From positions 1-64,000 of the forward strand of contig KB906739.1 of the NCBI GenBank assembly GCA_000381585.1: 64,000 bases of DNA. Reading direction: 5' to 3'. Source of the stretch: Acidobacteriaceae bacterium KBS 83. Its GTDB lineage: Bacteria > Acidobacteriota > Terriglobia > Terriglobales > Acidobacteriaceae. Both the position numbers and the translations under genes were made by a program. The notes under the pieces are model-generated. The model had not been told where the DNA came from and ran no database searches. It saw only the letters and a program-made list of their open reading frames with translations. This document shows, in pieces, positions 1 to 64,000 of this stretch (positions are counted from its first letter, which is position 1; every line of letters begins with the position of its first letter).

Positions 1-1
1 G

Positions 2-481
2 CTGGAAGTTGTTGAAGCGATCACATCAGTCTGGGGAGGCGATCGCGTCGCAGTGCGCATCGCACCCGCCGGTGCCTGGAACCACATGCGGGATAGCAAT
101 CCTGCCGCTCTGTTCACATACGTCGCAGAGCACTTAAACCGATTCGGCCTTGCCTACCTGCACATCATAGAGCCACGTGTAAAGGGAAACGTGACCATCG
201 ATGAGGAGCGGGGCCCGGTTGCCGCCCAGCAACTTCGGAAAGTTTTCAAGGGGAAGATCATCGCAGCGGGCGGCTTCGAGCCCGAGACAGCAGAATCCGC
301 GATCGAGACCGGCGTCGCCGATGCCGTGGCCTTCGGGCGTCACTTCGTGGCAAATCCCGACTTGCCGCTGCGCATCAAAGAGGACCTTGCGCTCACACCG
401 TATGACCGAGATACCTTCTACACTTTCGACTCAGTGGGCTATAACGATTACCCCTTCGCCAACGAATTGGCGTCCCGCTAG
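2..481 (+). CDS. Old yellow enzyme family alkene reductase, C-terminal part (cut by window start)
   Basis: The frame is open from base 2 and ends with TAG at 481, so only the last ~159 residues are present. OYE-family enzymes are FMN-dependent TIM-barrel NAD(P)H oxidoreductases that reduce activated C=C bonds or nitro-esters in the cytoplasm. The visible part carries the end of the barrel: YLHIIEPRVKGN, then the FMN-phosphate-binding strands AAGGF and AVAFGRHFVANPDLPLRI, and the usual tail DRDTFYTFDSVGYNDYPF. These are typical of the NemA/xenobiotic-reductase branch. The substrate cannot be read from this fragment. A 25-base piece of this gene (237-261) is repeated downstream at 846-870. Confidence 0.88.
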   Translation: MEVVEAITSVWGGDRVAVRIAPAGAWNHMRDSNPAALFTYVAEHLNRFGLAYLHIIEPRVKGNVTIDEERGPVAAQQLRKVFKGKIIAAGGFEPETAESAIETGVADAVAFGRHFVANPDLPLRIKEDLALTPYDRDTFYTFDSVGYNDYPFANELASR

Positions 482-809
482 TTCCCGGGAGAGCTCTCAA
501 GTGACATGCCCTGGATGCTTCTACGTTCTGCGCACGTCACTTCCGGAGCCGAAGCCATAGCAAGGGTCCCCAAGGATTGTCGGCCATTCGAAAGTTACGG
601 GCGCGATCATCGTTGGTTGTGCCGAATCAGCGTCTCGCTGGCGAAGATGATCAGCGAACTTCTTCGAGAATGTTGCTGGCAACCATCGTTGTACTGTGTC
701 CCTGAGCGATTTTTGTCGACTGCTGAGTTCAAATTATTCCCGTACTTTCGGGTACAGACATCAGTTTGGCTTATTTACGTTCAATTTCGCTAAGCCACTG
801 GTTATAGGA
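482..809. other. Gene-poor interval after the OYE gene
   Basis: No reading frame here resembles a protein I recognise, and no start with a convincing ribosome site was found. It leads into a patchwork interval containing pieces copied from two other genes of the window and a decayed lysine-rich coding tail. Confidence 0.5.
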
Positions 810-842
810 CTGGCGGGAGCCGTAGCGAATCGTGTTTTAAAT
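810..842 (+). repeat. 33-base exact copy of an internal segment of the membrane-protein gene at 9.9-11.1 kb
   Basis: Bases 810-842 are identical to 10664-10696, which lies inside the coding sequence of the unknown membrane protein (codons for LAGAVANRVLN). Similarity fades on both sides. Here it is not part of a reading frame that continues that protein. The second copied fragment (846-870) starts three bases later. Confidence 0.85.
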
Positions 843-845
843 TGA

Positions 846-870
846 GGAAAGTTTTCAAGGGGAAGATCAT
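846..870 (+). repeat. 25-base exact copy of an internal segment of the OYE gene
   Basis: Bases 846-870 are identical to 237-261 in the OYE-family gene (codons around KVFKGKII). It directly follows the copy of 10664-10696, with only the bases at 843-845 between them. Two unrelated gene fragments side by side in non-coding DNA look like templated filler from repair or a rearrangement scar. Confidence 0.85.
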
Positions 871-875
871 AATCA

Positions 876-972
876 AAGAAGCCCACTACAAAGAAAAAGA
901 CTGTCAGGAAACCAACGCCTGCCAAAGGCAAAAACAGCCAAGAAAAAGGCCACAAAGCGAACCGCTGCCTAA
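876..972 (+). pseudogene. Remnant of a lysine/alanine-rich (histone H1-like) C-terminal tail
   Basis: In the frame starting at 876 the DNA encodes KKPTTKKKTVRKPTPAK. A shift to the next frame near 924 continues AKTAKKKATKRTAA and ends at TAA 970-972. Joined, the two stretches form a K/A/T/P-rich basic tail like those of bacterial histone H1-like or other DNA-binding proteins. No start codon or folded domain precedes it; the sequence upstream is the copied patchwork. It is best read as a broken tail of a lost gene. Confidence 0.5.
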
Positions 973-1117
973 CCCCGACAGAGGGGTCAGCAATGGCTCC
1001 TCCGCCCAGCTCAGGGAGACCATGATTCAGTTCACGTACAAGTTGAAGCTTGACGTCCAGATTGACCAGAAATAAATGGTGTCCGCAATCAGAAGCAGTG
1101 CGACATTGAAATGCAGA

Positions 1118-2911
1118 TTAGGCAATCTCGCCTTTGGCGGAGATCGTCTCGATGGTTTGGGCCGCCAGCACTAGCGCGAGGTGCGAAAACGCCTGTGGGA
1201 AGTTGCTTATCTGGCGACGCAACTTAGGGTCATACTCCTCCGAGAGAAGCCCCAGGTGATTTCGCACGTTGAGCAACCGTTCGAACAGTTCCTCCGCCTC
1301 CTTCATCCTGCCAACAAGGGCGTAGTTGTCTGCCAGCCAAAAGGTGCAAGCGAGGAAGGCCCCTTCCGAACCGGGGAGACCATCGGTACCGTGCTCGGTG
1401 TCATAGCGAAGCACAAAGCCATCTCGGAGGAGATGCTTCTCGATCGCCGCCACCGTGCCCCGCACCCGCGGATCACTGCCGGGGAGGAATCCGACGCGCG
1501 GAATCATCAGCACACTGGCATCGAGTGCCTCGCTTCCGTAGGATTGGGTAAACGCTCCCATTCGCTGGTTGAAACCGCGCTCGCAAACCTCGGTGTGGAT
1601 CTTCTCCCGAAGCGCGCAGAGGTGGCGCAGCATCTTTTGGCCCTCATCCCCACCGCTCCCGAATTCCTGAATCGCTTTAGCTGCCCGATCAAAAAATACC
1701 CAAGCCATGACCTTCGAATGGGTGAAGTGTCGGCGCCCGCCTCGCACCTCCCAAATGCCATCGTCGGGATGCTGCCAAGCATCTTCCATGAAAGTTATCA
1801 GATCCTTAATCACATGCCAGCCATGCACCCCCCCGGGCATGCCCATCTTTCGTGCGGCGTACCAGCACCATAAGCATTCTCCATAGACGTCGAGCTGGAA
1901 CTGGCCAGATGCGGCGTTTCCTACGCGCACCGGCTTCGAGCCTTCATACCCGGGCAGCCAGTCGAGTTCGAACTCTGTCAAGCGCCGAGCGCCGAAGATG
2001 CTATACATGATCTGAAGGTCCTCAGGATCGCCCGCGATAGTGCGAAAGACCCAGTCGAGAAAGGACCGGGCTTCGTCGATGTACCCACCAACCATGAATG
2101 CGTCCAGGGTCAAGCTTGCGTCTCGCAGCCAACAGAAGCGATAGTCCCAGTTGCGAACGCCACCGATAGATTCCGGTAAGGATGTTGTCGGGGCCGCCAC
2201 GATGGCCCCTGTTGGCGCGTAGGTCATAGCTTTGAGCGTGACCAGTGAGCGCACGACAGCGTCGCGCCAACGACCTTGGTATGTGCAGCGGCCCGACCAC
2301 TCTCGCCAGAACTTCTCCGTCGACGTCAGCGTTTGCTCGATGTCAGCCGCAACGGGCGGATCCTCGTGTGAGGCGAACCAGGTGAGTTGCATCGAGATGC
2401 GATCGCCCTTCTTCACTCGGAAGTAAGCGGATACGCGCCGAGCCGACTGTTCAAGAGCCATGGGTGTGCGAAGTATCAGAGCATTCGGCCCGGACAGAAA
2501 ACACACCCCGTCTCCCATCTTTTCGATGAAGGGCGCGTCGGCGCCGTAGCCGAAGCCGACATCGAGCAGCATCTCCAGCGGCACTTCTCCCTCGACTCCC
2601 TCGATGATCCGAACAACGTCGCATCGACCGCTCATCGGCATGAAGTCAATCACTCGGACCACGCCGTCGTCGCACGCGAACTCGGTCTCCAGGATCGTTG
2701 TGTCGTCGCGATAACGCTGCCGGCTCTCACGGACCGTCGCCGTGGGAAACAAGGACCAGCGACCGTGCTTGTCGTAACCAACGAGCGCCGTGAAGCAGGC
2801 GTCCGAATCAAAGCGCGGCGCACACAGCCAGTCGATCGACCCACTTCGAGACACGAGCGCGCTGGTGAACATATTCCCGATCAACCCGTAATCTTCGATT
2901 TTGGAGGCCAT
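1118..2911 (-). CDS. Glycoside hydrolase family 15 protein (glucoamylase/trehalase-like)
   Basis: 597 residues, a usual length for bacterial GH15 enzymes, which release glucose from alpha-glucans or trehalose with inversion. The N-terminus IEDYGLIGNMFTSALVSRSG and the block DWLCAPRFDSDACF are the family's beta-domain signature. The (alpha/alpha)6 barrel follows, with GGVRNWDYRFCWLRDASLT, the acidic WEVRGGRRHFTHSKVMAW segment, and LLSEEYDP near the C-terminus, where the catalytic base is expected. No signal peptide is seen, so it is probably cytoplasmic. It is the last gene of a tightly spaced minus-strand run (10 bases after the truncated MFS gene). GH15 genes often sit with zwf and gnd; the decayed copies of those genes lie 5-7 kb away. 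Confidence 0.9.
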   Translation of the reverse strand: MASKIEDYGLIGNMFTSALVSRSGSIDWLCAPRFDSDACFTALVGYDKHGRWSLFPTATVRESRQRYRDDTTILETEFACDDGVVRVIDFMPMSGRCDVVRIIEGVEGEVPLEMLLDVGFGYGADAPFIEKMGDGVCFLSGPNALILRTPMALEQSARRVSAYFRVKKGDRISMQLTWFASHEDPPVAADIEQTLTSTEKFWREWSGRCTYQGRWRDAVVRSLVTLKAMTYAPTGAIVAAPTTSLPESIGGVRNWDYRFCWLRDASLTLDAFMVGGYIDEARSFLDWVFRTIAGDPEDLQIMYSIFGARRLTEFELDWLPGYEGSKPVRVGNAASGQFQLDVYGECLWCWYAARKMGMPGGVHGWHVIKDLITFMEDAWQHPDDGIWEVRGGRRHFTHSKVMAWVFFDRAAKAIQEFGSGGDEGQKMLRHLCALREKIHTEVCERGFNQRMGAFTQSYGSEALDASVLMIPRVGFLPGSDPRVRGTVAAIEKHLLRDGFVLRYDTEHGTDGLPGSEGAFLACTFWLADNYALVGRMKEAEELFERLLNVRNHLGLLSEEYDPKLRRQISNFPQAFSHLALVLAAQTIETISAKGEIA

Positions 2912-2921
2912 GTTCTTCCCT

Positions 2922-3317
2922 TCAGATTTGTTGTTTGTTGATGAGTTTCACGCTGGCCAGGAGATCCGTGTCTAGGCTGTTCAGCGACAACCTGCCGTAA
3001 GCGACCGGCGCGTTCGAGATGGCAAACTGGCTCAAGAAGAGCAAAGCCATGGACACCAAATTGGCGGTGAGGCCAATCAGATAGATGCGTTTGATACCGA
3101 AGTGCCGGATCAACCGTGCGCCCAACAGCGACGCACCGAACGCCATGGCAGCTTGGGGCACAAACATAGTGGCATACTCTGTGCTTGACAGACCGGAATG
3201 CTGAGGACTAGTGAGGACCGTGCTCGCCGCCGGGAAAGTGACAAGCGCTAAACCTTGGACCATGCTGGCCGTGTAGATGTCGGTGATCTCGCCACGTTGA
3301 GCCATGAGGTTCCCCAA
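2922..3317 (-). pseudogene. Truncated major facilitator superfamily transporter (N-terminal fragment)
   Basis: 131 residues with about three hydrophobic segments: STEYATMFVPQAAMAFGASL, the GARLIRHFGIKRIYLIG loop, then LTANLVSMALLFLSQF. The GxxxxRHFGxxR loop and helix pattern fit an MFS protein. A full MFS has 12-14 helices and about 400 residues. Here homology stops near VAYGRL and the rest is an unrelated short tail. The gene still sits between the GMC oxidoreductase (18 bases) and GH15 (10 bases), so the operon spacing survived the deletion. A functional short membrane protein is unlikely. Confidence 0.65.
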
Positions 3318-3335
3318 TCTTGGCCTTTTCGATAC

Positions 3336-4889
3336 TTACTTCAGCCTATCCTGCAGATGAGCGCCAACGCGCAACGCATTCGCCATCGCAGTAAGCGCCG
3401 GGTTCACCGCCCCGATGCTGACGAAAAAGCTGGTGTCAACCACATACAGATTGTCGAGCTCATGCGCTTTGCAGTTGACATCGAGAACCGAACTCTTCGG
3501 ATCTAAGCCGAATCGGCAGGTCCCAGCCTGATGAGCCACACCCGCAATGGGGATTTCGTTCTTCAGATAGGCGTTGCGGGGAATTAAATGGCCGGGTTCC
3601 ATTCCCAAGTGCTTCAGCATCGATTTCAGCTTGTCGTAGAGCTTCTGTTTCGGCACCTGGTTGTTCGGTGTGTAACTGAGCGTAAGATTCCCGGCTCTGT
3701 CTAGGCTGACGCGATTTTCCGGATCAGGCAAGTCCTCGGTGCAGAGCCAGAAGTCCACGGCGTGGCGTCCAATATCATCAAGTAGTCTTATGGGGGCTAG
3801 CTCGGTTTCAATTGGTTTCTCGCCTTTGTACATCTCCCCCACCGACTTGCCGACCATTTGGATGCTTCCCACCGGAAAATCGAACCCATCCATCCCAAAA
3901 TAGAAATCATTTATCGCGATCGTTTTTTGGAAGAGAGTCGGGTTCGGCTCCTTTGAAAGCGCCAGGACGGCCATACTGTTGTGGAACATATAGTTTCGCC
4001 CAACCTGGTCCGAACCGTTGGCGAGACCATTGGGGTGCTTATCATTAGCGGAGCTCAACAACAGCTTCGCGGAATTGGCGGCGCCACAGGAGACTACGAC
4101 GATATCCCCGCTCAACGTCTCCGTTTCCCCGTCGCGTTCCACGACCACTTCCTTCACTGATCTCCCACTCGCATCGGTGTTGAGCTTTAGGACCCTGGAA
4201 TTCCGCAGGAGCGTGACGTTGGGATACTGCAGGGCGGGACGCACACCAAGCACCTCGGCGTCGGACTTGGCATGCACCAGGCAGGGGAAGCCGTCGCAGG
4301 TCTGGCAACGAATGCAACTGCTATTTGCCATGTCCTGTTCATTCAGCATGATTCCGCACGGCGCGGAGAAAGGGTGGCAACCCTTCGCTTTCAGGTTGTC
4401 GAAGAGCTGTTGGATCCGCGGCTCATTGGACACGGGCGGGTATGGATATGGTGCGCTGGCGGGGGGTTCTGTCGGGTCCGTTCCCCGCAAGCCATGTACT
4501 TGATACATCTCTTCAGCCTTGGTGTAGAAGGGCTCCATCTCTTCATAACTTAAGGGCCAGGCTGGGGAGACGCCGTCGTGCTCGCGCAGCTCACCGAAAT
4601 CCTCTTTGCGCAGCCGGTATAAGGCCGCACCATACATCTTTGTAGCACCACCTACAAAGTAGTGGATCTGCGGCTGAAATGCTTTCCCGTTGCGATCGTA
4701 CCAAGTGTCGGGAGAGATGTACCGGTTCTCGACAAACACTGACTTGGCGTCCCAGTTTTGCGCCTCCCGTTTCAGCCAGTCGCCGCGTTCGAGAATCAGG
4801 ATGCGTTTCCCAGTCGGAGCCATTGTGCGAGCCAGGGTACCGCCGCCAGCCCCGCTACCAATGATGATGACATCGTAAGTGTCGGACAT
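3336..4889 (-). CDS. GMC-family FAD-dependent oxidoreductase
   Basis: 517 residues. The N-terminus has the FAD Rossmann motif IIGSGAGGGTLARTMAPTG followed by ILERG. The C-terminus has the GMC catalytic region: VAHQAGTCRFG, with the presumed catalytic His, and AVNPALTAMANALRVG with the partner Asn. GMC enzymes oxidise alcohols or sugars with FAD. A cysteine-rich stretch, SSCIRCQTCDGFPCLVHAKS, lies in the middle and is found in sugar/polyol-oxidising bacterial members that pass electrons to a cytochrome or quinone rather than to oxygen. No signal peptide. Only 12 bases separate it from the SDR upstream, suggesting co-transcription. Substrate unknown. Confidence 0.88.
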   Translation of the reverse strand: MSDTYDVIIIGSGAGGGTLARTMAPTGKRILILERGDWLKREAQNWDAKSVFVENRYISPDTWYDRNGKAFQPQIHYFVGGATKMYGAALYRLRKEDFGELREHDGVSPAWPLSYEEMEPFYTKAEEMYQVHGLRGTDPTEPPASAPYPYPPVSNEPRIQQLFDNLKAKGCHPFSAPCGIMLNEQDMANSSCIRCQTCDGFPCLVHAKSDAEVLGVRPALQYPNVTLLRNSRVLKLNTDASGRSVKEVVVERDGETETLSGDIVVVSCGAANSAKLLLSSANDKHPNGLANGSDQVGRNYMFHNSMAVLALSKEPNPTLFQKTIAINDFYFGMDGFDFPVGSIQMVGKSVGEMYKGEKPIETELAPIRLLDDIGRHAVDFWLCTEDLPDPENRVSLDRAGNLTLSYTPNNQVPKQKLYDKLKSMLKHLGMEPGHLIPRNAYLKNEIPIAGVAHQAGTCRFGLDPKSSVLDVNCKAHELDNLYVVDTSFFVSIGAVNPALTAMANALRVGAHLQDRLK

Positions 4890-4901
4890 CTTTCTCCTTC
4901 A

Positions 4902-5669
4902 CTACAGCCCAGGGCTGCTTTGTATGAGGCCGCCGTCGGCGAGGATCGTTGTCGCTGTGATGTAGCTCGCGCCATCCCCGGCCAGAAACGCAACTACGCT
5001 GGCGATCTCCTGAGGCTCAGCCATTCGTCCCAGCGGTATCGCAGCGTCGAGCCTCGCCATCGCGGCTGGATTTTGCATCGTCGTGAGATTGATGGGAGTA
5101 GCGACCGCTCCGGGGCCAACGCCAGTGACCAGGATTTTATGCGGCGCGAGTTCGACGGCCGCAGTGCGCGTGAGCATGCGCATGCCGCCTTTGGAGAGAC
5201 AGTACGCAGTATTGCCAGGCATGGGCCAATCCTCATGGACTGAGGTGATGTTGATGATGCGCCCACCGCTCTTTTGCTTGATCATCTGGCGGGCTGCAAG
5301 CTGCGTGCCGAAGAAGGCGCTTTTCAGGTTGACCTCAAGCACCTTCTCGTATTGTTGTTCGGTCGTGTCGAGGACTGAGGTGCGAGTCTCCATGCCGGCG
5401 TTGTTCACCATGATGTCCAGCCGGCCGAATGCTTTCACAGCCGCGGCGACGAGTTTTTCCAGGTCCGCGACTTTGCTCACGTCCGCTTCGACACCAATGG
5501 CTCGATCGCCCAGCGCCGCAACTTGTTTCTCCAGTTCCTCGGTCGCTTCGGGATGGGAGATATAGTCAATGATGACGTTTGCGCCCTGCCTGGCTAGTTC
5601 GAGTACGATGGCCTTGCCTATGCCGGTATTGCCCCCTGTGACAATGGCGACTTTCTCCTTCAGCTGCAT
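4902..5669 (-). CDS. Short-chain dehydrogenase/reductase (glucose 1-dehydrogenase-like)
   Basis: 255 residues, classical SDR length. The cofactor motif is VTGGNTGIGKAI near the N-terminus, followed by the NNAG stretch (VNNAGMETRTS), the catalytic Ser region (IINITSVHEDWP) and the Tyr-Lys pair in YCLSKGG. D-V in GVEADVS and the IDYISHPE segment are consistent with NAD(P) binding. This branch is often annotated as glucose 1-dehydrogenase or 3-oxoacyl-ACP reductase-like; the substrate is not readable from sequence. It lies 12 bases upstream of the GMC oxidoreductase in the same minus-strand unit. Confidence 0.88.
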   Translation of the reverse strand: MQLKEKVAIVTGGNTGIGKAIVLELARQGANVIIDYISHPEATEELEKQVAALGDRAIGVEADVSKVADLEKLVAAAVKAFGRLDIMVNNAGMETRTSVLDTTEQQYEKVLEVNLKSAFFGTQLAARQMIKQKSGGRIINITSVHEDWPMPGNTAYCLSKGGMRMLTRTAAVELAPHKILVTGVGPGAVATPINLTTMQNPAAMARLDAAIPLGRMAEPQEIASVVAFLAGDGASYITATTILADGGLIQSSPGL

Positions 5670-6182
5670 AAGATAGCTCCTGATGGTTGATGCTGTTTCT
5701 CACGATTCACGCACCGCTTCCATATCCGGCGGGCACTGGTGCTTTCGCTCTCCGCGGCGTCACCCCAATCAATCTTCCTCTCATCCTTTCGATCCAAGAC
5801 ACTTCGTTTAGCGAGTTAGAGCGGAAAGGCATTTTGTTCCGCTCCCGCCGTATAAAGGAGCGGCTGGAACTGGTGAAACTTATTCTTATCGAGGGGCCTG
5901 ACCCGTACGTCAGATCACAAAAAACAATAGCGCGGCGACAACTAGAACTATCAACGGAATGACTATCGTTCGTTTCGACATTGCTAGAAGCTCCTTCAAG
6001 GCCACGGATGCAAGCCGTTACGGAAGGCGCCGCCCCATCGCGCCAATGAGCACCACGGTAAAAGAGAGGCCACCGCGATTCGCACCGGACGGTAATCCAA
6101 AACCGCCGCGGCATTCCTTCTGCCCCGCAGCACAAAGATGATTCAGCGACGTCCACGGAGAAGGCCTTGTCTTCTCGGCGAG
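5670..6182. other. Interval between SDR and NDH-2-like gene
   Basis: Apart from the 23-residue membrane peptide described separately, I see no supported gene in this ~510-base gap. A promoter for the SDR/GMC/GH15 run may lie here, but no clear -35/-10 pair stands out. Confidence 0.4.
5910..5981 (-). CDS. Predicted 23-residue single-span membrane peptide
   Basis: A very short frame: MSKRT, then a run of aliphatic residues (IVIPLIVLVVAALLFF) and the end VI. Its ATG at 5981 is preceded by a good ribosome site, AAGGAG, about 10 bases upstream. The layout (short basic N-terminus, one hydrophobic helix, almost nothing else) is that of a bacterial small membrane protein. It stands alone between the NDH-2-like gene and the SDR, on the same strand as both. 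Function unknown. The main doubt is its length; a comparison across relatives would settle it. Confidence 0.45.
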   Translation of the reverse strand: MSKRTIVIPLIVLVVAALLFFVI

Positions 6183-7520
6183 TCAACGGCCACTCTGCAC
6201 GCTCTTCGAAGGGAGATCCTCGCTTTCCGTTTCTTTGCCCCAGTCGATGTGGCACACATCAGCGCGGTCCAATATTTGAATTGCCCGCGACCTGCTGAAA
6301 TAGTTCCAGCCCCAATCGACGAAGGCTTCCACTCTTTCTCTGACCCCTGACATCAGCAGCGCATGTACGCCAATCCACGCAGCGAAGGCGATGGGACCTT
6401 CGAGTTCATGCCTCTTCTTCCCGATCGCAGCCACCGCGGCGTTGCGCCCGATCATCGCCATGATTCCCTTGTCGTGATAGTGAAACGCAGTTCGAGTTTC
6501 GCCCGCGATCTCGGCCAGGATGTTCTTCGCGGTCCAGGCTCCACTCTGCTGTGCCACAGAGCCCAGCTGCGGCAGAAACTCGTTTTCAGGGCTCGGAATA
6601 TTCGCGAAGTCGCCCAATACGTAAACACCGGGGAAACCTTCAACCGTGAGGTCCGGCCGCACATCAATCCGTCCGCCATGCCCGCGCGGCAGCCCTGCAG
6701 TTGCCGACAAAGGTGAGGCCGATAACCCGCCTCCCCAAATCACCGTGCGTGTTTGAATCGACGTGCCGTCGGAAAGTAGCACGCGATCGGGAGCCACTTC
6801 TTTCACTCCTATACCTAACCGAAGTTTGACCCCTTTCTTCTGGAGTACCCGTGAGGCGTAATCGTGGGCGTCTTCTGGAAAGGGTCCCAGAAGAGCGTGC
6901 CCATGGTCGACCAGATAGACCTGTGCGTGTTTCACTGCGAGGTCGGTGTATTCGCGCGACATGGTGAACCTGATCATGTCAGCCAGCGACCCGGCCATCT
7001 CGACACCTGTAGGTCCTCCACCTACGATCACGAAATTTAGCGCACCTTGCTCTGTCAGTTTCGGTTCCCGGTCTGCGTCCTCGAAAACGGTTAGGATTCG
7101 GGAGCGCAACCGTTGGGCTTCTTTGATCGAATAGAGTGGAAACGCATTTTCTTTCGCGCCGGCCGTGCCAAAGAAGTTTGCCTGCGATCCTGCCGCGAGC
7201 ACGAGGAAGTCTCCCTGGTAGCTCTTGCCTTCCCGGGTAGTCACCGTGCGCGTCTTAGGGTCGGCCGCAGTCACCTCCGCCATTTTCACTTCGACATTGG
7301 CATGGCGACGAAGAGAATGACGAAGGGAAGCTGCGATGTCGTCTGTACCGATCGCCGCCGTGGCAAGCTGATACAGCATGGGCTGGAACTGGTGATAGTT
7401 GTTCTTGTCGATCAGCGTGATCCGGACATCCTTCGTCTTGGCCAGTGCGCGAGCGCAAGCCAACCCGGCGAAGCCGCCACCCACAACCACGACGTGCGCT
7501 TTTGGACCTTGCGCATTCAC
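6183..7520 (-). CDS. NAD(P)/FAD-dependent oxidoreductase, type II NADH:quinone dehydrogenase-like
   Basis: 445 residues with two dinucleotide-binding motifs: HVVVVGGGFAGLACARAL for FAD near residue 10, and FVIVGGGPTGVEMAGSLADM for NADH near the middle. A later GDFANIP completes the FAD site. The C-terminus ends in an amphipathic/hydrophobic stretch (ALLMSGVRERVEAFVDWGWN) typical of NDH-2 enzymes, which sit on the inner membrane face and pass electrons from NADH to quinone without pumping protons. The start is GTG at 7520 with GAGG a short distance upstream. It lies next to the decayed zwf-gnd pair on the same strand. Confidence 0.88.
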   Translation of the reverse strand: MNAQGPKAHVVVVGGGFAGLACARALAKTKDVRITLIDKNNYHQFQPMLYQLATAAIGTDDIAASLRHSLRRHANVEVKMAEVTAADPKTRTVTTREGKSYQGDFLVLAAGSQANFFGTAGAKENAFPLYSIKEAQRLRSRILTVFEDADREPKLTEQGALNFVIVGGGPTGVEMAGSLADMIRFTMSREYTDLAVKHAQVYLVDHGHALLGPFPEDAHDYASRVLQKKGVKLRLGIGVKEVAPDRVLLSDGTSIQTRTVIWGGGLSASPLSATAGLPRGHGGRIDVRPDLTVEGFPGVYVLGDFANIPSPENEFLPQLGSVAQQSGAWTAKNILAEIAGETRTAFHYHDKGIMAMIGRNAAVAAIGKKRHELEGPIAFAAWIGVHALLMSGVRERVEAFVDWGWNYFSRSRAIQILDRADVCHIDWGKETESEDLPSKSVQSGR

Positions 7521-7870
7521 TGCATGACCTCATCTCTAGTCGGCGTGACTATCACCGTGATTCTGGCCACCCTCGCAGTAAGGCGGGCTTTGAAGGAGGG
7601 AGAAGAGATTATTCAGCCACACCTGACCCAATGCCATAACGCGATGGCGTGTTGAGAGCACGCGAAACTCAGGAGACCGGACCGGTCGAGTTCTACGCTA
7701 GGGACCCTGAAAGGCCGTACGGGGGCTCATTATTCGGTTCGCAACTAAGCATTTACAACTGTCAAAAGAGACAGTGACTCGACTTTTAGCTTCGCATGTG
7801 TCGGTCGGGTCTGGCGGAAACGATGCAAAACTTCTGGCTAACTGATTTTGCGTCCAATGCGGAAGTCTTC
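7521..7870. other. Interval between NDH-2-like gene and zwf pseudogene
   Basis: No supported coding sequence. A 43-codon frame on the + strand (ATG 7524) has a hydrophobic start but no ribosome site, and I do not call it. Confidence 0.4.
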
Positions 7871-8720
7871 CTACTCGTAAGCTGTAGGGTTTTGCCAACC
7901 ACCGACCGGCGTGAGTTTCTGCTCGACTTCTTTCTCACCCCACGTCTGCGGTTCATATTCATAGACTGGTGTGCCGGCACTCAAGACTGGATCGACGATG
8001 CGCCAGGCTTCTTCTAAATAATCTTGGCGGGCAAAAAGCGTGGCATCCCCCGCCATGGCGTCTCCAAGAATTCGCTCCTAGGCCTCCATCTCGTCTGGAC
8101 GTGGATGGTGGCTGGCTATCATCTCCATCGGCTCGCTCCTCATCTCCTCACCTGGAGCCATGAAGGCATTCGCAAATCTGAAGGTGACCATATTGTGCGC
8201 TGGCCGCTTGCCCAAATAATGATCAATGCGGAAGATCGCAGACTCAGGAAAAGCGCTATGCGTATTCGATTCAGTTCCTGAGCGGACGCAGGGTTGTGCC
8301 CAAACGGCTTCTCAACAATGATGCGAGCACTCTGTGCACAACTCGACTTTACGAGTCGCTCGATCACGGATTCGAACAAGATTGGAGGGATAGCCAGATA
8401 ATGCGCTGGCTGCCGTGACCCCGCGAGTTCCTTGCGAACCGCCTGGAATGTAGTTGCGTCAGCATAGTCACCATCGACGTACCGGAGCAAGGTGCTCAGT
8501 TTCTGCCACGCAGTAGCGTCGAGCCCCCATGCTTCTCGATACTGTCTTGGGCGCGAGCCTTCAACTGGTCGAAGTTCCAGCAAGCTTTGGCAACGCCGAT
8601 GACAGGCACATCAAGGTGGCGCCGTTTGATCATGGCATGCAAAGCCGGAAAAATCTTCTTGTAAGCAAGGTCGCCGGTCGCGCCGAAGAAGACGAGGGCA
8701 TCTGAGTGTGCATTGCGCAT
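7871..8720 (-). pseudogene. zwf: Decayed glucose-6-phosphate dehydrogenase gene (zwf) with internal deletion
   Basis: Three frames must be joined to read this gene. The start at 8720 gives the NADP-binding motif LVFFGATGDLAYKKIFPAL. After a shift near 8530 the second frame gives HYLAIPPILFESV and VEKPFGHNPASAQELNRI. A second shift near 8250 gives the active-site block FRIDHYLGKRPAHN and TFRFAN. The sequence then jumps directly to the C-terminal PGEEMRSEPMEMIASHH, skipping roughly 200 residues of the normal ~500. An in-frame TAG follows, then GDAMAGDATLFARQDYLEEA and the end at 7871. Two frameshifts, a stop and a large deletion make function impossible. It sits 12 bases after the gnd pseudogene, so the pair was an operon. 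Confidence 0.9.
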
Positions 8721-8732
8721 TCGCGTTCTCCT

Positions 8733-9764
8733 TCAGGCCTTCGCCGATCCTGCGGCTGGCTTCTCAAGGTGTCCGCCGAACTGATAGCGCATAGCGGACA
8801 GAAGTTTGTCCGAGTAGTCACCTTGTCCACGCGAGCTGAATCGCTCGTAGAGCGCGGTTGTAAGAACCGGAGTCGGCACTCCCTCATCAATGCCGGCCTT
8901 GATCGTCCACCGTCCTTGGCCCGAGTCGGAGACCCGACCCGAGAACTTCGCGAGGTTAGGATCTTCAATCAATGCAGACGCGGTCAAATCCAGCAACCAC
9001 GAGGCGATTACGCTGCCGCGTCGCCATACCTCAGCAACATCGGCGAGGTTGAAGTCCTAACTGAAAATGTTCGGGATCACGCAGCGGAGTCGTCTCCGCA
9101 TCGATCTCCTGTTTCGCTCTGCCCACGTTAACGGAACGCAGAACTCCCAGACCTTCGACATAGGCCGCCATGATGCCGTACTCGATTCCGTTGTGCACCA
9201 TCTTGACGAAGTGGCCACCACCGTTCGTTCCGCAGTACAGATATCCCTGTTCCGCCGTGCCAGCAGTCTTTTCGCGGCCTGGTGTGCGCGAAATGTCGCC
9301 AATGCCCGGGGCGATCGTCTTGAAGATTGGATCGAGGTGCTTCACGGCCTCGGCGGGGCCTCCGATCATCATGCAGTAGCCGCGCTCGAGACCCCAGACC
9401 CGCCACTGGTCCCAACATCCACGTAATGGATTCCCTTGGGAGCGAGTTCCTTTGCCGGACGGATGTCGTCAACGTAGTAGGAATTGCCGCCATCGATCAG
9501 GATGTCACCCAATTCGAGATAGGGTGCAATGTCAGCGATGGTATTGTCCACGAATGCGGCCGGGATCATCAACCAGACGGCTCGCGTTCTTTCGAGCTTC
9601 TTAACAAGATCCTGGAGCGAAGACGCTCCGGCAGCCTTGTCTTTCACCAACTCTTCAACCGCTCGGGGCGACCTATCGAAGGCGACACAATTATGACCGT
9701 CGTTAATTGGTCGCCGAACCATGTTGGCTCCCATTCTTCCAAGACCGACCATTCCGAGTTGCAT
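8733..9764 (-). pseudogene. gnd: Decayed 6-phosphogluconate dehydrogenase gene (gnd, short NAD-type) with two frameshifts
   Basis: The first frame starts at 9764 with MQLGMVGLGRMGANMVRR, the Rossmann motif, and runs to [10 protein letters not shown] shift near 9385 is needed to continue with [19 protein letters not shown] and the substrate/catalytic segment [19 protein letters not shown] second shift near 9060 continues as [20 protein letters not shown] and the C-terminal domain ending at 8733. The restored protein would be about 340 residues, the size of the short YqeC/GntZ-type enzyme. The pieces align end to end with no large deletion, so the damage is milder than in zwf. Sequencing error cannot be excluded for single shifts, but the neighbouring zwf decay argues for real loss. 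Confidence 0.88.
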
Positions 9765-9940
9765 CTAATCACCTCTTCTTGCCCAAAGATTGGTTCGACC
9801 CAAAAACTTAGTTCGCTACCTGATCGGATGGAGTCGCGCAACCTCCCCGGACGCGCAGAAGCGTGGACGCACTGGCACTTCTGCCAGTTCCACCCTTGGC
9901 TATGCGCTTCTTACTATTGGTACGGCCAGAGGAGCGCTCC

Positions 9941-11107
9941 ATGAAAACCCCACCCATCGGCCATGCCACCCAGCTCTTTGAGACTTCGCTTGGCCGGCGA
10001 TGGGGGCTATTTACTCTTTTTCGGACCGCCACTACTCCGATGCTTATTCGTACGGGCATTGCCGTTGCGGTGGCATGGATTCCGCTGGTTGTATTTTCTG
10101 CCGCTCACGGAGGGGCCGCATTTTTATCATTCTTAACAGACTATGCTTCGCAATCACGATTCCTCATTGTTCTGCCCGTTCTCATCCTGGCGGAGCCCCC
10201 GCTACAGAAACGTCATCACATGGTGGCGAACCACTTTGAGGAATTTATAGTTCCGCAGGACCAGCGTTCTCAGTTTCAGGCGGCCTGGTCATCTCACGAA
10301 AAGGCCAGATACTCCAAGCTCGGCTATTGTGTACTGCTCTTGCTGACCTACGCTACCGCGGCGTGGCTGAGCCAGTACTTGAGTCCGGGGGGCTCCGAAT
10401 TCGTCTCATGGTGGATCGGAGGCGGCGGCTTCAAGTCTTTCTCGCCTGCTGGCATGTGGTGCTTCTTTGTGAGCTACCCAATTCTCGCGTACGTCACTTT
10501 GCTCTGGTTGTGGCGGCAAATGCTTTGGGCGCGATTCTTACGCTCTACCTCTCTCTTGAACCTTCGGCTGATCGCGGCTCATCCCGATCATTTAGGAGGG
10601 CTGGGATTTCTTGAAGCTGCGATGATGGGGCAACTTCCATTTAGCTTCTGTATGGGCGTCGGGCTGGCGGGAGCCGTAGCGAATCGTGTTTTAAATGAAG
10701 GATACCCTCTGCTGACGTTCCGCTTTTGGGCTCCGGTTCTCGTGGCAGCCGCTCTCCTGGTATGCATCGCGCCCTATTTGCTTTTTACGAGAACGCTGAT
10801 GTTGATGAGACGCCGCGGCATGTTGAGGTATGGAGCCTTCGCCCGCGCGGTGGGCGAGCAATTTGAAAAGAAGTGGCTCCATCAGGCCAACAGTCTCAAC
10901 GAAGATGTTCTAGAGGTGCCGGATTTCTCCACGACGGCCGATCTCTATGGAGTGGTAGGTAACATTGACGACATCCGCGTTATCCCGGTGGGTCTGGTTG
11001 ACCTCTATGCAGTTATCATCGCCACATTGATCCCCGCAATTCCGCTCCTGCTTGCTTCCATTCCACTAGGCACTCTCATGCGGGCGGCCACGAAGATGCT
11101 GTTCTGA
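9941..11107 (+). CDS. Conserved-looking multi-span membrane protein of unknown function
   Basis: 388 residues from ATG 9941, chosen because AGAGGAG lies at 9928-9934; an upstream in-frame start at 9863 lacks such a site. There are about seven hydrophobic segments, beginning LIRTGIAVAVAWIPLVVF, with a soluble loop after the second segment (residues ~95-150) and another near the C-terminus (YGVVGNIDDIRVIP). No enzyme motif is recognised. It precedes a SulP transporter by ~90 bases on the same strand and may be co-transcribed with it. A 33-base internal piece (10664-10696) is copied at 810-842. Function unknown. Confidence 0.75.
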   Translation: MKTPPIGHATQLFETSLGRRWGLFTLFRTATTPMLIRTGIAVAVAWIPLVVFSAAHGGAAFLSFLTDYASQSRFLIVLPVLILAEPPLQKRHHMVANHFEEFIVPQDQRSQFQAAWSSHEKARYSKLGYCVLLLLTYATAAWLSQYLSPGGSEFVSWWIGGGGFKSFSPAGMWCFFVSYPILAYVTLLWLWRQMLWARFLRSTSLLNLRLIAAHPDHLGGLGFLEAAMMGQLPFSFCMGVGLAGAVANRVLNEGYPLLTFRFWAPVLVAAALLVCIAPYLLFTRTLMLMRRRGMLRYGAFARAVGEQFEKKWLHQANSLNEDVLEVPDFSTTADLYGVVGNIDDIRVIPVGLVDLYAVIIATLIPAIPLLLASIPLGTLMRAATKMLF

Positions 11108-11200
11108 TCTGTTGCGGATCGCCGCTAACTCGGGCTACCAACAATAGCGGGCCATGCAAAGCGCTCCAGAACTAAGAGCCGCTTCGATAGGGGAACAGCC

Positions 11201-12937
11201 ATGACCTCACGACAAGATCACTCCGCCCGCTTTCCCATCCTGCAGGGGGTACCGCCGATCACGGCGGCTCAGATCCCGGGTGAAATCCTTGCCGGTGTCA
11301 CGCTTGCCGCAATTGCCGTCCCAGAGGTGATGGGCTACACCAAGATCGCCGGCACACCCGTGATCACCGGTCTCTACACCATACTTATCCCCACGGCGCT
11401 GTTCGCCTTGTTCGGCTCCTCACGGCACCTGGTAGTAGGCGCCGATTCAGCGACGGCGGCCATCCTGGCCGGCGGTCTGGTGGGGATCGCATCGACCGGC
11501 TCGGGTGAATACGTGGGGTTGACCGGCGTGCTTGCGCTGATGGCCGCGGGCTTCTTGATTCTGGCGCGTCTCCTGCGCCTTGGATTCCTAGCCGACTTCC
11601 TTTCGCGCACCGTGTTGATTGGGTTCTTGACCGGGGTCGGCATTCAGGTCGCGCTGGGAGAGATCGCCGGCATGCTTGGCCTGAAGGGGGGCGGCCACGG
11701 CACGCTGGAGAAGGTCTGGAACGACCTTCGACAAGTCGGACAGGTCAACCGCTATGAGCTGATGATCGCGCTCAGCGTGCTGGTGGTGATCGTCGGCCTC
11801 AAAATGGTTTCGAAGAAAATTCCGGGAGCCCTGATCGCGGCGATCGGCGCCCTGGTCGTAAGTTGGGCGTTCGGACTCGACAAGCAAGTGCATGTGGTCG
11901 GAGCTGTTCCGAGTGGTCTGCCACCCCTGGGTCTGCCAAAGGTCGCCTGGAGTTGGCACGTCATGTCGAATTTGATTCCGACGGCCTTCGCGATGTTTGT
12001 GGTGATCCTGGCACAGAGCGCGGCAACCTCTCGCGCCCTTGCCACGCGCTACGACGAGAGGTTCAGCGAGAACACTGATCTGGTCGGTCTGGCCCTGGCC
12101 AATATTGGGGCGGGCCTTTCCGGCACCTTCGCCGTCAACGGTAGTCCAACGAAAACGCAAATCCTGGACAGCGCCGGCGGTCGCAGCCAACTGTCGCTCC
12201 TGGTGATGGTGACGATGGTAGTGCTGATCCTGCTCTTCCTAACTGAGGCGCTGATGTACCTGCCAGAGGCGGCTTTGTCGGCCATCGTATTTCTGATCGG
12301 AGTCGACCTGATCGATCTCGCCGGGATGCGTAGCATCTTCGAACAACGGCGGTCGGAGTTCTGGTTGGCAGTGGTCACCGCGTTGACGGTCGTGTTCGTT
12401 GGCGTCGAACAGGGGATCCTGCTCGCCATCGCGTTGTCGCTCGTCAATCACACGAAACATGGGTATCGACCGAAGAACGCGGTGCTCGTGCCGGACGAAT
12501 CGGACAACTGGCAGCCGAAACCAGTGGCCACGGCCGCTCAGGCCGCGCCCGGTCTAGTCATCTACCGATTCACGCACAGCTTGTACTATGCGAATTCCCA
12601 GCAGTTCTCGGATGAGGTCTCGCTGCTCGCGAGCAGCACGGAGCCACCCCTGCGCTGGCTCTGCCTCGACGCGGGCGCAGTGGACGATGTCGATTACACC
12701 GCGGCTGAAACTGTCCGGTCGGTTCACGCGAAGTTGAAGGCGAAAAGCATTCAACTGGTCGTTGCACACGAAATGGAGGAACTCACAACCCATGCACACC
12801 ACCCGCTCTGGGAGCTATTTGGCAAAGATGCCTTCTACGAGAGGCTGAAGGACGTCGTGACGCTGTATCGACAGAAGTTCAACATAGCGGCTCCGTCCAG
12901 GTTTGCACCAGAACCAAAAAACAAGACAAACACCTAA
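11201..12937 (+). CDS. SulP family inorganic anion transporter with C-terminal STAS domain
   Basis: 578 residues. The start of the transport domain shows the SulP signature (GVTLAAIAVPEVMGYTKIAG, then ITGLYTILIPTALFALFGSS and the HLVVGADSATAAILAG stretch). About 11-12 hydrophobic segments reach residue ~415. The cytoplasmic tail from about 445 to 560 is a STAS domain (VIYRFTHSLYYANSQQF, WLCLDAGAVDDVDYTAAETV). SulP proteins take up sulfate, bicarbonate or other anions. The FGE/sulfatase pair 250 bases downstream makes sulfate a reasonable guess, but the substrate is not readable. Confidence 0.92.
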   Translation: MTSRQDHSARFPILQGVPPITAAQIPGEILAGVTLAAIAVPEVMGYTKIAGTPVITGLYTILIPTALFALFGSSRHLVVGADSATAAILAGGLVGIASTGSGEYVGLTGVLALMAAGFLILARLLRLGFLADFLSRTVLIGFLTGVGIQVALGEIAGMLGLKGGGHGTLEKVWNDLRQVGQVNRYELMIALSVLVVIVGLKMVSKKIPGALIAAIGALVVSWAFGLDKQVHVVGAVPSGLPPLGLPKVAWSWHVMSNLIPTAFAMFVVILAQSAATSRALATRYDERFSENTDLVGLALANIGAGLSGTFAVNGSPTKTQILDSAGGRSQLSLLVMVTMVVLILLFLTEALMYLPEAALSAIVFLIGVDLIDLAGMRSIFEQRRSEFWLAVVTALTVVFVGVEQGILLAIALSLVNHTKHGYRPKNAVLVPDESDNWQPKPVATAAQAAPGLVIYRFTHSLYYANSQQFSDEVSLLASSTEPPLRWLCLDAGAVDDVDYTAAETVRSVHAKLKAKSIQLVVAHEMEELTTHAHHPLWELFGKDAFYERLKDVVTLYRQKFNIAAPSRFAPEPKNKTNT

Positions 12938-13179
12938 CAACTCCATAATAATCAAGTTCGAGAGTATGGCAGGCCTGCTTGAGGACGAGTTCCTATGATC
13001 GAATGCCTTCATGAGTAAGCGCTCGATCCACTTGGCCTCACTGCGATGCGCATTGGGTTCTGCCATTAACTAGCATTTCTTGCAGTTTTCTCTCCCCGCA
13101 TTTGCTGCTTTAATCATCCACGTTGAATGAGTGAGTGGATGACTGCGGCATATTTGGCCGGATTCGTCAGGGGAGCTGC

Positions 13180-14199
13180 ATGCAATTGACCTCTTCGTTT
13201 TCTTCATCGCAACATGCTGAGACTATGTTGGAATCGGCTGACGACAAAACGGTCTGGGTTGCGGGTGGAAGTTTTCTGATGGGCTCGGACCAAGCTTATC
13301 CGGAGGAGTCGCCGACGCACCGCGTAATGGTGGACGGATTTTGGATCGACAAGTACACGGTTACGAACGAGGAGTTCAGCAAATTTATCGACGTCACTGG
13401 ATACGTTACGACGGCGGAGCGTGTGCCTAAGGCGGAGGATTATCCTGGCGCGTTGCCAGAGATGCTCGTGGCAGCATCGGTCGTCTTCTTGAAGCCAAAG
13501 GAGCGTGTGGATCTTCGGAATCACTTCAACTGGTGGACGTACGTTCCGGGTGCTGACTGGCGTCATCCAGAGGGGCCGGAGAGTTCAATTAAGGACCGTG
13601 CGCAGCATCCAGTAGTCCACATCTCCTTCGAAGATGCAGAGGCTTATGCGAAGTGGGTTGGCAAGGACTTGCCCACGGAGGCCGAGTGGGAGTTTGCCGC
13701 ACGCGGCGGCATGGATGGAGCGACCTTTGCGTGGGGTGAGGAGATGACGCCTGGCGGGAAATATATGGCCAACACGTGGCAGGGCGAGTTTCCGTGGCAG
13801 AACCTGCGCGAAGACGGGTACGAGGGCGTTGCGCCGGTGGGGCAGTTTTCGCCGAACGGTTATGGCCTCTACGACATGATCGGAAACGTGTGGGAGTGGA
13901 CCACGGACTGGTACACGGCGAACCATCCCGCCGGAAAGGGATGTTGCAGCGGTTCTGTTCCGAAGGGAGACCGCGAGTCCAGCTACGACCCCGCGCAACC
14001 GGCGATCAAGATTCCGCGCAAGGTGATGAAGGGTGGGTCGTACCTGTGCGCACCTAACTATTGCCGACGGTACAGGCCGGCGGCACGCATGGCACAGCCG
14101 GTGGACACATCGACGTGCCACCTGGGAATTCGATTGATTCGAAGAACGTCGCAAGAACAGGCCCCTGTAATTCACTCGGGCGATGAAGGTGACAAATGA
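13180..14199 (+). CDS. Formylglycine-generating enzyme (sulfatase-modifying, SUMF1/FGE family)
   Basis: 339 residues from ATG 13180, which has AGGGGAG just upstream; a GTG start 45 bases earlier lacks one. The whole protein is one FGE-sulfatase fold: VWVAGGSFLMGSDQAYPEES, VDGFWIDKYTVTNEEF, LPTEAEWEFAARGG, YDMIGNVWEWTTDWY and a C-terminal MKGGSYLCAPNYCRRYRPAA. The two copper-binding active-site cysteines of aerobic FGE (human C336/C341) are matched by C290 and C295. FGE oxidises the sulfatase-motif cysteine to formylglycine using O2. Its TGA overlaps the ATG of the sulfatase (ATGA at 14196-14199), so enzyme and client are translationally coupled. Confidence 0.93.
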   Translation: MQLTSSFSSSQHAETMLESADDKTVWVAGGSFLMGSDQAYPEESPTHRVMVDGFWIDKYTVTNEEFSKFIDVTGYVTTAERVPKAEDYPGALPEMLVAASVVFLKPKERVDLRNHFNWWTYVPGADWRHPEGPESSIKDRAQHPVVHISFEDAEAYAKWVGKDLPTEAEWEFAARGGMDGATFAWGEEMTPGGKYMANTWQGEFPWQNLREDGYEGVAPVGQFSPNGYGLYDMIGNVWEWTTDWYTANHPAGKGCCSGSVPKGDRESSYDPAQPAIKIPRKVMKGGSYLCAPNYCRRYRPAARMAQPVDTSTCHLGIRLIRRTSQEQAPVIHSGDEGDK

Positions 14200-15785
14200 C
14201 AACGAAAAAAGCAGCGAAACCGACGGAGGGGAAAAAGACTATGGAAAAGAGCACACAACCCAACATCCTCGTGATCTGGGGGGATGACATCGGTACGACA
14301 AACCTAAGTTGTTACAGCCATGGGGTGATGGGCTACAAGACCCCTAACATTGATCGGCTCGCCAAGGAAGGGCTGATGTTTACCGACTGCTATGGCGAAC
14401 AAAGCTGCACCGCTGGACGCTCCTCGTTCATTACAGGCCAAAGCGTCTATCGGACCGGTCTTAGTAAAGTGGGAATTCCAGGCGCGGCAGTGGGGCTACG
14501 AGCCGAGGATCCGACGATTGCCGAGATGCTGAAGCCGCTTGGCTATGCCACGGGACAGTTTGGCAAAAACCATCTTGGCGACCGCAATGAGTTTCTACCC
14601 ACTGTGCATGGATTCGATGAGTTCTTTGGCAACCTCTATCACCTGAATGCAGAAGAGGAGCCGGAGTTGCCCAACTGGCCGTCGAAGAAGGATTTTCCGA
14701 AGTTCAACGAAGCCTTTGCTCCACGTGGCGTGATGAAGTGCAAGGCGTCGGAGAAGGACGATCCGACCGTGCAGCCTCGCTACGGACGCGTAGGCAAGCA
14801 GGTGATTGAGGACACAGGACCGCTGACGAAGAAGCGGATGGAGACTTGCGATGATGAGTTTGTCGCCGCAGCCAAGGATTTCATCAAGCGTCAGAACAAG
14901 GCCGGCAAGCCATGGTTCGTCTGGCTGAACACGACCCATATGCACTTCAGGACTCACACCAAACCCAGCAGCCTCGGGCAGGCGGGGCGTTGGCAGTCTC
15001 CCTATCACGATACGATGGTTGACCACGACAAGAACGTCGGTGATGTGCTCGATTTACTGGATGATCTTGGCATCGCGGACAACACGTTCATCCAGTACAG
15101 CACAGACAATGGGCCGCATATGAATTCGTGGCCTGATGGCGGTATGACCCCTTACCGTAACGAGAAAAATTCGAACTGGGAGGGCGCATTCCGCGTGCCG
15201 ATGCTGGTGCGGTGGCCCGGGAAGATCAAGGCGGGTTCGATCTCCAACGACATTGTGCAGCATCACGATTGGCTGCCAACCTTTGCCGCGATGGCGGGCG
15301 ATCCGGATATCGTTGAGAAGCTGAAGAAGGGATATAAGGCCGGCGATAAAACCTTCAAAGTCCACATCGACGGCTTCAACCTTGTGCCTTATCTCACGGG
15401 GAAAGAAGCGAAGAGTCCACGGCCGGGCTTCTTCTACTTCAGCGACGACGGCGATCTGTTGGGTCTACGCTGGGACAACTGGAAGGTCTGTTTTCTGGAG
15501 CAGCGTTGCCCCGGAACTCTGCGGGTTTGGGCGGAGCCGTTCACCAAGCTCCGTGTTCCAAAGATATTCAATCTTCGAACCGACCCATACGAGCGGGCCG
15601 ATATTACTTCCAACTCGTACTACGATTGGTTCCTTGACAACGATTTCCTTATTTTCGGCGCGCAGCCTATGGTGGCGCAGTTTATGGCGACGTTCAAGGA
15701 TTTCCCACCGAGACAGAAAGCAGCCTCTTTCACCGTTGAACAGGCCCATGATGCCCTTGAAGATGCTGCAACTGTCGGGCATTAA
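14196..15785 (+). CDS. Sulfatase (arylsulfatase family, CTAGR-type active site)
   Basis: 529 residues. The N-terminal metal site reads NILVIWGDDIGTTNLS, the modified cysteine is C71 in EQSCTAGRSSFITGQ, and GQFGKNHLGDRNEF carries the Lys/His pair. DNGPHMNSWPDGGMTPYRNE supplies the later metal-binding Asp/Asn and Lys-region residues. The usual maturation motif is CxPxR; this protein has A in the third position and G in the fourth, as in a recognised sulfatase subgroup. No clear signal peptide, so it may act in the cytoplasm. It starts inside the stop codon of the FGE gene. Substrate (aryl or sugar sulfate) unknown. Confidence 0.93.
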   Translation: MTTKKAAKPTEGKKTMEKSTQPNILVIWGDDIGTTNLSCYSHGVMGYKTPNIDRLAKEGLMFTDCYGEQSCTAGRSSFITGQSVYRTGLSKVGIPGAAVGLRAEDPTIAEMLKPLGYATGQFGKNHLGDRNEFLPTVHGFDEFFGNLYHLNAEEEPELPNWPSKKDFPKFNEAFAPRGVMKCKASEKDDPTVQPRYGRVGKQVIEDTGPLTKKRMETCDDEFVAAAKDFIKRQNKAGKPWFVWLNTTHMHFRTHTKPSSLGQAGRWQSPYHDTMVDHDKNVGDVLDLLDDLGIADNTFIQYSTDNGPHMNSWPDGGMTPYRNEKNSNWEGAFRVPMLVRWPGKIKAGSISNDIVQHHDWLPTFAAMAGDPDIVEKLKKGYKAGDKTFKVHIDGFNLVPYLTGKEAKSPRPGFFYFSDDGDLLGLRWDNWKVCFLEQRCPGTLRVWAEPFTKLRVPKIFNLRTDPYERADITSNSYYDWFLDNDFLIFGAQPMVAQFMATFKDFPPRQKAASFTVEQAHDALEDAATVGH

Positions 15786-15919
15786 AGGATGCTGGTGCAT
15801 GATGAAAATGCGATAACTGCCGCGGTGCGGGAGAGATCCTGTACCGCGCTTAGTTTTTGGGGAACGAGAATGGCGGCAAGGGTTACGGCAGGCATCAAAA
15901 GGATTCAGGGGAGTAGTCC

Positions 15920-16384
15920 ATGGAAGGTTTGACTCCCGGAGTTGTCGAGGTGGCCGCGCCGTCTCTCATAGGAGAGAACGCGGTCGGTGTTGTGCGGACC
16001 CGCTCTCGGATGAATTGGTTTGAGAGACGGCTGGCGACGGGGAGGCACTGCGTCGCGATGCTGGTGCACCAGGCGTGGACGCTGGCTTTGCTGCTGAAGG
16101 ATCGGCGGGCTCCCTGCCGGGCTAGGGTGGTGGCCGCATTCACGGTCGCTTACCTGGTGAGCCCGGTGCAGTTGATTCCTTCGTTTATTCCGGTGATCGG
16201 GCAGATAGATGATGTGGCGGTTTTGTATTGCGGAATGAAGATGATTCGCAGGTGGGTCCCGGGGGAGTTGATTGCGGAGTGTGAGGCGAAGGCCAGCGCG
16301 TCGGAGATGGTTCAGCGATTCAGTGTGGGACGGCGTGCGGCGGGGAGCGAGCCGGGTGAGAGTGTAGCCCGGCAGGTGGCTTAG
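15920..16384 (+). CDS. DUF1232 (YkvA-type) small membrane-associated protein
   Basis: 154 residues with AGGGGAG about nine bases before ATG 15920. The family signature is present: RVVAAFTVAYLVSPVQLIPS followed by FIPVIGQIDDVAVLYCGMKM, with the SPVQLIPxFIPVIGxxDD core. These proteins carry one or two hydrophobic segments and have no established function. The gene follows the sulfatase by 134 bases, a gap that contains a possible weak hairpin (GCGGT/ACCGC before T-rich sequence). It ends 24 bases from the end of the convergent methyltransferase. Confidence 0.85.
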   Translation: MEGLTPGVVEVAAPSLIGENAVGVVRTRSRMNWFERRLATGRHCVAMLVHQAWTLALLLKDRRAPCRARVVAAFTVAYLVSPVQLIPSFIPVIGQIDDVAVLYCGMKMIRRWVPGELIAECEAKASASEMVQRFSVGRRAAGSEPGESVARQVA

Positions 16385-16407
16385 ATCGCTGCCTGCTGGG
16401 GTTGTTT

Positions 16408-17655
16408 TTAGTTTTGCGATTGATTTGAGGCGTCGAAGACTGCCTGGTCGTGCCACCAGAGTTTTTCGAAGAAGCTGCGGGCTGTCTCTAGGTGCTCCTG
16501 GTCTGGCGGAGACGAGAATGTACGCTCTGTGATTTCGGCGATGGTGCGGGTGCCGTCGATGGTGTCGAAGAGGAGCTTCTGGGGGTCGGTGATGGGGAGG
16601 AAGAGATCGGTGTAGATATGGGATTGGTTGATGAGGACGGCGGCGGCGTTGGGTGGGAGGCGGTCTTTCACTTCGACGAGGATGGTTTCGGGTGTGCGGA
16701 TGGGGATGTAGGTGGGCCAGGTGGTTCCGGCAAAACTGATGGGGTGGATTTCGTCGTCGTCGCGATGAGCAATGAAGCTGTGGCGGAGCATGGTGCCGCG
16801 GAAAAGTTCGGCGGCGGCGTACTGGTCGATGGCGCGGAGTTGAGCGAGGCGCGTGGATTGGGGAATTCGGGAGAGAACTCCGCAGTGCGCGAAGTATTGG
16901 GCCTGCTTGATCCAACGGGCGAAGGTGAGGCCGGCGGCGTGGAGGAAATCGAAGAGCTGCGGGACGGAGTAAGCGCGGTCTTGCGGATGAAGGAGGGCGT
17001 CGGCGAGGGCGGCTTCGTGGCGGAAGTCAGGTGCCTGGCGGAGGAGATTTTCGAGTGGGTGGCCGGGCGGGAGTAGGCGGAGCGCGGTGATGAGGTCGCG
17101 GATGTTGTCGTCCGTGGCTCGGATCTTGAGGCGGTGGGCAAAGTCCTGCAGCATGTAGATGCCAGCACGTCCATAGGGAGCATAGATCATGATGTGCATG
17201 GTTCCGTGTGGATTTAGGACGGTCCGGAGAGCGCGGAGTCCGGCGTCGGGATCGCGGAGATGGTGGAGGACTCCCGTGCAGACGATCTGGTCGAAGGTGG
17301 AGTTGAGTTCGGGCAGGCGGTCGATGGGGAGTTGGTGGACCTGGAGGTTGGTGAGGTTGTATTTGCGCTTGAGTTCTTCGGTGTGACGGATACTGGTAGC
17401 GCTGAGGTCGATGGCGATGATTTTAGCGGAGGGCCAGCGGATGGCGTGCTTGGCGGCCTGTGACGTTCCGCAGCCGGCGATGAGGATGGACGAATCTTCG
17501 CGGTAGGGCCGCGTTGGCCAATGCAAATGAAAGTCCGCATGGCGGCGTTGCGGGTCCTGCCATTGGGCCCGGTATGCGTCAAGGCTGTCGAGAGGACGAG
17601 GGTAGGGATATCGGTCGTAGAAGTCACAAACGTCTTCCCGAACGTCGTCTGTCAC
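16408..17655 (-). CDS. Class I SAM-dependent methyltransferase with a PqqD-like C-terminal tail
   Basis: 415 residues. The SAM-binding motif is SILIAGCGTSQAAKHAI, followed by IIAIDLSATSIRHTEEL (motif II) and FDQIVCTGVLHHLRDPDAGL (motif IV). The region from about 200 to 290 is helical and of unknown role. The last ~70 residues (KLLFDTIDGTRTIAEITERT and following) resemble the PqqD fold that binds peptides in RiPP and related systems. The start matches the family pattern DDVREDVCDFYDRYPYPRPL. No peptide precursor or partner is visible nearby. Substrate unknown. Confidence 0.85.
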   Translation of the reverse strand: MTDDVREDVCDFYDRYPYPRPLDSLDAYRAQWQDPQRRHADFHLHWPTRPYREDSSILIAGCGTSQAAKHAIRWPSAKIIAIDLSATSIRHTEELKRKYNLTNLQVHQLPIDRLPELNSTFDQIVCTGVLHHLRDPDAGLRALRTVLNPHGTMHIMIYAPYGRAGIYMLQDFAHRLKIRATDDNIRDLITALRLLPPGHPLENLLRQAPDFRHEAALADALLHPQDRAYSVPQLFDFLHAAGLTFARWIKQAQYFAHCGVLSRIPQSTRLAQLRAIDQYAAAELFRGTMLRHSFIAHRDDDEIHPISFAGTTWPTYIPIRTPETILVEVKDRLPPNAAAVLINQSHIYTDLFLPITDPQKLLFDTIDGTRTIAEITERTFSSPPDQEHLETARSFFEKLWWHDQAVFDASNQSQN

Positions 17656-18092
17656 TTGAGCCTCCGTTCGTTTGCCGGAACCCTACAGTAGCCGATCCGG
17701 CTAGCGCATGGCGGCGGCTGATCGTCGAAAACATCGAGCGAGGGCATTGAAAACAAACTGCCTTCGATGGAACCTAAAGCGGAAGTTTGCTAACGCATCC
17801 ATCAGGATGACCATGCCGGAGTTACGCTCGCTCTCTTATACGGTCGCAAGCTGAGATTCTGCTAGTTCCCGGTGTCTGTCCTGTCCGGTCATAATGTAGC
17901 GGATAAGCGGTATGGAAAGTCGAGATTTCCCCCGGAAAAATGACCGATGGTCGAGCGGAAAAGGCTGAAGTTTCTCGACATTCTCGTAGCTGCTTGCGTA
18001 AATCGATGAGTGTGCTAATCTCGGGCGCTTTATGATTGCCTACCTCGAACCGTGGAAGCATATTGTCTCCAAGCGTCAAGACCGGAGAGCAC
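17656..18092. other. Interval upstream of the methyltransferase and DUF202 genes
   Basis: About 440 bases between two divergently read genes. Promoters for both are expected here, but I see no gene and no convincing individual site. Confidence 0.4.
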
Positions 18093-18467
18093 ATGGGACA
18101 ACAACCTGAATCATCGCCAACTAGCAATCAAATGGCGGCCGACCGCACATGGATGGCGCAGGAACGCACGCTGATGGCATGGATCCGTACTGCGACGTCG
18201 ATGATCGGTTTCGGATTCACCATCGACAAGTTCTTTGAGGGGCGCCCGCCAAATCCACATACCCTTTTGACCTCCAGGGATTTCGCGATTCTGATGATCG
18301 GCTTTGGATTGATTGCCCTGACGCTTGCAACCATTCAACATCTGATCGAAATTAGATCGATCGCAGGCCGGACCACCCGGAAACGAAGGTCGATCGCTCT
18401 CGCGCTTGCTATCTTGCTCGCAGTCCTTGGCACGATTGCATTTGTATCTGCGGCCTTGCGCGAATGA
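18093..18467 (+). CDS. DUF202 (YidH-type) inner-membrane protein
   Basis: 124 residues from ATG 18093, with GGAG five bases before it; an upstream TTG is possible but less likely. The DUF202 signature is clear: MAADRTWMAQERTLMAWIRT followed by TATSMIGFGFTIDKFFEG, then two more hydrophobic helices (FAILMIGFGLIALTLATIQH and SIALALAILLAVLGTIAFVS). Members are small three-helix membrane proteins of unknown function. No partner gene is adjacent. Confidence 0.88.
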   Translation: MGQQPESSPTSNQMAADRTWMAQERTLMAWIRTATSMIGFGFTIDKFFEGRPPNPHTLLTSRDFAILMIGFGLIALTLATIQHLIEIRSIAGRTTRKRRSIALALAILLAVLGTIAFVSAALRE

Positions 18468-19086
18468 CCGGAACGACCATCAATACTCCGATTGTGATCG
18501 AGTGTTACGATCGCCATCCGCGTGAGAGCCAGAAGTTAACCTTTGCCATTGAACCGCTCCTAAATATTCTATTCGGGAACCGTAAGTGCCCTCAGATTTG
18601 GCCTAACCGCTCTTCGCGAATAGAAGTAGAACGCGTTGTTTGATCTCATTTCGTCTTTGCCGCACTGGTTCGATCGCCTGTCCTTAACGACTACTGGCTG
18701 CAACTGCTCTGCAGAATGCGTGCCAGATCACGATCGGCGAGTTGATTTGATTTAAGAATGCAGCGGACATCTGCGAGCGACCGCTCTTCATAAAGACTTC
18801 GATCGAAGTGTCATTCGCGCGCCACCGCGCGACAGCGGAAAAAACCTGCCAAGCTCCGATAGTAGGGTGCCTAAGATGAATGAGCGACCCGCGCTCCAGC
18901 TTTCGCCCTTTGGACCGTGAGAACGGCCGGACTTAAAATTCACGTTCGCGGACCAAGTCTCCACCTGAAAACCGGTGACACTTTTGGTGACACCTTGTAC
19001 CGGAAAAACATGCGTTCAAGTGCATAGCTATGCAGTGGAAAGCTCGCCTGTATCTGTTGCAATATAGAGGCTTATTCAGCGTAATG
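18468..19086. other. Gene-poor region upstream of a tRNA-like segment
   Basis: No supported gene. At 18974-18993 an 8-base word GGTGACAC is repeated directly with TTTT between the copies. The frame across it ends at TAG after MRSSA. It could be the tail of a lost gene, but nothing upstream is recognisable. Confidence 0.4.
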
Positions 19087-19170
19087 CATACCCATGCATT
19101 CCAATGCGAAGAGAATCAATACGGTGTCCTAAACCGCAGGTCGGACGTTAGAGTCTTCCCAAGGTCACCA
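19087..19170 (+). repeat. tRNA-3'-end-like segment, copy 1 (degenerate; possible att site)
   Basis: From 19119 to 19170 the sequence resembles the 3' half of a tRNA. A stem-loop CGGT-GTCCTAA-ACCG gives a possible anticodon CCT (Arg). A degenerate T arm follows, and the end GGTCACCA has a CCA terminus. The upstream 35 bases do not form a canonical D arm or a matching 5' acceptor strand, so this is not a working tRNA. The segment, including the non-tRNA upstream part, is repeated in the same orientation at 55611-55686. A short hairpin TAGACT/AGTCTA follows at about 19195-19213. Confidence 0.55.
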
Positions 19171-20092
19171 CTAAACATTTATAAATCAATGATATAGACT
19201 CCAAAAAAGTCTACGAAAAAGAGCCGGGCTCCGGGGTTTGGTAGATTGCAATTCAAATCCAACGGAGTGACACGTCGCGAGAAGATCGGCAGGCGCGGCG
19301 ATGCCATCGCCGCATATAAGAACAGGAAGACTTCTATCCTCCGTGGAGTGAAGCTGCCGGGCGGGCGTTGGTAAAGGAGCGTGTTCTGCTGCTACGGCTG
19401 CGCTAACTTTGCAGGCGGGGTTTTACCTAACCGCGGTGCACTGTCGGCCGACTGGGTCGCCAATCGTGCCATGAGTTCGCGGCGGCGTAACTTTTGTTTC
19501 CTTAACCTGTGGAATCTCGCTTTGTCGCCATTTTGTGAGGACATATGCCCTCCTTCTTCCAATTTGTTCGTGACTCAGCCCGCCGAAGATAAGTCTGTCC
19601 GTTCCCTCCGTACGTCAGCCAGCGATCGAAGATGCGAGGCGCAGGGGACGTCGAGGAGAGACCCATTGCAGCGCCTGCGGGTTCGATTGTTCGGCTTGCT
19701 TTCTGGCTGCCGAACAAAATGAGCTTCGGCAATGCCCGCAGCATACTCTATTTTTCGAAAGATCTGCCATGTCGTTGCGGACTCGGAAACTGGCCCCAAC
19801 GCAGCGTCCGTCGCGAGGTTCCCGAGAAATGGGGTTTTTGAACAACCTCAACTCGGAACCCATCGACGGTCGGCAGGGTTACTCAAACGCATGCTTTTCA
19901 GTCAGTTCGGTTTCACCTTTCCGGATAGCCGGTTACACGGCCGCTTGAATTGCTTCCGATAAGCTGACTTTCTATGAGCAGGTCCTTGGAGTCGATATCT
20001 TTCTTTCCTTGTTGAGGATGTTTGCGAAGCCGTGAGGGCGCGCAGTCGTGCGGGGGACATGCGTTCTCGGCACAGATGAGTGCTTATAAGTA
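19171..20092. other. Gene-poor region downstream of the tRNA-like segment
   Basis: About 920 bases with several overlapping short frames on both strands, none resembling a known family or having a good ribosome site. I see no supported gene. Confidence 0.4.
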
Positions 20093-21521
20093 TCAAGGAC
20101 GACTGTGCACGATCACCGCGCTGCAAGGCGGTAAGAGTACCTCGCGTGTGACCGGTTCCGCTTCCGCTAGACTCCATTTCCCGCCTCCATCTACACGGGC
20201 TCCGCCCAACGTGATATCGACTTTGCTTTCGGGGGAAGGAGCCGCGAGACGAATGGAGGAAGCATTACGAAGGGGCACGTCCAACAGTGAGATACGCATC
20301 GGCTGGCCCAAGGTCCTGTTGATCAGTACAACGCACTGGATGCTGCGTGCCTGTCCGAGAGCGTAGAAGGACGCCTGTTTGGGAGCCGGACCAGAGTGGA
20401 GAGGAAAGACGCCTGAATTCGCACTTCTGGCCATTGCGAATGCAAGCATTCCGTAATAACTCGCTCCGGCTGTGCATTGCCCTGCGTTTGTCATTCCGGA
20501 TAGGCGAATACGAACTCAAGAACCCGAGCTGATTGAAGCCGGTTTCGATGTTGACGCCGGCGCACCCGGATTGTGCAAGGAGGAGCATGTAATCCAATGT
20601 CCATAGCGAAGCGGCAAATGTATCGCTCAAACCCGGTCGGCCCCCTCCGAAAAACGAATTCGTCTCGCACATGCGCCAGGGGACACCGGAACGCATGGAT
20701 GCGCGGTGCAGGCGTTCCAGCTTCGCTGTCAGTCCCGGGTCGGGAGACATGAGCTGATCAAGCGTTGCCTGCTTCTGGCCGCCACGATAGTAGTGGGTTG
20801 TGAGCAACTGCACATCTCCACGCGCGTCAGCCGCTATCTGTTCGACCCACTCCACCGATCCGGCTGTGTCGGGAGCGGCAAACGAGAGTCTCGGATCTGC
20901 CGTAAGGATAGCCGACCGCCAACGGTCGTATTCCGCCCGGAACTCCGCGAAGACGTAGGGGGGCTTCCGCAACGGTTCTGCTCCTCGTCCGTAATTCTCA
21001 ACCTCGTTGCCTAGTTCGATCGCTAATAGCCGATCGCCGAGAGCCTCTTTCACGGCTCGCACTTCAACGAGAGCCTGTTCAAGTGTGCCTCTGCCAAAGT
21101 TCACGCTCCATATCGCAGTCCAGCCGACCGCATCCAGAAACCCACGCAGCTGTTGCAGACACGCGCGCGTGATAACGGTCCTTTTCGGCTCGGCCGCCGC
21201 TGTTCCCGTGTCAGAGTAACTCGTGAAGTCTGCCACGATGCCCCCGACACGTACGACTCCTTCACGGCCCAGATTGCGGACAAGCTGTATATTAGGAGCG
21301 TTCAGGCTACTGAGAAGACCCGGTTGGGCAACAGAGGACATCTCGTATCCCAGCCCGACGAAGTTTTGCGGTATAGGGGCTACGCTCGTTCCAGGCACCA
21401 CACGAACTTGGATGGACGGATGATGCGCCCCAAAGGCGCGCTCCAGCGCTGTAGTAGCGGAGATGGCGAGCGCAGACCGAAGTAGCTTTCGACGAGTTAG
21501 CATGCAGTCTCGTAAGTTCAA
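20093..21521 (-). pseudogene. GH79-like exported glycosidase, frameshifted near its C-terminus
   Basis: The N-terminus MLTRRKLLRSALAISATTAL is a twin-arginine-like export signal. The body resembles family GH79 (beta-glucuronidase/heparanase type): the acid/base region IELGNEVENYG and the nucleophile region MCETNSFFGGGRPGLSDTFA. After SSYSPI (about 20490) the frame is lost. The other frame continues in register as TNAGQCTAGASYYGMLAFAM and runs to a stop at 20093, giving the usual small beta-domain. Read as one gene it would be about 475 residues. A single one-base shift could be a recent mutation or a sequencing error. The unshifted protein of 418 residues would lack a proper beta-domain. Confidence 0.7.
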
Positions 21522-21911
21522 GCAGTTTACAGCCGCTAAAAATCACGTGGCGCCATCCGGCGTGAACGACGCCGCTCGGAGCGAAACCAATGTAGGTCCT
21601 GAGAAACGCGCTTCCCTCCAGCAATTGCCAGCGATCAGAAACCGACTAATCGTTATCTATCCTGAGGCGCGTAAGGCAGGCGCAGAATCATGTGGATGAA
21701 ACAAATCGTGCCCATGTATCAGCCTAGCGAGTGCGCTGCAAATCCACAGTACAGCAGAGAGCAACGCGCCATGATGCGCAAGCTTCTCGATTCCATCACC
21801 GATCGAAGTTGGCTGATCGACCCTTTCAACCATCCACGCACAGGATCCAACACAGGCAAATGTAGCGCCCGTAATTGAACCACAGCGCCAGCATCAACTG
21901 GTAAGCCACTG
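21522..21911. other. Interval between the GH79-like and GH92 genes
   Basis: About 390 bases. No supported gene or clear site. Confidence 0.4.
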
Positions 21912-24140
21912 CTACTCGAAGCGCGACGGATCCACCGTCATCGAAGCCGGCGGCAAGGTTTTCTCCTGCGAGCCCAGCGATGTGTTCGGCCTATCGCCCA
22001 TCGTCAGTTCTAGCGTGCCGCCATTCGCCACGTCGTTGTGCTCGATCCAAAGGCGGTCCAGTGCCTTGCCATTCCAGCGGATGCTCTGCACATACTTGTT
22101 GTCGCCTGAAGAAGCGGGTGCGGCAATCACAAACTCTTTGCCGTTCTTCAGGTGGATCGTCACCTTCGTAAACACCGGGCTGGCGACGTCATACACCGGC
22201 ACACCGGGCATCACCGGATAGATCCCCATCATCGAGAAGACAACGAACGCGCTTAACCCGCCGCCATCCTCATCACCCGGAATCCCTTGCAGATCATCGC
22301 GAAAATAGGCATCCAGGATCGTGCGGATGCGTTTCTGTGTCTTCCACGGCGCACCCAGCCGGTCGTAGATGTATGGGATGTTTAGGCTCGGCTCGTTCGC
22401 CATCGAGAATTGCCCGATCATCGAGGTTGAATCCGGAAACTTCGCCTGGAACTCATAACGCGAACGCCCCAGTGGCTCGCGGAACAACTGGTCCAGGTTC
22501 GCCTCCGCCTTCGCCTTGCCGCCCATCAGCGTGAACAGTCCGTCGTAGTCATGTGCCACGTCCCACGTGTACGTCCAGCCATTGTTCTCGTCGTAGTACT
22601 CGCGGCCGCCCAATCCACCGCCGAACTTCGCGTCCATCGGTTCAATCCAGTTGCCCTGGTCATCCTTGGGCCACATTAGCGACTTGTCCGCGCGATACAG
22701 GTTGCGGTAGTTCGCTGCACGCTTCAGAAACAGCGCACGGTCCTCCGGCTTGTGCAGCACACCGGCAAGTTGCGCAATGCACCAGTCATCTGTGCTGTTC
22801 TCCAGCGTCACCGGCACTGGCTGCCGCTTCTCAAACGGGTGCACCTCCGCAACCGTCTCCTTCTCACCCGGCCGCAGTGCGGGCATGTAGCCATGTGCGC
22901 TGTAGAAGTCATCCAGCACCGTCTTCGGACCAAGCCGCCACGGTAGCATCGTTTGCTCCAGCGATCGCTTGCGCAGCCCCTCATACGCCACCGGCAGATC
23001 GAAGTTGCGCACACCCTTGTTCCACGCGTCCGCAATCCAGGGCGCGGCATGGTTGCCGTTCATGATGGCCGCTGGACCAGACGCGAGCGCGAACGTCGGC
23101 ATGATGCCGCCCTGCTGATACATCCGCACATACGACTGGATCTTATCCGCCTGCATGTCCGGATTCAGCAGCGTCTGCAACGGCTCCATCGCACGAAACG
23201 TATCCCACAGCCAGTTGTCCACGTAAAACGGCCGCGCATCCTCATGCACCCTGTGGTCAAAGCCGCTGTAGTAGCGGCCGTCCTCAGTGATGTTGATCAT
23301 GCGCTCCATGCAGCGATAGAGCGCCGTATAGAAGACGCGCCGCTGCGCCGGCGTCCCACCGTCCACCACAATGCGACCCAGCGCATCGTTCCACTGCGCA
23401 CGCGCATTCTCCTTCACGCGCTCCAGTCCCCACTCGGGAATCTCGCGCAGCAGGTTCTTCTTCGCCTGCTCTACGCTGATGAACGAGACACCGTAGCGGA
23501 AGTCAAGCACATTCGCTCCGCTAGCCGACAGCGTAACTTGATCGCGATCCTCCCCGTGCGCTGTCTCTGCCGACACAGGCTCGCTCGTCTCTGCATAGAA
23601 GTAGGCGGTCATTCCCATGACGCTCTCTTCGCCTGCGACCGCGTTCTTTGCCACAGCATGCAGCGAACCTGGGTTCAGATTCTTCACCTGCAACTCCGCT
23701 CTGCCGCTCGGAAAGCTGAAGCGGAAGTAGCCAGCCTGGTGGGCTGGCGCAAATTCGGTCAGAATCATCGATTCATCGAACCGCGTCGAGTAGAAGTAAG
23801 GCGTTGCATGCTCCGCGTCATAGGCCGCGGGCTTGTCACCGCTAGGCAGCACCGCAAACAACTCCGGCTGCCGATGCGAAAGAATTGTGAGGGGGAAGTA
23901 TTGGATCTGGTCATCCAGCGCATCCTTGCGCATGGGATACATCCGCACCATGCTGTTTGGCAGATACGCCGTGGGCCGCGTCGGCTCCAGCAGGATGCTG
24001 ACATTACCGATGGTCGGATCCACCTCATCAACCGGCCCCTGCGCACGCATCGATGCGCACACGCCCAAGGCGGTCACGACAGCTACAGCAAGACGAATAC
24101 CACGCAAACGCAACGCGACCAAGCTCAACTCCTGTGTCAT
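21912..24140 (-). CDS. GH92 family alpha-mannosidase, exported
   Basis: 742 residues from ATG 24140; an in-frame start at 24233 adds a non-signal extension and is less likely. The N-terminus has a hydrophobic signal ending around ASMRAQGPVDEVDPTIG. GH92 enzymes are calcium-dependent exo-alpha-mannosidases, mostly acting on N-glycan-type mannose linkages. The family's C-terminal (alpha/alpha)6 domain is seen in FYTALYRCMERMINITEDGR, DNWLWDTFRAMEPL, STDDWCIAQLAG and the acidic GIPGDEDGGGLSAFVVFSMM segment that holds catalytic residues. It lies downstream of the PQQ dehydrogenase with a 150-base gap, on the same strand. Confidence 0.9.
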   Translation of the reverse strand: MTQELSLVALRLRGIRLAVAVVTALGVCASMRAQGPVDEVDPTIGNVSILLEPTRPTAYLPNSMVRMYPMRKDALDDQIQYFPLTILSHRQPELFAVLPSGDKPAAYDAEHATPYFYSTRFDESMILTEFAPAHQAGYFRFSFPSGRAELQVKNLNPGSLHAVAKNAVAGEESVMGMTAYFYAETSEPVSAETAHGEDRDQVTLSASGANVLDFRYGVSFISVEQAKKNLLREIPEWGLERVKENARAQWNDALGRIVVDGGTPAQRRVFYTALYRCMERMINITEDGRYYSGFDHRVHEDARPFYVDNWLWDTFRAMEPLQTLLNPDMQADKIQSYVRMYQQGGIMPTFALASGPAAIMNGNHAAPWIADAWNKGVRNFDLPVAYEGLRKRSLEQTMLPWRLGPKTVLDDFYSAHGYMPALRPGEKETVAEVHPFEKRQPVPVTLENSTDDWCIAQLAGVLHKPEDRALFLKRAANYRNLYRADKSLMWPKDDQGNWIEPMDAKFGGGLGGREYYDENNGWTYTWDVAHDYDGLFTLMGGKAKAEANLDQLFREPLGRSRYEFQAKFPDSTSMIGQFSMANEPSLNIPYIYDRLGAPWKTQKRIRTILDAYFRDDLQGIPGDEDGGGLSAFVVFSMMGIYPVMPGVPVYDVASPVFTKVTIHLKNGKEFVIAAPASSGDNKYVQSIRWNGKALDRLWIEHNDVANGGTLELTMGDRPNTSLGSQEKTLPPASMTVDPSRFE

Positions 24141-24293
24141 TTTCAGAGCACGACGCACACGCACACCACAAATGCCGAGTCTATCGCGTCCACCCGCGCA
24201 GCTCAGTGAGTAAGTTGCTCCTGGTATCGCCAACCGAGAAGTGAAGAGAAAGTGCCCGAGGTGGCGACTTCCTTATTCAAATAGCTGCCCGAT

Positions 24294-25946
24294 TCACTCC
24301 GGCAACGCAAAACTGAACAGATCGACGCCTGAGGCGATGGCGACGTACTGTTTACCCCCGACCGCATAGCTCATCGGAGATGCGTGAAGAGTTTGGCCGG
24401 TGTTAAAGTGCCACAACGATTTGCCGGTCTTGGCATCCGCCGCCTCAAAAAAATTTGCGTCATCGGCGAAAAAGACAAGACCGGTCGCAGTTGTCATGAC
24501 GCCACCCCAAGAATGAGAATCCCCTGCTTGCGGGTAGCGCCATGCAATAGTCTTCGTTTGGGGATCGAAGGAAAGAAGGACCCGTTGCGTTTTGTCGTTT
24601 GGATCGTGCTTGGTTCCCGTTGAGTAATACCCTCGGCCCTCTTCAAATGGGGCTGGTTTTACAAAATACACCGAGCAACCCTCAAAAGCCAAAAAGTAGA
24701 ACAAGTGTGTCGCTTCGCTATAAGAAGGCGAGAACCAGTTGGTAGCACCTACAACGCCGGGACAAATTAGGGTTCCATCCGGGGTCGGCTTCAAATCCGT
24801 AACAATCGGACGACCATTGGCGTCCACTCCTGTCGCCCAATTGATCTTCTTTGCAAATGGTGTGGCCGATAGGAATTTTCCATTGGTTCGGTCAAGGAGA
24901 TAGATAAACCCATTTCGGTTTGCCTCGATCAGAAGCTTTCTCGGTTTTCCCTGATATTGCATGTCTACCAGGACGGGGGTCTCCACACCATCGTAGTCAT
25001 ATAGATCATGCGGTGTGAATTGGAAGTACCATTTCAATTTTCCGGTATCCGGATCGATCGCCAGTAGACTTGCGGTGTAAAGGTCGTCGCCGGGACGGAC
25101 GCTGCCATCGTAGTCTGGCGCTGCGTTGCTGGTGCCCCAGTATATGGTATTCAGCTCTGGATCATATGTTCCCGGCATCCAGGTTGTCCCACCACCGTGC
25201 AGATAACTATCTCCAGGCCAGCTTGAAGAGCCGAATTCTCCTGGGCCGGGAATCGTCCACAGACGCCATGCTAACTTGCCGGATGTAGAGTCGTAGGCAG
25301 CAAGAAAGCCGCGAACTCCGTCGTCGCCGCCTGAGGTTCCTACCAGTACTTTGTCTTTTACGATCAGTGGGGCACTCGTAGCTCCGTAGTTCTTGTTCCA
25401 GTCGGCGTATGCCACGTCCCAGATCAGGTTTCCCGATCGTGCGTCCAGGCACAAGAGGTGGGCATTGTCGGTTTCCATGTAAAGTCGCGTGCCCAAGAGA
25501 GCGACGCCGCGGCTGATATGCCCGGAGGCGTCATCGATCAAGCCCTGAGAGACCGGCCGAGAATAGTGCCACAGGATCTGCCCGGTTTGCGCATTGAGGG
25601 CATATGCATCATTGGAAGCCGTGACGTACATGATCCCATTGACAACCACCGGGGTAACTTCAAGAATGCCGGCATTTCTGCTGTGGAAGACCCATTGAGC
25701 CTGAAAATGTCTGACATTTTGTGGCGTGATTTGCGTAAGGCTGCTAAAGCGCCTTCCTGTGTAATCACCGTTGTAAGAAGGCCAGTCGTCTTTAATCGTT
25801 CGAGAGAGCAGTTGTGAGGCTTGTACGCCTGGCGCACGTACAAGGGATGGTTCACTATCCTGCCCGCGCAAGGGAATAGACAAGGTATACGCGCATACGG
25901 CGATTAGCCATCTCCTTTTTAGCCTCATGCGGTCAGCGTCCTTCAT
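24294..25946 (-). CDS. PQQ-dependent (quinoprotein) alcohol/sugar dehydrogenase, exported, with a D-x-D metal-site signature
   Basis: 550 residues. A short signal (WLIAVCAYTLSIPLRGQ) is followed by the eight-bladed PQQ propeller, starting DDWPSYNGDYTGRRFSSLTQ. Metal and PQQ landmarks are N274 in YWGTSNAAPDYD and D317/D319 in TPHDLYDYDG. In the methanol dehydrogenase family the catalytic Asp is followed two residues later by Ala in calcium enzymes and by Asp in lanthanide (XoxF-type) enzymes, so D317-Y-D319 suggests lanthanide use. The vicinal Cys pair of MxaF/XoxF is replaced (DDASGHISRG). There is no fused haem domain; electrons would need a separate cytochrome, and a dihaem one is encoded 4 kb upstream in the same block. 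It overlaps the DUF4380 gene by 14 bases. Confidence 0.9.
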   Translation of the reverse strand: MKDADRMRLKRRWLIAVCAYTLSIPLRGQDSEPSLVRAPGVQASQLLSRTIKDDWPSYNGDYTGRRFSSLTQITPQNVRHFQAQWVFHSRNAGILEVTPVVVNGIMYVTASNDAYALNAQTGQILWHYSRPVSQGLIDDASGHISRGVALLGTRLYMETDNAHLLCLDARSGNLIWDVAYADWNKNYGATSAPLIVKDKVLVGTSGGDDGVRGFLAAYDSTSGKLAWRLWTIPGPGEFGSSSWPGDSYLHGGGTTWMPGTYDPELNTIYWGTSNAAPDYDGSVRPGDDLYTASLLAIDPDTGKLKWYFQFTPHDLYDYDGVETPVLVDMQYQGKPRKLLIEANRNGFIYLLDRTNGKFLSATPFAKKINWATGVDANGRPIVTDLKPTPDGTLICPGVVGATNWFSPSYSEATHLFYFLAFEGCSVYFVKPAPFEEGRGYYSTGTKHDPNDKTQRVLLSFDPQTKTIAWRYPQAGDSHSWGGVMTTATGLVFFADDANFFEAADAKTGKSLWHFNTGQTLHASPMSYAVGGKQYVAIASGVDLFSFALPE

Positions 25947-27309
25947 CCCTTCCAGTTACAAATACCTCCCCGAGAGCTCCGCGATCGAGGCCGCTGCTAT
26001 CGATCAAGTGAACCGAGACTCGCGCCACGCTCTTAGTCGGGGTTATCGTTTGTGAGAGCTGAACCTGGTCTTGCGGTTGAACCGATTGGAGGTAAACCTG
26101 CCCCGTCTCTGCGCCACCTTCATCATAAAGATATGCCTTCAGCGTGCCCGGGAAGAAGACGCCAAAACTGCCCGAAAGCTCAAGCTTCCCGGCACTGTTC
26201 TTTGCAACGAGAGGTCGACCTACCAAGCCTGCGTCGGTAACGGTTTTCAAGTCAGGGCTCATGCGTGACGGAAACCAGTAGGTATCCATTGCGTATGTTT
26301 CGCCGGGTGTCAAGACCGCCATAGGGCTGTTAAGTTCTGCCTCCATATAGTAGGGAGTCTCTTTAAGGTTTTTCGAAGTCAGGTAGGGCATACCCTGCGC
26401 ATTCAGTTGCACAGTCGGTCCGTTCTTGTAGAAGATAACCGAAGCCTTTCCGGGATAATCTGCACCCACGATGTACCTCGACTTCTCGACCATCGCATAG
26501 TGAGTTGTGCCATCGACCAACGCAATCCAACCAGCGGTTGAGTCGAGCCACACCTCGTTTTCGAGGTATCTCCAATTTAGCCGAAAGAGCCCATCCTTTA
26601 CGCTAAAAGAGGGATCATTAGCCAGCCCATCGCGGACATGGTAGCCGTTCAAATATGAGGAGCGGGGATTGAGCGGCGCAAAGGCCCAAAAGTCGTGATT
26701 GTACTGGTTGGGGTCTCTGGCGTCGGACAGGTCATACTGAGAGACGGACTGCACAGACCAGGCGATCGAGTAGCCCGTGATGTTCTTGGTAATCGCATGA
26801 AAGAAGATTTCAGGGGAGTCGCTGCCGATACTTATCTCACGCGTGTATTGAAGGCCCGTAGGCGGATCCGGGGGGCCCTCCAACCGCACTGTGCAGCGAG
26901 TGTTTTGTGACAGAATCAAGAAGGCATATGCGCCGTCGTCAAGAGGAGTGGAAGCTCCTGTCCAGTGCTGTTCGTCATCATTGCCTTCGGGTAAGGGCCA
27001 AATCTTGTCGCCACCATAGTTGATCCAACGGCCCGCAGCCTCGGCCGGAGCAATGTACTTGCCTTTGTAAACCTCGTTGACGAATAAATAGGGGTGTCCA
27101 TTGAAACTGATCTGCATCAGCCGGCCGCCCAACTGAGGAACAAAGGTCAACTTCACCCATTCATTCGCTACCTCCTGGGCTTGCCAACCGTCGAAGACTA
27201 CTGCATGAATTTGACATGAAGACGATGGAGTGGGTGTGGACTGCTGAGCACTCGCCGAGGAGACAACTAGAGCAAAGGCAAGGAAGGAGCCGACTGCAGT
27301 TAATTTCAT
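25933..27309 (-). CDS. Exported DUF4380-like protein
   Basis: 458 residues with a signal peptide (MKLTAVGSFLAFALVVSSAS, cleavage near SAQQ). The core is a beta-rich, galactose-mutarotase-like fold: VKLTFVPQLGGRLMQISFNG, GRWINYGGDKIWPLPEG, then the strand pattern YTREISIGSDSPEIFFHAIT. Proteins of this kind (DUF4380) are found with carbohydrate-acting enzymes and may bind or interconvert sugars; no activity is established. Its 3' end overlaps the start of the PQQ dehydrogenase, so the two are probably translated together. Confidence 0.75.
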   Translation of the reverse strand: MKLTAVGSFLAFALVVSSASAQQSTPTPSSSCQIHAVVFDGWQAQEVANEWVKLTFVPQLGGRLMQISFNGHPYLFVNEVYKGKYIAPAEAAGRWINYGGDKIWPLPEGNDDEQHWTGASTPLDDGAYAFLILSQNTRCTVRLEGPPDPPTGLQYTREISIGSDSPEIFFHAITKNITGYSIAWSVQSVSQYDLSDARDPNQYNHDFWAFAPLNPRSSYLNGYHVRDGLANDPSFSVKDGLFRLNWRYLENEVWLDSTAGWIALVDGTTHYAMVEKSRYIVGADYPGKASVIFYKNGPTVQLNAQGMPYLTSKNLKETPYYMEAELNSPMAVLTPGETYAMDTYWFPSRMSPDLKTVTDAGLVGRPLVAKNSAGKLELSGSFGVFFPGTLKAYLYDEGGAETGQVYLQSVQPQDQVQLSQTITPTKSVARVSVHLIDSSGLDRGALGEVFVTGRDEGR

Positions 27310-27404
27310 CTATGCGCCCCCTCGTTCAACAGAATATTTTCGTGTGAATCGATCGTGATGAGAGTCGGCCGCCCTCCCTTCGGCTCCATCCGTGGCCCAG
27401 GGAA

Positions 27405-28679
27405 CTAGTTGCCCGGTCTTGTGCGAATGCCTTTGGCCGCTTGGCCGGTGGGTGGGCGCTTTACCGCGATGAAGGAGATTTGCTCGGCGGCCTCATTGTG
27501 CACTTCGAAGTTCTGCTGCAGCACCGATCTGGCAGGATAACGGCCCTCAAAAAACTTACCGTATATCGCGTTCACTCGATCGGCGTCCTGTATCTGTCGC
27601 AAATAGACGGTAGTGGAAACAACATCGGAGAAATCCATGTCAGCTTCTTGCAATCCATCCAAGAGATTGCGCATGGACTGCCGCAGCTGCAGCTCCAGGT
27701 CGGGCGTGACAATTCCTTGATCCGGAATGAAGCCATCTTTAGCAGAAAGATATAGCGTGTCGCCATAGAGAATGCCCGGGCTGGCGGTGGGGCTGGGGGA
27801 CATATTTCTTGGCCGGATCGCTTTGCGTTTACTGAGGTCTGCTCCGGCGATGCAACTAAATACAATGTGATTCCCTTTAGGGAGACCGACGACTTGGATG
27901 GTCCCGCGGCCCGGTGTATTGCCGAATTCAAAATAAGTCGCGTAGATCTTGCCCATAACGTCGTATTGCCCACCGACGCTCATGTAGGGATTCACCCATA
28001 GAACATTCTTCATGCTTACCCGAGCAGCCTTGAGCACGGTACTTACATTATCGAGAGCTTGCCTGACTTCTCCCGGAAAGTCCGACGCTTGTCTCCCCGT
28101 GAGCGGATTCCGACCACCCTGCGCCGACAGATACATGATTTCACCTGCCCGGATTGCAGGCGGATCCACGTGCGGGCCTCGCGCCCAGCCTGTTGGCCAA
28201 ATCGCTTCTCTGTGAATCGTGTCTGCCACGGCAATGCAGTTGATTTCTACTTTTTCCCCATCCGGAAGAGCGGCAACCGTGAGAACAGTCCGCGCGGGAG
28301 GGTTTTGGCCGATTGTCTGCCAATAAACCTCATTCATGCCTGCCACGTCCTGCCCATCGGTGAGATAGATGTTCATCCAAACAACATTTCCAAAAATCAT
28401 GCTTGCACTCTTCAGCACAGCCTGGACGTTGCTTAGGGCCTGCGCGACTTGTTCTGCGAACCGCGCTGGACGTGTGCCGTCGGGTTTACGGCTTCCTTGA
28501 CCGGATATGTAGAGCGTGCCCCTGCTCAGAATGCCAGGACTGTAGAACAAATCGGCAGCTGCATCGCGTTGCGGTTCAATGACTTTGAATCGGGAGTCTT
28601 GGGCAACGAGGTTGAGCCCGAACGCGCAGAACAGAAAGCAGGCAAAGAATGGAACGCTGCGCTTGAACCGATCGGTCAT
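27405..28679 (-). CDS. Exported protein of three tandem RidA (YjgF/UK114) domains
   Basis: 424 residues. Residues 1-27 are a signal peptide (FFACFLFCAFGLNLVAQ). Three RidA domains follow at about 34-154, 158-282 and 287-407. RidA hydrolyses enamine/imine intermediates released by PLP enzymes, and the single-domain protein works as a homotrimer with active sites between subunits. The arginine that binds the substrate carboxylate (R105 in E. coli) is conserved in each unit: R130 in NPPARTVL, R258 in NTPGRGTI and R384 in YPARSVL. Three linked domains could fold as a one-chain pseudo-trimer. RidA proteins are normally cytosolic; this one should be periplasmic. It lies 16 bases downstream of the SMP-30-like gene. 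Confidence 0.85.
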   Translation of the reverse strand: MTDRFKRSVPFFACFLFCAFGLNLVAQDSRFKVIEPQRDAAADLFYSPGILSRGTLYISGQGSRKPDGTRPARFAEQVAQALSNVQAVLKSASMIFGNVVWMNIYLTDGQDVAGMNEVYWQTIGQNPPARTVLTVAALPDGEKVEINCIAVADTIHREAIWPTGWARGPHVDPPAIRAGEIMYLSAQGGRNPLTGRQASDFPGEVRQALDNVSTVLKAARVSMKNVLWVNPYMSVGGQYDVMGKIYATYFEFGNTPGRGTIQVVGLPKGNHIVFSCIAGADLSKRKAIRPRNMSPSPTASPGILYGDTLYLSAKDGFIPDQGIVTPDLELQLRQSMRNLLDGLQEADMDFSDVVSTTVYLRQIQDADRVNAIYGKFFEGRYPARSVLQQNFEVHNEAAEQISFIAVKRPPTGQAAKGIRTRPGN

Positions 28680-28694
28680 TTCTCCTCCGGAAGA

Positions 28695-29726
28695 TTAGTG
28701 CGCTTGTAGGTAGGGGACGAATCCGTGTGCTCGGGTCCTTAGTTTGTATACGGATGTCGTTGCTGTTATGTACAAGGTTGAGTAGTCGGGGTCTCCCCAT
28801 GCGAGATTTGCCGGCTGCTCGGGAACTATGACGGTCCCCAGATGAAGGCCATTCGGGGACCATACCCATATACCCCTTGGACCTACCACATACAGATTGC
28901 CATTTCGATCAATCTTCATGCCGTCTGGTACACCGTCCTCTGGGCCACCTGGCTCTGTACCGAAGATCCGTCCGTTGCTCAATCTACCATTCGCGTTTAA
29001 GTCGTACACGTGGATATTTCGCTCGGTGGAGTCATCAACATACAACTTGGTGCCGTCTGGAGAAAACGCGAGCCCATTCGGATCTTCCAGCTCCTTTGTC
29101 AGCAGTTGAAGTTGACCGTCCAGAGCGATGCGATAGACGCCTTTAAATGAGAGTTCCTGCTTTTGCCCACGAGGCAAGTCGGCAGTTGGATCAGTAAAGT
29201 AAATAGCGCCATCCGGACCGACCACCACGTCGTTGGGACTGTTCAAACGCTTGCCTTGGTAATGATCCACGACTATTTTGTAACTCTTGCCATCGGGCGA
29301 CAGACGGATGATCGCCCGCAGAACGCTGGCACAGTCTAAAAGACGATGTTGTGGATCATAAGTATTGCCATCGGGGTCGCCGAGAGAGATGATTTCCCGT
29401 TTCTGACCGGTGGAAGTGTTTACCTTGAAAATTTTGTTGACAGTTTCATCGCTCACCCAGAGATAACCGGAGCTATCCCAAACAGGCCCCTCCGTAAAAC
29501 CGAAGCCAGAAGCCAACTTCGTCAGCTGTGCTTTTCGATCAAATAGAGTCCAAAACTCGGGTGTAATAGCCTGAAGTTCGAACGCCACCTTGTTCGTTTC
29601 TCCATGACCTAGGCGATGGGCCGGTCCGGCAATCAGCAGCAAGGCCAAAGCGGTTATCGCAACCTTGAGAATGACGATGTTTAACCACGAGTGCTTGGAG
29701 CGAAAGGATAAGTGATTATTCGTCAT
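28695..29726 (-). CDS. SMP-30/gluconolactonase-like beta-propeller hydrolase, membrane-anchored or exported
   Basis: 343 residues from ATG 29726, which lies inside the end of the cytochrome gene (overlap 29716-29726), implying coupled translation. One hydrophobic segment (IVILKVAITALALLLIAG) near residue 20 exports or anchors it. The SMP-30 propeller follows: GFTEGPVWDSSGYLWVSD, LNSPNDVVVGPDGAIYFTDP, DPNGLAFSPDGTKLYVDDS and PDGMKIDRNGNLYV. The metal ligands expected in the family (E in the EGPVW strand, N in NSPNDV, D in the later SPDG strand region) are present. Members hydrolyse sugar lactones such as gluconolactone. This fits a step after the PQQ dehydrogenase. Confidence 0.85.
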   Translation of the reverse strand: MTNNHLSFRSKHSWLNIVILKVAITALALLLIAGPAHRLGHGETNKVAFELQAITPEFWTLFDRKAQLTKLASGFGFTEGPVWDSSGYLWVSDETVNKIFKVNTSTGQKREIISLGDPDGNTYDPQHRLLDCASVLRAIIRLSPDGKSYKIVVDHYQGKRLNSPNDVVVGPDGAIYFTDPTADLPRGQKQELSFKGVYRIALDGQLQLLTKELEDPNGLAFSPDGTKLYVDDSTERNIHVYDLNANGRLSNGRIFGTEPGGPEDGVPDGMKIDRNGNLYVVGPRGIWVWSPNGLHLGTVIVPEQPANLAWGDPDYSTLYITATTSVYKLRTRAHGFVPYLQAH

Positions 29727-30558
29727 CGCGGTCAGATTTTGAAGATTGTGTTGGGGAGCGCTTGGAATTTTCGCTTCCCACATGAAGGAGATAGCTGACC
29801 AGGTCATTTATCTGTTCGTCATTCAAAGTCGCTCCGTAGTTGGCCGGCATCAGCGAGTAAGACCCGAGATCTATGTGGGTGAGTTGTGACTTCTGAAAAA
29901 AAAGAAAGTTCCCGTCCATTGTCTGGATCGAAACGGAAAAATTATCGTCCACCTTGAGCATTCCAGTGAACTTTTGTCCTGTGTGCGACACGACGGTTGT
30001 AGCTTTCTTCTGGGGAGGCAAATTCTTTTCAGGATCCACAACCACGCTTCGGATCTGGCCAGCGCTTTCCGCCGCTCCGTAAAGCGAAAGATCACTGCCA
30101 ATAAAGCCACCTTTCCCATTGACCATATGGCACTCTGAGCATCGCGCTCTGCCAAAGAAAAGAGCTTCTCCGCTCTTCGGGTTTCCGGGAAGCTTGATGT
30201 CGATTTGCCCCCTTTGCAGAGTTCGTAAATATTGAACAATAGAGGTCAATTTTTCTTGGCCGAGCCAGCCGAAGGCCGGCATACCAGTCCCGGCGACTCC
30301 ATTTTTCGCGATCGCAATCAGGTCCGAGTCCGCGAGTCGCTGCACGTCAGAATCAGTTGCGATATCCGGCCCGTGTTCACCCCCGCGGCCATCGGACCCG
30401 TGACAGCTCCCGCAGTTGGAGGCGAAGAGCATCGACCCTTGAACATCCGCTGCAGTAGTAGTGCTTGCCGGTTGTTGTGCGCGCAGATTCGTGATCGATG
30501 CCAATCCAAGCAGCACACATCGGATGGAGATCACGTGCCACCACCTCATCATTCGCAA
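29716..30558 (-). CDS. Exported dihaem cytochrome c
   Basis: 280 residues with an N-terminal signal (CVLLGLASITNLRAQ). Two CxxCH haem sites are seen: CGSCH at residues 49-53 and CSECH at 140-144. Axial Met candidates are in TGMPAFGW and SLMPANYG. Between haem 2 and the end, the pattern VVVDPEKNLPPQKKATTVV and GMLKVDDNFSVSIQTMDG is that of the haem-binding domain common in Acidobacteria, Planctomycetes and Verrucomicrobia sugar-oxidising clusters. It is the likely electron acceptor for the PQQ dehydrogenase of the same block. Its last codons overlap the start of the SMP-30-like gene. Confidence 0.88.
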   Translation of the reverse strand: MRMMRWWHVISIRCVLLGLASITNLRAQQPASTTTAADVQGSMLFASNCGSCHGSDGRGGEHGPDIATDSDVQRLADSDLIAIAKNGVAGTGMPAFGWLGQEKLTSIVQYLRTLQRGQIDIKLPGNPKSGEALFFGRARCSECHMVNGKGGFIGSDLSLYGAAESAGQIRSVVVDPEKNLPPQKKATTVVSHTGQKFTGMLKVDDNFSVSIQTMDGNFLFFQKSQLTHIDLGSYSLMPANYGATLNDEQINDLVSYLLHVGSENSKRSPTQSSKSDRDDE

Positions 30559-30615
30559 AGACCTCTTTCAGCGTTCGATACCCACTGTGCCAGCACCAAG
30601 CTCGCACCCGGAGCC

Positions 30616-31590
30616 TTAGTGTTCTGCGCCTATTTGCACCATACCCGGATACCACGAGCGCACGGCGAGAATACGTGATTTGACGTTGGCTGCACTGTAA
30701 TATCCGACAGTGCAATTGAGCCGGAAGAAATAGGCATCCCCCGCTTTGGCCGGATGCCGTCCTACGATTCCGTCCATTCCGCTCCCTGCGACCATCACGC
30801 CGTGGCCGCTCAAGACCAGGTAAATCTCCTCTTCGCGCTCGTGGTGATGAGGAAAGTTAGTACCGCCTGGTGCGATTTCCATCAGGAAGAGGCTGGTCAA
30901 AACGCGGCCGGCTGCAATGCGGTCGCGCTTACTGTCGACATCCCCCATCAGCAGACGGTAACGAGTCGAATCAGGGTGGCCGCTCACCGTAGCTGTCGGC
31001 ACACCCTCGATGTTGGCCTTTAGAGGCTGTGGCGATGGCTGAGTTTTCTCAAAGCCCTTAGTACGAAAACCCATAATTATCACGGTTAGTTGCATGTCAG
31101 ACTTATTGCTCAGAGCGTGCGCAATCGTTGATGGAATATATAAGTAGTCTTCTTTCTTAAGTGAGACGAATGTATCTCCGTACTTCACGGAGCCCGTGCC
31201 TTCGAGCACCACGTACACTTGGTCTTCGTCTGGATATTGAACAGAACCGCAGAAGCCATTCGGATCAATCACCACTTCTCCATAACGTGCCACCCCGACG
31301 ACTACAGACGTAACTGAGTCTCCCTGGCCGAACAACGGCCGGTAGTGGCACGTCTTCGTCGTAATATCTGACTTCTTTTCCCCGACTGCAGAAGTGTCAC
31401 GATGAAGATAAGTGGGATCGATCTTGCGATCGTTCGCGTGGAGCAGAGGTGCGCAGAAAATTACTATGAGCAGAGCGACGATCCCGACGACATGGCGTCG
31501 GCTGTCTGCCCCATGGCATATTGCGATCAAAGAAGGTCTCTCGGGGTTTAGGTATCTGTTCACTGCATTCGACCTACCTGAATCCGGCAA
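30616..31590 (-). CDS. Exported bicupin protein
   Basis: 324 residues. A hydrophobic stretch (VVGIVALLIVIFCAPLLHA) around residues 34-52 serves as signal or anchor. Two cupin domains follow. The first has QYPDEDQVYVVLEGTGSVKY and LYIPSTIAHALSNKS. The second has APGGTNFPHHHEREEEIYLV, with the H-x-H-x4-E metal motif intact, and GDAYFFRLNC. The first domain keeps a His in IPSTIAHAL but has lost the HxH pair. Cupins of this kind can be isomerases or dioxygenases of sugar acids; the reaction is not readable. It lies between the PLP enzyme (44 bases) and the cytochrome (57 bases). Confidence 0.82.
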   Translation of the reverse strand: MPDSGRSNAVNRYLNPERPSLIAICHGADSRRHVVGIVALLIVIFCAPLLHANDRKIDPTYLHRDTSAVGEKKSDITTKTCHYRPLFGQGDSVTSVVVGVARYGEVVIDPNGFCGSVQYPDEDQVYVVLEGTGSVKYGDTFVSLKKEDYLYIPSTIAHALSNKSDMQLTVIIMGFRTKGFEKTQPSPQPLKANIEGVPTATVSGHPDSTRYRLLMGDVDSKRDRIAAGRVLTSLFLMEIAPGGTNFPHHHEREEEIYLVLSGHGVMVAGSGMDGIVGRHPAKAGDAYFFRLNCTVGYYSAANVKSRILAVRSWYPGMVQIGAEH

Positions 31591-31634
31591 ATCACGTGTT
31601 TTGGGACTGCGTTTTTATAGGCTGAAGAATGCAC

Positions 31635-32936
31635 TTACGCCGATTGTTTGCGGGCTTTGTCAAGAATCTGACGTAGGCGATTCCCAACCGTCAGATCTTC
31701 CCCCGGCTGTAAGGTCATTGAGACAATTTGCAACTCATTCGGAGGTGCCTCCTCTTTTGCCTTGGGGTCATCGCCTTCGCGGACCGCGGGCACTCCACTT
31801 GGATTATTGTTCGTGAGCACCTCAATACGGGGTTCGCCCTCCCGTAGCTGTTGAGCGCATTGGTCCACCGTCAAGCCGAACCGCAGCACGTCCCACTTTA
31901 CCGTCAGGGTCGGATAGCTGTTCTCTTCTTGAGGGATCGTGATGGATGTAGTGACTCCTGGTACGGTCTGCACCAACTTCTGGATGCGTTCAACCCGGCT
32001 CTGCCACTCTTTATTTAGGGCCGCGAGATCCGCCTTGGACCAATAGTCGACTGCTGCAAGAATCCCTATAATCTCTTCTTTGCCGACCTTCATGGGCCGA
32101 CATACGGCGCCCTCCCATGGATTGTTATTTGCCATTGCCGCATCGATCAGGTCCTTCCGGCCTAGCAGCACCCCAGAGCATTGCGGACCACCCAAACCCT
32201 TTCCGCCGCTAAAGCAATAAAGATCGACGCCGATCTTTGCGTAGCGTCTGAAATTCTCAAACGGAGGAATGCCTGCCGCATCGTCCAGCAGCAGCGGGAC
32301 GCCGGCGGCGCGCGTTATCTTCAACGCATGCGGTAAGCGGTCGTCCCGCCAGGTTGTATAGACCATGGCGGTTTGCGGAGTAATGGCCGACTGCAGATTG
32401 TCCACTCCATGAGCAAGCACCAATCGGCCTCCGGCGAGGCGTATCGCACTGTCGAACGCGCTCCGCCCTCCCAGCATCACGACTTCATGTTTCAAACCGG
32501 TCGTGTCGGGCAGTTGCCACACATTTTTTGGATCGGTCCCGGCGATGCAGCCCGCAGTCGCCAGAGCCATCGCGCCCGCCGAGCCAGACGTGACCATTCC
32601 GGATTCGGCACCGGAAAGTTCCGCAAGCCTTTCGCCTACTGCCCGCTGCAGCTCAAACAAGTCGACAAATTGTCGCGATGCAGCCTCGACCGCTTGCCGC
32701 ACTCCCGGCAGTTCCAGTGACCCGCTCAGATAAGTCCACGTCCCCCGAGCATTGATCAATGGCCTGACCCCAAGGCGGGTATAAACATCGGCAGAGGAAG
32801 ACCTTCCTGTAGTAGTCGCCACAGTGCTCGCAAGACTTCGAGAGGCAATGGTGGCGAAGAGAGGAGCAGCGGCAAGCATTTTAAGGAAAGAACGCCGATC
32901 ATTCAGGCTATTTTTGAGCTCACGCTCGGGCAGCAT
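31635..32936 (-). CDS. Tat-exported PLP-dependent enzyme of the SelA/DgaE (ammonia-lyase) type
   Basis: 433 residues. The N-terminus has a twin-arginine signal: RRSFLKMLAAAPLFATIAS. The fold-type I body has the SelA-like pattern YTRLGVRPLINARGTWTYL, GERLAELSGAESGMVTSGSA, the pyridine-binding Asp pair in PLLLDDAAG (D218/D219) and the Schiff-base lysine K246 in CFSGGKGLGGPQCSG. Relatives include selenocysteine synthase SelA and D-glucosaminate-6-phosphate ammonia-lyase DgaE, which eliminate water and ammonia from amino sugar acids. Export by Tat suits a protein that must fold around its cofactor first. It heads the block that includes RidA, lactonase and PQQ dehydrogenase. The substrate is inferred, not shown. 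Confidence 0.87.
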   Translation of the reverse strand: MLPERELKNSLNDRRSFLKMLAAAPLFATIASRSLASTVATTTGRSSSADVYTRLGVRPLINARGTWTYLSGSLELPGVRQAVEAASRQFVDLFELQRAVGERLAELSGAESGMVTSGSAGAMALATAGCIAGTDPKNVWQLPDTTGLKHEVVMLGGRSAFDSAIRLAGGRLVLAHGVDNLQSAITPQTAMVYTTWRDDRLPHALKITRAAGVPLLLDDAAGIPPFENFRRYAKIGVDLYCFSGGKGLGGPQCSGVLLGRKDLIDAAMANNNPWEGAVCRPMKVGKEEIIGILAAVDYWSKADLAALNKEWQSRVERIQKLVQTVPGVTTSITIPQEENSYPTLTVKWDVLRFGLTVDQCAQQLREGEPRIEVLTNNNPSGVPAVREGDDPKAKEEAPPNELQIVSMTLQPGEDLTVGNRLRQILDKARKQSA

Positions 32937-33054
32937 AATGTTCCTTTCCTACTGCAGCTGCCCCCAGGCCCGCTGGTCGTTGTACACGCAGAGTCGTGAT
33001 CGATTCTTCCGACAGCTTGATCATATGCACCAGAGTCCTGTTATGAGAGTGAGG

Positions 33055-34941
33055 TCAGGCCTGAACTCTGTTCCACGGCGCGAAGGCATTTTTCACGCCC
33101 TCGAGGCTAGGTTCGAGCCTGGGAAAATGCCTCAACAAAACTGAACTCATGGTGTTGTCACGGATCCAGTCCATGCCAGTCTTGCTGTACACGTCTTCCG
33201 TGAAGTCATCAGTAAAGAACCGGTCACTGTTTAACCGGCGCGACGCCATCAAGACGAAGATACGGAAGGCTGTATCGCTGAATCCGAATCCCTTCGGAGG
33301 AGTCTCTGCGAATAAACCGATGATCAGATCCACGCGTTCGATATCACCAGCGTAGACGCGGCGGATTTCCTCGCGCCAAGCCGCGTTATCGGTCAGTTCC
33401 TCAAAGGTGCGCACTGGACGCAGATGCAGCGCTTCGCGAAATTTGGTGTACCGCGGCACTCCCAGTTCTCTGCAGCGCATAATGTCGTGCGCCGCCAGGT
33501 CAATGAGCACCCCGTCAGGCCGAGTAAATTGCTGCAGAGCGCGAGGATAGTTGTGCAGCGTGACCGCACCTGGATGCATCACGCCGAAAGAATAAAATAA
33601 GTCCGTGATGTTCACGCTGTCACAGATATGTTGTGCTGAATTGCCGGCAATTTCCTGGAATTTCAGCTGCTCAAGCTGACGGCCATCGCTGGCGGACCAA
33701 AATGTGATGTCGTCCGGGATAAGAGGGTGCATACGATATACCGCGACGAACTCTTCGGTGAGCGAGTAAGGCACGCCGTAGTGGTCCGCCGCGGACCCGG
33801 GAATGCCACTCACCAACTCACTTCCACTCAGCCGGCCAAACAGGTTTTTGATCGTCTCGCCTGCAAGCCCCCACCAGTTCGCGCGCATTCCAATCTGCAA
33901 CGCCGGATGCCCAAGAATGGCTGTGGTCCACTCGACTGTGTGGATCTTCGCCAGGAGCGCCGCATTCACCAGACGTGCATGTTCGAAGAGTTCGTCATCG
34001 TTCCATCGTGGATTTGCCGCCTTCAACGCGTCACAGATTGCATTGTGCTCCAACGTGAACAGCGTAAAGAGCATCTCCAGTCCCACCCACCATCCCGCCA
34101 ACGCCGCGCTTTGCATCTGCACGAGCGCCTGCGCATCCGGGTGCACCAGATGGTCTTTGCCCAATTTCAGTTTTCCGTCTACACCCGAACGTACGTTGTT
34201 CCGGTACTTCACATTGCTTCCGTATAGCTGGGATGCATCCCACCAATGGGTCTCTGTATTGATATACGTCGATGGTGTGCCGACATCCGCGCGCGTGCGC
34301 GTGGGATCCCGCATGGTTCTCATCACTTTCATGTCCGATTGCGGCCATGTGTCGTTTTCTGCCAGCGGGATCATCCACGGGTCGTCCTTCACACTTTGCC
34401 CATGACTGAACCAGTCACGGATCTGAAACTGCAGCCAACTTGCCGCAAGAAGGTTCAATGTCGTTGCAGGTGTAAAGGTGTGGCGCGTCATCAATTCTCG
34501 GCTCACCACACGGGGGCTTGGCGTCATTATGGCCGGCATAGCTTCTTGCCATGTCTCAGCCAGCCGGGCGTTTCGACCGAAGCGCGTCCCGGCGCTCCCC
34601 ATAAATGGGCACTTCAGATCGTTCGACGTCCCATCCTCCGTACGCCATCTTTTTACATTTCCATGCGTGGGTAGCGGATTATCGGCCGTCACCTGCGGCA
34701 CTCCAGTGTCGTATAGGTTGTTTTTGCGCAATGTATTCCGAACGCCTACCAGCGTGAGGAGTCCTCCAACCGTCGGTAAGTTGCTCCAGCCGACTCGCTG
34801 GTCCAGACAGGTGCAAGCATCATCGAAAAGATCTCCCAGCTTCCGCTTGACCTCCGGACGACGCAGAACCTTTACCAGCAAGAACGCAGCAGCAAAGCCA
34901 CTAGCTATCAGTGTCGGAGTGAGGGATTTTCTTTTGCTCAA
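33055..34941 (-). CDS. Haem peroxidase of the fatty-acid alpha-dioxygenase/cyclooxygenase type
   Basis: 628 residues from a TTG start at 34941, chosen because AAGGAGG lies six bases before it; an upstream ATG at 34980 has no such site. An N-terminal hydrophobic helix (LIASGFAAAFLLVKVL) anchors it. The animal-haem-peroxidase domain includes THWWDASQLYGSN and EFVAVYRMHPLIPDDI. The latter carries the Tyr-x-x-His pair of alpha-dioxygenases and cyclooxygenases (catalytic Tyr402, proximal His405). These enzymes add O2 to fatty acids, giving hydroperoxides. The distal-His segment, usually QFxxHDW, reads QFQIRDW here, with Arg175 in the His position. That could alter or abolish activity. Confidence 0.82.
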   Translation of the reverse strand: MSKRKSLTPTLIASGFAAAFLLVKVLRRPEVKRKLGDLFDDACTCLDQRVGWSNLPTVGGLLTLVGVRNTLRKNNLYDTGVPQVTADNPLPTHGNVKRWRTEDGTSNDLKCPFMGSAGTRFGRNARLAETWQEAMPAIMTPSPRVVSRELMTRHTFTPATTLNLLAASWLQFQIRDWFSHGQSVKDDPWMIPLAENDTWPQSDMKVMRTMRDPTRTRADVGTPSTYINTETHWWDASQLYGSNVKYRNNVRSGVDGKLKLGKDHLVHPDAQALVQMQSAALAGWWVGLEMLFTLFTLEHNAICDALKAANPRWNDDELFEHARLVNAALLAKIHTVEWTTAILGHPALQIGMRANWWGLAGETIKNLFGRLSGSELVSGIPGSAADHYGVPYSLTEEFVAVYRMHPLIPDDITFWSASDGRQLEQLKFQEIAGNSAQHICDSVNITDLFYSFGVMHPGAVTLHNYPRALQQFTRPDGVLIDLAAHDIMRCRELGVPRYTKFREALHLRPVRTFEELTDNAAWREEIRRVYAGDIERVDLIIGLFAETPPKGFGFSDTAFRIFVLMASRRLNSDRFFTDDFTEDVYSKTGMDWIRDNTMSSVLLRHFPRLEPSLEGVKNAFAPWNRVQA

Positions 34942-35306
34942 AATGAGCCTCCTTGGCAAAGCAGCGTTCAGGGGGATCATTCTAGGCTTCGGCTTCAGCC
35001 AAGTGGAAGATTTCTCTCATCAGCCGCAGTGAAAGCTCCGTGGCCGTAGCTAATGTCCGACAAGGCCTGGGCTCCAGCGAGTGCACACCAATTCATTGTT
35101 TCCCGTGCGCGAGGAACATGGATGTCTTTGCGAAAATCCTGACTCTGGGCAGGGCAGGTTCGGTTCAACGGTAAATGGAGGCGGTTCCTCCGTCGGCATA
35201 CCGTTTCTGAGGTGTCCGTTTCGGTCACTCTTCTATCTATGCATCTTTAGAAGTATTAGATTAGAGGCCCAGGCGCTACAAATTTCGTCGCGCGCAGGGA
35301 GGGATC
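34942..35306. other. Divergent intergenic region upstream of the alpha-dioxygenase-like gene
   Basis: About 365 bases between the starts of two divergent genes, so it should hold both promoters. No convincing promoter pair or palindrome was picked out by eye. Confidence 0.4.
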
Positions 35307-36254
35307 ATGAAGAGAATTCGTATTCCGGGCCTGCTGGATATCGTTGTCTCTGCGGATTCGCGCGAGATAGAGACCCTTGCAGAAGACCCCAAGCTTGACC
35401 GCGCTTATCGGGATCTATCTCTTCCGTTGAACCGGTATGTTCTGAAACGTGTGCGGAAGGCCTTGCAGATCGATGGCAAGCCTCTTCCGACCGTTGCGGC
35501 GAGAGACGCAGAGGGCCGCGCAACTGCTCAAAGTGCTCTTTGGAATCGTCTCAATGCATTGGCTCCTCATTTGTCGGAGGGTCCGGACGAACTTGAGAGT
35601 CTTGCCGCCTATGTGCGAGGTACTGGCTTGGCCGACGCGTGCGGGCCGCTCGTCCAGCAGGTCGTCGGCCGTTTGTTCATTTCCGACTTCGAGGCGACTT
35701 CGGCCAGTTGGAATGCGGCGGTGGTGCTCGATAAGGCACCGCGCACGATGAATCCGGTGCTGCTGGCATGGTGGGCTGTGACAAAACGAGTCGACTATGC
35801 AAAGCGGCTATTGTCGAGGATGGTTGGAGGTGATCTGGCGGGTGTGCATGCCGTGGGAATCGCACTCCACAATATCGTGAGTGGTGTAAAGGTTATGCGG
35901 CAGCTCTTCAACGATCCATCGGAGCGAATTGCCCTCTCACCCAAAGCAGCAGGAGCGCGATGCCTTTTCGCTCCGGACTCGGTCCTTCGGCAGCCCACAG
36001 CACCGGTTCGTTCAGTGAAAGAGGAGCTTACGACTAAAACTCTCGTGCTGCTCAAGTTGCAGGCTGCGAATACTAACTCGGGCAACGGGGATATCGTCTT
36101 TCTGCGGGAGACCTGGAGTCGCTGTCCGGCGGAGCAATGGGTCCCGGCCCTACTGGAAGGCATTTGGCAGCGGGCTTGCCGATTTCCGTCCAAGAGTGCT
36201 TCGCAGGGCGATACATCTGGTTGCCCGTTTGCCCCGCCTGAATCTTCCGATTAG
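35307..36254 (+). CDS. Hypothetical protein, mostly helical
   Basis: 315 residues starting at ATG 35307, preceded by GGGAGGG. No signal peptide. The sequence is soluble and helix-rich, with one mildly hydrophobic stretch (NPVLLAWWAVTKRVDYAKRL). A conserved-looking core is VGIALHNIVSGVKVMRQLFN followed by RCLFAPDSVLRQPT, and Cys residues sit near the C-terminus (CRFPSKSASQGDTSGCPF). I do not recognise the family. It is read divergently from the alpha-dioxygenase-like gene and convergently with the next small gene, inside the haem-enzyme block, so a role with those enzymes is possible but unproven. Confidence 0.65.
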   Translation: MKRIRIPGLLDIVVSADSREIETLAEDPKLDRAYRDLSLPLNRYVLKRVRKALQIDGKPLPTVAARDAEGRATAQSALWNRLNALAPHLSEGPDELESLAAYVRGTGLADACGPLVQQVVGRLFISDFEATSASWNAAVVLDKAPRTMNPVLLAWWAVTKRVDYAKRLLSRMVGGDLAGVHAVGIALHNIVSGVKVMRQLFNDPSERIALSPKAAGARCLFAPDSVLRQPTAPVRSVKEELTTKTLVLLKLQAANTNSGNGDIVFLRETWSRCPAEQWVPALLEGIWQRACRFPSKSASQGDTSGCPFAPPESSD

Positions 36255-36348
36255 GCGATGCTTCGAATGCAGTTGATGGAAAAGTGAAGACTTTACGCGT
36301 CGATCGACAAGAGTATCCGTCGCTAAACGAGACCGAGCAAAAATGTGA

Positions 36349-36780
36349 TCAGAACTGCAGCGCAAAATGGATCAGCTTGCTCTTGTCCCAATAGACAAGG
36401 CCCAGATACATCTGAGGGCCAATGAGGCGAACCTCGTCGCGTATCCAGTGGGCAATGAGCGAGGTACTGGAATAATCCAGAACGATACACTCCTTCTGGT
36501 CCAACCAACTCTGACCCTTATAGACCTTGGCAAGGATTGCGTTCAGACCGAAGGGAAGAATGCGATTCACCAGGGTGCCTGAAGCGGCATCGAAATTCTT
36601 GCCCTGCCACGCGAAATGATTGATGAAGTGCGCAACCTCCTCGGAATAGGCCGTACCGGGAGAGATGATCGCGGTTCCCTTGGCCTCGCCGTTCGGAATT
36701 TCTCCGGCTGGGCTCTGTCGAAAGAGATCGTCGAGGGCTGCGGAGGACATGCTGAGCAGCTGGGGAATGGTGTAGCTCAT
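36349..36780 (-). CDS. Hypothetical small protein in the haem-enzyme block
   Basis: 143 residues from ATG 36780, which has AAGGGAGAG upstream; an earlier in-frame start lacks support. No signal peptide and no membrane segment. The C-terminal half looks beta-rich: LVNRILPFGLNAILAKVYKG, KECIVLDYSSTSLIAHWIRD and YLGLVYWDKSKLIHFAL. It has the look of a compact single-domain ligand-binding protein. I do not recognise a named family. It is on the same strand as the RoxA-like genes upstream (172-base gap). Function unknown. Confidence 0.65.
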   Translation of the reverse strand: MSYTIPQLLSMSSAALDDLFRQSPAGEIPNGEAKGTAIISPGTAYSEEVAHFINHFAWQGKNFDAASGTLVNRILPFGLNAILAKVYKGQSWLDQKECIVLDYSSTSLIAHWIRDEVRLIGPQMYLGLVYWDKSKLIHFALQF

Positions 36781-36952
36781 TGTGATCTCTCCCTTAGGTG
36801 TATGTAACTGTTTTTGGGGAGCGTGGCAGTGGGTGGCCAAATGACACCCCATTGCTTCCCGCCGGCCCGCGATACGAATCCGATCACTTTCCTCGTTCGC
36901 GGCGGTGATGTCAAGAAACAGCCTTCAATTTCGCTCCTGCGCGGGGCCGGGG

Positions 36953-37669
36953 CTATGGCTGTGCCGGCTTGCTCTGTTGCCGAATATAGTTCCGGAGCTC
37001 TTTCAATTCCGGATCCGTAAAGGGCGAGTCCGATCGAGGGTTTTGCCAATGAGCCCGGATAGCAGGGCTGAGAAGAACCTGAGCAGGATCTTCGAGGAAC
37101 GCCCTCTTGATGCGCGGTATCAGGATGTAGCGATAGAGAGCTTTGTCCCACAACGATAGGCTGGTGTCCTTCTCGATCTCAGAGAACAGCTCATCGGAGT
37201 TGAAGCGGGGATCGGCCGCGCATTGCTGGAAGAAGTTCAGCAATGGCTTGAGTTCGGTGGTCTTCCCGAAGACCGCAGGCAGGATCCGGGGGGCCTGATC
37301 CGGTTGTGTCGTCAGAGTCGTGACGTGGCACAAGGCGCAGTTGCCGCTGACGCGGATATAGCCAATCTGTTGTTTGGCAAAGCCTACGGGCATTTCCCTG
37401 CCCTCTTCCCAGGCCATTCCGAGCGAAGCGTAGCCGCCCGGGCCAGGCATGTGTTCAGGAAAGACACGTGGCATGGCGAGCCAAACCCAATACGGTATGC
37501 CGCGGGTTTCGCCGGCACCTACAGAGCCATAAAAGTAGCGATCCTGGGAATTGGCTGTGACCCATGCGGGCTGGGCATTTACATGGCACAGCCGATACCA
37601 GGCTGCAATGGCGAGTCCAATGATGAGCAGGATGGCAACCGCCGCACTCGCCTTCCAAGTCGTTTTCAT
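36953..37669 (-). CDS. Membrane-anchored monohaem c-type cytochrome related to the N-half of the RoxA-like module
   Basis: 238 residues. The N-terminus is a membrane anchor (ASAAVAILLIIGLAIAAWY). One haem site, CALCH, lies in GYIRVSGNCALCHVTTLTTQ. The segment GIPYWVWLAMPRVFPEHMPG followed by GGYASLGMAWEEGREMPVGF parallels GIPYWIWITLPEIFPEQLPD and GYAAFGMIYEARDKGNPYAL in the large upstream protein, so the two are paralogous. This one lacks the second haem half. It lies 17 bases downstream of that gene, so they form an operon. It probably transfers electrons to or from the larger protein. Confidence 0.8.
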   Translation of the reverse strand: MKTTWKASAAVAILLIIGLAIAAWYRLCHVNAQPAWVTANSQDRYFYGSVGAGETRGIPYWVWLAMPRVFPEHMPGPGGYASLGMAWEEGREMPVGFAKQQIGYIRVSGNCALCHVTTLTTQPDQAPRILPAVFGKTTELKPLLNFFQQCAADPRFNSDELFSEIEKDTSLSLWDKALYRYILIPRIKRAFLEDPAQVLLSPAIRAHWQNPRSDSPFTDPELKELRNYIRQQSKPAQP

Positions 37670-37686
37670 ACAAGAGTCCTCACCGG

Positions 37687-40600
37687 CTAGAAGGTCTTGA
37701 GGTATTCCAGAAGGGCGCGCTTCTGGTCAGGAGTGAGTTCCGTTCCGTATTCCCTGCCCTCGTGGCCTTTGTTGCCGTTTCCACGTTTTGTGGTATCGAA
37801 CGGGAAGAAGCGGCGGCCGTTCTGCTCCGGTACGTCAGAGACGAAGCCAACGTTCTCACCGTCGAACACATCATTGCCGCGAAAGAACTTAGGTGTACGG
37901 TCGGATGACGACTTCAGCAGGTCATTGAGTGTAGGGACCGAGCCGTTGTGCAGATAAGGACCACGGAGCCAAATGCCATCGAGCGGCATGTTGGCATAGC
38001 CATGAGTCTTGCGGAAAAGATGGAATCGTTGAGGGTAGGGCGGCTTGAAACCCCAGTCCTTCTCATATCCGGCATACAGTGTGCTCTGGTTGACGGCGAG
38101 GAGCCAGGTGTAGGAGTTGAAGCGCGATGGATCTGTACCGATGTCGTCGAGTGGGACTACGGTGCCAACGCACTGCGCGCCGGTGGCCGTGTAATCGCAG
38201 CTCTCGCTCTCGCCTACTGGAGTGGTTCGAAACGGAGGATTGCGCGTGCCATGGCAGCTGGTGCAGAGCTGCTCGTAAATCGGCTTGCCCTTGTCGGCGA
38301 GCGCCTGATCGACGTGGTAGGGATAAGGCGGCGGCTGAGCTGTCTCCAGATACCTGGCCATGCGCAGGACGCGAGCGCTGTCCAAGGTGGGTGGATATGC
38401 GCCGGTACCAAAAGCGGCGGAGAGATTGCGTTCATCAACAGAGGTGTTGTTGCCGTCCCAATGCAAGTGCATGCCTTTGCGGGCCTGTTGATTCCATACC
38501 GAGGGAAAGTCGCAGTTTCCCATCAACTCTTTTTGATCGGCGTGCTCCATGGGGAAATTGAGCAGGGCCTTGGGAGCGTTGAAGGTATCTACGCGGCCAG
38601 GGCCCCAGGTGGAGTTGTCGATGAAACTGAGTCGCTGACCGAGCGTAATCAGCTGGTCACGCATGAGATAGATAGCGTAGTAGCGGAGGATGAGCCGGTT
38701 GATAAAGTCGAGCTTAGGCACCAGGCGCCGGGGATCATCCTGCATGCGGTCGATTTGATCGAGGATGCGTTGCGGCGAGAACTTCTGATCTTTGGGAATC
38801 GTCGTCAGAAATCTTCCCCATGCCCCGAGGTCGAACTGGTGCGCCGGCATGCCGGGATAGATGTGGGGCTCTGCGCCAGGAGTGTCGCGCACAGTACCGG
38901 TGTGGCAGGCGGCACAGTTCAGATACACGACATCAAGGCCCCGGACATTGCGCCGAGACATGCCAAGTGGGAGGGCATAGGGATTGCCCTTGTCGCGAGC
39001 CTCGTAGATCATGCCGAAGGCCGCGTAGCCCTGGTCGGTTCGATGATCGGGCAGTTGCTCAGGAAAGATTTCGGGGAGCGTGATCCAGATCCAGTATGGA
39101 ATTCCGTCCATGCGTTCGCCGCCCGTGGAGCCGCGCTCGAAAAACGTAACTTCATCTGTATAGTCGACGGGGCTGTCGCGGGTGAAACGCTCGACCAGGT
39201 AAAAGCCTGAGACAACGACGACGGTTATGACTGCGAACAACGCAAGGCGAACCCAGCGGCGCTTTCCGTCTGTAGGCATTTCGGGCTCGGAGGGTACAGC
39301 CATAGCTGTGTTTCCTCCTGTGATAGTGACTGGACCAGCTGGAATTTCTCTCCAGTAACGAATAAATCTGCGGAAGGGGTGATGTTCGCGCTGAACTCGC
39401 TCCAGCCGATCGTGAGGGCGGCTCTGAACACTCGCCGGATAGACACTGCGCCGCAGGCCGGTGAAAAAGCCATGGGGCTCGAAACCACGGCCAGAAAATG
39501 GGTAGAAATGCAGGGCTTCCTGGTCGACGTTGAGCTCTTTTTGGAATTGAATCGTGGCAATGGGTTCGAAGGAGGCAACAGAGGAGTCGACCGGCTGAAC
39601 CTCAATGAGGAGGAGAGTATGCGTGGCGCACGCATCGGTGAGAGCCTGTTCGCGTGCGTTCGGGTCACCCGCGGCGTTCCCGTTCGGCACTTCACTCACT
39701 TCGGCGGTTTTGGAGTAGTACTTGAGGCGAATCCAGACTGTAGTGCCGGCCGCGGCGATTCTATAAGGTACGTCTGCGTAGTACGTGTTGGCGAAATAAT
39801 CGAATGGTTTGAGGCCGTACTTTGTCCCGCCGCTGACAAGATTCCAGATGAGCTTCCAGAGGCGATCTCCGCCAGCGGTAGCGAGGAGATCAAAGTCCTG
39901 ACCCGGACGGGATAGCAGAGGAATCTGGCTGAGTTGAAGTGTGGCGGGCGAGACGGATTCTGCCTCTGAAACGGTAAAAAACCGCGAGGCGATACTGGGA
40001 GCGTCAGGGATGAGGTGGGCAAGCCATGCGGGCATGCCGCGCTTCATCAAACCCATGCCGATACGCATCAGTACAAAACCGGACAGATCACCTACGTCAT
40101 TCGCTCCATGCCGCATGACGGTACCGAGAAAGACGCGCCCGTCGGGATGGAAGACGCGCGAGTCGCGAACCACCCCGCTCAGAAAGGCAAAGAACGCGGC
40201 GGTCCATTGAACAAGGAACGGAACTCGTCGCCGTTCGTTTCCGCAGCGAAGGTCAGCACGCATGGCGAATAGCGTCCAGAACGCGCCGACGAGGCTGATG
40301 CTGATCGATGCGAGAGCCAGGCCCCGCGGAATACCCGCTATCCACAATGAGAGTGCAATGAGCAGCGGGGCGATCCATTGTGCCGACACAGCCGCGGTTA
40401 CAAAACCTCCGCTGTCGAGGCTGCCGCCGACGACAAACAGTAGGCCCAGCCCACCGACCAAGAGCCCGACCAGTTGTAGATAGTTGGGTTGTAGACAGTT
40501 GGCGCCCGGCGAGAAGCAGTCGCTGGTTATTTTAAGCAGCGACGCCGCGAACCCGGGAAAGAGTAGCGTGACGGATCCGATGACAATAATCAGCCAGCCG

Positions 40601-41094
40601 AAGACTTCAACGGAACGGGCAGCACGCGTTTGTCCTGGAATGGCGGCGCCGCCGATGTTTCGACCGCGCACGAGGTCGGCACGCCAGGCGAAGGCCGTCG
40701 CGAGAAAGCCACCGAAGTCGACTATGGAAAAAGAGGCAGCAAGCGGTCCGGGAAGAATGCGCTTGTGCCACAGGGCCGCCATGATCAACGGAACGAGCGG
40801 CCTATCCAGCAGAGACGCGACGGCGAAGCCCAGCGAATTGAATCGGCCATTGATGATGTAGAGCGTGCCGATCGTTGTCACGAGCACGCCCACTACGCGG
40901 ATGAGGCCGGCGTCAAGTGGGGAGAGTCGAGGCAAGTGAAAGAGCGCACCAGTGAAGCGGGGGGCAATCAGAATGAGCAGACCGAGCACCAGATCGATCC
41001 AGCCGAAGATCTCTATGGAGCGGGAGACAAGCGTCAGCGGGCCACGCCTGGTAAGACGTTGGAGTGTCTGGCTCAGCGTGCGATTCGTCATCAC
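37687..41094 (-). CDS. 1135-residue polypeptide: multi-span membrane part, catalase-like domain, RoxA-like dihaem cytochrome
   Basis: Residues ~25-280 hold about eight hydrophobic segments (such as IDLVLGLLILIAPRFTGALF). Residues ~310-570 resemble the catalase-like haem fold: GTVMRHGANDVGDLSGFVLM, then ALHFYPFSGRGFEPHGFFTG and LRRSVYPASVQSR, the last matching the catalase pattern PWxxLxAHRPLGxxNRxRxxxY loosely. A second anchor (LALFAVITVVVVSGFYLVER) precedes a RoxA-type dihaem module with CAACH at 727-731, CTSCH at 944-948, WGPGRVDTFNAPKALL and MHLHWDGNNTSVDERNLSAA. RoxA-family proteins are dihaem dioxygenases or peroxidases. An internal AGGAGG with ATG at 39303 (residue 598) could start the RoxA-like part separately, so this may be two genes recently joined in frame. 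Confidence 0.75.
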   Translation of the reverse strand: MMTNRTLSQTLQRLTRRGPLTLVSRSIEIFGWIDLVLGLLILIAPRFTGALFHLPRLSPLDAGLIRVVGVLVTTIGTLYIINGRFNSLGFAVASLLDRPLVPLIMAALWHKRILPGPLAASFSIVDFGGFLATAFAWRADLVRGRNIGGAAIPGQTRAARSVEVFGWLIIVIGSVTLLFPGFAASLLKITSDCFSPGANCLQPNYLQLVGLLVGGLGLLFVVGGSLDSGGFVTAAVSAQWIAPLLIALSLWIAGIPRGLALASISISLVGAFWTLFAMRADLRCGNERRRVPFLVQWTAAFFAFLSGVVRDSRVFHPDGRVFLGTVMRHGANDVGDLSGFVLMRIGMGLMKRGMPAWLAHLIPDAPSIASRFFTVSEAESVSPATLQLSQIPLLSRPGQDFDLLATAGGDRLWKLIWNLVSGGTKYGLKPFDYFANTYYADVPYRIAAAGTTVWIRLKYYSKTAEVSEVPNGNAAGDPNAREQALTDACATHTLLLIEVQPVDSSVASFEPIATIQFQKELNVDQEALHFYPFSGRGFEPHGFFTGLRRSVYPASVQSRPHDRLERVQREHHPFRRFIRYWREIPAGPVTITGGNTAMAVPSEPEMPTDGKRRWVRLALFAVITVVVVSGFYLVERFTRDSPVDYTDEVTFFERGSTGGERMDGIPYWIWITLPEIFPEQLPDHRTDQGYAAFGMIYEARDKGNPYALPLGMSRRNVRGLDVVYLNCAACHTGTVRDTPGAEPHIYPGMPAHQFDLGAWGRFLTTIPKDQKFSPQRILDQIDRMQDDPRRLVPKLDFINRLILRYYAIYLMRDQLITLGQRLSFIDNSTWGPGRVDTFNAPKALLNFPMEHADQKELMGNCDFPSVWNQQARKGMHLHWDGNNTSVDERNLSAAFGTGAYPPTLDSARVLRMARYLETAQPPPYPYHVDQALADKGKPIYEQLCTSCHGTRNPPFRTTPVGESESCDYTATGAQCVGTVVPLDDIGTDPSRFNSYTWLLAVNQSTLYAGYEKDWGFKPPYPQRFHLFRKTHGYANMPLDGIWLRGPYLHNGSVPTLNDLLKSSSDRTPKFFRGNDVFDGENVGFVSDVPEQNGRRFFPFDTTKRGNGNKGHEGREYGTELTPDQKRALLEYLKTF
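39301..39319 (-). promoter_or_regulatory. Internal ribosome site and ATG inside the large haem polypeptide
   Basis: On the minus strand AGGAGG is followed ten bases later by ATG (39303-39301), giving a product that begins MAVPSEPEMPTDGKRRWVRL and continues through its own membrane anchor into the RoxA-like module (538 residues). This is a better start signal than at many genes of the window and suggests the RoxA-like part is, or was, an independent gene. Confidence 0.55.
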
Positions 41095-41534
41095 TTCGGC
41101 ATCTCCGCCGTACTCTTCCGTCGGTCTAAGCGAGGCGTGAGCGCAGCAATGTCGCCACCATCACACCCGAACTTCGGCCGCCTTAGGGTGGGATATTTGG
41201 AAGCAGTGAGCCGCCATCGCACTTAGAGGGGTACGAGGCACATAAGGTACTGGGTCGAGAGCCAAGTCGAAGACAGTTAGTTTCCACGATCGGACTCTGA
41301 CTTTTGAGGGTGCAGGAACAGCCCAACTATCTGAGATTCCTATGAGTCACCGGGAAAAACGTAGATCACTATGATGGGTCGCCCAGTAGTTGTCAACAAA
41401 AGATTAACTCCGCGATAGCGTTCGAAGCCGACCAGTTGGTTCTGCGGGTTTGTATCGTGTGTGCTCATATTTCGCGATGCCGCAACTGAGCAACCATCGC
41501 ATGTGGATCTTTGAGGCGTACGCTCCTTACCCGA
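41095..41534. other. Interval between the haem-enzyme block and the lectin-like gene
   Basis: About 440 bases upstream of the large haem polypeptide and downstream of the lectin-like gene. No gene supported. Confidence 0.4.
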
Positions 41535-43220
41535 TCAGACAACCACAGCATATATGCGGTCTTCACCGGCGACATTCCTGCCGGAGAAGAGAAAACTGAA
41601 TTGCAGCCACCCTCCGAACCCGACGACCACCGGATCGGAAACATTACCGGGAGTTCCCGAGTCTCCGTAGGACAGCAGTTGGCCGTTTTGGTCCACAGCG
41701 TAGATACGATTCTCACCGGCGATGTTCCTGCCTGAGAAGAGAAACTTGAAATCCTGCCACCCACCAAACCCGACGATAATCGGATCGGAAACATTGCCGG
41801 TAGTTCCCGCATCCCCGTAGGACAGCAGTTGGCCATTTTGGTCCACAGCGTAGATACGGTTCTCACCGGCTGCGTTCCTGCCTGAGAAGAGAAGCTTGAA
41901 GTCCTGCCATCCGCCAAACCCGACGACCATCGGATCGGAAACATTACCGGGAGTTCCGGCATCTCCGTAGGACAGCAGTTGGCCATTTTGGTCCACAGCG
42001 TAGATACGGTTCTCACCGGCGACATTCCTGCCGGAGAAGAGAAACTTGAATTGCAGCCACCCACCAAATCCGACAACCATCGGACTCGAAACATTACCGG
42101 GAGTTCCGGCATCTCCGTAGGACAGCAGTTGGCCATTTTGGTCCACAGCGTAGATACGGTTCTCACCGGCTACGTTCGTGCCTGAAAAAAGAATCTTGAA
42201 ATCCTGCCATCCGCCAAACCCGACGGTCACCGGGGCGGATACATTACCCGGAGTTCCGGCGTCTCCGTAGGACAATAGTTGGCCAGTTTCGAAGGGAGCA
42301 TTCCGATCGTCCACCACAACCAGGAATCCGCCCGGAATGGAGCCGGGGATACTGATGCCGATCCCGTTGTCGGACACGAACGCCTGACCAACTGAAAGCG
42401 CCTGTGGCGTTTTGAGGATCAAAGGGCGAAGGTGATTTACGCGATGTCCTAACGGATCAGGCGTCTGAACCACATAGACGATCACGCCTTCTTTGGGAAT
42501 GCGCGCGTCGAATTGATCGGCCATAAGACGGGCCTCTACCATCATGTAAGGTACGTCCGTCCCGATCTTCACCGCTGCCACGCGACCGGTCGGCGGCGGC
42601 TGGGTGAGGCTGATCGCGTGCAGCGCGTAGGTACTCGTACGGCCCGTGTGTTCTGCAATCGCGGCGCGATCGAGCCACTCGATACCGACTTTGGTGTAGG
42701 CGGACGGATGCGTTGCACCTGCAGACGACATCTCGTCATAAAGGCCCATCACGGGATCCTGTTGATCCACATCGTCGCCGAACGGGTAGATATCCGTGAA
42801 CCCAGTGAGACCATGCATCAGTTCCATGGCCCACGTGCCGACGGGTTCGAGCATGACGAAACGGGACCAGAAGCCACTGTTCGTGCCCGCGCCGGGACCG
42901 CCGAGCATCACTATCGCCGCCGCATCGCAGCCTTCCGACCGCAGCCGAGCGCCCATCTCGCCTTCGAGAATATTGGCGGGCACGTCCTGCTGATCGACGC
43001 TATGCCTCTCCGTCACAACCGCATCAAGGTCCGCGATACCTGAGGATGCGGTATGGATGAATGCGCGAAGCGACTTGTCCTTCCCCGTCGTGGGATCGGG
43101 ATCGTATAGCACCCGCCGCAGGATGTCGGTTTCCCAGTCAGATGGGATGAGATCCGGTGGATGGGCGTTGGGGCGCGACAACGGAACGAATGCGATCTTC
43201 TTCCTTCCTATCCAAGTCAT
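41535..43220 (-). CDS. M6-metalloprotease-like protein with five tachylectin-like repeats, active site degenerate
   Basis: 561 residues from ATG 43220, which has GGAGGAG just upstream; a further upstream start is less likely. Residues ~1-305 resemble M6/M11-type secreted metallopeptidases (IVMLGGPGAGTNSGFWSRFV, IPKEGVIVYVVQTPD). The zinc motif HExxH is replaced by MELMH (residues 132-136 in WAMELMHGLTGF), so peptidase activity is doubtful. Residues 313-561 are five near-identical 50-residue repeats, each with QLLSYGDAGTPGNVS, VVGFGGWxxFKFLFSG and AGENRIYAVDQNG. This matches the pattern of tachylectin-2, a five-bladed GlcNAc/GalNAc-binding propeller. No classical signal peptide is seen. It may bind glycans. 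Confidence 0.75.
   Translation of the reverse strand: MTWIGRKKIAFVPLSRPNAHPPDLIPSDWETDILRRVLYDPDPTTGKDKSLRAFIHTASSGIADLDAVVTERHSVDQQDVPANILEGEMGARLRSEGCDAAAIVMLGGPGAGTNSGFWSRFVMLEPVGTWAMELMHGLTGFTDIYPFGDDVDQQDPVMGLYDEMSSAGATHPSAYTKVGIEWLDRAAIAEHTGRTSTYALHAISLTQPPPTGRVAAVKIGTDVPYMMVEARLMADQFDARIPKEGVIVYVVQTPDPLGHRVNHLRPLILKTPQALSVGQAFVSDNGIGISIPGSIPGGFLVVVDDRNAPFETGQLLSYGDAGTPGNVSAPVTVGFGGWQDFKILFSGTNVAGENRIYAVDQNGQLLSYGDAGTPGNVSSPMVVGFGGWLQFKFLFSGRNVAGENRIYAVDQNGQLLSYGDAGTPGNVSDPMVVGFGGWQDFKLLFSGRNAAGENRIYAVDQNGQLLSYGDAGTTGNVSDPIIVGFGGWQDFKFLFSGRNIAGENRIYAVDQNGQLLSYGDSGTPGNVSDPVVVGFGGWLQFSFLFSGRNVAGEDRIYAVVV
41544..42293 (-). repeat. Five tandem 150-base repeats coding the propeller blades
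   Basis: The word CCGTAGGACA recurs at exact 150-base steps (near 41665, 41815, 41965, 42115 and 42265). Units are nearly identical at the DNA level, which points to recent duplication or concerted change by slippage or recombination. Each unit codes one 50-residue blade. Confidence 0.85.
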
Positions 43221-43899
43221 GATCTCCTCCTCACTGACATTTCTCTCGGGATGTGTGCATACGAAGAACCTATTCGCCCGTGCGTTTCTAAGACCGTGCT
43301 GACGAGATGTTCGAACAGGTGTCCGGATACCGATGGCATTGCCGCGCCGACGCAATCATTGAAACGGCTACTTCACGAGACGCTAGCGCCTTCAGTAGTA
43401 TTGTGCGCTCTCATCGGGGAACGTTTCGTTTCACCCCATCCCGTGGATAGGCAATGGCGCGGCAACTGCCGGATTGGCGGAGAGACACCCTGCCGGCAAT
43501 CTGAGCAACTGTGGTGCATCAATGCCAAACCGTTGGATGGACCAGAACCGATTCAGTCTGGCGATTCACAACTATTGACGGGCCAAACCGATCATTCGGC
43601 AAGGTTTGTGCAACAAGAATTGAATAGGCATCGATAAACGCGCCAGTACTAAGAATCGACTGGGGCTCGATCGTGAAATGAACTCACATGTCTCTATATA
43701 GCCGGCTATGTGTCCAGGCGCGGACCAACACACTCACTCGGGTTCGATGCCGAGCCTGACTCAGAGGACCTGCTCATAGAAAAGCGCGCTTCTCATCAGT
43801 GATCATCCGTACTGCATCGCGCAGAGCCGATTCCGCAAATCTAGATAGAGGCGGCAGACCCCTCGCACAGAAGGAGGGATCAGCCGACTCGCTGACCCT
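43221..43899. other. Interval between the lectin-like gene and the SDR
   Basis: About 680 bases; the genes on both sides are on the minus strand. No supported gene, RNA or repeat was seen. Confidence 0.4.
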
Positions 43900-44880
43900 T
43901 TACGCGAAGGCTTCGCCAACCAGCTCTTCGCTCCTCTTCCAAAGAGCCTTTGCGTTATCGGGGTCGAGCGCATAGCCTCGCACACCCCTGCTGATGCTGC
44001 TGACCTGCGAATCAGCGGAAATGAGTTCGGCGACCTGGCAGTCCTCACAATATCTGCCTCCGACGTCACCAGCAGATGCAACCACTGCAGCCCAGATGGA
44101 CGTCGCGGCACCCTGCGGAATCGACTTGAACTCGAAAGGCGATTCGCCTGCTGCGGCTAGCTGCTCCTGTATCTGCTTAACCCATGCTTCCATGGCGCCA
44201 TCCGGCATATGCCGCGCGAGTTCGGTCATGATGCCGCCGGGATGTACGGCTGTGGCGCGCACTCCGCGGTCTCGATGACGGCGATCAAACTCAACTGCGA
44301 AGAGGATGTTCGCCGTCTTCGAACGCCCGTAGGCCCCGCGGGGATCGTACGGGGTCGTCGAAAAGTTGGGATCGCTCAGGTTCACATTGCTGAAACGATG
44401 CCCCGCGGAAGAAAGGTTGACCAGGCGTCCGCCGTCTTTGATCAGCTTTGCGATTCGGTTCACAAAGACAAAGTGGCCGAGGTGATTCGTGCCAAACTGC
44501 GTCTCGAAACCATCCTCCGTCTTCCCGAACGGAGTCGCCATGACACCGGCATTTGCGATGATCACATCGAACAAGCGGCCATCGGCAGCCAGCTTGTCCG
44601 CAGCAGCGCGCACGCTCTTCAGGCTGGCGAGGTCGAGTTCGACGAGCTCGAAACTCACGCCGTTCTTCAACGCGGTCTTGCCGACTTCCGATGTCGCCCG
44701 CTGTGCTTTCTTCAGATCACGCGCCGCGCCCACAACATCTGCGCCATGCGCCACCAGCGCACGGGCCGTTTCCACGCCGAGGCCCGCAGATACCCCCGTC
44801 ACCAGAATCCGCTTCCCCTTCAGATCGACCCCCGCGAGGACCTCTTCCGTCGTTGATTTCGCTCCAAACTTCGCTGCCAT
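43900..44880 (-). CDS. Short-chain dehydrogenase, retinol-dehydrogenase-like
   Basis: 326 residues from ATG 44880. Cofactor motif ILVTGVSAGLGVETARALVA, then DVIIANAGVMATPFG, the NHLGHFVF stretch, catalytic Ser in RLVNLSSAGHRF and the YGRSKTAN Tyr-Lys pair. The longer size (over 300 residues) and NHLGHF motif place it with the RDH/WWOX-like extended SDR branch, often NADP-dependent. Substrate unknown. It is divergent from a TetR gene 115 bases away with two palindromes between, so it is probably the target of that regulator, perhaps in response to a reactive aldehyde or other toxic ligand. Confidence 0.88.
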   Translation of the reverse strand: MAAKFGAKSTTEEVLAGVDLKGKRILVTGVSAGLGVETARALVAHGADVVGAARDLKKAQRATSEVGKTALKNGVSFELVELDLASLKSVRAAADKLAADGRLFDVIIANAGVMATPFGKTEDGFETQFGTNHLGHFVFVNRIAKLIKDGGRLVNLSSAGHRFSNVNLSDPNFSTTPYDPRGAYGRSKTANILFAVEFDRRHRDRGVRATAVHPGGIMTELARHMPDGAMEAWVKQIQEQLAAAGESPFEFKSIPQGAATSIWAAVVASAGDVGGRYCEDCQVAELISADSQVSSISRGVRGYALDPDNAKALWKRSEELVGEAFA

Positions 44881-44930
44881 TCTGCACACTCCAATCATGA
44901 ATCTTTGACACGGGCCTCGGCCCGGAATAA

Positions 44931-44980
44931 AACGGAGTCAGTCTCCGTTATGCGATAAGATTACCGGAGGGCCCCTCCGG
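44931..44980. promoter_or_regulatory. Two palindromes in the SDR/TetR divergent region (likely operators)
   Basis: AACGGAG-TCAGT-CTCCGTT (44931-44949) and CCGGAGG-GCC-CCTCCGG (44964-44980) are both perfect 7-base inverted repeats. Both share the half-site core CGGAG and lie in the short region between divergent SDR and TetR genes, as expected for TetR binding sites that control both. Confidence 0.6.
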
Positions 44981-44995
44981 TTTCAGAAAAGATCA

Positions 44996-45574
44996 ATGAA
45001 AACGTCCGCCGCCAAAAAAGCCGCCCGCAAGCCACGCGCTGACGCGCAGCGCAATCGCGCGCGGATTCTCGAAGTCGCGAAGCAGGTTTTCATGCGCCGA
45101 GGCGCGGAGGCCAGCATGGAAGATATCGCTAGGCGTGCCAAGATCGGCCCGGGCACGCTCTATCGTCACTTCCCTACACGCGATGACCTGCTGGCCGCTG
45201 TCTATATCACCGAGGTCGAGAAGCTGGCTGAGGCACAGAGAAAGTTCTCCGCGGAGTTGCCTCCGGTCGAGGCGCTGCGGGCGTGGATGCTGGTCTTCAT
45301 CGACTACATTGCTGCGAAAAAGATCATTGCCCCGGCGTTGAATGCAATGGCAGGCGGTCCTTCTCGGGTATTCCAGCAGACCAACCGCCTCATGGAAGAG
45401 GCCGCCAATGCGCTAGCGAGCCGCGCCGTCGCTAGCAGAGATCTTCGGCCAGATGTCGACCCGATGGACATGCTGCGCGCCATCTATGGGGTCTCCAGCG
45501 CGGGCAGCACAGACGATTGGCCCGCAAAGGCGCGGCGATTCGTGGACATCCTCATTCAGGGCTCGCGTCCTTGA
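44996..45574 (+). CDS. TetR/AcrR family transcriptional regulator
   Basis: 192 residues. After a basic N-terminal arm (KTSAAKKAARKPRADAQRNR) comes the TetR helix-turn-helix: ILEVAKQVFMRRGAEASMED followed by IARRAKIGPGTLYRHFPTRD. The C-terminal ligand-binding domain has the helical pattern of the family, including LRAWMLVFIDYIAAKK and the end RRFVDILIQG. It is likely a repressor of itself and of the divergent SDR through the two palindromes in between. Ligand unknown. Confidence 0.9.
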   Translation: MKTSAAKKAARKPRADAQRNRARILEVAKQVFMRRGAEASMEDIARRAKIGPGTLYRHFPTRDDLLAAVYITEVEKLAEAQRKFSAELPPVEALRAWMLVFIDYIAAKKIIAPALNAMAGGPSRVFQQTNRLMEEAANALASRAVASRDLRPDVDPMDMLRAIYGVSSAGSTDDWPAKARRFVDILIQGSRP

Positions 45575-45714
45575 GGAACTGCCCTCCTGCTGAGTGGGGT
45601 CGTGCCGAAGCAATCACAGGTCGTGACTCATCGATGTGCAGTGGCCCGCAATAGCGGCAGATTTCGAAGCAGTAGGCATCGGCAAAGAACTTAGGGTCGA
45701 CAAGTTAGCGGTAG

Positions 45715-45756
45715 TACGAAGATTTTCGTTGACATGTACGAAGTAGTTCGTATACC
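45715..45756 (+). promoter_or_regulatory. Promoter and twin BlaI-type operator upstream of the BlaI gene
   Basis: TTGACA (45729-45734) and TATACC (45751-45756) are 16 bases apart. Two dyads overlap it: TACGAA-GATT-TTCGTT (45715-45730) and TACGAA-GTAG-TTCGTA (45737-45752), 22 bases apart start to start, about two helical turns. The -10 box is about ten bases before the ATG at 45766, and no ribosome site is visible, so the mRNA may be nearly leaderless. Binding of BlaI here would block its own promoter. Confidence 0.65.
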
Positions 45757-45765
45757 GTCTCGCCC

Positions 45766-46161
45766 ATGGTGAAGATCAAAGAAACGGTCAGGCCTACGGA
45801 AGGCGAGCTGGAGATTCTTGCAATTCTGTGGGAGCGGGGATCGGCCACGGTCCGTGAGGTGTACGAAACGATCACTGCAACGCGTCCGATGGTGTATACG
45901 GGCGTGCTGAAGCTGATGCAGATTATGGCGGACAAAGGGCTGGTGATGCGTGACGAGAGCGCACGCGCACACGTTTATCGCTCGGCTGTGGCGAAGGAGG
46001 AGACGGAACGTCGCTTTGTGCGCGAGTTGAGCCAGCGACTGTTTGCGGGTAGCGCGGCGCAGCTAGCATTACGGGCCCTGGAGATGGATCCTGCCAGCAA
46101 AGAAGAGCTGGAAGAGATTCGCAAGCTACTCGCGCGGAAGAGACTGGAGGCTGCCCGATGA
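45766..46161 (+). CDS. BlaI/MecI-family transcriptional repressor
   Basis: 131 residues. The winged-helix domain is clear: VRPTEGELEILAILWERGSA, TVREVYETITATRPMVYTGV and LKLMQIMADKGLVMRDESAR. The C-terminal helix (LALRALEMDPASKEELEEIR) is the dimerisation part. These repressors are inactivated by proteolysis when the partner M56 sensor is triggered. The M56 gene overlaps its stop (ATGA at 46158-46161). No beta-lactamase gene is nearby, as in many Acidobacteria pairs of this kind. Confidence 0.92.
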   Translation: MVKIKETVRPTEGELEILAILWERGSATVREVYETITATRPMVYTGVLKLMQIMADKGLVMRDESARAHVYRSAVAKEETERRFVRELSQRLFAGSAAQLALRALEMDPASKEELEEIRKLLARKRLEAAR

Positions 46162-48206
46162 GCGGCCTCAGCTGGATGCATTCGGGAGAGGTGGTAGCGC
46201 TGGGATGGACGCTGCTGCATTTCTGCTGGCAGAGCACAGTGATTGCACTGCTGTATGCGGTGACAGATCGCTGCCTTCTTCGCGCGACGGCGGCTGTTCG
46301 ATATGGCGTGGCGATGGCAATGCTGGGATCTATGCCGGTAGCGGCGTTCGCGACGTTCGTGGAGCAGGAGCAGCTTGTGGTCAACTTCGAACAAGCCGCG
46401 CATCCGGTAGTGGCATCCCAGGTAGGAACCCTACATGCGAGTGTTGTGAGAGAGGCACCATTTGCTGCTCCGGCAATGGCTGACACAGAGCTGTGGATTG
46501 CCAGCCATGCCGACCGGCTGATGCCCTGGATTGTTGGAGCATGGCTGACAGGGGTTTGCCTGTTGGCGCTGCGAGCTGCCGGTGGGTGGCGGAAGCTGAG
46601 ATCACTCCGCCGCAACGCGCAGTTGACGGCGCCGTCTGCGGTACAGAAGGGTTTCGCGAAGCTGATTGCGCAGTTGCATCTTATACATCCAGTGGTCCTG
46701 CGCGTGTCGGCAGAAGCGATTTCGCCGATGGCGATGGGGATATGGCGCACATCAGTGATTCTGCCATTGAGCGTAGCAACATCGTTTCCAGCGGAGCAAC
46801 TGGAGGCGGTGCTTGCACACGAGCTGGCGCACATACGCCGGTGGGACTACTTCTGCAATCTCTTGCAAACGGTGATTGAGTGTCTCTTCTTCTTCCATCC
46901 CGCGGTGTGGTGGATGAGCAGGCGGACGCGGGAACTTCGTGAAGTATGTTGCGATGAGATTGCGGCGCGTACCTGCGCGGACCCCGCTATTTATGCAGAG
47001 GCGCTGTTGCAAATGGAGGAGCAGAGAGTGGAACACTTGCGCTTGGCTGTGGCTCTGCGTGGAAGCGGTGGAGCGCTATTGCGGCGGATACGGAGAGTGA
47101 TGGGAGAGAAGACGATGGAGCAGGGGTCGATGGGTGGAGTACGGATTGCGGCGGCGGGACTCCTGTTGGCTGGCCTGGCGACAGCACCGCATCTGGCGAG
47201 TGCGCTCAAAGCAGAGCCGACGGGGGCACGCATCGTGGGAGTGAGCGCCACAACTGCTGGTCTGGAGGATCCGGACGTAAGCCAGATGGTCGCGACAGAC
47301 GAATTTGCGGGCAACGCGAGAGCAGTCCGCGAGGCGCGTCGTGCCGAGCCCGACAACGCGGGATCACCTCTCCCCGCAACAGCGATTGCTGCCGGACCAA
47401 TAGCTGGATCAGCGGCGACAGGCATCGACGCGCCAGCTGCGGCACCGAATCCTGCGCCACCTCGCGAGCAGATCCAGGACACAAAGGGCGAAGCTGGACA
47501 GGACTATCTGGAGAAAATGCGGGAAGCGGGATATGCGCTGGACCTGAACAGGGACCTGGACATGATCATCTCGCTCCGGTCGGTTGGCGTGACGCCGGAG
47601 TACGCGAAGGCGATGGCACAGGTAGGGTGGGGCGTTCCAACCTTGAAACAGTTGGTCTCGCTCAAGGCGGTTGGGGTCACTCCAGAGTATGTTGCCGGCC
47701 TGAAGAGCTCCAGCGCCGCTCCATCCACTTTCGAAGAGGTGATCTCGGAGAAGTCGGTAGGGGTGACTCCGGAGTATGCGAAGGCTATGGGTGGCCTCGG
47801 AATGGGAACGCCGACGATGCATGAGGTCATCAGCATGAAGGCGATGGGTATCACGCCGGAGTACGTGGCCGAGTTGAAGGCCGCAGGACTTGTGCCTGCG
47901 GACGTGCATGAACTGATCTCGTTTCGAGCCGTTGGCGTGACGCCGGAGTACGCGAAAGCGATGGCATCGGCAGGGTTTCAAGGGCTTTCAGCGCATGACC
48001 TGGTTTCACTAAAGGCGCAGGGCGTGTCGCCGGACTATGTGCACTGGATCCGAACGACCTTTCCGAATGCCGATTTGCAAGAGGTGCGAAAGGCAGCAGT
48101 CTTTCATATCGATCAGGAGTTCATGAACAAAGCCAAGGCCCACAGCTTCAACAGCACCGATTTAGACAAGCTGGTGAAGCTGAAGATGACAGGCCTGCTG
48201 GACTAA
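46158..48206 (+). CDS. BlaR1-like M56 membrane metallopeptidase with a C-terminal repeat region
   Basis: 682 residues. The N-terminal ~310 residues hold about four hydrophobic segments and the M56 zinc site H221-E-L-A-H225 in AVLAHELAHIRRWDYF, followed by REVCCDEIAAR, which supplies the third ligand. In BlaR1 the metallopeptidase faces the cytoplasm and a penicillin-binding domain senses outside. Here the outside part (after ~340) is instead a linker and a run of roughly 33-residue repeats built on KAVGVTPEYVAELKAAG. The repeats are helical-hairpin-like and could bind a peptide or protein signal. A second, secreted protein downstream carries the same repeats. Likely controls BlaI, but the stimulus is unknown. 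Confidence 0.88.
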   Translation: MSGLSWMHSGEVVALGWTLLHFCWQSTVIALLYAVTDRCLLRATAAVRYGVAMAMLGSMPVAAFATFVEQEQLVVNFEQAAHPVVASQVGTLHASVVREAPFAAPAMADTELWIASHADRLMPWIVGAWLTGVCLLALRAAGGWRKLRSLRRNAQLTAPSAVQKGFAKLIAQLHLIHPVVLRVSAEAISPMAMGIWRTSVILPLSVATSFPAEQLEAVLAHELAHIRRWDYFCNLLQTVIECLFFFHPAVWWMSRRTRELREVCCDEIAARTCADPAIYAEALLQMEEQRVEHLRLAVALRGSGGALLRRIRRVMGEKTMEQGSMGGVRIAAAGLLLAGLATAPHLASALKAEPTGARIVGVSATTAGLEDPDVSQMVATDEFAGNARAVREARRAEPDNAGSPLPATAIAAGPIAGSAATGIDAPAAAPNPAPPREQIQDTKGEAGQDYLEKMREAGYALDLNRDLDMIISLRSVGVTPEYAKAMAQVGWGVPTLKQLVSLKAVGVTPEYVAGLKSSSAAPSTFEEVISEKSVGVTPEYAKAMGGLGMGTPTMHEVISMKAMGITPEYVAELKAAGLVPADVHELISFRAVGVTPEYAKAMASAGFQGLSAHDLVSLKAQGVSPDYVHWIRTTFPNADLQEVRKAAVFHIDQEFMNKAKAHSFNSTDLDKLVKLKMTGLLD

Positions 48207-48220
48207 ATCCTCACAAAGGG

Positions 48221-48265
48221 AAGGCCTCACCTGATGCAGTCGTGGACTGCATCAGGTGAGGCTTT
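48221..48265 (+). terminator. Perfect long hairpin between the M56 and the downstream repeat protein
   Basis: CCTCACCTGATGCAGT (48225-48240), loop CGTGG, then its perfect complement ending at 48261; flanking bases extend the stem to about 20 pairs with one G-T, ending in TTT. It may terminate or attenuate transcription, or protect the mRNA, between the two genes. Confidence 0.6.
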
Positions 48266-48296
48266 GCCCGAAAAAGCCGCTTTGAGGAGCAAGAAC

Positions 48297-49076
48297 ATGA
48301 AGATCACAGCTTTCACTGTGTTGCTGCTTGGATGTTCGACCGGATTTGCGCAGACGCTGACCGGGCTTTGCATGCTGTCGGACGCTCATCGCGCGAACCC
48401 TGCCGACAGGGTGCAACTGGTGCTGGCACCGGCGGACTGCAGCGAGGATTCAGGTCACTGCACAGACGTGAACAACGCGTCAGCGGAATGGGGCCGGTGG
48501 ACGGGGATTTCCGAAGAGACGCTTGCAAAGGAGGGCGTAGCCCTGACAGCGCGGATGAACGCTGAGGCTGGTGATCTGGTGTGCAACGGCAGCGTCCATG
48601 ACGGCGTGCTTAGCGGCCGGTACCAGTTCACACCGAACGAAGGATTTCGCAAGGACATGGCGTCGATGGGTTTCGATGAGATCACGCCAAGAAAACAGCT
48701 GGGCTTTCTGATGCTGGATGTCACGACGGCATGGGTGAAGGAGATGAAGGGGTTGGGGGTGACCGATCTCTCGACCGGGAAATTGATGGGGCTAAAGGCG
48801 CTACATGTGGACCCCGAGTACATTCGTGCAATGTCGGTGGCGGGGTACCCGGAGCTTCGAGCGGGCAAGCTGACGGAGATGAAGGCTGTTGGCGTTACAC
48901 CGGAGAAGGTGCAGGAGGCGAAGTCTCTGGGCTTCGCTCCGACGGAGGAAGAGCTAATACAGATGTCCGTCTTTCATATCGATCGGCCGTTTGTTGAGAA
49001 GATGCGCGCTCGCGGCCTGAATGATCTGACGCTGGAGAAGCTGATTAAGATCAAGATCTTTAAGGTTGACGAGTAA
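48297..49076 (+). CDS. Secreted protein with M56-type repeats
   Basis: 260 residues from ATG 48297, preceded by GAGGAG. The signal peptide MKITAFTVLLLGCSTGFAQT ends near residue 19; the Cys at position 13 does not form a good lipobox. Residues ~20-120 form a small cysteine-containing domain (CMLSDAHRANPADRVQLVLA and later CNGSVHDGVLSG). The rest shares the repeats of the neighbouring M56 protein (KAVGVTPEKVQEAKSLGFAP, VFHIDRPFVEKMRARGL). It is probably a soluble partner or substrate that competes with or signals to the M56 sensor. No enzyme motif is visible. Confidence 0.8.
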   Translation: MKITAFTVLLLGCSTGFAQTLTGLCMLSDAHRANPADRVQLVLAPADCSEDSGHCTDVNNASAEWGRWTGISEETLAKEGVALTARMNAEAGDLVCNGSVHDGVLSGRYQFTPNEGFRKDMASMGFDEITPRKQLGFLMLDVTTAWVKEMKGLGVTDLSTGKLMGLKALHVDPEYIRAMSVAGYPELRAGKLTEMKAVGVTPEKVQEAKSLGFAPTEEELIQMSVFHIDRPFVEKMRARGLNDLTLEKLIKIKIFKVDE

Positions 49077-49746
49077 GTCAACCTTCGTCACGGCAGATGG
49101 GGAGGAGAGAGAGAACGATGATTCTCGAACGAGCCGCTGCATATGTCCTCGCCCTCGTGTGTATCTTTCAAGCGGTTCTTCCTTCGTGGGCGATCAGGCC
49201 GCAATGCTGGCGAAGCATCGATCTACGGATTGGATCGCTTCGGATACAGGCGAGGAACCCCGATTCGGACTTCTTCGCAAGGCGGCCAGCACGAGCCGGC
49301 TCATCGGAGAGGCTGATATCGCTACTCCGCGGCAGACAGAGTGATCTCAAGAGACTAAGGATCTGTATGGTTGACAGCGGCTGCATGACGGCGTGGGTGG
49401 ACGACACCTCGCACGGCTGGTCGATCTCCAAGGGCATGGGAGATAACTTCGAGAAGAAGTGGATATCTCTCGACAGCCACGAAACGGCGACTTGGGGTGA
49501 CTGACTTATTGCGGTTCCGTTCGTAGTTGTTGCCGACACGCAATGCGCTAGTTTCTGGCCGCAGATGAATTGCTTTGCGACCAAGCTGCAGTCAGGTTTT
49601 CCTTCGGTTCTCCTGTGCGAGCGCCTATAAACAAAGCGAAACAGTGAAGATCCGAGCCACCACCAAGCTCGACGGGGCCCGATGAAGAATGGCGACCCCG
49701 ATTCGCGAGCCGATGCCGGCTTTCATCTCGTAAGCTGTTTCGCAGG
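49077..49746. other. Interval between the repeat protein and glcD, with a doubtful secreted-protein frame
   Basis: A + strand frame from ATG 49118 to 49504 begins with a signal-like stretch (MILERAAAYVLALVCIFQAV) and would give about 128 residues. The remainder matches nothing I know and the ribosome site is weak, so I do not call it a gene. Otherwise no clear feature was seen. Confidence 0.35.
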
Positions 49747-51198
49747 ATGTTGAGGCGTAGCCAAATCGACGAACTGCGCACCGCTGTGGGTGCCGACGGG
49801 CTGATTACCGGAAATAACCAGTTGCAGACATATGAGTGTGACGCGCTGACGAATTTCCGGATAATGCCAGACGCCGTCGTGCTGCCGAGGACCGCCGGGC
49901 AGACGCAGGCGGTGGTCCGGCTATGTGCTCGGGACAAAATTCCGTTTGTGAGTCGCGGTGCGGGAACGGGTCTCAGCGGGGGTGCGCTTCCTGCGGCGGG
50001 CGGTATCGTCATCAGCCTGGCGCGCATGAACCGTATTCTCGATGTTGACTTGGCCAATCGGCAGGTCGTGGTAGAGCCCGGGGTGATCAATGCGCATGTG
50101 ACCCAACGCGTGGCTGCGCGGGGATACTTCTATGCGCCCGATCCGTCTTCGCAATCGGTGTGCACCATCGGTGGCAACGTGGCTGAGAACGCCGGCGGTG
50201 CGCATTGCCTCAAATACGGTTTCACGACCACCCACGTTCTAGCACTCGATGTGGTGCTGCCCTCGGGCGAACTGATGCAACTGGGCGCCCCCACGCTGGA
50301 CGCACCCGGATACGACCTGGCGGGGGTATTCGTCGGGTCGGAAGGGACGCTGGGTGTGGCCACTAAAATTGCCCTGCGCATCGTTAAGCGGCCGGAAGTG
50401 GTGCAGACCCTGTTGGCCGCATTCGATTCGATCCAAGTCGCGGGGCAGACCGTCAGCGACGTCATCGCCTCCCCGATGTTGCCTTCGGCGATGGAGATCA
50501 TGGACGAACTTTCCATCCAGGCCGCGGAAGCGGCCGTACATGCGCATTACCCGGCCTGCAAGGCGTTGCTGCTGGTGGAACTGGACGGGCCGTGCAGTGA
50601 AGTGGAAGAGCTGATGCGCGCGGTAAAGGAACTATGCCGTAACAATGGCGCCTCGGAGATTCGCGTTGCCCAATCGGAGCAGGAACGCGCCCTGGTCTGG
50701 AAGGGGCGCAAAGCTGCCTTCGCCGCCATGGGTCGTATCTCGCCCAACTACATCGTGCAGGACGGGGTAATTCCACGTACCGCATTGCCTCTGCTGCTAG
50801 ACGAAATCGAGCGCCTTGCGACGGCCGCTGGCCTGCGCGTCGCCAATGTATTCCATGCCGGCGATGGCAACCTGCATCCGCTTGTACTCTACGACCGGGC
50901 GGTGGCCGGGCAGGAAGAGAAGGCAGTCGAACTCTCCTATCGCATCCTGCGCCTATGCGTGGATCACGGCGGCTCCATCACCGGCGAGCACGGCGTGGGC
51001 AGGGAGAAGCAGGAGGCGCTGGGCTACATGTTCGCGGAACCAGATCTGGCCACCATGCAACTGGTCCGCTGCGCCTTCGATCCGGAAAATATCGCCAATC
51101 CCGATAAGGTGTTTCCGCGTCCCCGCCTGTGCGCGGAGAAGCCGGGCCCCTATACGCCGCATCCGCTGGAGACGGCGGGGATTGCGGAGATTTTTTAA
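49747..51198 (+). CDS. glcD: Glycolate oxidase FAD subunit
   Basis: 483 residues. The FAD-binding PCMH domain shows PFVSRGAGTGLSGGALPAAG and VCTIGGNVAENAGGAHCLKY, and the C-terminal domain contains NVFHAGDGNLHPLVLYD and GGSITGEHGVGREKQEAL. This is the GlcD pattern of membrane-associated glycolate dehydrogenase, which oxidises glycolate to glyoxylate and passes electrons through GlcF to the respiratory chain. Its TAA is immediately followed by the glcE start. D-lactate dehydrogenases share the fold, but the three-gene order identifies the glycolate type. Confidence 0.93.
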   Translation: MLRRSQIDELRTAVGADGLITGNNQLQTYECDALTNFRIMPDAVVLPRTAGQTQAVVRLCARDKIPFVSRGAGTGLSGGALPAAGGIVISLARMNRILDVDLANRQVVVEPGVINAHVTQRVAARGYFYAPDPSSQSVCTIGGNVAENAGGAHCLKYGFTTTHVLALDVVLPSGELMQLGAPTLDAPGYDLAGVFVGSEGTLGVATKIALRIVKRPEVVQTLLAAFDSIQVAGQTVSDVIASPMLPSAMEIMDELSIQAAEAAVHAHYPACKALLLVELDGPCSEVEELMRAVKELCRNNGASEIRVAQSEQERALVWKGRKAAFAAMGRISPNYIVQDGVIPRTALPLLLDEIERLATAAGLRVANVFHAGDGNLHPLVLYDRAVAGQEEKAVELSYRILRLCVDHGGSITGEHGVGREKQEALGYMFAEPDLATMQLVRCAFDPENIANPDKVFPRPRLCAEKPGPYTPHPLETAGIAEIF

Positions 51199-52470
51199 AT
51201 GAGTGCATCGGCCGCATTGACGCCTGAGGAACGTGTTTCTCAACTCGCCGCAATGGTCGGCGAGGAGCATACGCGTCTTCGCGGCGAAACGGCCCAGACC
51301 ATCGAGGTTGCTCCCGGAGACATCCAGCAGGTTGCGGAGGTTTTGCGTTTTGCGCACGCCAATTCCCTCTCGGTGATGCCGAGTGGCGGCGGCACGAAGC
51401 TAGGTTGGGGGAATACGTTAACAGCAGACATCGAATTGAGCATGAAGCGTCTCAACCAACTGCGCGAGCACGCATGGCAGGACATGACCTGTACGGTTCA
51501 GGCGGGCTCTTCGTGGACGGCGATGCAGGACGCCCTCAAAACCCATGGGCAGATGGTGGCCCTCGATCCCTTATGTCCTGAGCGCGCCACAGTGGGCGGA
51601 ATTGTGGCGTGCAATGACAGCGGCGCCTTGCGGCTGAAATATGGCGGTCTCCGCGACCTCATCATCGGCATGACCATGGTGCTGGCTGATGGCACCATCG
51701 CAAAAAGCGGCGGCAAAGTCGTGAAGAATGTTGCGGGCTACGACATGCACAAACTTCTGACCGGCAGCTTCGGCACGCTGGGAGTGATCGCGGAGGTCAA
51801 CTTTCGCTTGCATCCGGTGGAAGAGCACCGCCAGACGTGGACGGCCGTCGGGACCGGTGCGGAAGCTGCTCCGGCGGCTTCCTCGCTTGCCGAGCCGCTG
51901 CGCATGCTCTTGGATTCGCAAATGACTCCATCGTGTGTGCAACTCCGAATTCTTAGGGGTGAGTGCGCGCTCGACATCTGTGTGGCGGCGCCACCGGAGT
52001 GCCTTGGAGAGTACGAAAAGCTCATCGGGAATATATTAGGAACCCTTGTGATCAGGAAGTCTGGGGAGGAAGTCTGGAACGCGCGGCAGCAACTCTTCGA
52101 CGACAACGATGCCCTGGTGCTGAAGGTCTCAGTGCTTCCCACCGAAATATGTTCGTTGGCTGCGGAATTGCATCAATGGACAGCCGGTGACGGAACGGAT
52201 CCGGAACTAGTGGCGCAGGCAACCGGCTTGATGACGGTTGCAGTTCATTCCTCTACTGATGCGGCTTTACTTGCGCTCATGGAACGATTGCGCGCGCGCG
52301 TAAGCAAGTCCGGCGGCAGCGTGGTTGCGCTTCAGATTCCAGGCCGACTGCGAGGCAGCGTCGATGTGTGGGGCCCGGATCGGGGAGCCTTTTCCCTGAT
52401 GCGCGAGATCAAGCGCCGCTTCGATCCAGGACGCAGCCTCAACCCTGGTCGTTTTGTGGGGAACATCTGA
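51199..52470 (+). CDS. glcE: Glycolate oxidase subunit, FAD-binding
   Basis: 423 residues, starting directly after the glcD stop. The PCMH motifs are MPSGGGTKLGWGNTLTADIE and ERATVGGIVACNDSGALRLK, followed by GKVVKNVAGYDMHKLLTGSF. It is shorter than GlcD and has a reduced C-terminal half, as usual for GlcE, which is needed for the active GlcDEF complex. Confidence 0.93.
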   Translation: MSASAALTPEERVSQLAAMVGEEHTRLRGETAQTIEVAPGDIQQVAEVLRFAHANSLSVMPSGGGTKLGWGNTLTADIELSMKRLNQLREHAWQDMTCTVQAGSSWTAMQDALKTHGQMVALDPLCPERATVGGIVACNDSGALRLKYGGLRDLIIGMTMVLADGTIAKSGGKVVKNVAGYDMHKLLTGSFGTLGVIAEVNFRLHPVEEHRQTWTAVGTGAEAAPAASSLAEPLRMLLDSQMTPSCVQLRILRGECALDICVAAPPECLGEYEKLIGNILGTLVIRKSGEEVWNARQQLFDDNDALVLKVSVLPTEICSLAAELHQWTAGDGTDPELVAQATGLMTVAVHSSTDAALLALMERLRARVSKSGGSVVALQIPGRLRGSVDVWGPDRGAFSLMREIKRRFDPGRSLNPGRFVGNI

Positions 52471-52474
52471 CGCC

Positions 52475-53842
52475 ATGACACACTCCATTCTCCAGGAAGA
52501 ACATCGTGGCGCCTTCGACGCGCATCATCCGCCCGAGAAGACGTACATCAACGATTGCGTGCACTGCGGGTTCTGCCTGCCCGCATGTCCTACCTACGTG
52601 CTGTGGGGCGAGGAGATGGATTCGCCCCGCGGACGCATCTACATGATCAAGAAAGCCGCCGACGGTGAGGCGCCGCTCGACGAGCGGTTTAGGCTACATA
52701 TGGACAACTGCCTCGGTTGCATGGCCTGCATGACCGCTTGTCCATCGGGAGTGCAGTACAACAAGCTCATCGAACCGGTGCGCGCGCAGATTGAACGCAA
52801 TGTGCCACGCGGCATGGGCGAGCGTCTGTTTCGCCGTTTGATCTTCGCTACTTTTCCCCGTCCTGAGCGGCTGCGCGTGCTGGCTCTACCGTTGCTGGCC
52901 TATCAGAAAAGCGGCGTGCGTTGGCTGCTGCGCATCAGCGGGATAACAAGGTTGCTGCCCAGGCGGCTTCGGGCGATGGAGGCGTTGTTGCCCGATGTGC
53001 CGGATCGCTTCTTTGAGCGGCTGCCTTCCTCCATTCAGCCAAAGAAAACAGCGCGTCGGCGCGTGGGCATGTTGAGCGGATGCGTGCAGCAGGTCTTCTT
53101 CTCACATGTGAACGCGGCCACCGCTCGCGTGCTTGCCGCGGAAGGGTGCGAAGTGATCATTCCTAGCGAGCAACAATGCTGCGGCGCGCTCATGCTCCAC
53201 TCCGGGCTTGAAGACCATGCCGCTGCGCTGGCGAAAAAGATGATCGCAGTGTTCGAAGCGGCCGATGTCGATACGGTGGTCATCAACTCTGCCGGTTGCG
53301 GCTCCACAATGAAGGAGTACGGTCATCTGCTGCGCGACGATCCGAAGTGGGCCGAACGCGCCTCTGCGTTTTCCGCCAAATGCAAAGACGTCGCTGAATT
53401 CCTGTGCGAATTGGAACCCCAGGCCGAGCGACATCCGCTCCACCTGCGCGTTGCCTATCACGATGCGTGCCATCTGCAGCATGCGCAGGGCGTGCACGAC
53501 CAACCGCGACGTCTTCTCAGCCAAATCCCGGATCTTGACATCGCTGAGATTCCTGAGGCCACGTTATGCTGCGGTTCGGCAGGCATCTTCAATCTTCTGC
53601 AGCCTTATACAGCCAATCAACTCGGCAGCCGCAAAGTGGATAATTTGCTGTCTACAGGCGCGGAGGCCGTGGCGTCTGCCAATCCGGGCTGCCTGTTGCA
53701 ACTGATGCATGGCCTTCGCCGGCGAGGTCTTAAGACCATGCCTGCCTTTCATATGGTGGAATTGTTGGACGCATCCATGCGCGGCATTCCCCGCGAAGAC
53801 CTGTTGCACTCAGACAATCACCGGCTCGCGCCGCACGTTTGA
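52475..53842 (+). CDS. glcF: Glycolate oxidase iron-sulfur subunit
   Basis: 455 residues from ATG 52475, four bases after the glcE stop. Two [4Fe-4S] motifs: NDCVHCGFCLPACPTY and DNCLGCMACMTACPSG. Two CCG-type cysteine-rich domains follow: GMLSGCVQQVFFSHVN with EQQCCGALMLHSGL, and AYHDACHLQHAQG with TLCCGSAGIFNL. GlcF links the flavin subunits to the membrane quinone pool. It lies just upstream of malate synthase (58 bases), in one transcription unit. Confidence 0.93.
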   Translation: MTHSILQEEHRGAFDAHHPPEKTYINDCVHCGFCLPACPTYVLWGEEMDSPRGRIYMIKKAADGEAPLDERFRLHMDNCLGCMACMTACPSGVQYNKLIEPVRAQIERNVPRGMGERLFRRLIFATFPRPERLRVLALPLLAYQKSGVRWLLRISGITRLLPRRLRAMEALLPDVPDRFFERLPSSIQPKKTARRRVGMLSGCVQQVFFSHVNAATARVLAAEGCEVIIPSEQQCCGALMLHSGLEDHAAALAKKMIAVFEAADVDTVVINSAGCGSTMKEYGHLLRDDPKWAERASAFSAKCKDVAEFLCELEPQAERHPLHLRVAYHDACHLQHAQGVHDQPRRLLSQIPDLDIAEIPEATLCCGSAGIFNLLQPYTANQLGSRKVDNLLSTGAEAVASANPGCLLQLMHGLRRRGLKTMPAFHMVELLDASMRGIPREDLLHSDNHRLAPHV

Positions 53843-53900
53843 GTTACTTCGAGCGCCATTCAATTGTGATGCATGAACTTTGCAAAACGGAGTTATGACC

Positions 53901-55517
53901 ATGTCCAAACCTGTCGATCTTCCCGGCGTCGAAATACTCGCGCCGATTACTGAGACCCATGCCGATGTCCTTTCTCCGGAAGCGATCGATTTCATCGTAG
54001 ACCTGGAGCGAACGTTTAACGTGCGGCGCAAGGAACTGCTGAACGCACGAGAGGAGCGACAGAGGAGACTGGATGCCGGCGAGCGGCCCAATTTTCTCGA
54101 AGAAACGCGCTCCATACGTGAGTCCGAATGGACCGTGGCTCCTATGCCCGCCGATATCATCGACCGCCGCGTGGAGATTACCGGCCCCGTGGATCGCAAG
54201 ATGATCATCAACGCGCTCAATTCCGGTGCGAGGATTTTCATGGCCGACTTCGAGGACTCCAGCACTCCGACGTGGAACAACCTTCTCGACGGCCACATCA
54301 ATCTGCGCGATGCCGTCCGCCGCACCATCACCTATGCCGACCCTGCCACGGGAAAGCAGTACAAGCTCAACGAGAAGGTCGCAGTCCTCTTCGTTCGCCC
54401 GCGCGGCTGGCACCTGGAGGAGCGCCATGTGCTCGTGGATGGAGAGCCGATGTCGGGATCCATCTTCGATTTTGGCCTCTATTTTTTCCATAACGCCCAG
54501 GAACTGGTGGCGCGCGGCAGCGGACCATACTTCTATCTGCCCAAGATGGAGAGTCACTTGGAAGCGCGGCTGTGGAACGACGTCTTCATCCGCGCGCAAA
54601 AGGAAATCGGCTTGCCGCAGGGGACCATTCGAGGCACAGCGCTGATCGAAACCATCCTGGCAAGTTTTGAAATGGACGAGATTCTCTACGAGTTGCGCGA
54701 CCACTCCGCGGGGCTGAATTGCGGGCGCTGGGATTACATTTTCAGCTTCATCAAAAAATTCTCCAATGACAGCTGCGCGCTGCTGCCCGATCGTGCCCAG
54801 GTCACCATGACCACCCCTTTCATGCGCAGCTATTCGAAACTCGCCATCAAGACCTGTCACAGGCGCAACGCGCATGCTATGGGAGGTATGTCAGCGTACA
54901 TTCCGGTAAAGTCCGATCCGGTGGCGAATGAAAAGGCCATCGCGCAGGTGCGTGCGGACAAGGAACGCGAGGCTGGCGACGGGCACGATGGAACGTGGGT
55001 AGCGCATCCGGGACTGGTGTCGGTGGCGCAGGAGGTCTTCGATCGTCTGATGCCGCAGCCAAACCAGATATCGAAACAGTTGCCCGACTCCAATCCGACG
55101 GCCGAAGATCTGCTGCGGGTGCCGGAGGGCGAGATTACTGAAACCGGCCTGAAGCAGAATGTAGCCATCGGTCTGGGGTACCTGGAATCATGGCTGCGCG
55201 GCGTCGGCTGTGTGCCTCTGTTCAACCTGATGGAAGACGCCGCTACGGCGGAAATCAGCCGCGCGCAGCTCTGGCAGTGGATACACCACAAAGCCAAACT
55301 CACGGATGGCCGCGTTGTAAATATTGCCCTGGTGGAAAGCATGATCGACAACGAAGTCAAGCAACAGAAGAGCGCCGTTGATGAGCAACGATATGCCTCT
55401 TATGAAAAAGCCGCCGGATTGATGCGAGATCTAGTACGGGCCCCGAAGTTTGTTGAGTTCCTGACCGTGTCGGCATATCAGAGAGTTCTGAAGGAAGAGA
55501 AGTTCGTCGCGGGCTGA
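53901..55517 (+). CDS. aceB: Malate synthase A
   Basis: 538 residues from the second ATG (53901); ATG 53895 is also possible. Landmarks of the A-type enzyme: RRVEITGPVDRKMIINALNS, MADFEDSSTPTWNNLL (catalytic Asp region), VRPRGWHLEERHVLVDGEP, GTIRGTALIETILASFEMDE, AHAMGGMSAYIPVKSDPVAN and DGTWVAHPGLVSVA. It condenses glyoxylate with acetyl-CoA to malate. Following glcDEF, it makes a complete route from glycolate to malate. No isocitrate lyase gene is in the window. Confidence 0.95.
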   Translation: MSKPVDLPGVEILAPITETHADVLSPEAIDFIVDLERTFNVRRKELLNAREERQRRLDAGERPNFLEETRSIRESEWTVAPMPADIIDRRVEITGPVDRKMIINALNSGARIFMADFEDSSTPTWNNLLDGHINLRDAVRRTITYADPATGKQYKLNEKVAVLFVRPRGWHLEERHVLVDGEPMSGSIFDFGLYFFHNAQELVARGSGPYFYLPKMESHLEARLWNDVFIRAQKEIGLPQGTIRGTALIETILASFEMDEILYELRDHSAGLNCGRWDYIFSFIKKFSNDSCALLPDRAQVTMTTPFMRSYSKLAIKTCHRRNAHAMGGMSAYIPVKSDPVANEKAIAQVRADKEREAGDGHDGTWVAHPGLVSVAQEVFDRLMPQPNQISKQLPDSNPTAEDLLRVPEGEITETGLKQNVAIGLGYLESWLRGVGCVPLFNLMEDAATAEISRAQLWQWIHHKAKLTDGRVVNIALVESMIDNEVKQQKSAVDEQRYASYEKAAGLMRDLVRAPKFVEFLTVSAYQRVLKEEKFVAG

Positions 55518-55610
55518 AGCACCGGATCCTCAGGTCTCTATCGGGACCTGCATCCGGTCGCGCGTTTTTCAAAACACAATGACCGAAGGAAAAACGAGCA
55601 GCAGCTTCGT

Positions 55611-55686
55611 CATACCCCTGCATTCCATGCAAAAGGAATCAATACGGGACCGCAGGTCGGAAGTTCGAATCTTCCCAGGGTCACCA
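55611..55686 (+). repeat. tRNA-3'-end-like segment, copy 2 (better preserved; possible att site)
   Basis: The last 35 bases have a T arm (GGAAG-TTCGAAT-CTTCC) and end CAGGGTCACCA, as in a tRNA 3' end. Upstream, CCCTG (near 55616) could pair with CAGGG and TTCC/GGAA could form a short stem, but the conserved D-loop and anticodon arm are missing, so it is not a functional tRNA. The whole 76 bases match 19087-19170 with about ten mismatches and a 6-base gap, in the same orientation. It lies 93 bases after the malate synthase stop. Confidence 0.6.
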
Positions 55687-55829
55687 ATGATTCATCTGGC
55701 CACCGGCACGCCGTATCACTCCACAGCCGCTCACGCGGCGACGCTCCGCTCAAATCTCCACCAGGTAAAGTTCTCTGTAATAAGAGAGACCAGGGTTCAA
55801 CAACCAAGTGACACAAAGATTCGGACACG

Positions 55830-56576
55830 CTACCTCTTGTTCCCTGTTTTCGCCCCCTCTCGTCGCGAGAAATAAAGTTGCGCCTTCAGCCCTATGAAAT
55901 TTTTCTGCTTGTTCGGACTCTTCCCCGTATCGTTCTCATGCTCGTAGTACGCTTCGAGGTCCAGATGCTTGCCGATCGGGAACGTCGAGCCGGCATAGAG
56001 GTCCGTGCTCGCCCATTTGCTGTACTGACTCTCGTAAAAAGGCTCCGCCGCAACGTACGGCGCCAGGTGAAACGCCCGGATCGAGAACATCCTCTCAACC
56101 ATCAGCCTATTCCGATAACGCCAGGTGAATTTTCCATTCTGCCAGTCGAGATCGAAGCGATTCCGATCCGTAATCAAAACCTGATTCAGCAGTGGGTAGT
56201 GAAACGTCACCGCCTCGATCATCCGATTCTCCACCGCAGCATTCGGCGCAGTGATCACGCGGTATCCCGTCTCCACCACCACCGGCCGCGACTTTGTGGT
56301 GTCCAGATCGAGCGTAAGCACGTGCTTCATGTTCATCAGCGATTTTCGATAGAGCAGGACGCTCGGACCAAACGTAAATTGCTGTGGGTCGCCGCCATCC
56401 CGGTCATCTTTCGCTTGCAGATAGACTCGCGCCCTGGAATTGAACTCATAATGGACATCAACCTCGGGCAAAAATTGAGTTTCTGTCTTCTGCTGCGCGT
56501 GGACGTCGGCAGCGCACGCAAGCAGCATCCCTGCCACACACGCGCAACAAACCGTAGCAGGCAACTTCGTTGTCAT
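55830..56576 (-). CDS. DUF2490 outer-membrane-like protein
   Basis: 248 residues from ATG 56576, with signal MTTKLPATVCCACVAGMLLA and cleavage near VHAQQ. The body is the DUF2490 beta-strand pattern: TETQFLPEVDVHYEFNSRAR, LDWQNGKFTWRYRNRLMVER and HLAPYVAAEPFYESQYSKW, ending HLDLEAYYEHENDTG. These are probably small outer-membrane barrels of unknown function. It reads toward malate synthase; the end-to-end gap holds the tRNA-like segment. Confidence 0.82.
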   Translation of the reverse strand: MTTKLPATVCCACVAGMLLACAADVHAQQKTETQFLPEVDVHYEFNSRARVYLQAKDDRDGGDPQQFTFGPSVLLYRKSLMNMKHVLTLDLDTTKSRPVVVETGYRVITAPNAAVENRMIEAVTFHYPLLNQVLITDRNRFDLDWQNGKFTWRYRNRLMVERMFSIRAFHLAPYVAAEPFYESQYSKWASTDLYAGSTFPIGKHLDLEAYYEHENDTGKSPNKQKNFIGLKAQLYFSRREGAKTGNKR

Positions 56577-57071
56577 CTGCTCGATCGACCCATGGCCAAT
56601 ATGAGGGCCGTATCCTGTCCCCTCGCTACGGTCCGATGCATGTAAATATCCACCCTCTGAGCGACTGACAACTGGTTCGAACAACACACATGTTGCTCCA
56701 TAGTAGTGCCAGCTGAGTCCGCATACTCATTTGGTCGGGGCCGGCCCCGGTACAAGGCCGTCCAACACGTAGGCCCCGGCCGAGTTGGAGGCGCTGCTCA
56801 CACTATCATCTGTCGCCTGGTTCGCAAACCGTCACCTGGGCTCCCCGAACCACAGTCCCGCTACTGTCATTCGCAGTGCCGGTGACGCGGGATGCGGATT
56901 ACGCCCACGCGACAAAGCCCGCCAACAGGAGCAGAATAAGGATCGAGACGGTGCTCAGAACACCCTTTCATAACGACTAACTTTCCAGAAAACCATGACG
57001 TAAGAATTCCGCCATCATGCAGTCACATCAAGAGATCAGAGACTTTCGTCTAAATGAGTATGGGATCAAGA
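56577..57071. other. Divergent interval between DUF2490 and GH127 genes
   Basis: About 495 bases holding the promoter regions of two divergent genes. A 14-base perfect palindrome, CGGGGCCGGCCCCG, lies at 56736-56749; it is GC-rich and its meaning is unclear. No gene supported. Confidence 0.4.
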
Positions 57072-58919
57072 ATGACGACTTCGCGTAGACAGTTTCTCCA
57101 GTCGAGTTCCCTGACGGCTGCCGCCGTCACCAGTAGCGGTCTATGGAACCGCGCGGCGTGGGGTGCGGACACTCCCGATGCCGGCCTGCTCACGGAGTTC
57201 GGCTATGGCGACGTGCTCATGGCCAGCGACCTGCACGAATCGCAACTCATGACTTCGCACGCCGTGCTCATGGCACTCAGCGAAGACAGCCTGCTCAAGC
57301 CGCTGCGCGAGATGTCCGGCATGCCCGCGCCGGGCGAGGACCTCGGTGGCTGGTATGACTACGACCCCAATTACGACTATCGCAACCACTTCGACCGCGG
57401 CTTTGCTCCCGCATGCACCTTCGGGCAATGGGTATCCGCGCTCGCCCGCGCCTACGCCATTAACGGCGATGACGAAACTCGCCAGAAGGTGATCCGCCTC
57501 AACCGTCTCTACGCCCAGACCATCAGCGCAGACTTCTACATCAAGAACCGCTTCCCTGCCTATACCTACGACAAGCTGCTGCTCGGTCTCATCGACTCGC
57601 ACACTTACGTCAAAGACCCGCAGGCTTTCGCAATCCTCGAGCAGACGACAAACACAGCGCTCCCGCATCTGCCGGGCCACGCCGTCGAACATGACGTTGC
57701 ATGGCGAACAGACAAGGACCCTGATGACGCCTCGTGGAAATGGGACGAGTCCTACACCATCTCGGAGAATCTGTTTCTCGCCTCGCAACGCGGCGCCGGC
57801 CGCCGCTACTACGATCTCGGCGTGCAATACCTGGACGACAAAACCTGGTTCGATCCGCTTTCGCGAAATGAGAACGTGCTTGCTGGCCGGCACGCATACA
57901 GCTATGTGAACTCCCTTTGCTCTGCGATGATGGCCTACATGGTCGCCGGCAGCCAAAAGCATCTGCTTGCCGCGCGCAACGCTTTTGACATGTTGCAGGC
58001 CCAGAGCTTCGCCACTGGGGGCTGGGGCCCGGACGAAGCTCTCCGCGCTCCCGGCAGCAACGACGTCTACGACAGTCTCACCAACACCCACCACAGCTTT
58101 GAAACACCATGCGGCTCCTACGCGCACTTCAAGCTCACGCGTTACCTGCTCCGCGTCACACGCGATGCCCGCTACGGCGACAGCATGGAGCGCGTCATGT
58201 ACAACACCGTCCTCGGAGCCAAACCGTTGCAGGAAAACGGCGAAACCTTTTACTACGCCGACTACAATCACAACGCGCAGCGCGTCTACAAGGAAGCTCG
58301 CTGGCCCTGCTGTTCCGGCACGTTTCCTCAAGTGGCAGCGGATTACCGCATCAACATCTATCTGCGCGCGCCGCAGGCGGTATACGTCAACCTTTACGTC
58401 CCCTCGACCCTGCGCTGGAACTCGGACGGCGCTTCTCTCTCGCTGACCCAGGAAGGGGAATATCCCTTCGAAGATCACGTTACCTTCACGGTGACACGTT
58501 CGCGACCTACCGAGCTGACCCTGAACTTCCGCATTCCGCAATGGGCTGACGGCGCATCCGTCTCCGTCAACGGCACGCGACAAAAAGGCCTCGCGATCCC
58601 CGGACACTTTGCGGCGATCCGCCGCGAATGGAAGACCGGAGATCGCGTCGAACTCGAACTTCCTTTGAAAATGCGGCTCGAAACCATCGATGCCCGGCAC
58701 ACCAACACCGTCGCTCTGCTCCGCGGACCGCTGGTCCTGATGGCGGTAAAGCAGCAGCAGGAAGCTCCTACCCCGAACTTCACGCGCGGACAACTGCTCG
58801 CAGCCAGCCGCATCAGTGAACGGCAGTGGCAGGCGTCGTCCGCAAACGGCCCCGTAACGCTGCTTCCCTTCACATCACTCGGCAGCCGTCCCTACACAAC
58901 CTACGTAAAGCTCGCCTGA
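57072..58919 (+). CDS. GH127 family beta-L-arabinofuranosidase-like enzyme, Tat-exported
   Basis: 615 residues from ATG 57072; ATG 57054 is also possible. The twin-arginine signal is MTTSRRQFLQSSSLTAAAVT with cleavage near AWGAD. The (alpha/alpha)6 barrel of GH127 (formerly DUF1680) contains HHSFETPCGSYAHFKLTRYL and RWPCCSGTFPQVAADYRINI. These two segments supply the zinc-binding Glu and cysteines of the family, one of which acts as nucleophile. A beta-sandwich follows (LTLNFRIPQWADGASVSVNG). It is expected to release L-arabinose from plant glycans. Confidence 0.88.
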   Translation: MTTSRRQFLQSSSLTAAAVTSSGLWNRAAWGADTPDAGLLTEFGYGDVLMASDLHESQLMTSHAVLMALSEDSLLKPLREMSGMPAPGEDLGGWYDYDPNYDYRNHFDRGFAPACTFGQWVSALARAYAINGDDETRQKVIRLNRLYAQTISADFYIKNRFPAYTYDKLLLGLIDSHTYVKDPQAFAILEQTTNTALPHLPGHAVEHDVAWRTDKDPDDASWKWDESYTISENLFLASQRGAGRRYYDLGVQYLDDKTWFDPLSRNENVLAGRHAYSYVNSLCSAMMAYMVAGSQKHLLAARNAFDMLQAQSFATGGWGPDEALRAPGSNDVYDSLTNTHHSFETPCGSYAHFKLTRYLLRVTRDARYGDSMERVMYNTVLGAKPLQENGETFYYADYNHNAQRVYKEARWPCCSGTFPQVAADYRINIYLRAPQAVYVNLYVPSTLRWNSDGASLSLTQEGEYPFEDHVTFTVTRSRPTELTLNFRIPQWADGASVSVNGTRQKGLAIPGHFAAIRREWKTGDRVELELPLKMRLETIDARHTNTVALLRGPLVLMAVKQQQEAPTPNFTRGQLLAASRISERQWQASSANGPVTLLPFTSLGSRPYTTYVKLA

Positions 58920-59530
58920 GGCGGAGACAAATCACCTCTCCTCAAATGCCGGCCCGTCGACGTCTCCACATTCCCGGCAGCGCCAATCACCTCTATGCCA
59001 TCAGACGAGCCACGCCATACCCCTGCCTTCCTCTCTGTCGGCTGTCTTCCTGACTAACGGCCACTCAGAAATCGAGTCAAGAATTTGTTGCGTACGTAGC
59101 TTATGTGACTGCATTGCATTGGCTGCTGGCACACACATCGTGCTTCATAATTCCACAACCCCAGCCGTTTGATCATCATTTGCTCGTCGGAGCCGGGCAG
59201 ACAGAATCCCGTTGCTTTTCGACGGGCACACGGGTACGATGGGCCACCTCTAGACGTGACTACACTCACCGACAGCTATAAACAGTGGGTCTACGATATC
59301 GAGATATTTCCTCGCTGGGAGAGAACCCCCATTGAGGCGCAGATGCTTCTCTAGCGCCGAACCTCTTTATATCGCGAGTGCGAGAGCCAACCTGGTCGAC
59401 CGGGCTGGCTCCTCGGGGCCGTTAATTTGAAATGCCTTGGTTTCTCTGTCTCGTAGAGCCCGTTCATCTAGCCGATCGAGATAGCAGAGGCGGTGCACTT
59501 TTCCGTTAGAACAGAATCGAGGGCGCGATT
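58920..59530. other. Interval after GH127
   Basis: About 610 bases with only short frames, none supported by a ribosome site or recognisable family. Confidence 0.4.
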
Positions 59531-60949
59531 ATGTATCGACTTGAAGGTGTTCTGCTCGGCATCCTATTTCCAATAGTAGCAGCGGCTGAGACAGTCACGA
59601 TCACGAGCCCTTCGCCAACTGCAGGACAGCTGATTACGAACGGGTGTATTCAGGTATTTGCCGTTGCAAAGAGTAACGTTGGAGCAGGCATTAGCGGCTG
59701 GCGCGTTTACGTCGACGGCAAAGCTACCGCATTTAGAGCTCCAAATACCGCAAGAATCAGTACCAGGGTCTGTGTGCCTTCCGTGAGCATAGGTAATCAC
59801 ACGGTGAAGGTTAGAGCCTGGTCAGCAAATCAGGTCTTCGGTGATTCACCCCTTGTCAATGTCACGATTTCAGGCGCCTATAAAATTGTCGCTCCAAGTG
59901 GTGAAGCCTTAACCCCGACCACGGGCCAGTCTTTCAACAATGGCATGATCCGCGTGGCAACCAGCGCGTATTCGCCCTATCAGTTGACGACATGGATCGT
60001 ATATATCGACGGGCAGAGAGCTTTTACCTCCTACCCGGGTGCCATACAAGTCAAGACCGACCTGGAAGTGCCTCTTGGGACCCACACGGTCACCGTTCAC
60101 GTCTGGGACGTCAACCAGGTCATGAGAAGCTATACGGCCACCAATGTGGTTGTCACAAAAGGTCCAATGAATATCCCGCCTTTCGTAAAACCACCGTCAA
60201 CTGCGATTACACTGCGAAACCTCGACGACCAAGGTGCTTTACAGGGGGCCGTAAAGTGGCACGGACCTTTCACAGGCGCAGCTGCTTCTTGCAGAGGCGC
60301 GGACCTCGTCTGCAAAGCGATGGCTCCCGTTGCCGTGGCGAAGTCCATTCAGTTCGTCCCGACGCCGCTCCCGCTTCCCGTTGCAAGCGATGGAATGGTT
60401 GCGCGTTTCCAAATTCTTCCAGGCACGGAACAATACGGCAATGCGGGCTACGGAACCTCACTCTTCGACAATCACCCAGCCAAGGTGAACTATGTCTCGG
60501 ATATGTGGGTGATGCTTACGTCCACGAATATCCAGACTCTTGAACTGGATTTGTCGTTCAGCATGAATGGAAAAGAATTCATGATGGGCACACAATGCGA
60601 CTTCGCATCGGGACACTGGGACTTCTGGGACGATACCCCGGCCGTTCTGCCCGCACACCCCCATTGGCAAAAGGTTTCCCCTACACCCCAGAACAACGAT
60701 CTTGTCTGCAACATCCAGCCAAACCAATGGACTCATCTGCGGTTCAACATGGCCCACGACGCAACCTCTTATCATTTTGTTTCGCTTGAAATTGACGGGG
60801 TCAACCACTCTTTGAGCGAACTGCCTGCATCGTTGACAACTCGCCGCCGGAGCACCAATGGCACAGCTGTTCAAGTACAGCTCGATTCCAACAACTCTGC
60901 AACTCCGTTCAGCGTCTATATCGACGACTTTAATATCACGACATGGTAA
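59531..60949 (+). CDS. Exported protein with two Ig-like repeats and a C-terminal beta domain
   Basis: 472 residues. Signal MYRLEGVLLGILFPIVAAAE. Two related ~95-residue beta-sandwich repeats follow, at about 20-112 (SPSPTAGQLITNGCIQVFAV, WRVYVDGKATAFR, HTVKVRAWSANQVFGDSP) and 115-210 (TTWIVYIDGQRAFTS, HTVTVHVWDVNQVMRSY). The C-terminal ~240 residues form another beta-rich domain with several cysteines (HGPFTGAAASCRGADLVCKA, DFASGHWDFWDDTP), resembling a carbohydrate-binding or lectin-like fold. Typical Acidobacteria secreted protein; function unknown. Confidence 0.7.
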   Translation: MYRLEGVLLGILFPIVAAAETVTITSPSPTAGQLITNGCIQVFAVAKSNVGAGISGWRVYVDGKATAFRAPNTARISTRVCVPSVSIGNHTVKVRAWSANQVFGDSPLVNVTISGAYKIVAPSGEALTPTTGQSFNNGMIRVATSAYSPYQLTTWIVYIDGQRAFTSYPGAIQVKTDLEVPLGTHTVTVHVWDVNQVMRSYTATNVVVTKGPMNIPPFVKPPSTAITLRNLDDQGALQGAVKWHGPFTGAAASCRGADLVCKAMAPVAVAKSIQFVPTPLPLPVASDGMVARFQILPGTEQYGNAGYGTSLFDNHPAKVNYVSDMWVMLTSTNIQTLELDLSFSMNGKEFMMGTQCDFASGHWDFWDDTPAVLPAHPHWQKVSPTPQNNDLVCNIQPNQWTHLRFNMAHDATSYHFVSLEIDGVNHSLSELPASLTTRRRSTNGTAVQVQLDSNNSATPFSVYIDDFNITTW

Positions 60950-61356
60950 GGTGGCCGGAAAGCCGATAATCCCTCGATCTACGTACATCCGCGGTCTGGC
61001 CCTTGGACGCTTTAGTAGGAAATGCCTTCCGACTGACGGCCCGCCTAGGCTTGCTACCTACATCGCTGACACCTTTGGCAAACTCGCCTGAGGCCGAGGC
61101 GCGCCCGCTCGCCCCCGGGCGGTTCGGGGGCGCGTTCTATCTGTCAGAATTTCCAGTCGAATTGCCCTGGTCTGCGCCACATTAACATCTGTTGTGGTGA
61201 CCGTTACAGTTATCTGCCCAGGCCTCTATCTCGTCACAGATATATGTACTGTCTCGCGGCAGACGGCCTATAATCCTCGACGTTTTCGGGCCCCATGCAA
61301 TTCGCTCTCCCGCAATTTGACTCCACGCAAGTTTGCACTTGGTTGAGGAGGCTTCT
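60950..61356. other. Interval with a GC-rich hairpin
   Basis: About 400 bases. Near 61100-61140 CGCGCCC pairs with GGGCGCG around a GC-rich core, followed by TTCTATCT; it could act as a terminator for the Ig-repeat gene. No gene supported. Confidence 0.35.
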
Positions 61357-62568
61357 TTGAAACCAAACATGAAAGTTTTATGTTTGCTCTCAGCACTTTC
61401 CGCCGGCGGGGCCGTCGTCCAAGCCACAACTGTCCAGGTACTCTCTGCAGAGACGAATACGCAGGCTGCCGTCAGCACCGCGCCCGTGGCCTTCGTCTAC
61501 GTATCCAATACGCCCGGGAGCGGCGCAAACAAGGTCAACGCCTACGCTGCTGCGGCAAATGGAAAGCTCACTCCGGTCCCCGGTTCGCCATTCGCTAACA
61601 ACCTCACCAGCATGGTTGCGAACGGCAAATATCTGTTGGGCTCAAATAAGGCTGGTGTCTTCGTCGCCGCATTCTTGATCCAACCCAATGGCGCGCTCCA
61701 TTGGACAACGTCGACGAACGTCGTCAGATTCAATACGAGCGGCTGCGGGGGCATCTCTCCGCTGAATCTCGACCATACCGGCGCGACTTTGTATGTCGCC
61801 ACCACTGTCGGCAGCGAATGCGATTCCACCGAACATCAATCGTTCACCGTCGACAAGCGCACGGGCAGCCTTCGTTTTCTAGGTAGCACGTCGGACACCT
61901 TCCTGTTCGATACCCCGCTCTCGATTACCGCGAACAATCTCTATGCCTATGGAACCGATTGCGTTAATTTCCAGGGAAACTACACGGACACCTTCCATGT
62001 CTACAAGCGCGGCAGCAATGGACTTCTCACTCTTACCGCCATCAATCCTCCGACGCCGCCTCCGCCCACCTCCGGTGACTTTTACTGCCGGTCCCAAACC
62101 GCCGCAGACCCATCCAACCACCTCGCTGTCTCCGTGCAGGCAATCGATCTGTCGACTTCGCAGCCGGACGGTCAGCCGCAACTGGCCACCTACACCGCGA
62201 ATCCCTCGGGCAACCTCACCACCCCAAGTACTTCTGGAAACATGCCTGGGACCGCCGTCGGCTTCGTAAACGATCTCACAATGTCTCCCTCGGGCAAGCT
62301 TCTGGCAGTCGCTGGCCAGAGCGGATTACAGATCTTCCACTTCAACGGAAACGCTCCCATCACGGCGTATACCGGACTTCTCACCACGGATGATGTCGAG
62401 CAGTGTTTCTGGGACAACGCGAACCATCTCTACGCCATCAGCCGAAACACTGGTAAGCTGCGCGTCTTTACCATCACCCCGACCAGCCACAGCCAGGCCA
62501 CCGGCTCGCCATACTCGATACACGCGCCGGTAAACATCATCGTTCAGCCGAAGACGCCCGCTCCTTAG
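61357..62568 (+). CDS. Exported beta-propeller protein (lactonase-like fold)
   Basis: 403 residues from a TTG at 61357 with GAGGAGG five bases upstream; ATG 61369 is the alternative but lies 17 bases from that site. Signal VLCLLSALSAGGAVVQA. The body shows the blade pattern of YncE/6-phosphogluconolactonase-like propellers: FVYVSNTPGSGANKVNAYAA, NGKLTPVPGSPFANN, DKRTGSLRFLGSTSDTF, NGLLTLTAINPPTPP and SPSGKLLAVAGQSGLQIFHF. Such exported propellers are abundant in Acidobacteria; enzymatic activity is not evident. Confidence 0.72.
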   Translation: MKPNMKVLCLLSALSAGGAVVQATTVQVLSAETNTQAAVSTAPVAFVYVSNTPGSGANKVNAYAAAANGKLTPVPGSPFANNLTSMVANGKYLLGSNKAGVFVAAFLIQPNGALHWTTSTNVVRFNTSGCGGISPLNLDHTGATLYVATTVGSECDSTEHQSFTVDKRTGSLRFLGSTSDTFLFDTPLSITANNLYAYGTDCVNFQGNYTDTFHVYKRGSNGLLTLTAINPPTPPPPTSGDFYCRSQTAADPSNHLAVSVQAIDLSTSQPDGQPQLATYTANPSGNLTTPSTSGNMPGTAVGFVNDLTMSPSGKLLAVAGQSGLQIFHFNGNAPITAYTGLLTTDDVEQCFWDNANHLYAISRNTGKLRVFTITPTSHSQATGSPYSIHAPVNIIVQPKTPAP

Positions 62569-62980
62569 TGGATATTTGATATTTAAAGACAGTCAATAGG
62601 TCGTTTCACATCCCGAACCTGCACGCCTGTGTGCTCTTACCTCAGGCTACGGATCGGACTGTTGCCAGGATGGTCGTTTCATTTTTTAAGTACGCGAAAT
62701 ACGTACCGCGTGTCTGCATAATATTGCCAAAAATTTACGCGACCTTTTCTACCTGCTCGGCTACTCTTAACCTCCACCACGTTCTCACCCGTGTGAAGTA
62801 TGCAAGCCGGGGAAAGGCTCGATGTCTTCTACGCATTAAATATTTCCGAATCGGAGTGGTGGCAGAAGACAGTGAATTTCACGGTGCACTGAGTCACAGA
62901 AAAATGTACGCAAGGTGTTCTCGAATCGCTTAACATGTGGTTCCACTCCAACCCTCCCCCGAGAGTCGCCGAGGTGAACC
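62569..62980. other. Interval upstream of the last gene
   Basis: About 410 bases. A 100-codon + strand frame (62631-62933) is rich in rare-looking residues and has no ribosome site; I do not call it. Promoters for the next gene are expected here. Confidence 0.4.
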
Positions 62981-64000
62981 ATGCATCACTCGCCTGCTGG
63001 GTTCTTCGTTGTTTACGTTTCCGCGGAACAAAACATCTATCTTCGCCTTCGCAATCGAATTCTCGCGCGATCGCATAGCTCGCTTCGACTTACTCCCCTC
63101 CTATGCACCCTCATCCTGACTGCCTTCCTGGCCGGTGCAAGCTTGGTACGCGCGCAGGACGTAACCACCTGGCACAACAACAACGCGCGAACCGGTGTCC
63201 AGCCAGCCGAGACCATACTCACGCCTTCGAATGTGAACTCCGCGCACTTCGGCAAGGTATTTAGTCTTCCCGTCATCGGCGACGTGTATGCCCAGCCGCT
63301 CTACCTCCGCCAGTACCAGATGAGCGACGGAAAACTTCACAACGTCCTAATCATCGCCACCGCGCAGGATTACATTTACGCCTTCGACGCGGACGGCAAG
63401 AACCCATCCCCGGGATACCTCTGGCGTCGGTCGTTGCTCGGAGCGGGCGAGACTTGGGGGTCGTATACCGATGTCGAAACCGTAGACATCAAGCCCAACA
63501 TCGGCATCATCGGAACACCCGTCGTGAACCGCGCCAGCGGCACGATCTACGTCCTGGCAAAATCGAAGACCAGCGGCACCACCAAGTACATCCAGCGTTT
63601 ACACGCGCTCAATATCGCCAACGGCACAGAAAAGCTGAACGGGCCCACCGTCATCAAGGCCACAGTCAAGGGCTTGGGAGACGGCGGAACCACTGTCACC
63701 TTCGACCCCTTCAGGGAAAATCAGCGGCCGGCTCTCTTGCTGGCTCCCACACCGGGCGCCGGCAGCGGGAGTTCAGTCGTCATCGCATGGGCCTCGCATG
63801 GCGACCATGGCCTTTGGCACGGTTGGGTCATGGGCTATGACGCCGCCAATATCTCACACCAGGTTGGCGCGTGGACAGACACGCCCAATGGCACCGACGG
63901 TGGTATCTGGATGAGCGGCGGCGGCCCATCCACGGATGGCAACGGAAATATCTACGCCGCCGACGGAAACGGCAAATTCGATGCAAATACTGGCGGGACA
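62981..64000 (+). CDS. Exported PQQ-like beta-propeller protein, 5' part (cut by window end)
   Basis: 340 codons are visible from ATG 62981, with GAGGTG four bases upstream, and the frame stays open to the window end. A longer N-terminal region precedes the export segment (LLCTLILTAFLAGASLVRAQ). The mature part begins QDVTTWHNNNARTGVQPAET and continues with propeller blades LIIATAQDYIYAFDADGKNP, GIIGTPVVNRASGTIYVLAK and IWMSGGGPSTDGNGNIYAAD. This family is a hallmark of Acidobacteria secretomes. Similar proteins often carry Ig-like domains further downstream. Function unknown. Confidence 0.78.
   Translation, partial: MHHSPAGFFVVYVSAEQNIYLRLRNRILARSHSSLRLTPLLCTLILTAFLAGASLVRAQDVTTWHNNNARTGVQPAETILTPSNVNSAHFGKVFSLPVIGDVYAQPLYLRQYQMSDGKLHNVLIIATAQDYIYAFDADGKNPSPGYLWRRSLLGAGETWGSYTDVETVDIKPNIGIIGTPVVNRASGTIYVLAKSKTSGTTKYIQRLHALNIANGTEKLNGPTVIKATVKGLGDGGTTVTFDPFRENQRPALLLAPTPGAGSGSSVVIAWASHGDHGLWHGWVMGYDAANISHQVGAWTDTPNGTDGGIWMSGGGPSTDGNGNIYAADGNGKFDANTGGT

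Follow-up and report, generated by a model that had tools for sequence, protein, structure and literature searches.

An acidobacterial seven-gene cassette with export-type N termini that may break down an amino sugar or its acid outside the cytoplasm

Seven open reading frames (ORFs) lie on the minus strand between positions 24294 and 32936 of the window, the 64,000-nucleotide stretch of contig KB906739.1 from Acidobacteriaceae bacterium KBS 83 that was analysed here (Table 1). All seven stand where they were originally predicted, as a single run with two overlapping junctions: the ORFs as called overlap at positions 25933–25946 (DUF4380-like and PQQ-type) and 29716–29807 (cytochrome c and SMP-30), and about 11 bases of the second overlap persist if a later methionine starts the SMP-30 protein. 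The third-position GC content of the cassette (0.55–0.61) is below that of most flanking genes. Promoter and terminator counts were not clearly above those of shuffled sequence (8 versus 6.2 and 9 versus 9.0, respectively).

Table 1. Features of the cassette, with positions in the window
Feature	Position	Strand	Identity
SelA/DgaE-like PLP enzyme, Tat-type signal; predicted amino-aldonate ammonia-lyase (Lys246, Asp218, Arg260)	31635..32936	-	
Bicupin, hydrophobic segment at the N terminus; metal-type motif in the C-terminal cupin; start codon uncertain	30616..31590	-	
Dihaem cytochrome c (CBB3-type domain and TIGR02603 haem-binding domain); predicted electron acceptor	29716..30558	-	
SMP-30/gluconolactonase-like protein, N-terminal anchor or signal	28695..29807	-	
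Triple-RidA protein (three RidA domains), Sec-type signal	27405..28679	-	
DUF4380-like protein, Sec-type signal; predicted fold similar to galactose mutarotases	25933..27309	-	
PQQ-type dehydrogenase, methanol/ethanol family; without vicinal Cys pair	24294..25946	-	
Cassette extent common to another genus, ends at gene boundaries	24291..33004	.	90.6-92.7% nucleotide identity

Because the DNA block 24291–33004 is 90.6–92.7% identical to a locus in another genus (L039) and ends at gene boundaries, the seven genes are, judged by this nucleotide comparison, a real unit that moved laterally as one block. At a second locus common to the same two genomes, nine of ten protein pairs are 51–76% identical and the remaining pair is 29% identical.

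Export signals were scored by motif and hydropathy only, without a trained predictor. The N terminus of the PLP enzyme carries NDRRSFLKMLAAAPL, which is of the Tat type by motif, and each of the other six proteins begins with a hydrophobic segment, so that the expectation of an export signal or membrane anchor on every cassette protein is borne out at this level by N termini that are also common among homologues. TatC is present in this genome. An RRx[FLVMY] motif occurs in 86 of 92 homologous PLP sequences, and a hydrophobic segment in homologues of the triple RidA (40 of 53), DUF4380 (21 of 33), PQQ (34 of 41), bicupin (23 of 28), SMP-30 (14 of 17) and cytochrome (23 of 29) proteins. Part of the homologues in every family fail this crude test.

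The PLP enzyme, which is SelA-like and which we take to be of fold type I, matches Aminotran_5 (30.2 bits) and SelA (29 bits) above their cut-offs and scores below the cut-offs of two DgaE models (TIGR01437, 147.9 bits against 385.3; NF047797, 140.8 bits against 600). It lies equally near Cap15 (205.7 bits) and DgaE (205.1 bits). Cap15, which acts on a β-hydroxy α-amino acid, is its nearest solved homologue both by phmmer (125.7 bits, against 109.5 for DgaE) and by fold (8t7j; TM-scores by target length of 0.87 for Cap15 and 0.83 for DgaE). The core catalytic residues of DgaE are retained: Lys213 (window K246) and Asp189 (D218) in 77 of 77 orthologues, and the carboxylate Arg226 (R260) in 76; these counts leave out matches that are broken or shorter than 400 residues. 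Both loop histidines are replaced, His162 by D198 (His in none of the 77) and His163 by D199 (His in 1, D or E in 69). The phosphate-binding Arg-301 and Arg-332 correspond to T343 and L374, with arginine in two and none of the 77 orthologues, respectively; Arg-346 falls beyond the alignment. The loss of these two arginines fits an unphosphorylated substrate, in agreement with the original prediction of a route without phosphorylation. The term ‘DgaE-type’ survives for the catalytic core but not for the family: the cut-offs together with the two histidines and two arginines rule out membership of DgaE, and Cap15 is equally close.

An H163A variant of DgaE releases enamine (PMC9529869). By analogy, the natural lack of His163 offers a reason for a RidA partner. 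The loss was set aside as proof of enamine release, which is a prediction because the acid at this position could itself donate the proton.

The triple-RidA protein contains three PF01042 stretches (183.4 bits; cut-off 27.3). An arginine of the substrate type, presumably equivalent to the substrate-binding Arg105 of RidA, is found in all three window domains (R130, R258 and R384) and, by domain, in 39, 40 and 25 of 40 aligned triple-RidA proteins, from which broken matches and those shorter than 300 residues were left out. The position that we take to be Glu120, the second acidic residue of archetypal RidA, is N147, S275 and S402 in the window; Glu is absent from this position in all 40 aligned proteins, and one has Asp, in domain 1. 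The bicupin has two Cupin_2 stretches. In the metal-type motif of its C-terminal cupin, G243, T244, N245, P247, H248–H250 and E254–E255 are invariant in 20 of 20 aligned sequences; the bicupin profile finds only weak matches to assorted cupins (best E value of 2.3e-06). CxxCH motifs start at residues 49 and 140 of the cytochrome c. The SMP-30 protein matches PF08450 at 158.9 bits (cut-off 26.3), and its EGP, LNSPND and DG stretches, which we assume to be metal-site motifs from the identities of the ligands, align with 3e5z and 3dr2. The family names given originally are thus backed by profile matches for the PLP, bicupin, cytochrome c, SMP-30, RidA and PQQ proteins, whereas the DUF4380 protein stays just under the cut-off of PF14315 (27.6 against 29.4 bits). 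A sequence search with its profile turned up no relative of solved structure (best E value of 0.082); a fold search gave 3mwx, with a galactose mutarotase fold, as the best match (E value of 8.6e-13, TM-score of 0.59 by target length, rmsd of 7.1), and the modelled protein is predicted to be mutarotase-like.

The PQQ-type protein scores above the cut-off of TIGR03075 (504.8 against 480.05 bits) and below that of TIGR04528, acido-empty-quinoprotein group A (546.7 against 650 bits). In an alignment of 35 sequences, including that of the window and leaving out 7 shorter matches, the PQQ-site Trp, Asn, both Asp, Arg and Asn-Trp are invariant; these positions and that of the metal-ligand Glu are presumed from known enzymes. 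The Glu position varies (S, D, Y, E or C) beside a neighbouring D or E in all 35 sequences, and neither position of the vicinal Cys pair is Cys in any of them. An Asp lies two residues past the catalytic Asp of the window protein, a pattern that we take to be of the lanthanide type. In this genome (G000, 99% complete), the best PqqC match reaches 52 bits against a cut-off of 240 and no PqqE was found at an E value of 1e-40; of 14 genomes with the cassette or an orthologue, 5 have both PqqC and PqqE. With neither protein above cut-off here, the predicted PQQ-dependent oxidation is doubtful in this strain.

Among 150 relatives, including the genome itself, 15 encode an orthologue of the PLP enzyme, 16 the triple RidA and 14 both, and in 11 of the 16 the triple-RidA gene lies less than 10 kb from a gene of the PLP family. 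Orthologues are rare in the phylum: at an E value of 1e-100, 1 of 396 sampled genomes has one, and it is this genome. We collected 79 orthologue loci from the best 80 matches (68 assemblies); some share a genome with other sampled loci (for example, L105 and L044), so the counts are not independent. L105, from Paracidobacterium acidisoli 4G-K13, matches six of the seven cassette families, all but the bicupin. Neighbour counts rest on tblastn and stop-to-stop profile scans, and the calls of a simple gene caller, which gave wrong-strand ORFs and antisense clusters in high-GC loci (L041, L056 and L058), were not used. Co-occurrence in relatives, on which the original prediction had staked itself, was found: at these 79 loci from the best 80 matches, partners included the triple RidA (49), PQQ (40), DUF4380 (33), bicupin (28), cytochrome (28) and SMP-30 (18) proteins. 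NagB-like and galactonate-dehydratase-like proteins were present at seven and five of the same loci, a UxuA-like protein, KDG-kinase-like protein or KDPG aldolase at single loci only, and a deacetylase-family protein at some related loci. Gene order and strand differ between loci.

As a control, the same tblastn was run over 20 arbitrary loci. The triple RidA, PQQ, DUF4380, bicupin, cytochrome, deacetylase and RraA proteins were each absent from all 20, and a looser profile search returned cytochrome c at two loci and RraA at one, both below 100 bits. Because SMP-30 (1 of 20), the outer-membrane barrel (2), and the DHDPS-like and galactonate-dehydratase-like proteins (1 each) were found in controls, they are weaker evidence than the triple RidA, PQQ and DUF4380 proteins; the MFS transporter, present in four controls, was dropped as evidence. 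Twenty-one of the 79 orthologue loci (from the best 80 matches) have none of the six partners, and of the nine partnerless loci that span 16 kb or more, eight show no RidA, deacetylase, KDG-kinase or KDPG-aldolase match either. The PLP enzyme therefore also exists outside this pathway.

At 46 loci with PLP paralogues, profile scores of at least 100 were obtained for RidA (18 loci), deacetylase (14), RraA (12) and PQQ (12), and for none of these in the controls. Six of the loci (L053–L058) were hand-picked; the other 40 gave RidA at 14, deacetylase at 11, PQQ at 12 and RraA at 9. No RidA match was found in the 12 paralogue loci of family f9. The genome’s own second locus encodes a KDPG aldolase (185.6, above the cut-off of 156) and a PfkB kinase that is matched best by the models for a KDPG-aldolase/kinase fusion and for KDG kinase, both below cut-off, alongside an outer-membrane barrel and deacetylase, RraA-like, PLP, RidA and PLP genes. 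DUF4380, PQQ, PLP, RidA, kinase and aldolase genes occur together at another locus (L148). The presence of a KDG-kinase-like gene and KDPG aldolase at some related loci supports the 2-keto-3-deoxy acid proposed originally as the product, although homologues of either were found at only 4 of the 139 loci searched.

One of the closest described parallels is the ong pathway, which serves marine bacteria in the use of oxidised chitin and in which a PLP deaminase converts glucosaminate to KDG and ammonia and a RidA protein is needed for growth (PMC9537276). It resembles the cassette and related loci in having a deacetylase, PLP deaminase, RidA, KDG kinase and TonB-dependent uptake; by contrast, the ong deacetylase and deaminase are predicted to be cytoplasmic, and the deaminase is of fold type III (PMC9537276). 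The cassette instead pairs a SelA-like PLP enzyme bearing a Tat-type signal with a quinoprotein, a lactonase-like protein and a triple RidA. All four ong gene types (deacetylase, PLP, RidA and kinase) are found at the genome’s second locus, three (PLP, RidA and kinase) at L148, and PLP and RidA only in the window cassette.

RutC belongs to the Rid superfamily, and PvdN to a PLP subfamily different from that of the cassette enzyme. Chitin clusters of Natrarchaeobius contain a DgaE homologue, glucose dehydrogenase, galactonate dehydratase and RutC-family protein (PMC12343721). They thus share with our loci a sugar dehydrogenase, a DgaE-like enzyme and a Rid-type protein, and with some of them a galactonate-dehydratase-like protein; they differ in being archaeal and in the kind of dehydrogenase, and the report proposes a phosphorylated route, calls RutC a repressor and does not use ‘signal peptide’ in its main text (PMC12343721). 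DgaE as described (PMC9529869) has the same fold and family as the cassette enzyme and the same catalytic Lys, Asp and carboxylate Arg, whereas the cassette enzyme scores below the cut-offs, has lost the loop histidines and two phosphate-binding arginines and is predicted to be exported. PvdN of Pseudomonas likewise carries out PLP chemistry in the periplasm, but in an O2-dependent modification of pyoverdine, and the account of PvdN there does not mention RidA (PMC6411801). The original statement that no periplasmic pathway with PLP and RidA chemistry had been described was too strong, as PvdN is periplasmic (PMC6411801) and a deaminase working with RidA is described in the ong pathway, with the deaminase predicted to be cytoplasmic (PMC9537276).

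The proposal below builds on gene content, export-type N termini, co-occurrence, block transfer and conserved catalytic residues, all read from sequence; what we infer is the substrate, the sequence of reactions and what each protein does. We consider the chances about even that the cassette, laterally transferred, serves to degrade an amino sugar or the corresponding acid outside the cytoplasm and without phosphorylation. The mutarotase-like DUF4380 protein would supply the right anomer, the quinoprotein would oxidise C1 and hand electrons to the dihaem cytochrome c, and the SMP-30 protein would open the lactone to a 2-amino-2-deoxy-aldonate. Removal of water by the Tat-exported PLP enzyme would release an enamine or imine, which the triple RidA would hydrolyse to a 2-keto-3-deoxy-aldonate and ammonia; the keto acid could then enter the cell for a KDG-type kinase and KDPG aldolase. 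As a whole, the originally suggested amino-sugar pathway is partly supported.

RidA proteins classically act on enamines derived from serine and threonine, and the exported PLP enzyme might instead deaminate free β-hydroxy amino acids such as D-serine and D-threonine, with the sugar-like genes serving a separate substrate that arrives together with these amino acids. We think this unlikely: many PLP orthologues and paralogues have no sugar genes nearby, and the glucosaminate deaminase OngC also accepts both amino acids (PMC9537276), but the recurring partners are of sugar type (SMP-30, DUF4380 and PQQ; less often NagB-like and galactonate-dehydratase-like). No more probable is that the PQQ-type protein is cofactor-free or a scavenger here, with the aldonate part as proposed and an amino-sugar acid made elsewhere as the starting point. 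The absence of PqqC and PqqE above cut-off, the relation to acido-empty-quinoproteins (546.7 bits, under the cut-off of 650), the missing Cys pair and the unconserved Glu position point that way; against it stand the PQQ-site residues, invariant in 35 of 35 sequences, the 5 of 14 genomes with both PqqC and PqqE, and the use by many bacteria of PQQ from outside.

Considerably less probable is a role for the PLP enzyme in modifying a secreted compound, as an oxygenase or decarboxylase that depends on O2. Cap15, the best structure and phmmer match, is an oxygenase-decarboxylase of antibiotic synthesis, unlike the proposed ammonia-lyase (PMC6384614, PMC6411801), and PvdN is a periplasmic PLP enzyme that uses O2 (PMC6411801); yet the recurring neighbours belong to catabolic rather than biosynthetic families, and the RidA, deacetylase, kinase and aldolase genes are in keeping with elimination chemistry. 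That unrelated exported genes came together by chance, as their varying order and strand might suggest, we regard as extremely improbable. Six partner types are absent from the 20 control loci, and because of this control, of recurrence in rearranged order and of block transfer, the clustering of the seven genes is, on the genomic comparisons, not by chance.

Extending the proposed amino-sugar breakdown to the phylum is a tentative step, a little short of even chances. Acidobacteriota would have a full envelope pathway for amino-sugar acids, spread as a mobile cassette, in which Tat-exported SelA-type lyases, without the histidine by which DgaE protonates its product, release enamines for exported RidA proteins to remove, and the deaminated keto acid is imported or cleaved by exported aldolases.

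The enzyme types of the cassette are usually found inside cells and may here act outside the cytoplasm. If the proposal is true, periplasmic PLP elimination and Rid chemistry are spread by a mobile cassette, and soil bacteria also carry out beyond the cytoplasm a nitrogen-releasing sugar pathway that is described within it; this would bear on the release of ammonia from chitin and cell-wall amino sugars in soil. These PLP enzymes, from which the His is naturally missing and which often have RidA alongside, would also allow the reason for the pairing of Rid proteins with PLP lyases to be tested cleanly.

Seven ORFs on the minus strand make up the cassette, and the family names given to them in the original prediction were upheld by Pfam and NCBIfam, with DUF4380 slightly below the cut-off; the overlaps claimed at two junctions are present. 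By motif and hydropathy, the basis of all signal assignments here, the SelA/DgaE-like PLP enzyme has a Tat-type stretch, NDRRSFLKMLAAAPL, at its N terminus and the remaining six proteins have hydrophobic N-terminal segments, in agreement with the predicted export signal or anchor on each protein. The genome (G000) has a TatC gene.

The cassette is one unit. Window 24291-33004 matches L039, a locus of another genus (genome G070), in three consecutive pieces with 90.6-92.7% nucleotide identity, and blastn found no further matches between the window and this 19.9-kb locus. A further locus, L063, matches 24273-33000 in two pieces (91.8-93.3%, blastn), and match ends on both sides coincide with gene boundaries. 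The cassette looks recently transferred, because its 90.6-92.7% nucleotide identity compares with protein identities of 51-76% for nine pairs, and 29% for one lactonase-like pair, at a different locus common to G000 and G070. Third-position GC is 0.55-0.61 in the cassette and higher in most flanking genes. Where L039 and L063 carry an outer-membrane barrel 5′ of the PLP gene, of the carboxypeptidase-regulatory, TonB-receptor-like kind (PF25183 and PF13620; the TonB label is our own assumption), the window has a haem peroxidase.

Features of the cassette, its flanks and two related loci (C5 genes in order)
Location	Feature	Details
Window 20093-21521	Protein with Tat-like signal	27% identical to an L039 protein; apparently split between two frames around 20265-20494, through a frame break or an error in sequencing; longer piece without Pfam match
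Window 21912-24233	GH92 family glycosidase	511 bits; same strand, directly downstream, outside the putatively transferred block
Window 24294-32936, minus strand	Cassette: PLP enzyme, bicupin, dihaem cytochrome c, SMP-30, triple RidA, DUF4380, PQQ dehydrogenase	Pfam and NCBIfam
Window 33055-34980	Animal-type haem peroxidase	361 bits; 5′ of cassette, beyond the block
Window 37687-41094	Long protein with RoxA-like cytochrome c domain	5′ of cassette, beyond the block
G000:C5:649557-667160	Second PLP-RidA-PLP locus of the own genome (L183, L053)	Fuller version of the cassette idea
G000:C5	KDPG aldolase	First in run; 185.6 bits, exceeding cut-off of 156
G000:C5	PfkB kinase	Best models: KDPG-aldolase/kinase fusion, 271.5 of 700; KDG kinase, 153.6 of 440
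G000:C5	Outer-membrane barrel	
G000:C5	Lactonase-like protein, Tat-type signal	21.2 of 21.7 bits
G000:C5	Berberine-bridge FAD protein	Without visible signal
G000:C5	Deacetylase-family amidohydrolase	PRK09237, 394.8 (cut-off of 371 passed); EF_0837 model, 210.3 of 432
G000:C5	MFS protein, then histidine kinase and response-regulator-like ORF	Two-component pair
G000:C5	RraA-like protein (aldolase)	
G000:C5	PLP, RidA, PLP	End of run; Tat-type signal on each
G140:C17:401000-420900 (L043)	PLP orthologue near DHDPS-family, enolase-superfamily and UxuA-family proteins	Tat-like N termini

Among 150 relatives (own genome counted), PLP-family matches with E ≤ 1e-15 occur in 33 and a clear PLP orthologue in 15, one of them a fragment; triple RidA occurs in 16, and the two are found together in 14 genomes. 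A PLP-family gene is found no more than 10 kb from triple RidA in 11 of its 16 occurrences and from DUF4380 in 15 of 26 matches (hypergeometric values of 1e-16 and 6e-10, both of which ignore relatedness). Neighbours were also counted by tblastn at 79 orthologue loci, among the best 80 matches listed, from 68 assemblies (by title, 76 loci are from Acidobacteriota groups and 3 from Proteobacteria); some are from the same genomes as loci of the 150-relative set, so the counts are not independent. These loci contained triple RidA (49; at least 200 residues in 44), PQQ (40), DUF4380 (33), bicupin and cytochrome (28 each) and SMP-30 (18), as well as the barrel (36), MFS (22) and RraA-like aldolase (11), in differing order and strand. 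Identical tblastn of 20 arbitrary 20-kb control loci from eight genomes found triple RidA, PQQ, DUF4380, bicupin, cytochrome and RraA in 0/20 each, SMP-30, DHDPS-like and galactonate-dehydratase-like proteins in 1/20 each, the barrel in 2/20 and MFS in 4/20; a looser profile search added cytochrome (2/20) and RraA (1/20), all below 100 bits. The ORFs, families, one-block match and recurrence relative to controls bear out the gene set and clustering as first described.

Partners thus recur beside PLP orthologues across relatives, yet none of the six was found at 21 of the 79 loci, including 9 of the 41 loci of at least 16 kb. A wider profile set found no RidA, deacetylase, kinase or aldolase at eight of these nine; the exception is L069, with two RidA, two PLP and one KDPG-aldolase homologue. 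In a phylum sample of 396 genomes, a PLP orthologue at E ≤ 1e-100 was found in the own genome only. The cassette is patchily distributed, and PLP orthologues exist in its absence too.

The PLP enzyme model (mean pLDDT 88.7) matches Cap15 (8t7j) and DgaE (7lc0) nearly equally in structure, with profile scores of 205.7 and 205.1 bits, respectively. DgaE Lys213 (the SGAK lysine of the chain used here, Lys-217 in PMC9529869) and Asp189 are kept in 77/77 orthologues and Arg226 in 76/77. According to the available part of that paper, Arg-301, 332 and 346 sit around the substrate phosphate; because Arg301 is kept in 2 orthologues and Arg332 in none, the substrate of the exported enzymes probably carries no phosphate. 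DgaE His162 is kept in 0/77 and His163 in 1/77, with Asp or Glu at 163 in 69/77. As H163A DgaE is reported to release enamine (PMC9529869, available part), the exported enzymes may do likewise, a reading tempered by the acid at this position (residue 199 in the window enzyme).

Among 40 aligned triple-RidA proteins, domains 1, 2 and 3 have the substrate-type Arg in 39, 40 and 25, respectively, and Glu is absent from the second position throughout. Most quinone-site residues of the PQQ protein are kept in 35/35 sequences, and an Asp lies two places past the catalytic Asp, a lanthanide-type pattern. The same alignment has no vicinal Cys, and at the metal-ligand position Glu is not conserved, although an adjacent acidic residue (Asp or Glu) may take its role. 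PqqC exceeds its cut-off in 5 of 14 cassette or orthologue genomes and PqqE in exactly these five; neither does so in G000, where the protein would therefore depend on externally supplied PQQ or may lack the cofactor. In structure, the DUF4380 model (pLDDT 87.2) resembles galactose mutarotases (E 8.6e-13, rmsd 7.1), and the SMP-30 protein matches putative gluconolactonases 3e5z and 3dr2.

The C5 locus is common to a same-genus genome at 66-97% protein identity. At 46 loci of PLP paralogues (~36-48% identical to the PLP enzyme), profile searches at ≥100 bits found RidA (18), deacetylase (14), RraA (12) and PQQ (12). Twelve paralogue loci of family f9 (G110, G118, G125, G132, G138 and G144) have no RidA, deacetylase or PQQ beside the PLP gene, and the wider exported PLP family therefore has other roles. 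Related loci point to the predicted product: L148 combines DUF4380, PQQ, PLP, RidA, RraA, kinase, KDPG aldolase and MFS, and the DHDPS-, enolase- and UxuA-type proteins of L043 look like exported sugar-acid enzymes. Kinase or aldolase homologues occur at only 4 of 139 loci searched. NagB-like proteins occur at 7 of the 79 orthologue loci; all 12 PDB matches of one are glucosamine-6-phosphate deaminases or isomerases.

In the available portion of PMC9537276, OngC of the ong pathway is a glucosaminate deaminase yielding KDG and ammonia, and OngC, a deacetylase, a RidA protein and KDG kinase are each required for growth on GlcNAc1A. OngC is of fold type III and, with OngB, is predicted to be cytoplasmic, whereas the cassette PLP enzyme has a Tat-type signal. 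Natrarchaeobius chitin clusters combine a DgaE homologue, glucose dehydrogenase, galactonate dehydratase and a RutC-family protein (PMC12343721, in part). The original prediction knew of no described pathway combining PLP and RidA chemistry in the periplasm, a statement that is wrong or too strong in that a periplasmic PLP enzyme, PvdN, has been described (PMC6411801, in part). Literature on acidobacterial RidA/PLP, periplasmic RidA, Tat-exported sugar-acid enzymes, periplasmic glucosaminate ammonia-lyase and acido-empty-quinoprotein, mainly as titles and abstract openings with few subscription papers, yielded no description of a cassette-like system.

The proposed pathway gains from gene co-occurrence in relatives and the lost DgaE phosphate arginines, and loses from PqqC and PqqE falling below cut-off in G000. 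A general extracytoplasmic amino-sugar pathway is the best reading, and we give it roughly an even chance of being correct. The cassette would then be a variant of known glucosaminate catabolism, shifted out of the cytoplasm.
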